Shown here: in pieces, positions 1-64,000 of the stretch
How the letters are laid out: each line of letters starts with the position of its first letter
Position numbering within the stretch: the first letter of the stretch is position 1
NCBI GenBank assembly: GCA_003640385.1
Contig: RCAB01000233.1
Coordinates: 1 to 64,000 of the forward strand
Reading direction: 5' to 3'
Length of the DNA stretch: 64,000 nt
DNA from: Setaria digitata
Lineage: Eukaryota > Nematoda > Chromadorea > Rhabditida > Setariidae
Translations under genes and position numbers: made by a program
Notes under the pieces: generated by a model
Databases searched by the model: none
What the model was told of the DNA's origin: nothing
The model's input: only the letters and a program-made list of their open reading frames with translations

Positions 1-1065
1 GCGAAGCCTTTCTCACGTAAAAATAGTCCTTTCTGTTCCTTACTTCTTGAATTTTTGACGTTAATTTCCATTTGACAGCACTTATGACTGCTCATTTCAC
101 AGAGGAAAAAGTTTTTTACGCAGAAAAGACAAAGAAAAAAGAAAAAAGCGATGGTAATGAATTAAAAAAGAAATAATTAATTAAGGACAAGCATTGGTTT
201 GCTTTTTGCCATCCTCGATGGAATCATCTAATCATCTGATTGATACCCCCTATAGGTGGTGCCTTATCCTTTTGTCCACTACCATCGTTTCTTGGCTTCC
301 GTAGCACCACCGATCATCATTCATTGGGAATCAAATTTCTCAAATTGCTTGGGTCCTTTTTTTTCCTTTTTTCGAAAACAAATAGATTCAATTTCATCTT
401 CTATATTTGATTGGCAGTAAAGGCATTCACCATTCTTTTTTCATCCTGGCCTATTCACACTATTGCATTGCCTACTAGCTTCTTCTACATATGTTATTAT
501 GTTGTTAAAAATTGAACCGAAATTGAAAATCGAAATTAAAAACGATGGCCCTATTTGCCATTTCTAAATAGAAGAATGAATGGATCGTTTTCATTTCAAG
601 GAATTAAGTACAATTTACGATAAATGACAATGAAAAAGGGAAGGAAGAAAAAAAAAAAGATGAAGAGAAAGAATAAAATGAATATATATATATATATAAA
701 ATTTTAAGAAAAGAAATAAATTATAAAATATGAAGTGATTCTTTTCATTTTCTTTTCCTTCCTTTTTTTTCTAATTGATACGAAAATTGGCTTTTGCTAA
801 TGATATTTTTTTTTCTTTTTGAGTCTATGCAAGCAAAATTTTCACAATTAATCTTTAGATTTCACTCTAAAACCTTTCATGGCATTGGTTTTAATTTTTG
901 AAGTTAATAAATAAAGGCTTAGAAAAGGAATAGATCAAGTTGACAGTAGGATATGAATCGATTGCTCTGAATTGATTAATTGAAAAAGGCATGCACTAAT
1001 TGTAATTTCCATCTGTTCTGTCAGTTGGTTAAATATGCAAGTCCATTCTTGTTGATAATAATAAT

Positions 1066-1085
1066 CACTATCAGTACTGATAGTG
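1066..1085. repeat. Perfect 20-bp palindrome
   Basis: The 20 bases from 1066 to 1085 equal their own reverse complement, with half-site CACTATCAGT. It lies about 3.9 kb upstream of the unc-4 start in otherwise low-complexity DNA. A symmetric site could bind a protein dimer or be a chance event; the sequence does not decide. Confidence 0.8.
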
Positions 1086-1274
1086 TGGAAAGCATAAAAC
1101 GATTACGATGATAACTGGAATATATTAGGTTCCGCTCGATCAATAATGCTAACTAATAATGGCCTATTTAAGTGATAAAGATGACGCTCTAGCAAACTTC
1201 AATTATCAATGATAAATTATGTTTCTTTTCGGCCCAAGCATTTCGTGAAAAACAATTTTTCTTTTTTTTTTTTT

Positions 1275-1347
1275 CCTTTTATAAATTACATTACTATTTT
1301 AAGCAATGTANCCTTTTATAAATTACATTACTATTTTAAGCAATGTA
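1275..1347. repeat. 36-bp direct duplication flanking a single N
   Basis: Bases 1275-1310 and 1312-1347 are identical 36-mers separated only by the undetermined base at 1311. The simplest reading is an assembly join where overlapping contig ends were not merged, so the true sequence may contain one copy. Confidence 0.9.
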
Positions 1348-1674
1348 TGTGCTGATCATATGATAATAACATCAGTGATATTAGAAATTTGATAATGATA
1401 ATAATAATTATCGTAATCAAATCGTCAATAATAATAATAATAATAATGAAAGTTACAGCTAATGTGTTTTGTGCGTCACAGAATTGCAGAGAGAAAAAAA
1501 AAAAAAGAAGAAATTGTCTTATCTCATCAAATTCAATCTTAAAATGTAATTTAGACCCTATCCTCGAGCAACAAAGCTCGAATATATAAATAGTTGGATG
1601 GCATCATTTGTCGGGGTTAAATGATTCATGCAAATTCTCGTTATCTTTTTTTTTTTTTTAATCATCTCTTTCCC

Positions 1675-1742
1675 TCTCTCTTCTCCCCTCTCCCTTTCCC
1701 TCTCCCTCTCCCTCTCCCTCTCCCTCTCTCTCTCTCTCTCCT
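1675..1742. repeat. Pyrimidine (CCCTCT/CT) simple repeat
   Basis: A strand-asymmetric tract made of CTCTCC, CCCTCT and CT units, in intergenic DNA upstream of unc-4. Similar CT tracts occur near 7540-7580 (unc-4 intron) and 50260-50315. Confidence 0.9.
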
Positions 1743-2456
1743 TTTCATTTTCATTTTTTTTTTTTCAAGAAATTAAAGTAGAAAAAAAAGAATAAAATGT
1801 AAGATAACGATTTAATTGCTAAGCGTGATATTATCAAAGATATTGAAAAGTGTTCGGGAATGAGATAATAATAGGGCAAAGGTCAGCATTTCTCGTAAAT
1901 TTTTTACTTGAAAAAAAAAAAAAAAGAAAAGAAAGAAAGAAAAACAATGAATGTAATCGTTTGAAAAATACTTTTCAACCCGAAATTTCCATCAAATTTG
2001 TGAGTTATTTGGAAATTTCAGTCTATTAAATGTATCATTCATTCAAGCACAAAATTCACTCACATTTTATCAATTCTCAGCTACCGTAATTTAATGAAAA
2101 AAAAAAAGGCAGAATTATATTGAAATGATTCTGTTTTTTGTGTTTACAAATAGAAACATTAGCAGTTCAAAATTTAAATTTCAATTCTTTTCATTTTCCT
2201 ATAAGCAATTAGAAACTTTTATCACTTTTGATAATTTAAAAGATTTTTACTGATCTCTTTCGTCGTCTTCCTTTTTCAAATCACCAGAAAAATGACTGAT
2301 GAGAATAACCTTTACATAAGGATTGAGAAGAAAGAAGAAGAGTTCAGATGAACAATTGTCCCATATGTATGTGTATGCTTGAGACGGTACTAATTAATTA
2401 GTGATTGAGGAGCTGTCAAATTTACAACGCTAATTTTTATTGTTATCGACGGATCC

Positions 2457-2482
2457 ACACACACACACACACACACACACCA
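2457..2482. repeat. CA dinucleotide microsatellite
   Basis: About twelve CA units in a row with a trailing CCACAG. It is intergenic, upstream of unc-4. Confidence 0.9.
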
Positions 2483-4931
2483 CAGAGAAAGATTCTATTT
2501 TTGATTGATAGAAGGAATGAATGGAAATGAATTGAAATGAATTGAACTGATGATCAAGCTGGCGTATATCTATCAGTATTTGGTGTGTTCATTGAGCTGT
2601 GTGTAAATGATCAATCGGTTTTCTCCCTCCTTCATTTCCATCCAATCCGACAGGTTCATCCATTAATTAACTCAATCAAATATGGTAAGAATATTATTTG
2701 CATATCATTAAATGATCGATCATAAATCTTTATCCAATATGATCATCACCTTCTGTTATTGAAGGATTTTTTGCATCTCTTCATCTCTCTTCATTTTCAC
2801 TAATTTTAATTTTTAAATTTATCTTCCAAAAATTATCATTTCAAAATCATATGCAATTTATTGTGTATCACACTCATCTTTTTCTTTTTCTTTTTTTTAG
2901 CTCAAATCTTTTGTTTTTTTTTTTCTCTCTTCACTTCTTTCTTTTTCACATTTTCCCTCATCTTATCAATTATAATTTATTTACAAATATATTTATTTAT
3001 GTGGTTGTGAAAAACAAAATTAATGAAGGAAGAGAGAAAAAAGAATTTGCACATTAAGTTGATTTCATTTTAAATTTAAAAAATGTGATAGTTTCACTTC
3101 AAGTTTGAAAATCTGATATTCAAGTCTATAATTTATCAAATTTGCAATTTCCTTCTTCTTTACTCAATCAGTCTCTTTTTTTTCATATAGCAAAATTTAT
3201 GCTGAGAAGTATTTTTTTATTTTTAGTTCTAGTTTTAGACTAAAGTTTGAGATATGAAATTTCTTCTTTATTTCCTTTTAGCTCATTTGTCATTTTTTTT
3301 ATCATCTCGCCATTTATTTTTCTACCTTTTCTGTTATTTATTCAATCCCCTGTAAATTTTTTTTGATTTATCAAAAAAAGAAGAGGCAGATTAGTTTGTG
3401 TTAATTTTTTAATCATTCAAAAATTTTCAACTCTTCTAATCACTCGATTACAATTTCACTTGATTTTAATTCCCTCTAAAAGTTTTCCCGAATACATAAT
3501 TTTCCAGTGCCAAGATTCTTTTTGAATAACAAAATAAGCACCTCATCTCTTTCTAAGCTGATACTGCAGCAGAATCCATAATGACATTGTAGTGATCAGT
3601 TTCACTACTCCGACTTCTGAATTGCTTCCTCTTAGTAATCATTATCATGATAAAATTTTTTTTAATCATCTTCTAATGAGTTCTAATTAATAGTGAAAAA
3701 TTTCGACTTTTCTTCAACAAAAGAAATGAAAATGAAAATTAAATTTAAATTTCACTGTTTTTCCTTTTTTTTTTTTTTTTTTTCATTGTCACAAAAGAGG
3801 AAAAATGTTATCTGGATAGCATCCGTCGATTTGTTTCGCCATCTTCCCATCCGGTAATCAATTGTTCGGTCGAGATTGGGATTGGTGTTGCAGAACGTAC
3901 GACCGCCTCCAATTTCATTCTTTGCCTTTTGCTGATTGGATAAATTGCCTTCGTTTCTTTTTAGTTCCAAATTATGAGGCTAACAACAATCTTTTAGCAT
4001 TTATTGGCCCAAATTTAGTGGAAAGTCTAAAAACTTACTACTTATAATTCCATCATAATGATGAGATTTTCATTCATTTTGTTAAATTTCATTTTTTTTT
4101 TTTTTTAAATGAAATTTCTTTCATCTTTTCTCTTTTTGTATTCCATTTACAGCTTAATGTATTCATTAATTTAATTCAATTAACATCATTACAATGTATT
4201 TGTTAATTCCAAATTTATAGTTAAATTTTAAACTTGAATTTACTTAAACTGCGAATAAAATAGTTTTTATTTCTTTTTTTTTTTAATTTATTAAATTCTC
4301 AATTCCCACTTTTTTTCTTGACTTCAATAATTTCTTAACTTTTGACAGTTATTAAATTCGGGATTTTTTCGTTAGCATTTGTAATAACTTTTTTTTTCAT
4401 ACTACAAATTTCATAAGCTTCTATTTAGTTTCTGATGAACCTACATGGCTTTTACTGAAATGTAATTTTCGAAAGAAATCGAAATGAAATTTAAAGAGAT
4501 TTTCTCCATGTATTTTAATTAAAATTAAGAAATTTTTGGAGAAGATAACAGGTTTTACCAGAAATTATTTTGTATTACAGCATTAAAATGACAATTCAAT
4601 TTCGAAAAATTTCCCTTCAGTAAATTGAACATGAAGTTAGGAACTTTGAATTTTTGAAAAGCCAATCAGTTAGATCGTTAATTTTTAAGATCTTAACATG
4701 CGTTTGATGAAGTTTTTTCTACCTTTTTATTTTTTTATTTTTTTTTTTTAAGGCAAACACCTCAATACGTCATACTTATGGAATTTGATGACATTAATTA
4801 AAAAATAAATTACCAAAGTTTAACATAATAAGAAATAATTCAATTACAATTTAATGCCTTAGAAAGAAGCGTTTGAAAATTGAAAAAATTGAAAGGGAAG
4901 AAATTATTGTAATGGGAAAAAAGAAAACAAA

Positions 4932-4943
4932 AATTTAATTTAG
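4932..4943 (+). promoter_or_regulatory. Possible trans-splice acceptor of unc-4
   Basis: The sequence AATTTAATTTAG ends 11 bases before ATG 4955. A short leader right behind an acceptor is typical of nematode messages that receive a spliced leader. It could also be a cis acceptor from an unseen 5' exon. Confidence 0.35.
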
Positions 4944-4954
4944 AAATTTCCCGA

Positions 4955-7900
4955 ATGTTTGCTACCATTGGTATGCAACAATTTTGGAAGGAATGTTGGA
5001 AAATGCAACAACAACTTGTTAAAGGAAGTATGTTTTATCAATTATCAATTAATTCCAATTTAATTCTTTCAGTTTTTATTTAAATCCTCTAACTTGCGTT
5101 TAATAACAAATAATTTTGCAATTGAAAGCTTTTTTTGGCACTTCTTTCTGATATATTTTTTTTTTTAAACTTATGTTTACACATCCATGCTTGAAGTGCA
5201 CATTATGCTCAAGACAAATAAGACTTGCGTGAGATGTGATTAACAAAATACGCGAAATACGTGGATTACGTCTGATGCCTAATTTTCAAGGATTGTTTCC
5301 AGTAGACTTGTCGGCAGCTCAGCAACCTACATCATCAAACGAATCAGAAGTAGCATCATCTCGATCAACTACACCGGATACCACCGCAAACGGCAGTCAC
5401 TCGACGGTGATTCCGGATTCCGCTGACGGAGCAGCAGAACAGCCGGAACGACTGCATCTCAGTGCTTTGCTGGGCGTCGATTGCAAAGATTCTAAAAGAG
5501 GTAGTAGGGTGTCTTTTGTGGAACATAGATGGGCGATTAACAATATGCATTGATACAACAGATAAGTATGAAGCAAAACTCATGGCTAAAAAAAAATTAA
5601 TATATCTGGATCCGGTTTGGAACTGGTATATTCTGGATATCTTTATTAGTTCTCATTAAGGCCATCTATATGCTACATTAAATATTGGAAATGTACAAAA
5701 GAAAATACCTATAAATTAACAAAATATGTATGTATTTTCATTGCCACAGTTTTTAATTTAGGCATTTCTCTAATTTTTCGAACCAAAGTTGTTTGAAATT
5801 AATTAATTAATGCAATTAATTTTTCTTAGGTAATGATAAATTAGAATGTAAAAGACGACGAACAAGGACAAATTTTACGGGTTGGCAGTTGGAAGAATTA
5901 GAAAACGCATTCGAAGCAAGTCATTATCCAGATGTTTTTATGCGGGAAGCTTTAGCGCTACGTCTAGATCTTCTGGAATCACGTGTACAAGTAAGATAGC
6001 AAAAATTTCTAACCAAAAAATGATTTTGAAAAAATTACTTTAAATAAAAATTTAGTTAGCTATTTTAGATATTTTAATCTTAAATTATATTTCAATTTTT
6101 TTTTTTTTTTTTGTTACAAATGAATGGAGAACTGACAACTCAATATGGATGTTAAAGTTTTTGCCTTCTGACGAAGAAGAATATTTTACGATATCAGAAT
6201 AGAAGGGAAATAAAAGCTTTTGAACACTGGTGGCAGATAATTGGAGAAAAAGAAAAATGAAATTTGAAATCACTTTTAAAGTTTAAAAATTCATAACTCT
6301 ATATAATCCAGTTCTTTTTACTGATAGTAAAACTAATTAAATTAATATTTAATAGCCGCTGTTTGCGTGGATTTTTTATCAGTACTGAAATTGACAATGG
6401 TTTGATTTCAAAAGTCCAAAAATGTTGATTTCAAAAAAAAAAAAAAAAACAGGATAAAAAAAGATTTTCATAGAATCTATGTTGCATCTCATCAGAAATT
6501 AACTTGTCATTTAATTCATTAATGCAATTGTGCGTAATGGATTATTACCAATTAAATACGATTACTTATCAATTATCATTTTATCACATTATTAAAAATG
6601 AATCGGCATGTAACACTAATTTCTTTTATAATAAACTCTAAAAAATATAAAATCGAAAGTAAAACATAATATAAGCGATAAATGTTCAGATCATTATCGT
6701 ATAACTGAGTAATTACTGATAATAACTGAATAGTTATTTATAATTAAAAATTCAAAATTTTTTAAATTCAGATTTTATTACTTGAAGTTCAGATTTTATT
6801 ACTTGTGATAATTTGCAATAATTATAATCAACAATTACATCTAATTTTAGCAAATTACTATGATTTTTTTTATCAATTAAGGTTGATAATTACAAATGTT
6901 TACATAGCTTCGAATCAAAATCTCCTCATTCTTTTTTTCGCTAATAATCTACTTAATTTTTGTTTCGCCTATAAAACAAACATTGTCTACCGTAATCCTA
7001 AACTTTTCATATAGAAAACTTTTCTACTGCAAAATACGGTAACTGCTGAGATCCTTGCTACGTAGCAAAAATATTTGTTTATTTTCGCATTTTTTGTAGA
7101 AAAATTGTAACTGTTGGAGGAAAAAAAAGAATGAGAGGGAGGAAGAAAAGGGAGAAAGAGCGAGAAAGAGGGAGAGAGATTGAAATGAAATAAAAAATAT
7201 AATTAATTAATTGTACAGTGATTTTTACTCACTTAATTACTGATCGATTTGATTTTTTCCTTTTTGATCTTTTTTTTTTTTTTTTTTTCTAAAAATCATC
7301 GAGTTTAGAAGCAGAAAGATTGTTACAAAGATAAGAGAAAGCTAAGAGGAAAAGATGAAAAGATGTTAGGAGGGATTTGAAGGAGAAGCGATTAGTTGGA
7401 AATAGAAAAGACCAAACGAACCCTTTTGATAAGGATAAGCCATTAAATTTTATAAATAAAAAATTGTAACTAATTTGATTACATCCATTTTGTTATGCTT
7501 AACTAAAGCCAATAAAGCAATTTAAGCTTACTTTATTGGCTTCTCTCTCTCTCTCTCCCTCTCTCTCTCCCTCTTTCTCCTTCTCTTCTTTTCTCTCTTC
7601 CCCTCTTTTCTCTTTTTAATGCTAAAATGTTGAATGTTTAAAATGAAAATATAAAATTTTCACAATATTTTCACCGTCTAATTCGTAATTTTCTATTCTT
7701 TCTCTTTCTCTCATAGCTCAATTTAATTGCTGCCAATAGTTCTACTGTTTACATCTATTTTGATTATTATTATTTCGTCCTTTTTTTTTCTTTTCCTTTT
7801 CAATATATTACGGTAGGTATGAAGTGAAAAAAAGTAAGAAAATTACTCATTCAAAGTATAAAAAATTGTTTTTCTAATTTTTAATAAAAAAAAAAATTTA

Positions 7901-8673
7901 CACTATGTTACATAAATTCCTCACACGTGTGATTTAATTTCAGGTATGGTTTCAAAATCGACGAGCAAAATGGCGGAAAAAAGAGCAATTAAGAAAGGGT
8001 GCTCAACGGGCACAGAATATCATACGTGATACTGACGGAAATGCCAAATCCGGTACAATTAGTGAGACCAAAGAAAATGATGTAAGTTGATTAGAAGAAA
8101 TTAATGTATTTCCTTTCAAAATTTATATCTTTACGGTGTTGTTTTCCGGAATTTTCCTAGTCAATGAATGATTTGAAATTTAGGCGAAAACTAGCGAAAA
8201 TGTTACATTGTCGAAAAATACGTTTTCTATTGATAGCTTATTAGCTGCTTCAAGAGTTCCACGTGGAAGAAGGCCAAATGCGAAATATCCTCGTGTTCAA
8301 GTGACAATTCATTATTTTCACTTATTGCTTTTAAATTTGTAATTTCATGAATTCAAATAAATTGATTGTTAAATTATTCCATACTGTATGAAAGATCAAA
8401 TGTATACCATTCGAGTTGCCTAAAAATTTTGAGAAAAATTACATTTTTCTTCTTTTTTTTTCTCTCGAAAATATTAAAATGTTTTCCTTTAAGGCTTGTA
8501 AAAGTATGTCACCTTTTATGCTTCCATTATTCCCGATAACGCAACCTGCCGGTATAACGATACGCGAAACTACGCCACCTTCGTTGCCACCCTCACCGCA
8601 ACCATTATTATCAGAAGCAATATCATCATCAGAAGAAGCAGTCGGGAAGCAAACATATACCAGTAACTTGTGA
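4955..8673 (+). CDS. unc-4: UNC-4 homeodomain transcription factor
   Basis: Paired-like homeodomain repressor. In Caenorhabditis elegans UNC-4 sets motor-neuron synaptic input together with the Groucho protein UNC-37. Exons: 4955-5027, 5303-5500, 5830-5990, 7944-8081, 8184-8300, 8494-8673; phases agree and give 288 residues. The homeodomain is residues 99-158, starting [17 protein letters not shown], with WFQNRR at positions 48-53 and Gln at position 50. The 2-kb intron 3 falls between homeodomain codons 46 and 47, a usual place for paired-like genes. FSIDSLL near residues 204-210 resembles an eh1 Groucho-binding motif and is followed by the UNC-4-like block [15 protein letters not shown] and the FPITQPAG segment. 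Ser/Thr/Pro-rich N-terminal region. I chose ATG 4955 because it is in frame and 11 bases after a TTTAG acceptor; ATG 4973 is the alternative. The first exon is the least certain part. Confidence 0.93.
6769..6808. repeat. 21-bp tandem duplication in unc-4 intron 3
   Basis: TTCAGATTTTATTACTTG occurs twice head to tail with a 21-base period, inside the long intron that splits the homeodomain. Confidence 0.8.
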
Positions 8674-11600
8674 TTTGTTATTTGTAATTTCTTTTTTTTC
8701 TTTTTTAGATTGTAGGATGATTGCGTTTTTAACTACTTTTGCTTATATATCTTTATCGTCACTATGTCACAAATTAGGAATAATAAATCTTATCAACAAC
8801 TCAGTGATAAAAACCACTCTGGCAATTGAATATCTAGTTATCGATTGATGATAAGTCTTGACTTGTTTCAAATTTTTAGAAGCTTATTGATTGTAATGGG
8901 AAGTTGATCAAGTATGTTTTATGAATGAAACAATCAAACTTCATTTAAAAAAAAGAATTTTTTTTCTTTTTAATGACTTCAAACGATTCGAAATCTATTT
9001 ATATATATTTAAGAGATGATGTATTTATACATACTATTTAAAAAAATGAGTAAAACTTGAAATATTTATAAATATTTGATAAGTGTTTTTCTTTTACCGT
9101 ACATAATACTACTGTACCTTCCACCGTATATTTGAAAGCGAATGTTTTCTTTCTCTTTTTTTTTTTTTTTTTTTATGCGAATAAAACACATGAAGTTTAT
9201 TTTAAAAAAAAATAATCAACTTAAAATATACATTTATCTTCTTGAACAAGTTTCATTTTGTCAGCGATGATTACTGTATGAATTGTTGTTGACCAATCAG
9301 TGATTTCAAGTTACAGAACTTCTTTCTCCTTTGCTACAGAAATGGGATTAAAAGAAATCAAAAAAAAAACGATAAAAACAGGCTTAAATTTAATCTTATC
9401 GACATTTAGTACCACGGCCAAGATAATATTTCAGGCGGGTGAGGTATTTATATTTACATATCATTAGAAAAATATATTTGACATCGCATAATGAAATGTG
9501 ACATAATATTGAATTTTTCAGATTTAATTTTGTCATTTCATCATTAATCTTAAACTAACCGATAAGTAAGTTGAAATAATTTCAATGGTTTATATCCTCA
9601 ATTGTTCCTGGTAAGCTTATGCATCTTGGATTTTCTGAAGCTTACCTGAATTTACATCTTTAATATTTACATGCAAAAATGCTAAGTTGCCAAAAGAATA
9701 GCTGCATTTTCCTGCTTTGCAATAACATAAACTTTCAATTCTTTTTCTTTTTAAATTTCTTTCTCTTACTTTCTTCTTTTTTTTTTTTTCGTAACAGAAA
9801 ATTTGAAGCATTCAAAATTCTAAATGGCTATAAAAGTGTAAATTGCAGAAGTGAAAAATATGTTTGTTACTTAGAATACGTACACTTTATGACTATATCA
9901 ATTCCCAAATCAGCGATATTGATAATGGAATTAGAATTGGTTGAAAATGATGTATTACAAAGTTTCCATTTTTCAAAACTTCCATTTTTTGAATGGAAAT
10001 TATTAGGCTCTTTATCATCTCTCTTTGCTTTCCTCATTCCACTTTTTCCTTTTTTTTTTAAACTTTTATCCTCATTCTATTCTTTTTTTTTTTTTTAATT
10101 TCTTCTTCGACTATATCCTTTAACATCCATCGTAATCTATTCTCTAATTTTACAAAACGTTGAATTTTCCCTTTTTCTCTTTTCCTTTCTCTTTCTCTTT
10201 CGTTCCTTTAGACCTGTTAGTCACTTTTTTCCTTTTCCCATTTTTTGCTTTTTCTCTTCCAAACATTCTCGAACATAAATCTATTCTCCCGCTTTTTAAT
10301 GTATTTCTAAATTTTATTCAATTCTTTTCCTCTCATAAGCTACTCCTAAACCATGCTTATCCTTTAGACAAGAAGTCAATCTTTGCCATAGCATTCACAG
10401 GCCTATAAGGCCTTTCTTGCATCCATTCTTATTATGAAATAATCAACTTCTTGTCCTTCCCACGGGAAATGTTGTTTAACTTCAGCTAACCAACGGATGC
10501 ATTATTGTTTCCACATATTATAATTGATAGATTTTCTTTTCTCCCTTCGGACGAAGAAACCGTTTAAAATGATCAAAACTATTATTGTTCATCGAGAGTG
10601 ATTTATCTGCATATCAAATCCCGATGGGCATTAAGGCCTATTCGTTTCGTCCTCAAAATTTCCATCCATAAATTATCATATTTTTGGGAAATTCCAAGCA
10701 TAGCTTTCTAATTACCATAATTATTATTGATATTATAATTATCATTAAAATCACAATCTGATAATAATAGCATTACTTCGTTAGTTTTGTTGTGAAAAAA
10801 AAAAAGAAAAGAAAAAAAGTCACTGACAAAATTCAATTATAACAACATACAGCTATTTAAAAAAAATGTCAATGAATCTTATTTATAATATATCTCTCTA
10901 CTTTTACAATTAAATAAAATTTCTTCTTTGAATTTCTAAACAGGATATTTCAAATTTAATTCAGTAATAGTACTCAGAACACGACAATAATTTCGATATA
11001 TTTAAGAAAATTTGACATAAGCAACAAATGAACATTGGTAATAATTGAATTAAGACATGCAATTTATTTAGAGATAGTAATGAAAGAGTATTTAAATAGT
11101 TGACAAAATATCACTATTTATTCAGCCATTATTAACCGTAGAAAAAAATAAGAGACGATTTCAATATATTATAATCAAAAATTGCTATTAATATTGGTAA
11201 TTAAGTTGTGCATTTTCTTTTAAATTAGATCTTTACAGAGTTTTGCTCAATTATTCTTGATTTTCTTCCCAGCATTTATCATCGCATGAAGAAATCATTA
11301 TCCTTCTATTATTATGCGAGCCTAGTTTTCATCATTCTTATACTAACTTCACACAACCACTTAATCATTTTCCACTTATATTGTATTTCATTTATTTGCT
11401 ATATTTACATGCTAATACATATCATCTTTCCTTTGATCCACTGAATACACATTAAAGTGAAGTGAACGAAAATTCATATTCACCATTGAAATAAGTGATG
11501 TGGAATCGAATCAAATTTGGATATCAAATCAGTAGCTTCTCATTAGTTATCAATACCCAGAGGTATTCCTGGCAGGATATTTCTTCCCGAAACTTTCATT

Positions 11601-12054
11601 ATATCAGAAAAGTTCCACTTCCACTATCGTCAACTTCTTTGTACACACAAATATATATATGTATATATTTAAATAACTTATATGTATACCGCCTGTCCAT
11701 ATCCCCAGTGAATGATTGCAGAAGCATTTAGAGTGAAATGTATGTAACCGATTAATATGAAGGATTTATCATTTATATCTGTCTGTCATTTCATTGCTAA
11801 AGAGTGGAAAGGTTCACCATATCAAAACTATCTTATTGCGTAATTTCCTTATAAATTGATATTCATTTTCTTTGACACTCATCAAACATTAGTTCATTGT
11901 TCCAGCGACAAATATATAATGATAACGATGGAACTCTAAAGATAATAGAAACAATAATAGCAAAAATCTCAAGATGATAAGATGCTGATGAATATTTACG
12001 AACATGAACAAGAGCTGTGACGAAAATGTAGAGTGCATTTGCAAGGTGAAGAAA

Positions 12055-12245
12055 TAATAATGATAATAATAATAAGTAATAATAATAAAATTAATAATAA
12101 TAGTGATAAAATTGATAATAACAATAATAAAATAACAATAATAATAATAAAATAACAACAATAATAATAATAAAATAATAATAATAAAATAATAATAATA
12201 AAATAATAATAAAATAATAATAATAATAAATAATAATAATAACAA
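12055..12245. repeat. AAT-type trinucleotide repeat array
   Basis: Runs of AAT/ATA broken by single-base changes such as AAAATAAT and AACAAT. The imperfections show an old array. It creates an artificial low-complexity open frame on the minus strand. Confidence 0.9.
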
Positions 12246-12711
12246 CATAATATTAATACTAATGATGATAATAATAGTAGTAGTAGAGATAAAGAAATTT
12301 TACATGTTTACGCAATAGAAGTGTTTCTTTACATTGGAAACGTATTTTACAGGTAGTGCGAAACTCACGAATGTAAAATATTTTTGGACATATTAAGCCA
12401 AAAATATGTTCAAGCACCCTAAAAAGAGTTAATAATTAACGTTGACATTGTTGAAGTGCAACATTATCTTCAACGTATTAACGTCATTAATTGACTGAGA
12501 ATTAATGAAGAGGAACTGAAACAAAAAACTGTCTTACAGAGATTACAAGAATGAACGAAGATGACAAAGAGAAATTAGTTCTACACATCACTTTTACCGC
12601 ACTAACGTGATATGGGATTGGGATGGTAGTTTTCACCAGCAATCAAGCCATTGCACTGTCGTAGTTATCCATCGAGATTTGACTGGGCAGCGATACAATG
12701 ACGTGTGATAG

Positions 12712-12777
12712 CGGGGGGATGGAAAATATGCTTATCGTGGGGGTGTCAGGGGTCAGTGTGGGTTAAAGGTGAGGGAG
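12712..12777 (+). other. G-rich patch with quadruplex potential
   Basis: In very AT-rich surroundings this segment has G runs of 6, 5, 4, 3 and 3 on the + strand. The last four runs are separated by loops of about 5, 7 and 10 bases. It lies about 300 bases upstream of the KRTCAP2-like start, so it may sit in its promoter. Confidence 0.5.
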
Positions 12778-13054
12778 TGATGCAGGTTAATGAAGGGGAT
12801 ACAGACATTGGGCTTTTTATTTTGAGATAGTTTATTGCTAGAAGTTGAGAAAACTGGACAGGTCGTTACAGTAAAGAAGAGAGGGGAAGGAGGAAGCAGA
12901 TTTGATAGTGGAAGAGACGAATGGCTTGTAAGAATGGACTAGATTGATGAGGGCTAAAAAAGACTAATGGATAAAAGGAAGTTGGGATTTTTACGATTTG
13001 GGCTTCTCACCAGTTGTTCATACTTTCGGAATTATACAGCTGCTTTCTAATTGT

Positions 13055-13063
13055 ACTTTTCAG
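13055..13063 (+). promoter_or_regulatory. Predicted trans-splice acceptor, KRTCAP2-like gene
   Basis: A TTTTCAG acceptor ends at 13063, only five bases before ATG 13069. No coding exon is visible upstream, so spliced-leader addition is the simplest explanation. Confidence 0.6.
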
Positions 13064-13068
13064 GTTAG

Positions 13069-14306
13069 ATGTCAAATCACTCAACTAGTGCTGTGGTGGC
13101 ATTTCTCTTTGCTGTTATTTTGATTGCCATTGGGCAAATTATGAAAGTAAGTAGTCTTACGTAGAAAGAGCTTCCTGATCAAAATAGATAAGGAAAAGTT
13201 ACGTAGTGCTATCAAAATACAGCATTTTCCTGTTTCTATTGAATCCTTGCTTTCGTGTGAAATTAAGTGATCTTTGTATTTATCGGCATGTGGTAAGAAA
13301 TTTTCTTCTGTTTATTTTCAAATTTATCTTTACTTAACAGAAACACACTATATTTGCTCTGGCCACACTGATTTTTTTATTTTCATACCGGCTGTTTATT
13401 TCTGTCTTTCCTTTCAGAATGACCTAGCAGCTTCTAAAGTGGGAACATTAATTGCTGGTGCTTTGGGTTCCTTGGTTTTTGTATTTTTGCTGACAGCTCT
13501 ATCAAATTTCCAAATGTCTTCAGTTGGTGAGCAAGTGAAAGCTGGTCTCACGGAAACTTCTATATGTCTGATTGTTGCTGTCATTGTTTCTGCTACGATT
13601 CATCGAGTTGCTATTACGGTGAGAATAATTAATAGTTATAACTTGATTTTGTTTGACAGTCTTGGGAGAATTTCTTAGTAGGCAAAAAAAGGAGATTAAT
13701 ATTCGAATTAATATTCTTAATATGCATTCTCGAATTACTTTTTCAATTTAAAGAAATCAAACAAAGAATAATTCCATCACATGTAATATAAGTTTGTAGT
13801 ATAATAGAATAAAACTCAAAACTGTTTAACACTAGATGAAGGATTGTACGAGTGAAGATGTTTAGGTTTGATTTATATTCAGTTTTAATAGATGTTGGTT
13901 TTAAAGTATTGGAAGGTTGATGCTATGTCTATAAAACATAGAAAGTTCGGTACTGTATCCCGTGAGTAAGCTGAATTGCCTAAAAGTATTGCAAAAAAAA
14001 TATAACTCCTTCAATAGTCTTAGGTATGAAAAAAGTGCAGATTTTGCAAGCAGTGTAAAGTGCGAGAGGTTACCATTGAGATTGAAAGGGTTATAAGTAA
14101 AGAATTTAGGATGCAGTAATGCTTCAGATATTAGTGAGATGTTGATGCAGTTTTGAAAAGATAATAAGCTTCATTTTTGCTTTTTACTTTTCTAGGTTTG
14201 TCTTTTATTCTCCGCATTTTTGCTATTTTTATTGACGGGAATCAGTCAGACGAGATATATAACTACAGTTATGCAACCAGTCGTACAACAACGGAAGAAG
14301 AAATGA
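13069..14306 (+). CDS. KRTCAP2-like oligosaccharyltransferase accessory subunit
   Basis: Small multi-pass membrane protein matching the keratinocyte-associated protein 2 family, an accessory subunit of the oligosaccharyltransferase complex that N-glycosylates proteins at the ER translocon. Exons 13069-13146, 13418-13618 and 14196-14306, all phase 0, give 129 residues, close to the usual size for the family. Four hydrophobic segments are visible, roughly residues 9-26, 36-58, 70-90 and 94-112. The IHRVAIT segment and the basic C-terminal end (QQRKKK) match the family pattern, the latter like an ER-retained tail. The gap to the LRRC57-like gene downstream is about 1 kb on the same strand. The assignment rests on remembered family sequence and topology. 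Confidence 0.85.
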
Positions 14307-14479
14307 TGGAAACATGATAGATCAATTAATTTATTTTTTTTTAGTTAAATTTATTAGTTTGCGATTTCGATATATTTTTATATACATTATTAAGAAGGGA
14401 AGTCAAATTTAACGGCAGAAAGTAGCAGTATAATTTTAATATCCGGTATTTTTTCCGTAGTAGCCTCCGAGACAGAGTT

Positions 14480-14524
14480 AGTTGATGAGTACCAAATATG
14501 TAACATATTTGGTACTCATCAACT
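14480..14524. repeat. Perfect 21-bp inverted repeat with 3-base loop
   Basis: Bases 14480-14500 are the exact reverse complement of 14504-14524, with the loop TAA between. The hairpin lies about 175 bases after the KRTCAP2-like stop codon, probably in or near its 3' UTR. It is long and perfect enough to fold in RNA or to be a short palindromic element. It produces a shadow open frame on the minus strand. Confidence 0.95.
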
Positions 14525-15249
14525 GTTACGTTTGTTATTCGTATAGGTTTAAATTTACTTCTATACATCAGTTCTTTATGCATATATGAAAGGGAGTTTC
14601 AGGTCGTCTGTAATGCGGTTTGTTAAGTAGCACTATAGTTCTTACTGTACCGTCACTGGTTCAGAAGACTGTTGTACTTTGTATTAAGATATACAGATAA
14701 AATCTTTTCTTGCACTCATCCTAAAATTCATAGTATGTGCTCAGTCACATTATTATTTTAGGCTCATTAGTAAATTGCCCATATAGTGAAGGTCAATTAA
14801 TAACCTAGTTTTTCATATTTTTTTGTTATTTGTGTAAAGTTACGACTTCTGTGAGTATCTTTCGTTGGCTAGCAATTACATTACTAGTATAATGTAAATT
14901 TTTCTTCAAAATGCTAGTATATAATTGAAACAATAGGCGAAAGAGTACCGTTGAGCTCACTTTTGTTTCGTTTTACTTATTAGACTTCTTTTGGTTTATT
15001 TATCGAAGGCTCAGTCTTTCCTCTACGAGCCACATTAACTTCGGTTTAGATTGAACTGTTGCCTTCCATAATAATCATACCTCCAGAATGATGATGTTCC
15101 TTCCAATTCGACATTTTTTAAAAAAAAAAAATTTCAGCAATTCATTAATATATGGTTTTTACTATCAATGTATGTATATCTTAATAACTTTATAGTATTT
15201 TAGTTTGTAGAGGAAGTTATTGATGATGACTGATGCAGTTTTGGATAAA

Positions 15250-15255
15250 TTTTAG
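15250..15255 (+). promoter_or_regulatory. Predicted splice acceptor for the LRRC57-like 5' leader
   Basis: AAATTTTAG ends at 15255, 36 bases before ATG 15292, with no coding exon seen upstream. This fits a spliced-leader acceptor. The leader then contains two short upstream ATGs (15266 and 15285). Confidence 0.45.
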
Positions 15256-15291
15256 ATCAAAAACAATGCTTTAGAACTGGTAAAATGTACA

Positions 15292-16842
15292 ATGGGGAAT
15301 GATTCTTCAAAGTCGGGCTTATCTTCATCAGGAACAACAACACATGGAACTTCGGGAAGGAAGAAGCTAGGTTTGGGGATTAAACATGGTCCATCGTTAT
15401 CGGTCATACAGCGTCATTTAGAAACGGCTCGGAAAAGTCGAGTTTTACAGTTGAGAAATTGTGGTATGAAAATACTGCCGGAGCAATTGCAAGAAGTTTA
15501 CATTTTTCTCTTTTTTTTTTTTAATGTTAGATTGAACTGATTAATTTCTTCCCATCACTCAGTATCAGTACCATCCAAAACTAAATGATATCTATAGATA
15601 CTGTTTTTGATGGTTAGGGTTAATTTAGGGTTAATACCGTGACATAGGATCATTTCATACTATTTTCTCGTAGTAGTTGTAATGCTTAATCGGAAAAGTG
15701 GAAAGGAATTAGTGGATTAAGTAGAAAAAAAAAAAAAAAAAAAAATTGTTTTAATTCCCCTTCTTTTGGCGCAGGGAAAACTCTTTTATGTTTTATGATT
15801 TTCTTAGTAATTTTTTTTTTTCGAATTCTTAAGATAGCCTTTATTGAAATTGAAATTCCATTTTAGGTTTGTGAAATACTTCGAAATTTGGATGTTTCAC
15901 AGAACAGAATCCGAATTTTGCCAATATTTATCGGCTCGTTCAATAATTTGAAGCAGCTCCATCTTTCCAATAATGAATTAGGAAGTTTGCCGGATGAAAT
16001 CGGTGTTCTAAAAAAGCTAGAAGTTTTGGAACTCGCTTGTAATCAACTTAGTTGCCTTCCAGAATCATTGGCTGGTTTATGCTCGCTGAAAATGTTAAAT
16101 ATATCAAAAAATAGATTCCTACAGTTACCTGTATGTGTATGTCACTTACCAGCACTCAGAATTCTTGATGTATCGTCCAACTTCATCGAGTTTCTTCCTG
16201 ATGAGGTCAGTTTTATGAAGTTTTATTTGAAGTTCAACCATATTTCATATAGCGAGTTATGTTTTATTTGGGCAATGAGTAATTCAAAAGTATATTCGAA
16301 AACATGGAATCTAAGGTTTTTCGGCTATTGCCTAATGAGAATAGATTTTGATTTAGTTTCAAGTTCCGTCACTTAATTTCTCTCTTTAGTTTACTGTAAT
16401 ATATAGTGAAGGCATTTGAAAAAAGCTGTTTTGGGTTTTCTTTGTAATAGGTAATCCTATGTAGCTGAGTGCTTACAGTGAAAATACTCTAAGGAGAAGT
16501 AGAAAGTGAAATCCTGGCGAAGACTCATCGTTTACTTTTTCGATCTCTCATTTTTTTTTGTAATTGCAGGTGAAATTTTTAAAAGCATCGGAACTTAATT
16601 TGAATCAGAACAGATTAAATTCACTCAATGCAGCAAACCTGGTGCATTGTGAGAACTTAAAAACACTTCGAGTGGAAGAAAACTGTCTAAATAAAACGGA
16701 TTTTATAAGTGATTTCCTGAATAATTCCACTGTCAGTCTTATAGCATATGCGGGGAATCTTTTTCAAGACAAAGATTTCCAAAATTTGCCCGGTTACGAC
16801 GAGTATCAAACTAGATATACAGCTACAAAAAGAAAAATGTAA
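15292..16842 (+). CDS. LRRC57-like leucine-rich repeat protein
   Basis: Exons 15292-15495, 15867-16205 and 16570-16842, all phase 0, give 271 residues. The start MGNDSSKSG is a likely N-myristoylation signal (Gly2, Ser5/Ser6), as in vertebrate LRRC57, which begins MGN. Residues from about 45 on form consecutive leucine-rich repeats of the LxxLxLSxNxLxxLPxxI type (for example LDVSQNRIRILP, LHLSNNELGSLPDEI, LELACNQLSCLPESL). The C-terminal block with ELNLNQN, LRVEENCL and the end GYDEYQTRYTATKRKM is the family signature. Relative to the vertebrate protein it has a Ser/Thr/Gly-rich N-terminal insertion of about 30 residues. The family's function is poorly known; a membrane-tethered binding scaffold is inference. 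Confidence 0.9.
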
Positions 16843-18829
16843 TCACTAGGCATTTTTGTCTTCTCCTTTTTCTTATACATCTGGGAGGTTGTTTGGTTTT
16901 ACCATACTTAAGGCTCAGTGATTTCAGAATTACGGGGTGAAATTTTAAGATTTATAGTTGTGTTTTAAGACTGAAAAATTTTTCTTGTTTTAGCTGCTCA
17001 TTTATCCAGTTATTTCTTCATAAATTATAAAATTTGAAACTTTCTGTGTTATATGTTTCGTTAAAGTATAGATATTCATGTCTCTTCGTATCATTGTTTA
17101 TTGTAGTTTGCGTCATTTTTTGGTTGCAGATGCACATTTAGTATTTTTGAAATCCGGAATATTTCCGATTTCTTTATATGTAATTGAGTGGTATGATGTA
17201 GTGAGGCATTTGGTACTTGTCAAAAAGTATAATTTCAAATGAATGAATTAACAACTCTGATCTCCTTTTTCAGACAGTGATTGTGAAATAGCAGTGAGCA
17301 AAAGTTAGAAGACAAAATCATGAGTGTTAACATATTGTAAATAAGTATCCTTTCCATACGGAGCATTTTATTTATTCCCTTGAGTAATGTTACCTTTTCT
17401 CTTGAATCTTTCACTCTGATCACATTTCTATCATCATGCTTACTAAACATAATTTCATTCTTCAGGATAATTTCTAATAACATGTTAAGAATATCTTATT
17501 ATCTTTACAATTGTAAAGCATCATTCAGTGTTGCAAGGTATAAAGTTCAGCTAGACTAACGTAATGGTTCAAGCAAAAAAAAAAAAAGCAGAAAATCATT
17601 TCAATAAATTCTAATACATTAGCAAATGGTCAGTTTACTGGAGTTTATTGAAACGGAAAGAAATATACAAAATAAAATAAAAGGAAAAAAGGAAGAAGGA
17701 AGGACAGTAACTTAGTGGTATGACCTTTCGAGTACACCGAAGTCAGTGAGATATTAATCTGTTGTTGGAATTAGACCGAGATTTCCGGTTTTTAGTGTTT
17801 CGAGACGACCTACAGTAATGGGGTCAACAATTCAGAGCGTTAAATGCGATAAATCGAAATAAATCTCCAACTAAAGACTGATTTGAAGATTTCGTGAAAT
17901 ACTTCTGTTTTGCTCGGAAAAGACGGACATGAATTATTTTCATTCGATTAAATGATTACTTGTAGAAACCTAGTAGAAAAATACATGTCTTTGTGATGTT
18001 CATTAGAAAAAAAACAAAAATTAGAGCTCTGTGCCAAACAGATATGTTTTTGTCTATTGTAATTGGATTTTTCCTGAATATTAATCCTACACCTACAAAT
18101 GCAAGTAATTAATTTAGAAATTAAAAAAGCACTAGAAATCAGGAAGAGAAAATTTAATGTGATAAGAGGACTTCAACGGCTATTTTGCAATATCCATTCT
18201 CAAAATTTTAAAAAAAATTTTAACTAGAAAGGACAGGATGAAGAAGTGAAGTCATATTGAGGGATCTTTGAGGATCAAAATTTCATACCGACACAGCGCG
18301 CTCTTTTCAAACAGTTTGTGAAATAGAATCTCTTCTCTCTGTGGCTGGCTTCGTTTTTTCGGTTTTAGAGTGGGACTGCTTTCGATTTTTGTAATGTGAC
18401 TTTTCTTCCTTGAAATTATAGAAATTTCCGTTTTTATACTGTGATTTTTTAAAAGTCTAATTTGAAGACTATAAAACACGAAATTTTTAGTTTAAAATTA
18501 TCATACAGAAACAGGTTATTATTATTTTTTTTTTTTTTTAAATCAATAAAGAGCAAAAGAAAGGACAACCTAATGCCTGGGTTTTCTGACTACATAAAAT
18601 ATGTGCAACTTTTTAGATTAAATATCTCACGCATTTCTCCATGAAGTACGTTTCAATATTACGCTGAAAATTTTTGCACGGTTAACTGTGGTTAGTTATG
18701 TTTATAAACGTCAGCCATATTATCACAAGATTGATGGAAAAGATTTTTAATGGTGGATTCTCGTAAATCAGATTATTTACTCGTCTTTTCATGAAATATA
18801 ACACATTTAATTATGATAGGATATTGCAA
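16843..18829. other. Intergenic region, LRRC57-like to myosin
   Basis: No supported gene. AATAAA at about 17604 could serve the LRRC57-like transcript. The open frames at 17235-17483 and 18252-18479 (minus) have no recognisable features. A 5' exon of the myosin gene may hide here, but I could not identify one. Confidence 0.5.
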
Positions 18830-18978
18830 TTCATCATTCTGCCGAAAGTGTTGGTTCGCAAAATATCAAAGCTGAGATGAATAAACTGGTGACTTCAAAT
18901 CTGACAAACCCGAAGCCGGAAGAGTTCGTTTGGGTACCGGATGCTACAGAGGGATTTGTTTTAGGTGTTGTAATCCGA
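18830..18978 (+). other. Uncertain 5' end of the myosin gene
   Basis: The first recognised exon reads [15 protein letters not shown], the usual SH3-like start of myosin heads. The frame stays open upstream to about 18823, adding a stretch that ends SAESVGSQNIKAE before Met 18877, then meets TAG at the end of a weak acceptor (ATGATAG). Either translation starts at 18877, or a further upstream exon or spliced leader joins near 18823. The sequence does not decide. Confidence 0.5.
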
Positions 18979-21900
18979 GTAAGTTTTGATTTGATGAGTT
19001 TTTGCAAGTTCGATTCATGACTGCTGTAGGAAAATTTATGGCTTTTATAGATAATTTTATATTTTCGATAAGCGAGTTTGTTATTTCTTCAACTAACACC
19101 TGTTCTTATTAAGTTAATATGATTTTCCCTGATGAATACGAAGTTTTCTTTGACAAATTAGTGATTTTTATTGGTAAACTAATTCAAATGTGATTTCTTT
19201 GGAAGAACAGTAAATACCATGAGCATCAAATAGTTGTAGTTAGAAAATTCGGGAAGTTGTTCGCTATTCACTCAATAATTTTTGTCGAGTTAACAATAGC
19301 GTGTTCAATTTTCTCTGTTTTTAGTCGTTATCATTAAGAAAAACTTCGTTGTGAACGATGGACGCTTTTTCGCATCAAAGAAATCAAAGCTGTCTCTTAG
19401 ACAATTAGAGTTATGCTGTAAGTGTTATAGCATATGTTGCAGAATATGGCAGATGATCGCGTACTATTGAGAATTGAAGGCACGGATCGCGAATTGACCC
19501 TGTGTCGGGAAGAGCTGCAGTCCGTAAATCCAGCCAAACTAGATAAAATAGAAGACATGTCGTCACTTTCTTACTTAAATGAAGCTTGCGTGCTACACAA
19601 CCTTCGACAGCGCTATTATTCATCACTTATATATGTAAGCTTCCAAACTTTTTTATTTTTATGGCAGTGAAGCGTCAATGAGTTAGAAGGTAAGAGATAA
19701 CGTTGTTGATAAGTTGATGTGAGCGCTATCTACTTCCTGCTATAGTTGTTTACAGACATATTCTGGTTTATTTTGCGTTGTAATCAATCCATATAAATGG
19801 ATGCCTCACATCTATTCGAACGAAGTGATGAAAAGTTACCGTGGACAGAAGCGACATGAAGTACCTCCTCATGTATTCGCTGTAACTGACTGTGCTTATC
19901 ACGAAATGTTGCACCGTTCGTTTTTCTGATTTTCTGTGAAAGTGAAAGTTGCTTTGAAAAAAAAAAAGAATACGGATTTTCAAAAATTTCAGAACGAGAG
20001 GATCAGTCCATCCTTTGCACGGGAGAATCAGGTGCTGGAAAGACTGAAAATACGAAGAAAATAGTTCAATACTTGGCTGATGTTGCAGGCGCTGGACGGC
20101 ACATTCATTCATCAGTAGGCAGGAGTCCCGGAAAGGTTATATTCCTCTTCAATCCAAAATTGTGTATGTTTACTACTTATTGCGAATTGACTGCGAATTT
20201 TCTTTCTCGAGTAGCTTCCTGGAATAAATACCTGGATGAAGAAAATCCTTTGAGGGAGCATGAACATGAAAAATGAAAGCAGAAATTTGATTAATCAATT
20301 TTATCTGGATTTACATCTCCTTTTCGTTATCTGTACTTGTTTATTTTCCAGTTGTGCTTTTCAGGAAGCCTTTAACTTTATTTTAGTGTTAAGATTATAG
20401 TAACCATTATTTTATTGTTTATTTTAGTCACTTTATTTTTTTTTTGAGGAAGACAAGAGGTCACAGTAACCGTCGGTAAGCAAAGATTCTGTTAAAATAT
20501 GTATGTTACTTACCCTAGGCGGTTTAATTGATTTTCATTTGAATAACTGTATTTTTTAAGTTTTTTTTCTTATTCAGAATTTACTCCAGGCAGCGTTGTC
20601 GTTATCACCCCTTTCGGAGAGTTTGTTATCTGTTGTAAGTTTTTTTTTTTTGCTACATTTGACTTCGAGAGGAACAATTACTTCTCTTTTTCTACCTCAT
20701 TTTTAAGATAGCAAATTTAGGGGATTGCACTAGGTGAATGAAGGACTAGAAAGCCTGACTTAAGAAAGTGTTATTTTTTCATTTGGAACTTTTAGGGTCA
20801 ATTGGAAGATCAGTTGCTACTAGCAAATCCGATCCTTGAAGCCTTCGGTAATAGTAAAACAATCAAGAATGACAATTCATCGAGATTTGTGAGTCTTATT
20901 TTTCTTTTTTGTTAGAAATTTTACTTGATTTATGCAAAAAGCAGGTTTTCTTACTTTCATTTTCTTAAGGCAGACTCGCTTTTTCATTCCACGATTTTCA
21001 GCTGCACCATCACTTCAGATTATCATACTTCCTGCTTTTTTGCTTAATCTGCCAGTCTTGTAGCTTTCCTCACGGCCTCTTCTCCAGAAAAAAAAAAAAT
21101 ATAATTAAAAATACACTCTCCATTTTTTGGTCTTTCATCTTTTTTAGAAAAGGAAATTTTTCAGTTTGTCTTGACAAAAATCTGAAAAGTTTCTTACTAC
21201 AGTTTAATAATTCTTAAAAGTAAATTTAAAAAAAAAGAAAGACAATGGACGAAAAAAAAGAAAGACAGTGACGGAAAAGACACGTAGTTTCAAGATCCTC
21301 CATTGCATCACTTAAAGGAAACTATACCTTTTATAGTTTCCTTTAGATATTGATGATTTGTTGCAGGGTAAATTTATCCGAATAAATTTCGACCAGAATG
21401 GTTACATATCGGGTGCAAATATCGAACATTATTTGTTGGAAAAGTCACGCACTATCCGGCAGGCAGCAAACGAACGATCGTTCCATTTTTTTTATCAGTT
21501 GTTGCTTGGATCATCTATCAGTAAAAGAAGTATAGGACTTTTTTGATAATCTTAATATCAGTATTTATAAATAAGATAAGCATTATTGAATTCTTTCCTT
21601 AAATATGGAAAGGGATAATAAAAATGGTTATTGCGATAGAAACAGTGAATTTCGAAGTGGAGTGGATTTGGACAATAATTATAAGCACCAATTATCGTTA
21701 CAAAGTAAAACAGCTTTATCACAGGTGTGTTTTTAATGGATGATATCAATAGTTATCGTTTTCTTACAAATGGGGACCTCGTTATTCCGAATGTAGATGA
21801 TGTATCTGAATTATCAAATACAGTGACTGCAATGAAGGGAATGGGTTTTTCGGACGCAGATATTGATGGTATGTCAAATTTGGCTTGAAATGACAGGATA

Positions 21901-24900
21901 AATATCAACTTTCTACTGCCAACGGAAATATCATAAGTATTGGAGAATGAAATGCCACATTTCTTTCTACTCTGCATTATTTCCTGAACGTTTTCAATGT
22001 TTCCTTCTTTAGAGCATGAGTAAGATGCATACAGGACCATATGAAATCAAGGTGAATAATTTTGAAAGCAGTCTTTAAATGATGCAATAGGGAATAAGCT
22101 TAAAGGCTAAATTATTGTTTTAGCAGTTATGAGGATAACATGTGCAATTTTGCTGTTGGGGAATTTGTCCTTTACGGAAGATCGCACTTCCGAGCAGGCA
22201 ATGCTCGTCGATGATAGAGGTTTTGTCTTATTTTTAACAGGCTTAACGTTTTCAGAGTATTTGATTATCAATATTTTGAAAGTTTTGATACTAAATACTC
22301 TACCAGTGCTGTGCTCCATTTTTTCTTTTTTTTTTTCTTCTTTTTTAAAATTTTTCTGTTTGTTATCGATTATCTTCTTTCAACTGAATAAACGACGAAT
22401 AAAACTTTAATTCCAGTTGCGCAGAAAATATGCTGTTTACTTGGATTGCCAGTTTCGGATTTGGCTAAAGCATTTTTAAAGCCAAGGGTGAAGGTGAATT
22501 TTAACGCATTATGAAACATAGAATGTTTTTATTTTTGGATTACTGCTCACCATATACATCGGCACAGTTGCGTTTTACGGTGAATCAATTCACATTTATA
22601 TATATAATTTTATTTATATATATATGTATATATTGTAGTTTAGATTGCACGTTTCAGGTTGGTCGGGATTATGTACATAAAGCACAGACTCGTGAGCAAG
22701 TACAATATTCGGTAGAAGCTATTGCAAAAACATGCTACGAACGAATGTTTCGATGGTTGGTAACACGAATTAATCGTTCTTTGGGGCGTACTGCAAGCGG
22801 TGGGACAACATTCATTGGTATACTCGATATTGCTGGGTAAATTTTAAACATATTGTTAAGTTGCTAGAAAGAATCAGTCCATGGATTACCTGCAAAGTTT
22901 TTAAGTCTCATTGAATCTTGCACTTGGAAATTATTACATTCCCAAATCAGAAATGGCAGGCAAAAATTAATCACTCAATTGGAATCGATCAATTTTAGGT
23001 TCGAAATATTCGAGTTAAACACTTTCGAACAGTTGTGCATAAATTATACAAATGAAAAGCTGCAGCAGTTGTTTAATAATACGATGTTCATTCTGGAACA
23101 AGAAATGTATCGAAAAGAAGGAATCGAATGGAATTTTATTGATTTTGGTCTCGATTTGCAGCCAACTATCGATCTTATCGAAAAGGTACTTTTAAAAGAC
23201 ATTTTTTAGAATTCTGGGAATATTTGTGCAGGAGCGCGAAATCAAGGAACTTACTATCTTTTTAGTCGCGTTATGTTAATAATTTTTAAAACATCAGATG
23301 TCATTTTATATTTAACTGGTCTATAATAAATCATAGAGCTGAAATTCGTTGTTACCATTATTTACCTATTATTATAAGCGTAAAAATTATCTTTCATATA
23401 ACAAAATATAACACAATTTCACCAATTTATAACAATTTCATATAACAAAATATAACAATTTCATATAACACAATTTCACCAATTTTCTGATAAGACGACT
23501 TTCAAATGTGCAGAAAGCATATCTCTTGAGAAAAAATCGCTTGTAAAACAGAAATTGTGTTATATATTTTGATTATGCTTTTACATGTTTTAGAAAAAAA
23601 AAAAAGTATAATAATTTCAAGTTTGCTCACAGCCATTAGGTATTTTATCACTGTTGGACGAGCAATGTATTTTTCCCAAATCGACTGATAAGTCATACGT
23701 CGAGAAGTTGATTGCCAATCAGTCGAAAAACCCGAAATTTATTGTGCCTGAATTTCGCACAAGAGCTGATTTTGCCATTGTGCATTATGCAGGACGTGTT
23801 GATTATTGTGCAGGTAATATGTGTGAGAGATTGTTTTGGATTACGTTAGTTGAAATTTAGTCTTAAGAAGGCTCATTTCTAATCGTCAGAGACCTATAGG
23901 GGAAGGAGGAGGAGTTCCATAATTTGGTTTTTGCTTTTCAGTCTAAGTTTTACAAATCTCGAGCTTTTTATAGACCAATGGCTAATGAAAAATATGGATC
24001 CTTTGAATGATTCCGTTGTGTTTTTACTTCAAAACTCCATTGATCAGTTTGTGGCAGAAATGTGGAAGAATGGTATGTCGTAGATCTTTCAAGCAAGCTA
24101 GTTTTTGTTTTGGGATATGGGTTGTCAATAATGAACATTGAGTCCTTTTCGATTGCTATCAAGTTTGTTTTCACGGATGTGGAAAGTCAAATTATTCATA
24201 AATTTTGACTTGGAACTGCGTTTTATTCTTCTCTTACTAGCGGAGTTTGCAAGTTTGGGGATGGCGGATCAAACTGATATATTCGGAGCACGAACCAAAC
24301 GAGGAATGTTTCGCACAGTTGGGCAAACTTATAAGGAGCAGTTGTCAAGACTTATGAAAACACTGCAAAATACATCACCACATTTCGTTCGATGTATTAT
24401 TCCGAATCGGGAGAAAAAAGTGAAATTTTAAAAGCTATTTCTATGCAAGTTAATATATTCAAAATTGTTTTCGATTCTTTTCGGAAACTTCGTGTCATTT
24501 AATTGTTGAATTTCTGGGATTTGACTGCATGATGGTTTTATTTGGTAAAAATTTTCAAATCAGTTTGGAAACAAGCTTGGAATTATGTCCACAGTGGTCT
24601 TATTCACCAAAATACATTTTTATTCATTTTCAAAAACACTTCCATTTTTTAGGCTGGTGTCATTGACGGTTTATTGGTATTGGAACAATTGCGTTGTAAC
24701 GGTGTTTTAGAAGGCATTCGTATTTGTCGCCAAGGTTACCCGAGCAGAACTCCATTCCATGATTTTCGTCGAAGATACGAATTACTTGTTGATAGAGGAA
24801 CCATTCCACCTGGTTTCTTAGATGGAAAGGAAGCCGTTAGGTATGTATGTGCTTTTGTCAGGCAGAAAAGATTGTTTGATATTTCGTTTTATTTTTAATG

Positions 24901-27900
24901 TTCAAGTATTGACGATGAAGTATTTTTTGGAGAGTAGTTAAAAAGTTCTCAGAAGTGAAATTGCTTCTAAAGTCGAAGTATTTTTTAGACGAATCCTTGC
25001 TGCCTTAGAAGTGGATGCAAATCTCTTCCGTATCGGTCAATCGAAAGTGTTTTTCCGATCAGGTGTTATCGCTGTTTTGGAGGAAATGCGTGACAAAGAG
25101 CTGGAACGCTTCACTGTTCAACTTCAAACTTACTGCCGCGGATACCTTGCCCGCCGTGCTTTCAAGAAACTTTTGCATCGAGTTTCTGCGATTCGGATAA
25201 TCCAGAGGAATGGTTTGGCTTGGTCACGGTTGAAAGATTGGCATTGGTGGAGATTATTCGCTAAGGTTTCTTACTTCTTTGATTAGTTCTGTTATCGAAA
25301 CAGTGTATGAGGAAATGATATAGTGAAATTCCTTGATTATCTTAAGATAACTGGATGTTCTTATAACGATGGATATATCAATAACAGTTATGCTATCATT
25401 GTGAAATTATGTGTTCAGCCTAATACCCTAACAGTTAAAAAAAAAAAAATTATCTTTTATAAGTATGTATTTTATGTGTATTGCAATCTTTCTTTTTTTT
25501 TTTTTTGTTTTATTGTGTCGTTTCTTCAGTCATGAAGCTTTAGTAAATTTCCATTCTCTTAAGGTTAAACCTCTTCTGGAAGTTACTGCAAGTGAAAAAG
25601 CCATAGCTAATAAGGAATCTGAATTAAAATGTCTACGGGAAACATTGCTGCAAAGAGAATGTGTTTTGTCTGACTATACGACGCGCATTGAACAGGTTAT
25701 ATTTTTCTCTCTAAACAGAAAAAAAAAACTTTGGAGAAACAGAAGAACTTGTAGTAATATTCAATATTAACTTGTAACTTGGAGACTCTTGAAATTCTTA
25801 ATTTTTATAGCTAACAAATGATCGTGCTGAGTTGCAAAGATTGTTGGAGGAAGAAAATGTAGAGAAAACAGAAATGGAAGATATGAAAGACCAGCTGGTA
25901 TCCGCAAAGATGCAATTAGAAAAACAGTTGGAAAGTTTGAGGTTGAAATTAGAGGAAAAAGAAGCCGAATGTATTTCCCTTTTAGAGGGAAAGAGGAAGT
26001 TGGAGGAAGTTTTTTCGTATTTTTGATTCTCATAATTTCTAAATTTTTCCCATTGTTCAGTTTTCCCTGAAAATTTCCCTGTTTCGTGTTGCTTTGAGAG
26101 TTAAAGATTCCACACCCTAGCATGGACTTATTTTGGAATTTGTTTCTCTTTTTTAGGATGATGCAGCGAATCTCAGGAAGGAACTTCGGGGAGAAATTGA
26201 AAAATACGAACAATTACAATCTTGTTATACTACTGTTGACTTGAAGTTGAGGAGTGTCGTCGCAGAGAAAGATCGTTTTTGTGAAGCAAATGAAAAGGTT
26301 GGTGTATGTTTAAATTTTGAAAAGATTTGTAAAAGCAGATTTCGTCCATTCACTTTTTTTTTTCTGTTCAGATGGCCAAGGAAAAGACTCTACTTGAGAA
26401 TAGACTTGTAACAGCCACACAGAGGGTTGTTGTCGAAGAAGAGCAGAATCGGCAGAGTGTTAAGTTAAAAGCGAAATTGGAAGCAAAAATAACAGATTAT
26501 GAACAAGAGAATCAAAAGTTTAGGAAGGTTGGTAAATACCAAATGCAGTAATTATGTCTAATTATGTTATTAATTTAAAGAGTCGATTAAACTGGTTTTT
26601 TTTTGTTATAAAATTATGTCCCAATGGATGTTTTTGTAGAACTTAAGCTCTCTCTTTGTAATTTTCCAATCATTCAGCTTATCGAAACAATGGAACTAGC
26701 AAACCGAAAACTTACTACGGAAGTGCGAGAAGCTCGTGAGGGAAATGAAGAATTGTTAAAAAAACTAAACGAGCTAAGCACTCTGCTTCAAAAAAAAGAC
26801 GAGGAACTTATAGCAACTCTTACACGGTTTCTTACACATATATATATATAGTAATGCAAGTGTTGTTTAAAGCAGCCGTCAAGCATTCATTTATCCTGTG
26901 GTGAATCATCGGCTAATTTATGCTGGAAGTCTTTATTCATTCTATTCATATAAATTTTGATGATTTAAAAATTTAAATTTGGTATTTAGTTGCGATGAAG
27001 AACAATCAGGAAAACAAAATTTAATGAAGCAAACAAAAGAATTAATGCTTGAATTGCAAGAATTGAAAGAAGACTTAGAAAACGAAAAGACTTTAAGGTA
27101 TTTCATGTGTCTGCGGTTGAATAATTTTTAACAGTGAATAATTAGCCTAGAATTGTTCAGGTCGTTAGAATTTATTTGTTGCCAGTTATTTTTTTTTAAA
27201 GAACTTATAAATTCTTGACAAATTAATCTGTAAATATAAAGGCATAAAAAGCCTAAGTTCAAAAAAGAGACTGGTTAATAGTCCTTATTACATTTTGCAG
27301 AGCAAAATCCGAAAGAGGAAAGAGAGATTGCATGGAGGAGTTAGAAGCACTGAAACAAGAATTAATGGAATCGCAGGATAAAACACTAGCTAACGCTGAG
27401 TTGAGAGCTGAACGCGAGAAGCAGTATTTGTCGGTTAAAGTATATCTTTTTTTCCCTGAAAAGTTTAAAAGATTTAAACACATTTATGGGTTCTAAATGC
27501 TTATTTTCTTGAAGAAATTTAGTTGGAAGGAAACTATTTACTATTTATCATAATATGGTGACATATTTCTAAAATTTTTAGAAAGAATTTGAAGAAACAA
27601 CTGTACATTATGAACAGAATCTTGCTGAATTGAGAGAGAAGCATTCGCAACAGTTGGATAGCGTTAGGGTCGAAAATGAACTGTTAAAAAAGGAGATTCA
27701 ACAGGTTTCATCTGTCAGACGTATTGAAACATCATTTTCTTGATATGAATTTTGAGCTTATGCAAAGATTTATAAACTTTTTAGCCGTATCTTGATGGTA
27801 GACAAGCACACCACAAGATTATGAGTTTTAGATGATTAAGACAAAAGACCGTATAGAAAATGAGTTACAAGAGAAATCTGTGGAAATTCAACGAAGTCAG

Positions 27901-30900
27901 TCTTCTTACTCGGAAATTGAGCGTAAAAAGAGGAATGTTGAAAATTCATTGAATGAGTGGCAAATGAAAGCTCAGGAAGCGGATAAAAGCGCTACAGAGT
28001 TGAAATATGCATTGACTAAAGTATGTTTGTCCTTAATTATCTCGAATTTATCTAAACTGTTTATTGCGCTACAGCGGGTTGTGCATGAATATATGTCGAA
28101 TGCGGCGGTGTAAATACCTTCTTCCAAAATAGTTATAATAGTATACATCAGTTAACGAGCTTCTTTTTATTATTTGATTTTATTTCGCCATTTTTTTGCG
28201 GGGGAAATGGAGAGAAATGGAAATTATGGAGTGAAAGTAAGAAATTCTGTAAAATATGTAAACCAAATCGCTAGTATGAAAGAATGTTAGGGACAGACTA
28301 ATTTGAGAATTCTTGAATGGAAATGTTGAAATTCCTCTTTCCATGAATTTTTATTTAGTGCATCTTTTTCTGTGGTGTAAAATTATTTATGGTATATCTC
28401 TGCTTCTGAGAAATCAGTGTCAGTTGAAATATTTCCATTGTTTTGTAAATCTAGGTGCAATCGGAGGTTGAAAGACTTACTCAGGAACTCGAAAATAGCG
28501 AGAGTGCTGTTCTGCTTCTGCATAAGAGACTGGCCACCGCTGAAGCTCAGGTCAGTTATCTTGTTAAAGTTGCTAGTCTAGTCCGAGTATCTACTCAACT
28601 CTATCTCCAAAAATCCAACTTATATTTTATCCATATTATGTTGGTGTTTCTTTTTATGAGCCACTTTGATATCCATCGAATAATTTTGATATAATTGCGT
28701 TTTGTTAGTTCACTACACTCGAAAAATAAAATGTGCATTTTCTTTCAGATCATCGATTTGACTGATTCAATCAGCCTGGAAAAGTCTCAAAATGAAGCAC
28801 TCCGGACGAAATTGCGAAATCAAGATGATGAATTAGAAAATTTACAGGAAAATAAAGAGCACAATGAATTTACCATTCAGAAGTATGAAAAGGTTTGTTT
28901 TTTTTAAGAATTAGGTAAAAACTGTGACTCATAATTCCACAGTAATTTTTTTGAAGTATTCAGGTTTATAAACATAGAGAAGGAGATGAAAGCATCAGGA
29001 ATTTTAATAAATAAATTCGGTTAATAAGTCCTGGGATTTTCGGATACTTAAGACAGAATTCTTTTGCACTACTCCTATTTTTTGTTTTTAGTTCTTACCA
29101 AAATATATAGCCAGTGAATTTTAGGAAATAAATTCTTTGAAACAGCAGCTGACTGAAGCGAACAAGAAGAGCGAGGAAAAACTACTGCTGCAAGGGGAAG
29201 AGTTACGCAAAAAAATGGCTAAAGAAGTGGAAGCTTGTAAGAAAGAGCTGGAACAAAGTGAATATACCCGTACTCGAAGTGAAAAAGCAAAAGAGAAATT
29301 AATGCAGGAGGTAAGCTGAACTTTCAAAATTATTCTGCTGTGCTCAACTATGCCGAGATTTCTAAATACCTGAAGAGGAGGGATATTTTTATATTTGTTG
29401 TCTCGTCTGTTTTGCTGAACAGTTTTCATTAAACTGGAGAAAATGCATCTTTTTTTTAATGAAATCTTCAAAAATGCCAGCTTTTTTTGGTTTTGAGGAC
29501 TATAAAGGCTATTTAATTAATTGTTGCATTAGAGCAGTTATCTCTTATAAGTAGCTTGAAGAATAATTGCTTTGGATTATGCACCTAAATATTTCCAGAT
29601 TTGAAGCTCGATGGAAATTATATGATTCCTCTAAAATGATAGTAAAATGTCCTCTGAGTTTCAAGTAAATATCATTCTTAATTATCCTCGATAAAAGGAT
29701 GACTTTGTTTGCATAGCTTCGTTTGCTTTAATTGCCAATCAGCGTGTTACATGGTGTTCTGGACAAAGTTTTTTCAATTTTTCTTTTTTTTTTTTTGCGT
29801 ATTTTTTAGAACGAGGATATGCTGAACGAGTTAAATAAACTGCGATTTAGTTTGCGCGAAATGGAAAAAAAACAGCGGAAATTTGATCAGATCCTTGGAG
29901 AAGAGAAATCAAATATGACAAAAATCAGTGTTGAACGAGATAAACTGGCACAAGAGGTATATTTGAAATCTTTAAAATTAATCTTTAATGATATCTAGAA
30001 AGTTATTATCTAGTTAAGCGGTTCGTGCTCATCAGTTTGTTTATACTGTAATGAAGTGTAGAGGATAGAAGGATTAATGAGTATAAAGTAAAGGTCGAGG
30101 ATTAAATGAAAGAGATTTAAGTCGCATTTATTTGAAGCTATGAAGTTGAACAATCGGAAAATCCTAGAATAACATTTGCCAGCGTAGTATTTCTGAGTTA
30201 TATTTCCGATACATCATGCATGTGAAGATATAAAAATTTGTATTTAAAGCTTCGCGATCATGAATCAAATGCACTAGTGGCAGCAAAGGAAACCGATATT
30301 CTAAAAGCTCGAATTGTTGAGTTGCAAAATGTTCAGAATATGCTGCAGTTGGATCTTGATAATGCTGTAATTTTTATGTTACATTATTAAATTACCCAGT
30401 AAGTATCAAGCCATTAATATATCAATTCAACTAACTTTTCTTATGTATACTGATGTGATTTTATCTAAAATAATCCTTTCATTGCACGGAGAGCATTTTT
30501 ATCATTTACGAGGGACTGAATTCTATTGCTCTATACTATCCATATATTTAGGTAACTATGAAAGATGATACCGGTCGTAATGCGTTGGAACTTGATCGAA
30601 TTAAGCGACAATTAGAAACCGAATTAGCAAATGCGAAAGAAACAATTATCGAATTGGAAGATAGTCTTCAGCTTAATGAAGATGCCAGACTACGATTAGA
30701 TGTGACGCTGCAGGCGACGAATGCGGAATTGGAAAAAATTCGCGCCGACAAAGAGCGGGATGATGATGAACGATATAAAATAATGCAACGAAAGGTATTT
30801 TGAGATTTGAGAAGTGAATTAATATGAGAAAAGGGTGGTAAGGAGAAAGCGAATGAGTTGTTGTGATTAAAAGAATGTAAATTATACTGGTAGGCAAGTA

Positions 30901-32425
30901 AGCAAACTAGTAAACAAAGGATATAAGTTTCGCGTTTTTTCTACTTGTAAGTATTATCTTTTTAAATTACTGCAAATTTCTTATTGACAGGTGGGAGACC
31001 TGGAAAATGAATTGGATTCAGAACGTCGTAGTAAGGCAGCTTTGGTGCAACAAAAACGTAAACTGGAGGTCGATTTGCATCAAACATCGGAACAAATGGA
31101 AGTTGTTACCGCCCAAAGGGATGAATTTTCACGGCAGTTTCGGAAATGCAGCATGAATTTAAAAGATTTACAGCTGGAACTAGACGAAACAAAAGATGTC
31201 AAGGAGGCTGCATTGATGCGGGCAGTTGATATGGAGAAAAAGTATTTCAAAATATTCGTCTGTAGCAAAAAGGTCCATGAAGTTGAAAGGGAATCATGCG
31301 TAAGAGTGAAATGTTTAAGGCTGCAATAAAAGGCTCATAGCTACGTTTTTCGAATATTTAAACCAAAACTGAGTGGCATGTATTGGAGTCTTAAACATTT
31401 TCTCTTGAGTATAATATTCTACTTCAAACGAACAGACTATGTTGCAATTTTCAGAATATTTTAAATCGAGGTTTTTTAGATTTGGTCTGCATTGCGATGA
31501 TTGTTAAAAAAAATTGTGAACTTTTTTTTCAGGATGAAATATCTAGAAGATGAACTGGCAAAGGTCATGGAAACAAATATGCAATTAACTACAGATAGGC
31601 GACGGGCAGAAAGAGAACGAGATGATGCTGTTGAAGAACTTAATGTTAAAAGTGGTTTAATGAGTGTTGAAGACAGAAAGAGATTGGAAGCGAAGATTTA
31701 CGAATTGGAGGAATTGCTTGAAGAAGAACAGAATAACGCTGAACTAAGTAATGACAAACTTAAAAAGGCTCAAATTCAAGTAAGTATTTCATAAAGCTTG
31801 TCGAATATGAATTTAATGAAAGTTTTTTTTATAACAGCATGATCCAAGTTTTATACTTATTACTATAATCTCTGGTTGTAGCTTTTAATAAAACAGCTTT
31901 AACATTACTTCAAATGAATATTACAGTTTTCTTTGTAATTATTACTTTATTTTCTCATCCTCTAACTATTCTACTAAACGTTGTTGTTAGTGGTGTTGCA
32001 TCGATCTGTTTAGAGCTTTAAATTAATTAGAAAGTTTGCAGCTGGAAACATTGACAACTGAATTGGCAGCCGAACGTTCATTATGCGAAAAGCTAGAAGC
32101 AGATAAGCAAAATTTTCAAAAGCAATGCAAAGAGCTGAAAGTGGCAGTAAGTCATTTTTTTGTTGGATACTTATGTAAAAGTTTTATAGCTATTAAAATC
32201 CGAATAATTTATTAAACTGTAGCTAGAGGAAATGGAAAATGACATGCGAACGCGTAATAGAGGACAGATTGCTGCACTGGAAGCCAAGCTTCAAGCAGCG
32301 AATGAACAATATGTTCAAATGGAGCAAGAACGAAATATGGCCAGTCGACAGGTTATTTCTAAGCTTTTTTTTTGCTCTGTTTTTGTGTTTCATTAAAATC
32401 GCCTGATCATTAGATAGTGCTTTTT

Positions 32426-32458
<33 letters not shown>

Positions 32459-33828
32459 TTAATTGGAACTTGTTGCATTCTGGACACGTGTCGGTTTCGT
32501 GGACGAAGACTTGTTAAGATTTATGTGGATTCCATGCTACGATTTTCTGTTTTACCTATGAATAGCCACCATGTACCGTGGCCAGCATCATCCAGTAAGG
32601 CAAGTATTAGGGCTTGCTTGTATGCTGGTTTTTTTGGTTATCATACCGTTAAATTTTTTGCAAGTTTTTATATTGATAAACTACTTTAAGGTTCGTCGTA
32701 TGGAAAAAAAATTGAATGATGCACTGATGATGAATGAAGAAGAAAAGCGAAATATTGATCAGTTAAAAGAGACCGTAAGTTTATTATTTATTGATGAATT
32801 TCAATGATTTAAATAATCTGCTTTAAATTTTTTGGTATTTTGTTCCTCATTCCCAAAATCTAAAGCTTTTGATAAGTTGCATTCAAGAGTCATATGTCAA
32901 AATCGATTTATTTTATTTTAGGCAGATCGTGCAGTTGCACGGCACCGTCAAATGCGCCGACAAATCGAAGATTTAGAAGAGGAAGCGTGCCGTGAACGAT
33001 CGAAATGTCGACAGTTCCAGCGAAACATTGATGAGCTGAATGAAGCCAACGAAACGTTAACTCGAGAAAATGCACAATTAAAGAGCTTAGCAGCTCTTGC
33101 ACGACGTTCTGGGTTCAACCGACCAAGTACTTCACGTTTTGGAAGTACGTATATTTTTTCGTATAGTTCCTTTATTTTTTGTTTTTTCCTTTTTTAATTT
33201 TTTTATTCTCGTTTCATCTGTGATTTGGAGCTACTCTACATTGTCAAATCCTTTTTGTAATGTGAAAATATGAATTGTTCGCTTCTTCTGAGGTTAAAGA
33301 TTTCTTGTCATAAGATGATGAAAATACTTTGATCAGCAGCAGAAAGATATTGTTACGGTTCACAAACGATCTGATCGGAGAATGGCCGTGAACTGCTTAT
33401 GACCTTTCATTTGCGCATTTTATTAGAATTGCGCTGGATGGCTGATGATTTATGAAATTTTCAGTTTCGTTTATTTATTGATGTAATTAGTTATTTTAAT
33501 TTAATTTGATTTAGTTTGGTCTAATTTTATTTTATTTTTCAACTTCATTTAGATTAGTTTAGTTTAATTTGATTTGATTTTATATTATATTTGTTCTTCA
33601 CTTATTTATTTGCTCACTTCATTTCTTTCTGGGATAATTTGTTTGAATTGAGCTTTTGTCTCAGATTTAGTAGCTGCTTTTTATAGCTTTGTTGTTGCAG
33701 GTGAAACAGACAGTGTCGGACGTGGTGTTCGAAGTTTCGGGGGTGATAGTGCTGATTTGATGCGCCCGAATTCAGGCTCAACAGTAGGTTCGTTTGTTGG
33801 AGAGGACCCAGACCTGACTACTAGTTGA
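18877..33828 (+). CDS. Non-muscle myosin II heavy chain
   Basis: Actin-based motor of cytokinesis and cortical contraction; orthologue of nematode nmy-1 or nmy-2 (I cannot tell which). Exons: 18877-18978, 19443-19634, 19756-19915, 19993-20135, 20578-20634 (optional), 20796-20888, 21367-21529, 21725-21868, 22124-22219, 22417-22493, 22658-22836, 22999-23185, 23633-23813, 23974-24072, 24241-24419, 24653-24840, 24989-25265, 25564-25695, 25811-26008, 26157-26297, 26372-26527, 26678-26826, 26990-27097, 27301-27439, 27582-27704, 27832-28020, 28455-28550, 28749-28892, 29125-29310, 29810-29956, 30250-30366, 30552-30794, 30991-31241, 31533-31779, 32042-32146, 32223-32351, 32691-32774, 32922-33144, 33701-33828. 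They total 5952 nt, 1983 residues, in frame with no stop. P-loop GESGAGKT (162-169), switch I NDNSSRFGKF, switch II DIAGFE, relay [16 protein letters not shown] helix [15 protein letters not shown], two IQ motifs, head-tail proline in VKPLLEV (about 842), then heptad coiled coil and a Ser/Gly-rich tailpiece of about 58 residues. The N-terminus is uncertain. Confidence 0.94.
20578..20634 (+). other. Candidate loop-1 cassette exon of the myosin gene
   Basis: A 57-base segment bounded by TATTCAG and GTAAGT lies between the P-loop exon and the exon that begins [12 protein letters not shown]. It is 19 codons, phase 0 on both sides and open, encoding [19 protein letters not shown], so it can be included or skipped without shifting the frame. 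It falls in surface loop 1, where vertebrate non-muscle myosins IIB and IIC carry alternatively spliced inserts. Whether it is ever skipped is not shown by the sequence. Confidence 0.6.
21313..21345. repeat. 14-bp inverted repeat just before a myosin 3' splice site
   Basis: Bases 21313-21326 (TAAAGGAAACTATA) are the exact reverse complement of 21332-21345, with loop CCTTT. The hairpin ends about 20 bases before the acceptor of the exon at 21367, so it would fold near the branch point and polypyrimidine region of that intron. Confidence 0.9.
23390..23485. repeat. Tandem repeat in a myosin intron
   Basis: The motif TTTCATATAACAAAATATAAC and the companion ACACAATTTCACCAATTT recur two to three times in alternating order, a compound minisatellite-like array inside the intron between the exons ending 23185 and starting 23633. 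Confidence 0.85.
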
Positions 33829-36265
33829 TTAAAGTTTTTTCCTGCTTTACAGTTTCTCTATGCTTGTTCAATTAGTTCTTCGGATTTTTTTTTTAATGTA
33901 GACTCTTTATGGTTTTAGTTTCTAGAATGCAAAGAGAAAATAAAAAATAGGCCACTGCTCTTCTACATGAATGTCATTTATAGTTTGCAAAAAAATGTCA
34001 GCTTTATTTTTTCGATTTGATGTAATTTCATTTGTAGGACGAAATCTTAATTGTTGTATAGCCTGTCTGATTTTTTTTCACTCCACTTTATTTGCATACG
34101 AGCGATAGTCTTTTATTTCATTTGGAATTTTTTCGGTATTAATTGTTGTGGTCAAAAAACTGCACTGAATATTTAATATTGATTCCATTTATTGGAAGTG
34201 TAGGTGGAATAAAAGACACGTAGACAGACACATCATTTTTGAAAAAGGAATGTTGGGAGGAAGAATAGTAAGTAGGTTGGGAATAGCTTTTTTGTTCTCG
34301 AGTTAAAATTAAAATGATGCTAACTGCATTTTGAGAAAGACAACTGAGGAAAATAACTTGTCAAGGAGTGGAAGTGATTCTTGTTAGCACTTTGAAACTT
34401 TGATTGGAAGTGGCATTTAAGAATCAATTTCATTCTTATTCTGCCGTCGGAATTTTGGGTTGATATTAGTTATACTTTTGGCTGTCGATAGTAATAACGC
34501 TTGTATGTTGCTTAGCTCATGTGATTTCTTCATTGCTGCTTTTTTTTTTAATTATGTATTTGCATTTTAACGGGTGCCATTATTCTTAATCATAGCGATC
34601 AGCTTTTCACTACGTTATTTTGGAAAAGTGATTAGTGATAGTGATACAGTCAAGGATTTTACTCTTTGATTTGAAATATTTTTGAAAACAAAACTTGCAA
34701 CCTCCCTATCGAACACATTCCGATCTTGAAACATCACTTTATTTCCCTTTTTTTTGTTTAATATCTGTTCGTTCGCCTTAGTATTTCCATAAATTTCAAA
34801 TAAATTTGCTTATATGTTTTTGGTGTTTTTTTCTTTTTTTTTTTTTTAAATATCTTCATATTTTAGACTTTTGGAAAATTCTTCGCAATAAAATTGTAGA
34901 GCTCGAAATAAGAAAGATATCCTGCCTTTTAGATACAGTAACTCTTCAGAAAGAAGTCCGAATCATGGTTTGAATGCCATTAGTTATTTTTAGCTATTTT
35001 TCCTATTCTGTTTGAAATCCCCGTATAAGTCATACATTCAGTCGACTTTTCCGAAAGTGAGAATTTCTATTCAGTCTAATTTTATCTTATTCAGATAAAC
35101 TTATGATCATAAAATTCCAATTGGCGTTCTAAAAGGAGCAGCTTGTATACCCGACATGGATGAGCTTTATCGGTTAATTTCAAAGTATCGATTCTTTCGA
35201 AAGACCTCAATATTGCACCGGTTTTTACCGATATGACAGATTTTGAAACTTTCCGAAATTAAATTCCCATTTTTTTTCGCGAATAAGAACCTTACATTAC
35301 TAAGCTTATTCAGGATTTGAAGAAATGATGAGCAAAAACGTAAGTATTTTTCAGATTTTTTATTAATTTGTCCTATTCGTTGATTATTTGTAATCATTTG
35401 ATTATCTAATAATAATAAACTTGGCTTTACTATTTACCTGATCCGTCACCCAGCACCTCTGACATAGTTTGAATTATGCCTATTAGTAGAGTGAGCTTTA
35501 AGAGTCTATTAAACGTTAAATAAATTTTTAGCAGAAATAAAATAGAATGTTGTCAGTAACATGAAGAATTTGAAATCCTATTGCATCTAATGGCATTAAA
35601 ATATTCAAGTAGTTCACTAAACTTCGTCATAATTTCGATATCAAGTCACTGCCAATATAGCTTGGACAAAATATTCAGAAGAACCGCTCGACCCAGTTCA
35701 TAGACTATAATAAAGCCTCTTTTTTTTTTTGTGAAAATTACCTGGAAAGAAATATTGTTGAAAAGGTTTAGGGAGTGAAAAAAGAAATGAACAAGTAGGC
35801 AATGTTATTCGTCAAAAAAAAAAAATGGAATAATTAATTTGTTGAAGCAATGCTCACAACGGAAAATAAAATAATTTACTATGAAAATAAAAAAGGTGAT
35901 ATTTTTCTGCCACTGAGAATAATGTTTATTCATTTAATTCAGTATTTTTATTCAATCCTTTCAATTAGACGGACATAAGAAGACAATTTAAATTTGGTTA
36001 ATCATTTAAAATAAACCACATAATTATGATGACTGCATACTTTGCTTATTCTGTTGTAAAATATTTCAACATTTAATTAGATTTTCATACAGTAATTAGG
36101 CAGTTTAGGTTCTAGAAAATAGAAAATGTTTTGAAAAGGTAACATTTTTCCACATTTTATTTACGTCTCAATATAAAAAAGTAATTTTTAACATCTCACA
36201 TAAACTAATTAATTTTTCCTAATACTGACAGCAGTATCGTAGGAAATATTTAAAAATAATTGGTA
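33829..36265. other. Intergenic region between convergent genes
   Basis: It lies between the end of the myosin gene (+) and the end of the cysteine-module gene (-), so both 3' UTRs should be here. AATAAA-type signals are near 33940 and 34890 (+ strand). The minus-strand open frame at 35167-35397 has no protein features I trust. No other gene seen. Confidence 0.6.
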
Positions 36266-39200
36266 TTATAGCGCAAAATCTGCATTCATTATAACTGGTA
36301 GGCATTGCTTAATTTTTCCGGAAGTACGGCAAATTTTTGTTGTATCTGCGCAATCGCCGTCACTGATACAAGGCGGTTCATCATCTACCGTAAGACAACG
36401 TCGAGAGTACTGTAATGTTTACGAAATCTTACAAATGAAATGAAGAGACAAGTGTGAGGATTTGTACAAAATTTTGATAAAATAGCAAGTTTTTGGAATT
36501 TTAAATTCGATTGCAATTTTAAGAGTTGAAAAAAGTAGTGAGAGAGAAGTTTCAAATTCCGTGCACAATCTTAAAATTTCAAAAACTTACTCTCATGTAG
36601 GAATTTTGAAGAAATTGTTGAAGCGAGAAAAATTCGAAAGAGGTAAAAATTAAATGATTTAAATTATTGCATTTGTTTATGACATTTTTTTAGAGTCAGC
36701 GATAAGAGAGAAAAAAAATGCTTCGGATAGAATTTTTCAAAACTCCCAAATTTTTTCGACTTTGACTTTGTTAGATTACAGTTGTAGAATTTTTAAAAAT
36801 TTTAATAATTCAGAAAATACTTCTTACCCGTTGAAAGGAATTATCACTGCCGATATCAGTACACCGTTGCTCAGCTGAACATTCATAATCATTGGTACAC
36901 GGTTGCATATATGTTGGTAGCTTCGTCATTCGACAGATGTGAAGATTTTGTAAAACTTTCTCACAACGCTGAATTTTTTTTTATCAATAAATCATTAAAA
37001 ATTCCTAACCAGTTTTACTAATAATTAAAAAAACAGTTTAGAAAAAAAAACTATGATCATATCTTAAAAGTAAAAGTAGTTTCGGAAATTTTAACCTTGT
37101 TATTTCTGGCGTTTGCTTATTCATACATATTATTATTAATCCATACTTGAATTCACTACTTGATTGATTTTCAAAAAAAAAAAAAAAAAAAAAAAAAGAG
37201 AGATCAAAATTACTGATGTAAATTTTAAAATATGATAAAAATAAGCTTGATTTCAATAATAAGTAAATTAAAATCAAAAATTCGAATAAATTTGTTGCAG
37301 TTAAATTCGATATGGTTTACATATTAACAAATAAAACAAGAATTACAAAATAATGTGAGGTCAAATGTCAAATTATAAACAAACTTGACTAGATTGGCAA
37401 TCAGCATTAAATCGACACTGTCGGTAAGTGGCTGTTGGATTGTAGGTGCATCTACGCTTACCGCTAATACTACTTTCAGCACATACTTCATAAACTGAAC
37501 ACTAAAATTCAGAACAAAAGATTTCAAGAATATTTAATATGATAAGTTATCACTTCTCTTTATCACAATGAATCGATGTTCTATTTCTAAGGGTTGTAAT
37601 TTTGAAAATATATCTGAAAAGTAACTGTTGGATTGTAGAATTGTACGATCAGTGATCAATTCTGCTTTATCAGACAAATCAATCATTACATTGATGTTTG
37701 TTTAATTGTTCTTACGTTGAAGAATACAATTTCGAACAGAATTAAATTTCTTCTACCAAATTAATCAATTAGCACACGAATATTTTTTGTCATTTTAAAA
37801 TTTAAATAATCATTGGAATAGCAATATTACTGAATAGAAAAGAAGAAAATTAATAATCACGAACGGTACTTGATAATCAGCAGTGCATTCTTTTTTCAAA
37901 TTTGTGATAACACCATTACCAATTGAATTTCGTATCATCACACCATGGCCAATGTCAGCATTCCGAAATAGATTCATTTTATCGTTTTCTACAAAAAATT
38001 TAGTGCTTTTATTATTTTATTTTCTTTTGAAAAGGAAAATTTTATTGCAAATGTATGGTTTTTTTTTCGCGCAGAATTCACCATAAAATGTAAATCAATT
38101 TTAAATAAATTTATAAAATTTAAAAATTTTCAATAAATTTGAAATATATGTATAATTTTTTGCTTACGACCTTCTGATGACGATAAGCACAAATTGTTCC
38201 TGTACTCTTTGCTGTATGAGCATTTTTGCATCATACCACAATCCATATCACTTTGGCAAATGTTGTAGAGAAGATTGTCAGCAATGAGCTGAATTATTTA
38301 TTACTTTTAATTTTAATGAATGATTACTTCAAGAAAGTACCAAAATATAAAAACAAACGAATAAATAATTCATTTCATTTCTTTTTTTTTTCTTTTTCAA
38401 ATCTAACTTGGCAAGTTAATTTGCCGTTTCTATTGGCACACTGCAAATATTGGCCACAGTCAGCATCTGTATAGCATGGATCGTTTATCATACCACCAAG
38501 AACTAAAGAATGTAAATTTTTTTTTAAGAACAAAAAATTTATTTAATTTAAAAAATTTTATTTCCAAATAATTTTTCAAATATATTTCATGTGCAAAAAC
38601 ACTGTAATTGATAAAATTTCAATTTTAAATGTTTTTTTTTAAAACTTTATTGATAAAATTAATAATATTTTGTAATTAAATAAATGGTTATAAAAAAAAT
38701 CCGTGTTTAATAATTATAAAGAAAGGTATTGCATTTTTTAAACTATTCGTTAATTTTGTTCCATTGAAAATAGAAAGAAGCAATAAAAAAAAAGTTTGAG
38801 TAAATTTCTCTTTTCTTTTGTAAGTACTGAGAATAATTGCACTTTCTGACAAAGATTCTAGTCTATTATAAATAATAATAAAAATTAACTAAGAGAAAAT
38901 CCAGTAAAAGTACTATTTTCGGCGTTTTTTTTTTTGCATTTAAAATGAAAAAAAATTTTCAAGTATAAAATGAAATGAAAGTTTACTTTTCCAACCAGGT
39001 GATTCATGCTGACAAATACCGTACCAGCCAAATTGAGTACATTTCTCAAATCCATCACATTGAGCATCATTACGACAAGCTTTCTGTCTTGGTTGTATTT
39101 TCGAAAATAAACTAATTAACAAGGATTTTATTTTTCGAAAAAATAACCATCAGATTTAAATTGATTGAAATTTGATAAAATACTGCTTGAAAAAATTTCA

Positions 39201-39905
39201 TTGCTTCAAATTGCTAGAGCAGAAAAAAAAAATCGGTGAATAAAATTTCTATTTTCTACACTAGTACTACCAGGAATAAATAAATAAACAAACAAATAAA
39301 TAAACGAGTAAATAAAGAAAAGAAAAAAGAAAATATTGGTAACTGGATATAATTAGCAATAATTCTATAAAAAAAATTGCTGTGAAAATCCCTTTTATTA
39401 TACTATTACCAGGAAAAATATATAAATTAATTAATAATAGATAAATAAATGAGTAAATAAATAAATTTTTTTATTTTACTATTACAATAATAAATAAATG
39501 GGTAAACGAATAAGTAAATGTGCGAATAATAAATAAGTAAATAAATGAAAAAAAAAAAGGAAAATATCAAAAACTGAATACAATTGGCATTGATTCCACA
39601 GAAAAATTTATTTGCAGAAATCGTTGTTTATTATACTAGATTTTTTGACCATTCTGTAAAAGTTAACTTTTATAAAAATTAATTTTAATCATTTTATAAA
39701 TTGGATTTATTTTTGGTCAAATTTTACAAACAGTTGTTGCTGTAGAAGGCATTTGTTGACAAAACAGCAATCCAGCCGTATTTGGAAGGCATCGTTCATC
39801 TGAACTACACTGTGCATCGCTGATACAGTACTTCACAAACTGTATGCTGTATGTTTGTGGATATACGATAAGAAGTGAAGCAAATAACAGCAAAACAAGA
39901 GACAT
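36266..39905 (-). CDS. Predicted secreted protein with eight CX5CX5C modules
   Basis: Minus-strand gene; exons in transcript order: 39905-39732, 39083-38987, 38502-38408, 38288-38168, 37988-37870, 37501-37385, 36968-36828, 36409-36266. Phases agree at all seven junctions and give 335 residues ending at TAA. Residues 1-20 (MSLVLLLFASLLIVYPQTYS) look like a signal peptide, so the product should be exported. The mature part consists of eight modules of C-x5-C-x5-C-x(8-15)-C, each starting with a pattern like C-x-x-D-A-x-C: CISDAQC, CRNDAQC, CYTDADC, CQSDMDC, CTADYQC, CRFNADC, CTNDYEC and CISDGDC. The last module has six residues between the second and third Cys. A linker of about 35 residues without Cys separates modules four and five. 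No transmembrane segment or GPI signal is seen. I do not recognise a named gene; small disulfide modules of this sort occur in nematode secreted proteins, possibly related to the EB module. The function is unknown. Confidence 0.8.
39270..39660. repeat. Diverged tandem duplication in intron 1 of the cysteine-module gene
   Basis: Two adjacent stretches share the same order: an AATAAATAAATA-like tract, then a GAAAATAT...AACTG...ATACAATTGGCA-like segment, then a TTTATTATACTA segment. The first is about 39270-39410 and the second about 39420-39645. They are well diverged, so the duplication is old. No exon is included. Confidence 0.6.
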
Positions 39906-40817
39906 TTATTTGTTTCTGCAATTATATCTAATTAAATGATTCTAAATTAGTGTTAAGCGTATATTAGAATGCTTTAGATATGAATGATTTTTGTTCAAAA
40001 ATTAAATTTTTTGATGAAAAAGTATCTGGAATAGAGTTACTTCCTTTTATTTAAAAAAAAAAAAAAAAGAAAAAAGAAAAAAAAGAAATCTTGGAAACCT
40101 AAGTCTCAGTCAAATGTAAAAATTTTACTAAGAAAATATCACTTTAATGTAATGAATTATAAAACATAGTTTCAAAATATGAAAAAATTAAGTAACCATG
40201 AACTGAAATATCCCCACAACTTTGATTCTAAATTATTTAAAAAATCAAATAAGAAAAGAAGTGAATTTAAATAGTCTCATGAACTAATTTTTCATAAAAT
40301 TAAGTTTAAGTTACGCAATGTTGAACGATTAGAACAATTTTTTTTTTTAGTTTAATTTTCTAAAATTAAACTAAAAAAATAAATTCTACGAAAGTGATAA
40401 ATTTCTATAAATTTCGCAACTCGCCAGTTAAAATTAAAGTCCGTAGGATTTAACCAATCTCAAATTTAAATACTTTCTTGAACAAATTATTTCTCGCCAC
40501 ATAAAGAGCTTAATGATGCGTTTTAAAATTTTTCTCGCACTATAGCCATCAAATTTGTTTGCATAATTGAATTAATTCACAAATCAAGTTTACCTTCACC
40601 TTTAATGCCTTAATGACTCATCCATATACCTCTTCTTTCTTTTTTTCGGAATGATTAAATGTTTTATTGTTATGGCTACTTATTAAGCACTCCATAATCT
40701 GAACTCTTTCTTTTTTGATATTAATTTATCAGAATGATGTATTATCTAATTATCAGAATAGTATATTATCATCAGTAATTTGCCACTGTCTCAGAATGGC
40801 TCTTTCTGAATCGATTG
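39906..40817. other. Region between two minus-strand genes
   Basis: It includes the presumed promoter of the cysteine-module gene (which reads leftward from 39905) and an 18-bp inverted repeat at 40342-40379. No gene seen. Confidence 0.55.
40342..40379. repeat. 18-bp perfect inverted repeat, 2-base loop
   Basis: Bases 40342-40359 are the reverse complement of 40362-40379, with CT between. The outer part is a T/A run, the inner part AGTTTAATTTT / AAAATTAAACT. It may form a cruciform or a short RNA hairpin; in such AT-rich DNA chance is possible. Confidence 0.85.
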
Positions 40818-41004
40818 TTATATTTCCCATTCATTTTTCTGTTTGTTACATTCATCGGTGTTAACATCGAATTTCTCCACAAGAATCCAATCCTCCTGTT
40901 CACAACTTGTTTGGTAATTGTTAGTAAACATTGTTGCTTCAGTGTTATTATCTTCGAATGATTCATGGGTTGATAATTGATCAAAACTATCAATGGAGTG
41001 ATTT
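40818..41004 (-). CDS. Orphan terminal exon, acidic protein with EDWILV motif
   Basis: On the minus strand, a CACCTAG acceptor at 41005-41010 opens a frame of 61 codons ending at TAA 40818-40820. The product is rich in Asp, Glu, Asn and Ser, starting NHSIDSFDQLSTHESFED and ending KQKNEWEI. Its composition is unlike the surrounding AT-rich noise, and the frame differs from a longer but less protein-like ATG frame over the same DNA (40772-41113). The segment EQEDWILVEKFD contains W-I-L-V after acidic residues, the shape of an LC3-interacting region, and resembles the WILV motif of the TP53INP family; this is only a suggestion. I could not find the upstream exon(s), which should lie beyond 41005. 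The gene model is therefore partial. Confidence 0.45.
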
Positions 41005-44000
41005 CTAGGTGATAATTAATAAAAGTGATACATTTGTTTTTCAATTGCTGTAAATAAACAGCGACAAAATTGAATTTATGATCTAAATAATTTTCTAAAA
41101 TGTTGAAGTACAAACATTTGAGAGTGTCAATATTTGCTAAGATTTTCGGATAGCCATCTGCTACAGTAAACCGAATACCGTATGCTTAGCTTGTGGAACA
41201 TGAAATCCATTATATTTGCAACTAAAGCATACTTCAAATTAAAAGATGAAATTGCAAAAGTGTGAAACATTATTGAGCTAAATAATTAACAGCGAAAATT
41301 AATTAATATATATGGCATAAATATTGAACCATGAGAATTCCGTCAAGAAATTTTTTCGCTAACCATTTTTTTTTTATGAAAGCGACTTTCGAAATATTTT
41401 AAAAGAAAAAAAAAAAACAAAATTTTAAGCTAACAAAGTGATTATTCATATGTCATTCATTGTTTTTTTTTTTTTAATATAATTATTTTCATAAATTATG
41501 TTTATTGTTTTTTTAAATCTCCTAGCCACACATTAATAAGAAAAATATAATAACAGCATTTATCTTTCAACTAAATAACATCTAAAAAGTAAAATTACTG
41601 CAATGTATTAATGAATCAACCAAAAATCATTGGAAACTACTTCATAGATCGATTTTCCATATAGCTATTTCATCCAGAATTCTTGTGCTACAAGCGTCTC
41701 ATCCAGAGATCCTTGTTGATGAATCAATTTTTTCTTTTTTTTTTTTTTTTTCTATATGCCATTCAAAAGTTTTGATAGACGAAAAAAGCACTTCATCGTG
41801 AATGCATGACAAAGTAAACAGAAGCCAGATGATAGTAGAAATGAGCAATAGTGAACTGAAGAAAGTCATTCCGCTGAATCTTCACGGACATTTGCCGTAA
41901 AACGTCATGCATCGATGGAATGATCGAAACGAATAAAATTTATCACGCATATTTTTCCAACAATTTTGAAAATATGCAGCTGGGAGAAAAGGAAATTAAT
42001 TTTGTTCTGCCCTAACAAAAATAATTAATGAACTTATTTACAGTAGTTTGTCGATTTATTTGAATTGATTATCACATAGAAGAAAAAAATTTTCTCTAAC
42101 TTTAATTTCTCATTCATTTTTTTTTTCAATCTTTTTTTCTTATGATAGCAGTAAAAAATTAAAAAATAACGATATTTAAATAACTTTGTTTTCTTTTTTT
42201 TTTGACGAGGTAATCAATATTGCTATATTTTACTACAAGAAATTTCTTATTTGATGGACCAAAATAAAAATGAGCAATCCGTACAGTTTTTCTTTTTTAA
42301 TTGTTATTCTGATCAGTGTATTGTAAAAGTAAAATGCAATAATATTATTAATAACAAAAAATGATATAATTAATAAATTTAGAGTTTGGGACAGATAAAT
42401 AACTAATGTATACATCTGAAAATTCAATTTTTTACTGTCAAGTTTATTATTACATAAATTTCACATGAATTATCGATTACTGCTAATTTTTTCTCTCTTT
42501 TAATTAATATCAGTAAAATTTTAAAAGTAACAAAAATTTATTGCAGTAACGTGCACACCTGTTTGAATCATTTTATAGGTGAGAATAATCAAAGATGTAA
42601 TCGTATCGAGAAGAAAATAATTGCAGCAATAGTTGTGAAAGAGATTAATTACTTGTGCACAAATACGACATCTTTTATTTTACAAAATTTAAGAACAGTT
42701 TCGTGAAATATTTGTTTTAAATTACACTTCAATAATATTTGCTAGAAAAATTTTAGCTATAATTTATTCTAAATCAATTTGATGCAAAATTATTTTATAA
42801 CTGTTTTACAAATAATTAATATAAGCAAAATTTTTGCCATATTTTTTTAAATTAACAGGAAAAAAACGAAATTAAATTAAATTAAAACTGGGAAAAAACA
42901 TCTAAGGAAATGGGAAAAAAATGCAAAATTATATATTCAATAAAATGTGTGAAGTTTTTTTTTTTCGAAGCTAGTTATCAAAATTTTTATCAAAAAAAGT
43001 AACAATTTTCGATTTACGCAATAGTAGTAGTGATATTATTTGCTGTTATCATATCAGATTTTCCATCTCAGTCTAACTCATCGTTAGTTATCTATCCGGT
43101 TTGAATACTTATGGAAGGAATGCTACAGTGCTAAGTGAAGCTAAGTAATAAAATTCTTCAAAATTTTAGATCTAATCTTTTTTTTCTAATAATTTTTTTA
43201 AATACTATTTAATTGATCAGCGAAGTTAGTTCATTAGTTTCAGTGCATTGTTTGCATTCAATTATAATCGCATCGATATGTTTTATAGCTTTCATTTTTT
43301 GCTTATTATCACAGTAAAATTAATTGTCAGTGGTTTTAATTATTTTTATTTCTATTTTCATTTTTTTCTCTTTTTCTTACTTTAACATGAATGTGTATTT
43401 AAATTGTTCTAAATTATACATTGGTACAGCAAAAATTAAATCAAATATCTTCCGTTTTTTTTTTCTTTCAATTCATTCAGTTATTTGAACGAATGCACAT
43501 ATTCTTATCATATTTATCAGTTCAATTCTTGGAACTAATTTTCCTATATTAATTGTTAATAATAGCAAAAAAATTATGCCTTAAACCACTTCAATAAATA
43601 ATTTGATGTAAAATAAAATACGCCACGTAATGAATCTGAATAACTGTTGCAGCATGTTTTAATTTGGAATATGTTTGAAAAAAAAAAAAATTAATTTCTT
43701 AAAAAATGTTCAAAAAAAAAAAATTAGACCATATTCATAAATATTTCTGCACAAACGATCAAAACATCTTTACCGTATTGCTGCAGTTAATTATCAGTAA
43801 ATAGGAAAAAAAAATCAGTTTAAAGAAAAAGTTATATAATATAATTGAAAATTTTAAAGTTAACTTTTTCACAGGTAATCTTTGCTGCTATCTTATCATA
43901 ATTCCATTGCTTCAGTAATCTCTTCTAGAATCATTTAGACCATGATGAATTATTTGAAAGATAAATTTCATATTCTCATTTTTTCAGTGAAGATATGAAA

Positions 44001-44932
44001 GGATGTCGAGAGTGTGTTCTTATTTATCAAACAGTGATAACAATCATTCAGTAGTGAAAGTAATTCTTCGTTAGTGTTTTATTCGGACATACTCACATGT
44101 CAACCAACATCAAATTTATTTTTTGATTCAAATTAATCAAATTGAAATGAGGCGCACATTTTCAATTTCTTTCTTTCAAGCCTTAATTTTAAACAATACT
44201 TTTTTCTTTTTCTTTTTTGTTTTGCAACTAATAATGGAATAAATTTGAACTGAATAATAATTGAATAAACTGTTAGGCACAGAGGTCAAAAACATAATTA
44301 CAAAAATTATACAGTTTAGAGAAACGTTATATTACATGAAGAATATAAATGTAATTAATAATGAGAACAAAATTTTGGAAAAAATCTTAGAAAAAAATAT
44401 AAAATAAAGGAAAAGAATTTTTGTAGCAAAATTTTTGAAAAGAGTTTTGAAAAAAGAGTTTAAAAAATTTACAAGAAACTAAATAGATAGAAAGAAAGTT
44501 TTAAATTTTAATCTCATAATTAAGCAATTATTCAAGACTCTCATCTCGTTTTTGTAGCCTGATTGCTCCATTACTCCATAATGAAACCAAATTTCTTTTC
44601 TTCTCTTTAAACAATTACTTTATTTTATTTTAATCAGTTTCTATTTCGGCATAGTCTATTTATTTCAAATAGTTTATTCTAATCTTTTTTCTTTTTCATT
44701 TCAGCTTAGTTTAAATTGCTCAATCAAATAGCTTCTAAAATGTAGCTTTTTTGGTCTAGGAATTTTATTGCTTAATTTTTTTTCCTTGTTTTTTTTTTTT
44801 TCGTTAAATTTGAATAATTTGAAGAAGAAAATATCGTGTCGAGTTCGGAAAACTTTTGTTAAATTTGGAACAACGGAAAAAGAACAAAATGTATTTCGAT
44901 GAGAGAATAAGTTTACGGATTTAAATGAATTT
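41005..44932. other. Region without a supported gene
   Basis: AT-rich DNA with many homopolymers. Upstream exons of the orphan exon at 40818-41004 should lie here but none could be defended. A minus-strand frame at about 41725-41665 (containing SLDETLVAQEFW) is short and lacks clear splice partners. The ORF at 42233-42427 is hydrophobic AT-driven sequence. Confidence 0.5.
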
Positions 44933-45706
44933 TCATTTTATTCTTAATTTATCTAAAATGTTAAGATCAATTAATCGCAACCATGGAAATTTCTGTTGAC
45001 GATGATGGTAATGATGATGATGATGATGGTGATGAGGATATTGTTGTTCAGGATGAGAATGATAATAACTAGAATAATCATCATTTCTTTCACGATATTG
45101 ATAACGCTGATTTTTTTGATATTGTTCATTTCGCTTCCTAAAAATACTAGTAAATCATCATCCAACTGTTCAAAATAGAATCTTTGTTTGTTTTTTTTTT
45201 TTTTTTAAATTAAAATTTTATCTAAAACAAAAAGAGGAAAAAAAAGAGGGTGCCATTCCATCAATATTTTAAATGTTATTAGAAATTTATTTAAAAGAAT
45301 TTTTAAAAAGTTATAGTAGATCTAAACTGCTTAAAATATATGAAAATAGTTAAACAACTCGTTCATTACTTAGCATATCACATATAAGCAGCTGTAATTT
45401 TACGAAAAATTTTTGTACTACATTTAATTACTCATAAAAAAAATATTTCCTAAGCAAAACGAAATTTTAAGATGAAATTTAGTCAAAAGTTCTACGATCA
45501 ATTACGATTAATAATTTAATTTCTTATTAAAACAATAAAAAAAAAACTTGCAAAAAATTTCGTAAACGTCCACCATCATGACTGCTCTGTGACATCATTA
45601 CAAGCCCTTCTTCATCCCAATCGTTATCACTTTCAGCTCTTGTCATTATCATTATCAAGGTGTCATTCAGTATCAGAAATGACAATAGTATAATTTTCAT
45701 CAACAT
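44933..45706 (-). CDS. Small predicted secreted protein with His-rich tail
   Basis: Minus strand, two exons: 45706-45552 and 45137-44933, giving 119 residues. Exon 1 starts 13 bases after a TTTCAG acceptor and encodes a hydrophobic signal-like segment (MLMKIILLSFLILNDTLIM..) followed by an acidic part (ESDNDWDEEGLV). Exon 2 is Tyr/Gln/Arg-rich, contains YPHHHHHHHYHHRQQ and ends in KFPWLRLIDLNILDKLRIK. The two join in frame only if the intron starts with GCAAGT, a consensus GC-AG donor, at 45551. The nearby GT donor four bases on, with the AACAG acceptor at 45166, would instead give an isoleucine-rich tail that looks like noise. The His cluster might bind metal, which is inference. Family not recognised. 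Confidence 0.5.
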
Positions 45707-46125
45707 TTTATTGAATCTGAAATTTTAAGAAAAAATTTTCTCAAAACTGCAAATACTTCCTTTTATAATGCTTTATTAATAAGAACAAGCGGATGGAAAA
45801 AATAGAAAATTTGAATTTGAGTAATCTAAATTTAAATTTATAAATAGTACTTTAAGTGATCATTTTTTTTTACAAATTTAAATAGCATAATATCAGGGAG
45901 CTGAAGAGCTTAATTAATTAGCATTTGATTTTTGGTATGAATAATGAAGAAAAAAGAAGCATTGAAATTAGCAAAAAAAAAAAAAATGCTAAAAGATTAT
46001 TTAAGGGTCACAATTAATTAAGCATTATTTGAAAAAAATTTAAAAACTTAGCATGCTTACAATAAACAATTTGCAAAGCTTTATGCTAAAACTTGTTATG
46101 ATTAACATTTTATCTAGTAAATAAT

Positions 46126-46209
46126 TTACCAGTCTACGGCATTCATGTTTTCCACGTTAATGGCAAAAATTATGCTAAGGAATGCTGATAAAACCAGCTC
46201 TGATATCAT
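46126..46209 (-). CDS. Possible 27-residue signal-peptide-like ORF or upstream exon
   Basis: On the minus strand ATG 46209-46207 opens MISELVLSAFLSIIFAINVENMNAVDW and stops at TAA 46126. It resembles a signal peptide. The stop overlaps a GTAAAT donor-like site (TG|GTAAAT), but joining it to the next acceptor (before 45719) makes a TGA, so it cannot simply extend into the His-rich gene. It may be a 5' exon with an upstream ORF, a separate tiny peptide, or chance. Confidence 0.25.
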   Translation of the reverse strand: MISELVLSAFLSIIFAINVENMNAVDW

Positions 46210-46604
46210 TTTATCATATTTCAACACGCATAATCCATCAAAAATATCTAAAAATACGATTTATTATTGATTAACAAAATAGGTCATTATCTTTAACAAT
46301 TTTGCTTCTACTGGAATATATTTTCCATTTTTTAAAATTGCATGTTAATAATTTTAGAACATTCGAACAGTTCTTTCGTTCTACAATCGATATATTAATT
46401 AATCAATTAATTAGTTTATTTTTTATTATTACTATTATGATTTTTTTTTTTTTTGCCAAAGATCAAAGGAGAGCTTACTAATTTAAGTTCGGAATATTTT
46501 TGAGTTTTATCTGTTTCTCTTTTTTTTTTTTAATTCCTTTTGTATAATGGTAATATTTGTGTAGATAAACAATGATTGATTAGGAGAGCCAGGTTTTTTT
46601 TTTT

Positions 46605-46692
46605 TTATAAAAAAGAATATTTTGAATTAAATTAATTGCTTGGTTTTCATTTAATCAAAGTGATTGCATAAAAAAGAATATTTTGAATTAAG
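46605..46692. repeat. Short direct repeat, about 22 bp
   Basis: ATAAAAAAGAATATTTTGAA occurs at about 46606 and again at about 46669 in intergenic DNA. Confidence 0.7.
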
Positions 46693-46883
46693 AGAAAATA
46701 TCTTATCTTTTTCCTTTATCACCAAAATGTTAAAATGACGCTGTTAACTTATCAGTTATCATGTTATCTGATACTAAAACTTTAAAATAACAGTCATTGC
46801 AATGATTAAATTATTCTCATATTTAATGCTTTCAAATAAGTTAAAAAAAAAAAAAATTGAAAAATTGTTGTAATGTCATCTTC

Positions 46884-47057
46884 ACGTGTCAATCTTACTG
46901 ATGGTGGTGGCGTCTGAACGTGAGATTCCTTAGCAATAATATCATAAGGACGTGATTAAACGTGTCATTTGTCGGCAGTGATGGAATCTTAACGTGTCGA
47001 AACGTGTCATTTGTCGGCAGTGATGGAATCTTAACGTGTCGAAACGTGTCATTTGTT
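46884..47057. repeat. 42-bp tandem repeat in an ACGTG-rich cluster
   Basis: A 42-base unit starts at 46958 and 47000 (identical copies) and again at 47042 for about 16 bases. Each unit carries ACGTGTC twice, and three further ACGTG sites lie just upstream (46884, 46918, 46950), making eight ACGTG cores in about 165 bases, all in the same orientation. The tract lies between the minus-strand genes and the long spacer before cut-1. Confidence 0.9.
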
Positions 47058-49267
47058 AAAGAACTTATCATCCTGAAACTATCTGGGGTGTGCTTAATTA
47101 TATTATTTCATAGATTCGATATCAGATATTTTCTGTATCAGCACATTATCTAATTGATTATGAGAGGGCTTATAAATAATATAAACAAAATTATGATCTA
47201 TTATCGTAAAAGAGAATGCAATAAACAAAAATTTTTAAAGTGAAAAAGAAAATTGATGAAACTTTGCCATGCCTGATGTTTTAATTGTGTTAATTGGCAA
47301 ATAAAAAATTAATTCCAATAAATTTTGACTTGAAAAATTCAATTAACCTGTAATTTTAATTAAAATTTTACTGATCACGATTAAACCTTAATTTAAATTA
47401 CTTAATATGTCTATAAAATGCGGAGTGTAGTCAAGAATTTCTTTCATTTCAATTTTGAAATTTCAGATCCCATTAAACTTTATTGGTTTTGACACAAACT
47501 GAACTCTTTCTTCTTTACTTTAAGAATAATTTTATCAGTAATCAGTAACAGTTTGCTTGTGCTTTGATAAATTAAAGAGAAGTTTTGCAAAAAAAAAGCA
47601 AGAAAAATTTTTCGTCTAAAATAAACAATATCATTCTGAAATAAATCAAACGTGGATAACTCGAAAAGGAGCCAAATTTGCGATGAAGTTTGATTAGATA
47701 GTTCCTGTATTTGAAATTGCCAAAAAAGCCGTAAAGATATGCAAAAAAAAGAAGTAATAAATGATATGATATTGATAATAAAATGCATTATATGGCTAAA
47801 TTTATAGCTTTCACGAATTTCAGCAGTTTTTTTTTTTTTTTTCATTTTTAATCTAAAATTTTACAAAATGGTTTTGTAGTATGTTTATGAAGCAAATGCG
47901 TTTCTTTTTCGATTTATAAAAAATTAATTTTAATTTAAAGCATTTGGAAGAAACAGAGAAAAAATCAAAGATGATGAATGGTTGCAAAAATTGCACTATG
48001 CTAATAAAGGCAGAAATGATTTGATATAGAAAAAAGTTTATTCAAAATGCATAGAAATATCAAATTACACTAATTTAAATTATCGGAATATGGTTGTAGC
48101 TTCTAACTGGCAGACAATAAATTTGCTAGTATTTGCAATTTAAACTTTTTGCTTAATTGCAAAATTTCTCACGATCAGTAAAGGATAATCTCTTATTAAT
48201 TTTTGATCATTTTTATCAAAAATTTTGCTATATAAAATTTGAATATATTGCAATGAATAAAAAAAAAGCTTGAATACATTAATTCTTTAAAATTAATAAT
48301 AAATGTTCGAGAAAAAAAAAAGTAAAAGCAAAAATGAGAAATCTTGGTGAGATTTTTATCTTTTGTATTTAATAGAAGGATAAAAAAAAAAAAGAAAAAA
48401 CCTCACGATCAACAATTTATAATATTTAAAAAAGAGTCGACTACAATCAAGAAAAGTTAATTGATATTAATTAATAATTAATTTTTATATCTTATTCGCG
48501 AACATGCCGCAAAATTTAAAATAAATTTTGAAAAAATATTTCTACTTGAAAAATTTCAAACCTAAAATTAACTTCATATTCGACATGCATAATTATTTTC
48601 AGTGTAATAAAAGTTACGAAAACGAAGAATTATCTGTTGCTTTGCTAATATCTCTTTTTCGAGTATTTCCTATTGCAATATCTACATTGTATTTTTAAAT
48701 GAATAAAGTTACTCATTAAATTCAATTTTGTGAATTCAAATTCTTGCGACAAATTAGTCTTGAAAAACATTATTTTGCCTCCGGCAACAATAATAGAATC
48801 GTAAGATAAAAAAAAAAGTGAATTACGGATAACCCAAATTTCGATTATCCCTGTTTACAGATATTTATTTCTTTTTTCGTGTATTATCAATTCCTTTGGC
48901 TGATCGCTGATCTGATTAAATGATTAAAAATTTTCGAATTTCTAAATCAGATAAATAAAATTAAACGTAAATTAAACCTAATAGGCTATACATAGAATAA
49001 AATTTGAAATGAAGAAATTTTTTTTTTCTTGTTTTATTTTGAGTGATTTATTCTTTTTTATTTGTTGCATGCATATTTTTGTTTGTAATTTTTTTAGTTT
49101 ATAAATTTTGAAAAAATGTGGCCATTAAATTTAATTATTATAATTTTTAACTAGGATGAAATCATGCATGCGCTTACATATGCATATGTCTACGTTAACA
49201 ACAATAATTAATTGGTAGTGAACAAAAGTTAGTATTTAAATTTCAATTTTTTTTTAATTTATAAATG

Positions 49268-50000
49268 ATTTACAATATCAAATCACTACGTGAACGATAA
49301 ATGTCATTTTCCTTTTCACGATAACTCTCGATGATCTCTTAGTGATGATATTAACAAAAGATTCATTTAAAAAAATAAAAAATAAAAAATAAAAAAAAAG
49401 ATAAAGATTAATGCCGTCATTTCAATAAATGATAAGAATTATCACCACAACGATTGCAATATCAGTCATAATAATATTAAAATATCAAATCATCGCATGA
49501 ATGATGGATGCAATTTTCCTTTTCTTGACAAATCTGGATGATCCTTTAATGGTGACAGTAATGACAATGGCAAAAGATTCGTTCAAAACAAAACAAAAAA
49601 AAAAAGTAAAAATTAAAAAATAAAAATAAAGATAATATAGAAGAAAAGATCAATGCTTCATATCAATTTTTTTTTTTTACGTTTCTGATAATGATAATGA
49701 TATTCGCATGGCTAATTAATATAAGATTTATCACAATAAGGTTTTTTTTCCTTTTTTTTTGCATCAACTATGATAATATTAAAAATGACAATTCAAAATA
49801 TGAATGATAAGCATTATTTTCTCATTCTTGATGTCTCTTGATGACCCTTTGATAACGATAATAACAATAGTAAAAAGTGACTTAAAAAAAAGACAAAACA
49901 ACAATTAATGATGAATGACATTGTTTTATAAATTCTTTTTTCGTTTTCCTGATAATGATATTCAAAAGTTAACTGATAAAGAGTAACGAATATCACTTTG
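49268..50000. repeat. Three diverged tandem copies of a 210-300-bp unit
   Basis: Copies start near 49272, 49483 and 49790. In each, an ATATCAAATCA-like start is followed by a GAATGAT(G/A)A..CATTTTC segment, a CTTGATGA(C/T)C(C/T)TTT..TGATAA(T/C) segment, a GACAAT(G)GCAAAAGATTC-like block and an A-rich tail. Similarity is clear by eye but far from identical. No coding content seen. Confidence 0.6.
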
Positions 50001-53000
50001 AACAATTGTAGCAGCCAGCTATTATGATAATAGTAACCAGCCTTTGGAAATTTTTTAAATTATTCCATTTTGCTAATTGCAGCATTAAAAGTGAATGATT
50101 CTTTAAACATTATAATTATTTAAAAGAAATTTACCAGTTTTAATCAGAAATCAGTGAAAGAAAAAAGAGTGAAAGAAAAATAAAAGGAAAAACATTTGTT
50201 GTATTCGTTTCCTAATTTTTCATTAATCGCTTCCTCATTTTAACCTTTTTTCCTCCTCTCCTTCTCTCTCTTACTCTCTCTCTCTCTCTTTCTCTTTCCC
50301 TTTCCCTTTCTTTTTTCTCTTCAATTTTCTCTTAACAAATAAAAAAAAAAGAAAGAAAAATGCTCATTAAAATCATTTTAATGATTGCAATTGATACTAA
50401 AATGTACAATAATTCAAACGAAAAAAAAAAAAATAAAATTGGCGAAAATGCAATTAAATATCACATTTATCAATTTTTTCATTTCAAATTACTGTTAGTT
50501 ATTCTTAACAGAGCAATAAATTGATAATAAAGATGAGAAGAATAAATGAATTATCACTAATTGAGCGTTGTTTTCAGTGATTATTTATTATCATATCCAA
50601 AAATTGCTTTTCCGTAATTTTTTTTTCATCATGTGTCGACAAACTACGCATTGAAAATTAAATGGAAAAAAAAATTGAAAGTATCACTAATTTATAATTT
50701 ATAACTCGAAGAATGAGTAAAAATAAGAAGAGAATTGAGATCTTTTGCAGTTAAAAAAAAAAAAGATACTTAAATTGGTTAAGTTTTGTTAATAACTGAA
50801 ATGATGAGTGTTTTAAAATCAAGTTATATGATATTGAAAAAAAAAGGAAATTGAAAAAATGAAATAAAATTTAGCAAATTTTGGAAATAAAAAATTTTAA
50901 TCGAGTTAATTTTTTGTGTCTTAAAATTAACTTTTTACGTCAAAATCAATTTTATTAATTCTTATTCATTTATGCCTTAGAATTAATTTTATTAGTTCTA
51001 TTAATCCATTTTATTTCTTTTTCTACTTTATGATATATCTTTGTTGCATAAGTTTGTAGCTTTATTGTCTGACCTTTTTTTTAAAATTTTATAAATTATC
51101 CATTTTCGAGAATGAAGTATTCTCGATTAATCCAGAAAATAATTGTTGTATTTTCTAAAAGCAGTTGTAAAATTCATCGTTACACCAATAAAATTTATTC
51201 GAAATATATTATTGAAGGATGCATTTTACACCTCTATTTTTTCACGATAAAAAAGAAAATACCCGAATGATTTTCAAATTCTTCAAAATACTTAAATCAG
51301 TCATTAATTTATCGTTTGCTTCATTAATTGAATTCGATTTTCTGTGTTAATTTGTCTTAATTCATGTGGTTATTTGCATCTGCATAAGCAATAATGCATC
51401 AAATAATATTGCATCTATAAATAATTTTAAGAAATAATGATCTAAAAAAAAAAAATATAAGCTGTTGACTAAACAAAATGATATCGGTGATTACATGATA
51501 ATAATTATCAGAAAGTTCAATCATGGAAAAATTTTATGGAATAAAAGAAAAAAGGAAAAAAAAAAAGGAAACGAAATCTATTCCTTAGCAATATTCTGAA
51601 ATTTATCCGCTTCAGATTTACTTCTATTCAGTGTGATGTAAATTTTCAAATATTTATAAATGGATAAGTAGCTTCTTCTTAAATTGAACAAATCTAAGCT
51701 AATTCTTAATTAAAATACTTATTGGATATACACAGAAAACTGTTAGTTTTTTTTTTTTTTGTTTAGTTATTTAAAAAAAAAACAAAACAAAAAACAAAAA
51801 AAAAAAAAAAAGAAGAAAAAGAAAGAGAAAAAGGAAAAAAAGAAAAGAAATGTACGAACCATCCGAGAAATTTCTGATGAAAGTGAAAGAAGAAATGGAG
51901 AAAAGAGACAAATTTCACTGTGAATACACCAAATTGCATTCAGTTAATGACAGACGAAGCAAATCAAAAAAAAAATTTTTTTGAAATAAACTGAGCATTA
52001 ATGAAAATTCAGACAAATTAGTCTTGAAATAGTAAATCATTAATTAGAAGTGAAATTGTACACGAAATGCAGTTATGAAATGGTGGGATGTGTGGGAATT
52101 CATATTTTTTTCCATTTTAATGAAGTTTGATTTAATGTAATGATGATAATGATAATGATTAATGGAATATGAATGAAGTAAAATGATAAAATAAAATAAT
52201 GGGAATAAAATATGAACGAAAGTTTTTAGTGCTTGGTTTAATGAAATTTAATTCAACCTAGTCGAAAGTTAATGATGATTGGATGAAATTTGGGAAATTT
52301 TTATCTTTTAATTTTATATAATTTAATTTAACATAAGGTTGGTAATAATGGTAGTAATACTTGGAAATAATATAGAAAAAGCGAATAACTGAGCAATTAA
52401 TTATTTAACTTGATTAACAATAAAATAACCATTTCTAATTAGATAATGTGAGTAGTCATCAAATATAATATAATTTGAGCAAGATTATTATTATTAGTGC
52501 TAATTTTCGCATAGGTTAATAATAAATAATAATAAATTCGCATCTATCTCAGTGAGACTAATGATAATTTGTGATTAAATTAAGAGAAATTATTTTGCAC
52601 CTAAGTTGGACTAAATATGATGCTATTAATTTAGCGTTTTTCGATTTTTTGGTTAACTGATAATATTTTCCGATTGTAACCGAATGACTTTTCGGTGACA
52701 GAAAAAAGAAGCTTATCAGAAGCTTACTTGAACTATTATTTTTGGTTATAATTTTTTAGCTATTTGAATTATACCCAAAGTAAATGATAACAAAAGATAT
52801 CCTTCATTCTAGATATCAATCATTCTAGAAAGAATGGGCGATAATTTTCAAGAAAGGATGAATGGTTCATCACTTTGTGCATTCTTTCATATACTTTGAA
52901 ATTGAAAAGGAAAAAAAATAGAAGGAGGAAATCTGTGATAAAAATGGCATCAAGACTAATCAATCATTTGATAAAAAGGTTATAAAGAAAATGATTTATA

Positions 53001-53271
53001 AAGAAAATGATCATTAAAACAAAAAAAAAAACATATACACACAAAAGATTGTTCATTAATGCGGTAGGTCTATTTCATGCAAACAGGTATTCAGTAATAA
53101 ACGGACCAATGACTGGACAAGAAAAAAAAATGAAAATCAAATCTGCATCTGCAAGTAAAGTGAATCTGTGTGTCCGGCAAGGGGAAAAAAATAATCGGAA
53201 TACGGTGGAAAAGTGAGAACTTTAAATTTGAAAAGTTAGAAACAAAAAAAATTGTGTCTTTTATCAATTAA

Positions 53272-53707
53272 GTATAATAACTGATACAATAAAAAGTAAT
53301 TGAAAGTTATGACTGTTAAAGAAATTTTTTTTTTCTTCTTCTTTTCTTCCGTACTAATTCATCGTTTTCAGTCTTGGCAATAATAACGATAGTAAATTTA
53401 TATGCACAAAATGAAACTGTAAGCGTTTAGACTGACAAATGTCAACTTTGCTACGATAAATCAAAATTATCTGACCGGAAAGAAATGCGAAAAAAAAAAA
53501 TGGAATAGAAACTGATTTTTAATCATTTTCATGAAGAAAAATAGCTCTTCATCGTAAAGAATCATTAATTTGATTGATATCACAAGACAGTAACTAGCAT
53601 TTGAATAAAACCATCGATAGCCGTATAATAACTGATACAATAAAAAGTAATTGAAAGTTATGACTGTTAAAGAAAAATAGCTCTTCATCGTAAAGAATCA
53701 TTAATTT
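53272..53707. repeat. Chimeric local duplications
   Basis: A 53-base segment at 53272-53324 is repeated exactly at 53623-53675, and a 38-base segment at 53534-53571 is repeated exactly at 53670-53707. The second copies are fused to each other at a short AAGAAA overlap, so 53623-53707 is a mosaic of two separate upstream pieces. Confidence 0.92.
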
Positions 53708-55305
53708 ATAATATAATAATATGCAAATTTTATTAGTTAACTTTAACTTTTTAATAATAATATGAACATTAATACTACTCAAATACGAAAATAATAATTG
53801 CGCCAATAAACAACAATGGCGCAATACTAAGAACAGTAGCATATAAATAATAACTGATTAATAATAATATGCAAATTAATAAAAACACTAAAATAACAAT
53901 AATCATAATTATGGAACACTAGAAAGAATAATACTGAGTGTAAACGAATAATAATTTGCAATCGTAATGATAAGAATTCGTATAAATAATATCAGCCGTT
54001 ATTTCCGTAATAGATATTATTTTATTTATAACTACTTGGTTACTTCAATTGTTATTATTAATATTAATAAAATAATAATAATGACGGTTGTTGCTTTTAT
54101 TATTAATAGTAAATGGTAGTGATATTAATAATAATGCCAATAATTAATGGCAGTTATAATAACTATTAACTAGTAATAATATATATGGCAGAAATTATTG
54201 CCATGTTAATAACAGCAATGAGAACAACAACAATAAGAATAATAACAATAACAACTGTGGAAATTTAAAAATAAAATAATAATGTAGTAACTTAACGAGA
54301 ATACATCAAGTTATAGAGAAAATGACAATAGCAGTAGTAAAATATGAACAGCAACAATTGTAATTTAATGCAATGAATGATAAGAACTTGTTGAATGTTA
54401 AGTTCAGTTTGATGGAACTAAATTTTACCAGTCTTAGAAAAGAGAGAGTTATCAGTATGAATATAATTGTAACTTATTGGCCATTTCAAAGATCATTATG
54501 ATAGTGTTAATTACAGTAATTACAATTTATTTAATTATGCTTTATGTACTACAGTTTTGCTTCTTTTCATTGTTTTTTTTTTCCTTTTTTTGCTGATTTC
54601 AAAATTGTCCATTATCAGTTTACAACCGGTATTATAATGATTATAATAATTGTAATTAACAATGAAAACAACAACACTATGAATGATGAATGTGATAACA
54701 AAGTGATCATGACAATGTGATACAAATAATAGCGTTTAATGATAATAAGACCGATCTATCTTCCACTTGTGAAAGTTTTTGATTGTATTGGTAAAAAACA
54801 AAAGAAAAAAGAAAAGGAAAAAAAAAAACCGAAAATATTTGACCCGAATCAGTACAGGTTTATTGGTGTTTCTTGTTAGAAAGTATTTCTTTCAATACAT
54901 TTAAATCAATTTCATTCCTTTCTTCTCTCTTTTTTTCTCTCTCTCTTTCTTTTCTTACTTAAACTGTTGTTGTTTTTCCTTTTTCTTTTTTTTTTTTTTG
55001 TGTTTTCCTTTTTCTTTTTTATTTTTATTTTTGTTTAAAAATGCGAAAAGAGAAGAAAACAATTATGCGATATTATAAGAGGAAGAGATTATCAGTTACT
55101 GATATATTGGAATTTTAAAGAGGAAGAAAAAGAGATGAAATAGGAGTGGAGGGGAGAAGAGAGGGAGGGGAAAGAGAAAAAAAAAAGGTAAAAGTGGATA
55201 AAATGATACCAGAGGTTAGAGGGCATAGGAGTGGGACAAAACGAAATGTCAAATGTCACTGTAGAAAGCAGAACAGACAGACAGGATACCCCCATTTTCA
55301 AAAAT

Positions 55306-55316
55306 TATATAAAAGG
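55306..55316 (+). promoter_or_regulatory. TATA box of cut-1
   Basis: TATATAAAAGG is a near-consensus TATA element on the strand of cut-1, about 220 bases before its ATG. Transcription would start roughly 25-35 bases downstream, near 55335-55350, placing the trinucleotide tract in the leader. Strongly and periodically transcribed cuticle genes often have TATA boxes. Confidence 0.6.
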
Positions 55317-55360
55317 CAGTTAATTTCGTTGAAATGAAGGTGTAGGTGTCGATAACATCG

Positions 55361-55417
<57 letters not shown>

Positions 55418-55453
55418 GCAACAACAACAACAACAAACAGCAACAACAACAAC
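55361..55453 (+). repeat. CAG/CAA trinucleotide microsatellite in the predicted cut-1 5' UTR
   Basis: About eight GCA units run into about twelve ACA units, then GCA, more ACA units, an AACAGC break and ACA again. It lies between the TATA box and the ATG, so it is probably transcribed. On the minus strand it gives poly-Val/Ala/Cys frames that are not genes. Confidence 0.9.
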
Positions 55454-55534
55454 GAGCAATTCTTTTGGTGGAATAAACGGCAAATAATTCTCTAGTTTAC
55501 TGAGGAACAAAAATTCTTATTTAATCCAATAATT

Positions 55535-58270
55535 ATGCTTCGTTTTATTGGTTTCTTCACGACGCTTCTTGCGCTATCATATTCAATTCCTGTTGATAAC
55601 GGTGTTGAAGGTAATAATTTTTTTTTTAATTTTAGTTTCTTGAAAATTTTTATTAATATTTCTTAATTATTTATCATTTTTTTTTTGCGATTTCTTTCTT
55701 TTATGATTAAATAACCAAAGTTTTAATTACAATCTTTTTCTTTTTATTGCCTAAATTTTGTGGAATATTTTTGAAATACAATTGAAAAAAAAAATTTAAT
55801 TTATATAAATGTTTTTTTCTTTTTAAATTCTATTCCATAATTATTGCTACAGCATCATTATTTCTCTACGAAAAAAAAAATTTTAATTCATTTGTTTAGG
55901 TTTTCTTATCGTTTCAAAATTTAGATTATCTTTTTTCTTTTCTTTTTTTTTTTGTATCAAAATAAAATTTAGAAGAAACAAGAATTTTATTTTAAAAATT
56001 TTTGAATTATAATACGTATGATTTGTAGGTGAACCGGAAATTGAATGCGGACCAACATCGATAACCATCAATTTCAATACACGTAATGCATTCGAAGGAC
56101 ACGTTTACGTGAAAGGTCTGTATGATCAGGAAGGATGTCGAAATGATGAAGGCGGACGCCAGGTTGCCGGAATATCACTTCCGTTTGATTCCTGTAATGT
56201 TGCTCGTACACGATCGTTGAATCCTCGAGGTATTACAGTTTTCTTCTCATTTATAGCAATTTTTGATTCAAATGACAAAAAAGCAAAAAAAAAAGGGAGG
56301 AAGAAAAAAATAAAAAAGTGAATTTCAATATGTCACTAATTTGATAAAAGATTTAGATTTTCTGAATGTTTAAATGAAAAATTTAGCCTTTCATCAGTGA
56401 TTGAATATAAAAAATTCAACTTTATTAATGATTTAAGCAAACACTCTAATTCACTATTGTTTGAATGAAAAATTTAGCTTTTTTATTAATGAGATGAAAG
56501 AGATGATTCAAATTTTGATAATTTCAAATTTATCAATAGTTGAAAATAAACAAGAAAAAAAAAGTAAACAATTATGTTGTTTTTTTTTTTTTGACTCAAA
56601 TTATTACAAATGAAAAAAAAAAAAAAAAACCTTAACAGGTATCTTTGTGACCACAACTGTCGTCATTTCGTTTCATCCACTATTTGTCACCAAAGTTGAT
56701 CGAGCATATCGTGTACAATGCTTCTATATGGAAGCTGATAAAACAGTTAGCACTCAAATTGAGGTTTCCGAAATTACAACCGCTTTCCAAACTCAAATTG
56801 TTCCAATGCCTGTTTGCCGATATGAGGTTTGCTCATTTTTCTTTTATTTAAATTTAAATTTGAAACTGAAGAAGCTACAATTTTCTCTCCTTTCCTTCAT
56901 AAATTCAAATCTTTTGATTAATAAAAGAAAGGAAAGAAAAAAATTTATCATTTATTAATTTAATTGAAAAAAAAAAAAAAAAGAAAATAAATGAATGAAG
57001 AAAAAGTTTTTTTTTCGTTTTTTTTTTCGTTTCTTTTTTCAGATTCTTGATGGTGGACCAACCGGACAACCAGTTCAGTTTGCTACAATTGGCCAACCGG
57101 TTTATCACAAATGGACATGTGATTCTGAAACCGTTGATACTTTCTGTGCAGTTGTTCATTCATGCTTCGTAGATGATGGCAACGGTGACACTGTAGAAAT
57201 TCTGAACTCTGATGGTTGTGCACTCGATAAATACCTGTTGAATAACTTGGAGTATCCTACAGGTAAGTGATATATCTCGAAGAAAAATTAATTAATGAAT
57301 AGGATTAGAAAAAAAAAATGTTCTGCATTATTAACAACCATATTTTTCACCCATTTGTTAAATAAACGATGAACCGTTAAAAGAAATGATTTGTTTAGAT
57401 TTAATTAAAAAAAAAAAAAAAAGAAGAAATAATCATCTTCATCGTTAACAAAATTAATCAATCTTTAACATTTAATTAATTTCACTTTTTCCTTTTTTAG
57501 ACTTGATGGCTGGTCAAGAAGCTCACGTTTACAAATATGCCGATCGATCGCAGCTGTTTTATCAGTGCCAAATCAGTATCACCATCAAGGAACCAAACAG
57601 TGAATGCGCTCGGCCACAATGCTCAGAGCCACAAGGATTCGGAGCTGTTAAAACCGGTGGTACCGGATCTAAGCCGGCAGCAGCTGCTCAATTACGTTTG
57701 CTCAAGAAGAGATCTGCTGAACCGGAAAATATCGTCGACGTACGAACTGACATTAACGCTCTTGAAATTAGCGAAGATGTATGCATTTCTATTCTTTTCT
57801 TTTTTCTCTTTACCTATTAATTAATTATAACTAATTTTTTTTTCATATTTTAATTTTCCTTATTCTTTTTTGGATTTTTGGGCGAGAAAAGGAAGCTAAA
57901 ATTTGCATGTTAGAATAAATAAGAGAGAAAAACAATAATAATAAAAATGTGGCACAAAAATTTGACTATTTAATTACTTATCCAAAATTTTCAGCTATAT
58001 TATTCCTCTTCCTTCAAAATGAAATTTCACCAAATATGAAACTTTCTTTTTAAATTAAAGTTTTTCTTTCAGAATCAAGCCTTGCCAGTTGATTTACGCC
58101 ATCGTGGACGTCTTCATCATCTTGGACAACCAATGGTACTTGCTACTGTTCAAAATGGAATCTGTATGTCACCATTTGGCTTCTCAATCTTTATGGGTCT
58201 TAGCGTTGCACTGGTTGCTGCTGTTATTGTCACCATTTCATTTAAGTTACGCCCAGTTCAAAAAGCATGA
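55535..58270 (+). CDS. cut-1: Cuticlin-1 (CUT-1), ZP-domain cuticle protein
   Basis: Structural protein of the insoluble cuticlin layer of the nematode cuticle. Exons 55535-55610, 56029-56229, 56639-56826, 57043-57262, 57501-57778 and 58073-58270 join in frame to 386 residues. Residues 1-17 form a signal peptide. The ZP domain starts near residue 30 (IECGPTSITINFNTRNAFEG) and runs to about residue 270, with stretches matching remembered CUT-1 sequence almost word for word (VKGLYDQEGC, FYMEADKTVSTQIEV, YHKWTCDSET, HVYKYADRSQLFYQCQ). A dibasic RLLKKR site at about 294-299 is a plausible furin cleavage site that would release the ZP part. A hydrophobic segment at about 355-377 followed by a short basic tail (KLRPVQKA) is the membrane anchor. 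A TATA box and CAG/CAA leader precede it. Confidence 0.96.
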
Positions 58271-60844
58271 AAATTTGTGAAAAGTTTGCATCAAAAAGCT
58301 AATTAACTAATTAATTTTCCTAACTCCTTTTCCTCATCATTTCTTTCACACTTCTTCGGCCTATTCTTTTTTAATTTGCCTTTTTAAAAACTATTCATTG
58401 CTAAATTTCATAATTTTTATTATCAAAATAGCAAATGAATAATGAATGAGAGACAAAAAAGAAAAAGAAAAAGGAACAGTAGCAAAATAGTTTGTTTAAT
58501 TTAATTAAATTTTATATCAAATATCATGCAAACAATAACTCATTAATTTCCATTATCATATAAATATAAATCGCTTAGTATAGTTTAAAACACTTTCATG
58601 CTGCTTATTTATCAGTAGAAAATACAAAGTATTTAATCTAAGCTAATCTAATCAATTGATAATTGTTATTATCAGTATGTCGCTTCAAAAAACAGTCATA
58701 TAATTTTTAACCATTTGTGAATGTGTCACAAATTGTACTTGTATTGCCCAGTTTTTATGGGCATTGATAAATATCTATTTTTGTAAGCAAATCATTTATT
58801 CGCATTATTTGCAATTAGAAATAAATATTTTTTTCTTTCTTAATTCGTTTACACTGCTACTGTAATTTTTTGCATGCTACAAAGAAATATGTGAAATGAT
58901 TAGATGATTGAAATTGAAATTTGAACAACAAATTAGAAATTAAAAAACTATCGAAAATGACAATAAGTATGCGATAGGGATTCTGATTACAATCAGCATG
59001 ATACGCAGTGTAGGATTGAAGAATTTTACTATCCTTTTATCATAAATTATCACTAATAAGAAATTATTCTTATCATAGTTCGTTGAGTAGTTCCACTAAT
59101 TTGTATGAAGAAAATGACCAATGAACAGGTATAAAAGAGTTATTCTAGTCACAAAAAGTTCAAATGGAAAGAAATGAAAAAGAGAAAAAAATTACCAAAT
59201 ATTAGACATGTCAAAAATTTCCTTTACTGAACTCTTGGCTAGACTTCTCAAGATAACATTTATAATGAAACTAAAGATTTTGGATTATGTTTAAGTGAAA
59301 TTTACTTGTAATTATTGACTAAAGGAAAATGCGAAGGCAAAGAACGAGAACAACTTCCTTAGAATTTCAAGTTTACTAGCCGATCTTATCAGTGCTAAGA
59401 GAAGGAAAGTTTAAAGTTTAGTAATAGAACGTTGAAGAATGTCAATTCATTGACTTCTATGATTTATACGCCTAGAAAGATGTGGCTTTTGAATGAATTT
59501 TACTTTCTTACATGAAAAACTTTTCTTCAAAATTAAAAATAAGAAAAATGAAACGAAATAAAAATTTAAATTCTGGAATTTTAAATTTTTTAAAACTACC
59601 AAGGTTTTCTCTCATTTGAAAAATATTTTGTGAATAAATCAAAACTGTTAGAGCGAGCTTTTATGACATCGTTCATTTAACAGTGCACATTCAAAATTAT
59701 TCCTTTAGTTAATTTCATCAGTAAATTCTGAAGTTATCCCATGATCTACTTCATCAATAGATTCTGAAATTATCACTTCAGATGCTTTATGAAGAATACT
59801 CAAGACTCTGCAGCAACACACCTTCGTTCAGAAAGAGAAACGAAACTAAAAAAAAAAAAGGAAAAAATCAGCATTTTCCAAAGAGTTATTAAATTACTGG
59901 ACCACAGTAATTATCACTGATTATTACTTGTTTAGCTTATTCCATGGATATCACAGATTCTGAAAGTATCAATCTTATCACTTCTTGTCCTTCATGTTTG
60001 TAAATTGAGAAAGGAACTGCAAAAAAAAAAAAAAAAAAAAAAGATTCAAACACATTGTATGCAAAATCTTCGCGGTAGAAGAAGAAATATTTAGAAAATT
60101 CACTGTATCATGCTAAAATATCATATAAAATGATAATTATCAAGCGGTGGTTTGTTAGTTTGTTGTTGCTAAGAAACAGCAATTTTGGTATGGTAGATAT
60201 AGAAGAAAATAAGCGTGGGGTATACAATTGTTTATTTTTAAAATTTTTTTAAAATTTGATAAAGTTAAATTTGAATATAGTCATAAATTTCGTTCGAATT
60301 TATTAAATTTTTCAACTGTTTGTTAAAAAATTTATGGTTTTGTAAGTGGAAAAAAAAAATTAGCATTTTTTAAGGAATTATTGAATGACTCAACAACTAA
60401 TTATTATGCCCATCCGATTCGTGGCACTGTAATTTTTGTGAAAGTTATATTTCGTGAAGAATGTAAAAAGTTTGAGATTAATTAATTATTTTTTTTTTTT
60501 ATTTTGCTTTAATTTGGAAAATTGATTTTACAGCAATAAATCAGTTGCTTTTTGCTTCCTTTTTTTTTTTTCTTCTTGATTGGTGACAAGTAAGTTTTCG
60601 ATTATATTTCGCGGAACATTTTACACTTCCTTCCGTTTACAATCGATCTACTTTGATTAAATATACGAATTTTAACAGGTTTATTTGTTGATTCAATTTT
60701 TAAAATTTTCAAGTTTTTTTTTTTTCAATGAATATAACAAAAAAAAGACAAAAAAAAAGAAACAAAAAAAAAAATCTTTGGTTTCATTTACATTTACATT
60801 GTCAGCAATATTTTGTTTTTGTTTTTTGTTTTTTGTTTTTTAAG
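58271..60844. other. cut-1 3' UTR and intergenic region
   Basis: AATAAA at about 58820 is the best poly(A) signal for cut-1. No gene seen afterwards. A + strand frame ending at about 60484 (containing NYYAHPIRGTVIFVKVIFREE) is protein-like but has no donor in the right phase for the next gene. The upstream exons of the gene starting at 60845 should lie here but were not found. Confidence 0.5.
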
Positions 60845-63800
60845 ATTTACATTTTTCACGGCGTACGATAATCAACCGGCAACACCATATGTGATTTATG
60901 AAAAAACTGATAAGTTTGTTTAATTTTGCATTTGTTAAAATTTCATTGAATTAAAACTTATCATTTATCATTGTTAACATTCATGAAATTAATTAATGTA
61001 AAGGGAAGTGAATGGAATGGATGAAATTGCAGACAAAAAGAATTTTTAACTGAAAGACAAATATTGATTGTCATGCGAATAAAATTCTTGAACAAAAAAA
61101 AAAAATGAATAAAATTAATGCAAAATTTCTGTCCTATGCATATTTTTAATTCACGGTTCAAAAATTTTTTTGCTGATAATAAAAAGAAAAAAAAAAAAAA
61201 AGATTATTTTTCCTACTGATACTAGCTGAGATAGCACTGATAACGAACGACGAAATCTATTTTAGCATATTTCGTAAATTCACTAAAAGTTGATACTTTC
61301 GAATACGGATTTCAAATTGTGAATTTTTACTTTAACTTTTTTGCTAAAACACTGTGTGTACAGTTTGTTTTTCATTTTTACTTTTATTTTTGTCGTGTTA
61401 TGCAATAAGAAAAATGTTTCAAAAGTGATAAAATTGAAGAAATTTTATTGAAATGAAAGAAAATTTTCGATAATAATTAAAGTCTTTTTTTTTTTCTGTA
61501 TAATTCATAATTCATCTAAAATTTAGTATTTTTGGATAGAAAAAAGGTCAATAATTGCAGAGGTGCAAGACTAACATTTGGTTTTGATTATGATCGCGAA
61601 CCATTCATATCACTGGATAGTAAGCATGCGTATGTTTTTTTTTTTTTAATCAAATGGCAGTAAATGAATTAAAATTAACTTCTTGTATAATTAATGTTTT
61701 AATAATAAGTTCTCAAAATAATTAACAAATTTCTCGTAGTTCAAAATAACTTCTGTAACAATAATACGTCTAAAAAAGAGGGAAAATGGCTCTTTTTTAT
61801 GTTCATCTGAGCTGAGAGTATTATTTGTGTGATTATTGGTCAAAAACAACTTTTTTTTTTTAATCCCTATAAATTTAAATTTAATTTTATTTAGAAAGGT
61901 TTTTGGGATTTCAATTAATTACCAGTTGATTTTTATCAGGAAAATGAAAGATTCAATTTCGAAAGATATCACTTCGATGCCACATGGTTTTTCATTTATC
62001 ATTCTATACGGAAGCTGGAAAGTTAATCTTGTTTTCAATGGAAGGTTAAACAATTGTTAAATTTCCATCAATTTCTGAAATGATAAATAATATTTTATTG
62101 GAGAAGAATTATAGCAAAAAGAATTCATTCAATTTGCAGAATTGCACGATATCATACCTTATCAATGTAAATGTTATCATTGTTTAAATAAATAATTACA
62201 ATAAAAAATGGTAATATATCTAATTTAAAAAATAAAAATCAACTTTCTCGTCAACTATGAATCATTGTTTAGGCTCTATTTTATCAATGGTGAAGAGAAA
62301 ATGCTAATGGATAGTAATTTTAATTCAACTAAACCACTAGCATACGTTTCCGGATGCAATCCAACAAAGCAACGGTATCATCCGGAATCATTTATGCCAT
62401 AACACAGATTAACTATTGAGGAGGAGTTTCATTTCATACTGAAAACTTTTCCAGCATAATCATTCGTCAAAGTATTTACGTGGATCCTTTCAACTGGGGA
62501 AGTTATCTCTGGATATCAAATATGCGAGCACTAGGATCAATTCAATCAGATAACACTGTAATCTGTTCTTTACGATATTTCCCTGCCGGCCAAGGATCGT
62601 ATGTTTTTTTTTTTCCTTGCAAATTAAAAATTTTACTTTAGAAAACTATAAAATATTTCCGAAAATGAAATTGAATAGTAATTAAATAAATTAAACAATT
62701 TAAATTGTTCAGCATAATGAAATGAAATAACATCACTTTTCCGGAACCATTCGGTATACCGGAATGCATCAATAATTTTATAATTGAAAAAAATTTCTAG
62801 GCATAATTACAAGTATAATAGATAATAAGTATAAGGTGTGTGACAGTTGTCTCATTAAAAAAAAAGGAATCATTTTCGCACATCGTCATACATTGACCAG
62901 TTATAATATTTAAAATCAATTTCTCAAATTATAATTGTAACTATGTGGCAGTTGCTACTGTAACATTAATATATGTTATATAATTAAATCAATTTATTAA
63001 TTTTTGATTTAAAAAAAAAAAGAAGAAAAAAAGCAGAAGAATCTAAACATTATTTTTGATAGATTCATGCTTGGAGCATATGGACAACGAACACGAGATC
63101 GTATTCCAACTCAACGTTCCTTCATGGGTCTGACGTTGAATCATGATAGGACACGTTTCTTTGATATTCTATCCAAGAAGAAGAAGCTGTTTCTAACATT
63201 ATTTGGAGAATATGATGAAGAAAATCGTCATTTTTTTTTTTTTCTTAAACATTAAAAAACAAAAAACTAAATTTAAATTATTGAAATTTAAATTCAGCAT
63301 AGCGACTGTGTGAAATTTTTTTTTAAGTAATTTAAATTTAAACGGTATAATTTTGCATTTAATTTGCCCGTTTTGATTTAATTACAAAAAGTTATTTTTT
63401 TTTTCTTTTATTGAAATAATTAATTAAATCATTAAGTTATAAAAAGTAATGAACTGAAAAAAGTGGATTATGCTAAATTTTATTTGTTAAATTTATTGAT
63501 TTCGTTTTTCTTTCTCTTTTTTTTTTTTTTTGAATATTTCTACTTTCATTTTATTCTTTTTTTTTCTATTTAATTTTAGAATAATATTTGGGAAATCTTA
63601 TCAAACAGATTGATTACTTTATCACTTTAGATATTTTATTGGATGAAACACAGGATGAATTTGATTTAAGCATTGCAATGACTCTTTACGACTCAACAAT
63701 TAGGTATCAAGTAACCGGAAGCTTCAATACGGTATAGTAATGCTATTATCATTAACTCGTCAAGAAACTTGCTATGTGTTATTAATTATTTAGTGGAAAA

Positions 63801-64000
63801 AATAAATAAATTTGTTCCGTGACTAATAGATTATGTAACGAAATTACTTAATAGATCCCTAAACTGATGAAAATTTTCAAGACTTTTAGGTAAAGTCACC
63901 AAACAAAAAAAGAAAAAAAAAAAGGTTGAAAATTTTAAATTATTAATTGCCAAAGATAATTATTTTTGCTATTTTAGCACACTCGATTGCAAGTTATTAA
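60845..64000 (+). CDS. Unrecognised multi-exon gene, partial at both ends
   Basis: Exons in a consistent phase series: 60845-60913, 61561-61629, 61940-62044, 62273-62289 (or to 62313), 62421-62598, 63063-63226, 63631-63731 and 63978-64000, the last cut by the window edge. The first exon starts mid-codon, so 5' exons are missing. Readable segments: FTFFTAYDNQPATPYVIYEK, then ARLTFGFDYDREPFISLD, then GFSFIILYGSWKVNLVFNGR, then VDPFNWGSYLWISNMRALG, then GAYGQRTRDRIPTQRSFMGL and DEFDLSIAMTLYDSTIRYQV. The composition is a mix of beta-strand-like hydrophobic and charged residues with few Cys, suggesting a folded domain; the LYGSWKVNLVFNG part loosely recalls lectin-like beta sandwiches, but I do not recognise the family. 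Reading straight through from 62273 meets TAA at 62397-62399, so an intron from 62290 or 62314 to 62420, with a TTGAG acceptor, is needed. If it is not real the gene is a pseudogene. Confidence 0.6.

What the first reader, a model, noticed from the sequence alone, without database searches (positions are those of the whole stretch)
36266..39905. Eight-module secreted cysteine protein hidden in tiny exons
No single open frame reveals this gene, yet eight exons join in phase to a signal peptide plus eight modules of C-x5-C-x5(6)-C-x(8-15)-C. Intron positions are not aligned with module borders (phases 0,1,0,1,0,0,0), so the modules did not arise by recent exon duplication. Regular spacing with strongly diverged sequence between modules suggests an old, disulfide-constrained secreted repeat protein. 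In a parasite such proteins may be exported to the host or the cuticle, but this is inference.
Basis: partly seen in the sequence, partly recalled or inferred. Interest (0 to 1): 0.75.

Follow-up and report, generated by a model that had tools for sequence, protein, structure and literature searches.

The report
Filarial secreted eight-module cysteine protein
A filarial roundworm carries a real, apparently single-copy, unstudied gene for a probably secreted protein built of eight small cysteine-pinned units; related worms have it too, and the public record found for this worm holds only the second half.

Summary
The gene is real. Eight minus-strand exons (39905-36266) splice in frame to 335 residues: a signal-peptide-like start and 32 cysteines, all in eight C-x5-C-x5(6)-C-x(8-15)-C modules. 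The window is Setaria digitata: public protein A0A915PT10 (P0009) is identical over 169 shared residues but lacks exons 1-4 and keeps 39 nt of intron 5. Three word-based searches of 5.8 billion proteins found nine proteins from eight species, all filariae; the six aligned are 47-54% identical. No second copy was found in its genome. Each Setaria module matches its own counterpart best in 47 of 47 comparisons, so the layout predates the Setaria-Onchocercidae split.

Junction 1 is unsure. Modules 5-6 with their linker are better conserved than modules 1-4. Of Pfam's WAP, Dickkopf_N and DUF7107, none fits well. Export to host or cuticle was not testable. I read it as an uncharacterised, probably extracellular binding or matrix protein, known so far from filariae: a new member of a known kind.

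The parts
39732..39905 (-). exon 1: ATG, signal-peptide-like hydrophobic start and module 1 (C27-C49)
   Evidence: hydropathy peak at residues 1-15; TTGCAG ending 10 nt before the ATG resembles a trans-splice acceptor (inference from the sequence)
38987..39083 (-). exon 2: module 2 (C61-C82); its 5' boundary is the least certain junction
   Evidence: acceptor ACCAAGACAG; all six aligned orthologues have a longer linker 1
38408..38502 (-). exon 3: module 3 (C100-C121)
38168..38288 (-). exon 4: module 4 (C133-C156); donor at 38168 (GTAAGC) raises the score of 5 of 6 orthologues over donor 38171, one unchanged
   Evidence: module predicted alone, best of five models at mean pLDDT 72
37870..37988 (-). 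exon 5: long linker and first Cys of module 5 (C197); public protein P0009 starts inside it and extends it by 39 nt
   Evidence: not matched by Bm10250
37385..37501 (-). exon 6: rest of module 5 (to C220) and first half of module 6
36828..36968 (-). exon 7: rest of module 6 (to C253) and most of module 7
36266..36409 (-). exon 8: last Cys of module 7 (C293), module 8 (C302-C324), stop
36156..36161 (-). AATAAA polyadenylation-like signal 104 nt after the stop
   Evidence: sequence match only

Best explanation
This is the Setaria digitata orthologue of an apparently single-copy gene, found so far only in filariae, for a probably secreted protein: a signal peptide followed by eight four-cysteine units (short turn plus beta-hairpin, two disulfides each) joined by linkers of 8-40 residues. 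Shown: gene structure (junction 1 unsure), orthology, no second copy found, the age of the eight-module layout, and better conservation of modules 5-6. Inferred: secretion, two disulfides per module, beads-on-a-string shape. Most likely working: a rigid extracellular array that binds a partner through the constrained modules 5-6, as a matrix or lining (pharynx or cuticle) protein of the worm, while the N-terminal modules change faster. Identity about 0.95; the matrix or binding role about 0.4.
For: Exon model in frame with GT-AG introns. Nine filarial proteins. Bm10250 finds 7 of 8 exons. 27 of 32 Cys identical in 7 of 7 rows; each Setaria module matches its own counterpart best in 47 of 47. 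Mean non-Cys identity of Setaria to six orthologues: modules 5-6 with linker 5 67%, modules 1-4 48% (Mann-Whitney p 0.007); among the six other filariae 77% versus 57% (p 0.0003). The N-terminus is the only strongly hydrophobic stretch, and no N-glycosylation motif occurs in the 334-residue form. Module 4 alone is predicted as turn plus hairpin, pLDDT 72 in the best of five models. Analogy only: EB-module transcripts are enriched in the pharyngeal region of Anisakis larvae (PMC5763927, passages).
Against: No transcript, peptide or localisation evidence for this gene was found; 'Bm10250' and 'LOAG_07778' occur in no held paper, and supplementary tables could not be read. The whole-protein prediction, made on the C. 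johnstoni orthologue, is poor (pLDDT 47). With module 7 added the contrast to modules 1-4 weakens (58% versus 48%, p 0.08), and in Setaria module 7 alone is at 44%. The columns within one protein are not independent, so the p values are rough. E. elaphi (P0005) and the public S. digitata protein carry an insertion between C1 and C2 of module 5, so alternative splicing there is not excluded. The Anisakis analogy is to EB modules, whose profile this protein does not meet, and that paper presents its pharyngeal transcripts as candidates for host-parasite interplay, which fits the rival below as well.
Confidence: 0.5

Rival explanations
1. A host-directed secreted protein: released by the worm and binding a host molecule, with its N-terminal modules changing under immune pressure.
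For: Signal-peptide-like start and no other strongly hydrophobic stretch; found outside filariae in none of three searches; only 47-54% identity between Setaria and six onchocercid orthologues.
Against: No second copy found; no branch flagged as long in the tree, though three of its four inner branches are unresolved; no held paper names Bm10250 or LOAG_07778. No rate baseline or dN/dS was computed.
Confidence: 0.25
2. A WAP-type multi-domain protease inhibitor, as the Pfam WAP label on the B. malayi and S. digitata entries would suggest.
Against: No adjacent Cys pair anywhere and four Cys per module instead of eight (WAP layout recalled); the score is summed over five stretches.
Confidence: 0.08
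3. A Dickkopf-like secreted regulator of a signalling receptor.
For: Dickkopf_N matches 7 of 7 aligned proteins at E<=10, best 7.4e-7; Dickkopf structures recur among non-significant fold matches.
Against: Setaria score 17.5 is under the cut-off 25; the Dickkopf_N search of the own genome did not list this gene at E<=1; no fold match at E<=0.001; eight similar modules instead of two different Cys-rich regions (Dickkopf layout recalled).
Confidence: 0.07
4. The public S. digitata model is right: a short product from exons 5-8 with a 13-residue insert, and exons 1-4 are not part of it.
For: UniRef entry A0A915PT10; E. elaphi also has an insert at this point and scores higher with it (842 versus 823).
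Against: Five of six orthologues score lower with the insert; exons 1-4 match Bm10250 in order; the short model begins inside exon 5 without a hydrophobic start.
Confidence: 0.05

Closest known systems
Filarial hypothetical proteins Bm10250 (B. malayi), LOAG_07778 (L. loa), DINM_000947 (D. immitis), ACH3XW_18250 (A. viteae) and others
   Same: Orthologues: same order of modules where the models are complete, 47-54% identity for the six aligned
   Different: Linker 1 is longer in all six; Setaria module 8 has one extra residue between C2 and C3
Dickkopf_N (PF04706)
   Same: Similar Cys core; matches 7 of 7 family members at E<=10
   Different: Setaria protein under the cut-off; eight repeats of four Cys
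EB module (PF01683)
   Same: Cys-rich repeats found in nematode proteins; the E. elaphi entry is named 'EB domain-containing protein'
   Different: EB is not among the six families listed for the 7 members at E<=10; in the own genome only exon 2 appears, 17.4 bits against a cut-off of 24.3, while other contigs hold strong EB arrays
DUF7107 (PF23416)
   Same: Matches 7 of 7 members at E<=10; precomputed on 5 of 9 orthologous proteins
   Different: Setaria 16.4 bits, under the 24.6 cut-off; the DUF7107 search of the own genome did not list this gene among 15 matches at E<=10
WAP four-disulfide core (PF00095)
   Same: Score over the cut-off
   Different: No CC pair, four instead of eight Cys per unit

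Membership tests
Filarial Bm10250-type orthologous group | Full-length similarity and same order of eight modules; no second copy in the genome | tested here: met
   (47 of 47)
WAP (PF00095) | Profile score over the curated cut-off | tested here: met
   38.3 versus 20.8 bits, over five stretches
WAP (PF00095) | Eight Cys per domain including an adjacent CC pair (definition recalled) | tested here: not met
   no CC in the protein; modules of four Cys
Dickkopf_N (PF04706) | Profile score over the curated cut-off | tested here: not met
   17.5 versus 25 bits for Setaria; orthologues P0002, P0004, P0006 and P0007 do carry the label in the database
Dickkopf_N (PF04706) | Fold of the Dkk N-terminal region (5o57) | tested here: inconclusive
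   Foldseek E 2.3 and 2.7 only, from models of low and middling confidence
EB module (PF01683) | Profile score over the curated cut-off | tested here: not met
   not listed for any of 7 members at E<=10; exon 2 at 17.4 of 24.3 bits
DUF7107 (PF23416) | Profile score over the curated cut-off | tested here: not met
   16.4 versus 24.6 bits for Setaria; five orthologous proteins do carry the label
Secreted protein | Cleavable signal peptide and export | tested here: inconclusive
   only hydropathy was computed; no signal-peptide predictor or secretome data were available

The most novel reading that the evidence does not exclude
A filaria-invented secreted binding protein, with modules 5-6 as the business end and the N-terminal modules as a faster-changing outer face, that acts on a host molecule and has gone unnoticed because gene models of it are short or incomplete in several species.
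Probability: 0.1. Interest if true: 0.65.

Novelty: new member of a known kind. Interest (0 to 1): 0.3.

Why it matters
It shows that a real, probably secreted gene, seen so far only in filariae, is half annotated in the public S. digitata entry found here, and that automatic labels on its orthologues (WAP, Dickkopf_N, EB, DUF7107) give four different family names, of which none fits the Setaria protein well. If it is released, it would be a candidate marker or antigen shared by filariae.

Full report
What is there. The minus strand from 39905 to 36266 holds eight exons that join in frame. All seven introns are GT...AG; measured with the earlier exon-4 donor they are 119-648 nt long, at 21% G+C against 39% in the exons. 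The 32 cysteines fall in eight modules with spacings 5,5,9 / 5,5,8 / 5,5,8 / 5,5,10 / 5,5,10 / 5,5,9 / 5,5,15 / 5,6,8. Seven of the eight modules have Asp three residues after the first Cys; module 6 has Asn. The pattern is far above chance: the complete 4-Cys pattern is read 5 times in six frames of the window, all in this gene, against at most 1 in any of 60 shuffles.

Which organism and which gene. The window lies on contig C150 of a 75.6 Mb genome in 976 contigs. Protein P0009 (UniRef A0A915PT10, Setaria digitata) is identical to the model over its 169 shared residues; its one insertion, 13 residues, is the letter-for-letter translation of the first 39 nt of intron 5. I therefore take the window to be S. 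digitata, superfamily Filarioidea, family Setariidae. That public protein starts at a Met inside exon 5, so exons 1-4, with the signal-peptide-like start and four modules, are missing from it.

Relatives. Three searches of 5.8 billion proteins returned nine proteins from eight species: Cercopithifilaria johnstoni, Brugia malayi, Loa loa, Acanthocheilonema viteae (two models), Elaeophora elaphi, Dirofilaria immitis, Onchocerca flexuosa and S. digitata. Setaria and Brugia were looked up as Filarioidea; the other six are placed there from recall. The search needs shared five-residue words and similar length, so distant or fragmentary relatives elsewhere are not excluded. Identity of six orthologues to the Setaria model is 47-54%; five orthologues are 62-77% identical to the C. 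johnstoni protein. In a midpoint-rooted tree Setaria has the longest branch and Brugia joins Loa (85/85); the other three of four inner branches are unresolved. In the own genome the Setaria model finds its own eight exons and nothing else at E<=0.001, and B. malayi Bm10250 finds seven of them, not exon 5, and nothing else at E<=10.

Junctions. Scored against five orthologues among GT-AG choices near each junction, the choices used here are best at junctions 2-7. Junction 4 is better with the donor at 38168 (GTAAGC): five of six orthologues score higher, one is unchanged. Junction 5 as used here keeps the C-x5-C spacing and beats the public choice for five of six orthologues; E. elaphi prefers the insertion, so alternative splicing stays open. 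At junction 1 the acceptor is weak, all six aligned orthologues have a longer linker, and the frame just upstream of the acceptor reads PRQ where four of six read PKQ; a second choice shifted by 4 nt scores slightly higher. Only a transcript can settle it. The public O. flexuosa model ends with QAGQVCPLYFHSIMK, which looks like reading into the intron at the position of Setaria intron 6; this suggests a shared intron position (inference).

Introns and modules. Introns 1-4 lie in linkers, so exons 1-4 each carry one whole module; introns 5, 6 and 7 fall after C1, C2 and C3 of modules 5, 6 and 7. Exons 2, 3 and 4 are not symmetrical (phases 0 to 1, 1 to 0, 0 to 1), so duplicating one of them alone would not keep the frame. 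The stronger evidence for age is that each Setaria module matches the same-numbered module of each orthologue better than any other module, 47 of 47 comparisons (six orthologues by eight modules, less module 8 of the short A. viteae model). The layout was complete before Setariidae and Onchocercidae split.

Constraint. Mean non-Cys identity of Setaria to orthologues is 45, 44, 56, 50, 65, 70, 44 and 49% for modules 1-8; linker 5 is at 67% and the long linker 4 at 30%. Modules 5-6 with linker 5 stand at 67% against 48% for modules 1-4 (49 and 75 columns, Mann-Whitney p 0.007), and at 77% against 57% among the other six filariae (p 0.0003). With module 7 included the contrast in Setaria is 58% against 48% (p 0.08). 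Columns of one protein are not independent and the regions were chosen after seeing the alignment, so these p values are rough.

Fold and family. The whole-protein prediction was made on the C. johnstoni orthologue (first row of A2) and is poor (pLDDT 47); for what it is worth it shows a turn followed by a hairpin in seven of eight modules, not in module 2. Setaria module 4 alone is predicted at pLDDT 72 in the best of five models, with a turn just before C2 and a hairpin that carries C3 and C4. Structural matches, to Dickkopf, SLPI and small toxin chains among others, are all non-significant. Pfam gives WAP over its cut-off and Dickkopf_N and DUF7107 under theirs for the Setaria protein, and all three match 7 of 7 family members at E<=10. 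Exon-wise searches of the own genome with DUF7107 (15 matches at E<=10) and Dickkopf_N (7 at E<=1) did not list this gene. WAP is contradicted by the absence of a CC pair and by four Cys per unit. EB is not listed for any member, although this genome has many strong EB matches on other contigs (71 matches at E<=1, one of them exon 2 of this gene, under the cut-off).

Function. Nothing here shows function. A hydrophobic N-terminus, no other strongly hydrophobic stretch and no N-glycosylation motif make a soluble, disulfide-rich extracellular protein likely. The best guess is a worm matrix or lining protein with a binding face in modules 5-6. The nearest published parallel seen is that EB-module transcripts are enriched in the dissected pharyngeal region of Anisakis larvae (PMC5763927, passages only); that is an analogy across a family boundary, and the paper itself frames such transcripts as candidates for host-parasite interplay. 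A host-directed role is the main rival. No held paper names Bm10250 or LOAG_07778.

Verdict. Observation confirmed, interpretation partly supported; an ordinary but uncharacterised filarial gene whose public S. digitata model is incomplete.

Noticed in passing
G000 contigs C492:30947-38692, C778:21298-34869, C84:60025-64790: Dense arrays of EB-module matches, many over the cut-off, suggesting large multi-EB genes elsewhere in this genome.
   Followed up: no
19890-33194 (+): Exons that look like a myosin heavy chain: Myosin_head and IQ matches, followed by coiled-coil-like frames.
   Followed up: partly
15256-16839 (+): Leucine-rich-repeat gene, LRRC57-like by recall; LRR_4 and LRR_8 matches.
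   Followed up: partly
13271-13675 (+): Frame matching Keratin_assoc (PF09775, keratinocyte-associated protein 2).
   Followed up: no
55496-57817 (+): Cuticlin-type gene: CUT_N and CUT_C matches, preceded by a signal-peptide-like frame.
   Followed up: partly
46958-47056: 42-base tandem repeat, 2.4 copies at 100% match, in a stretch where I recognised no gene.
   Followed up: no
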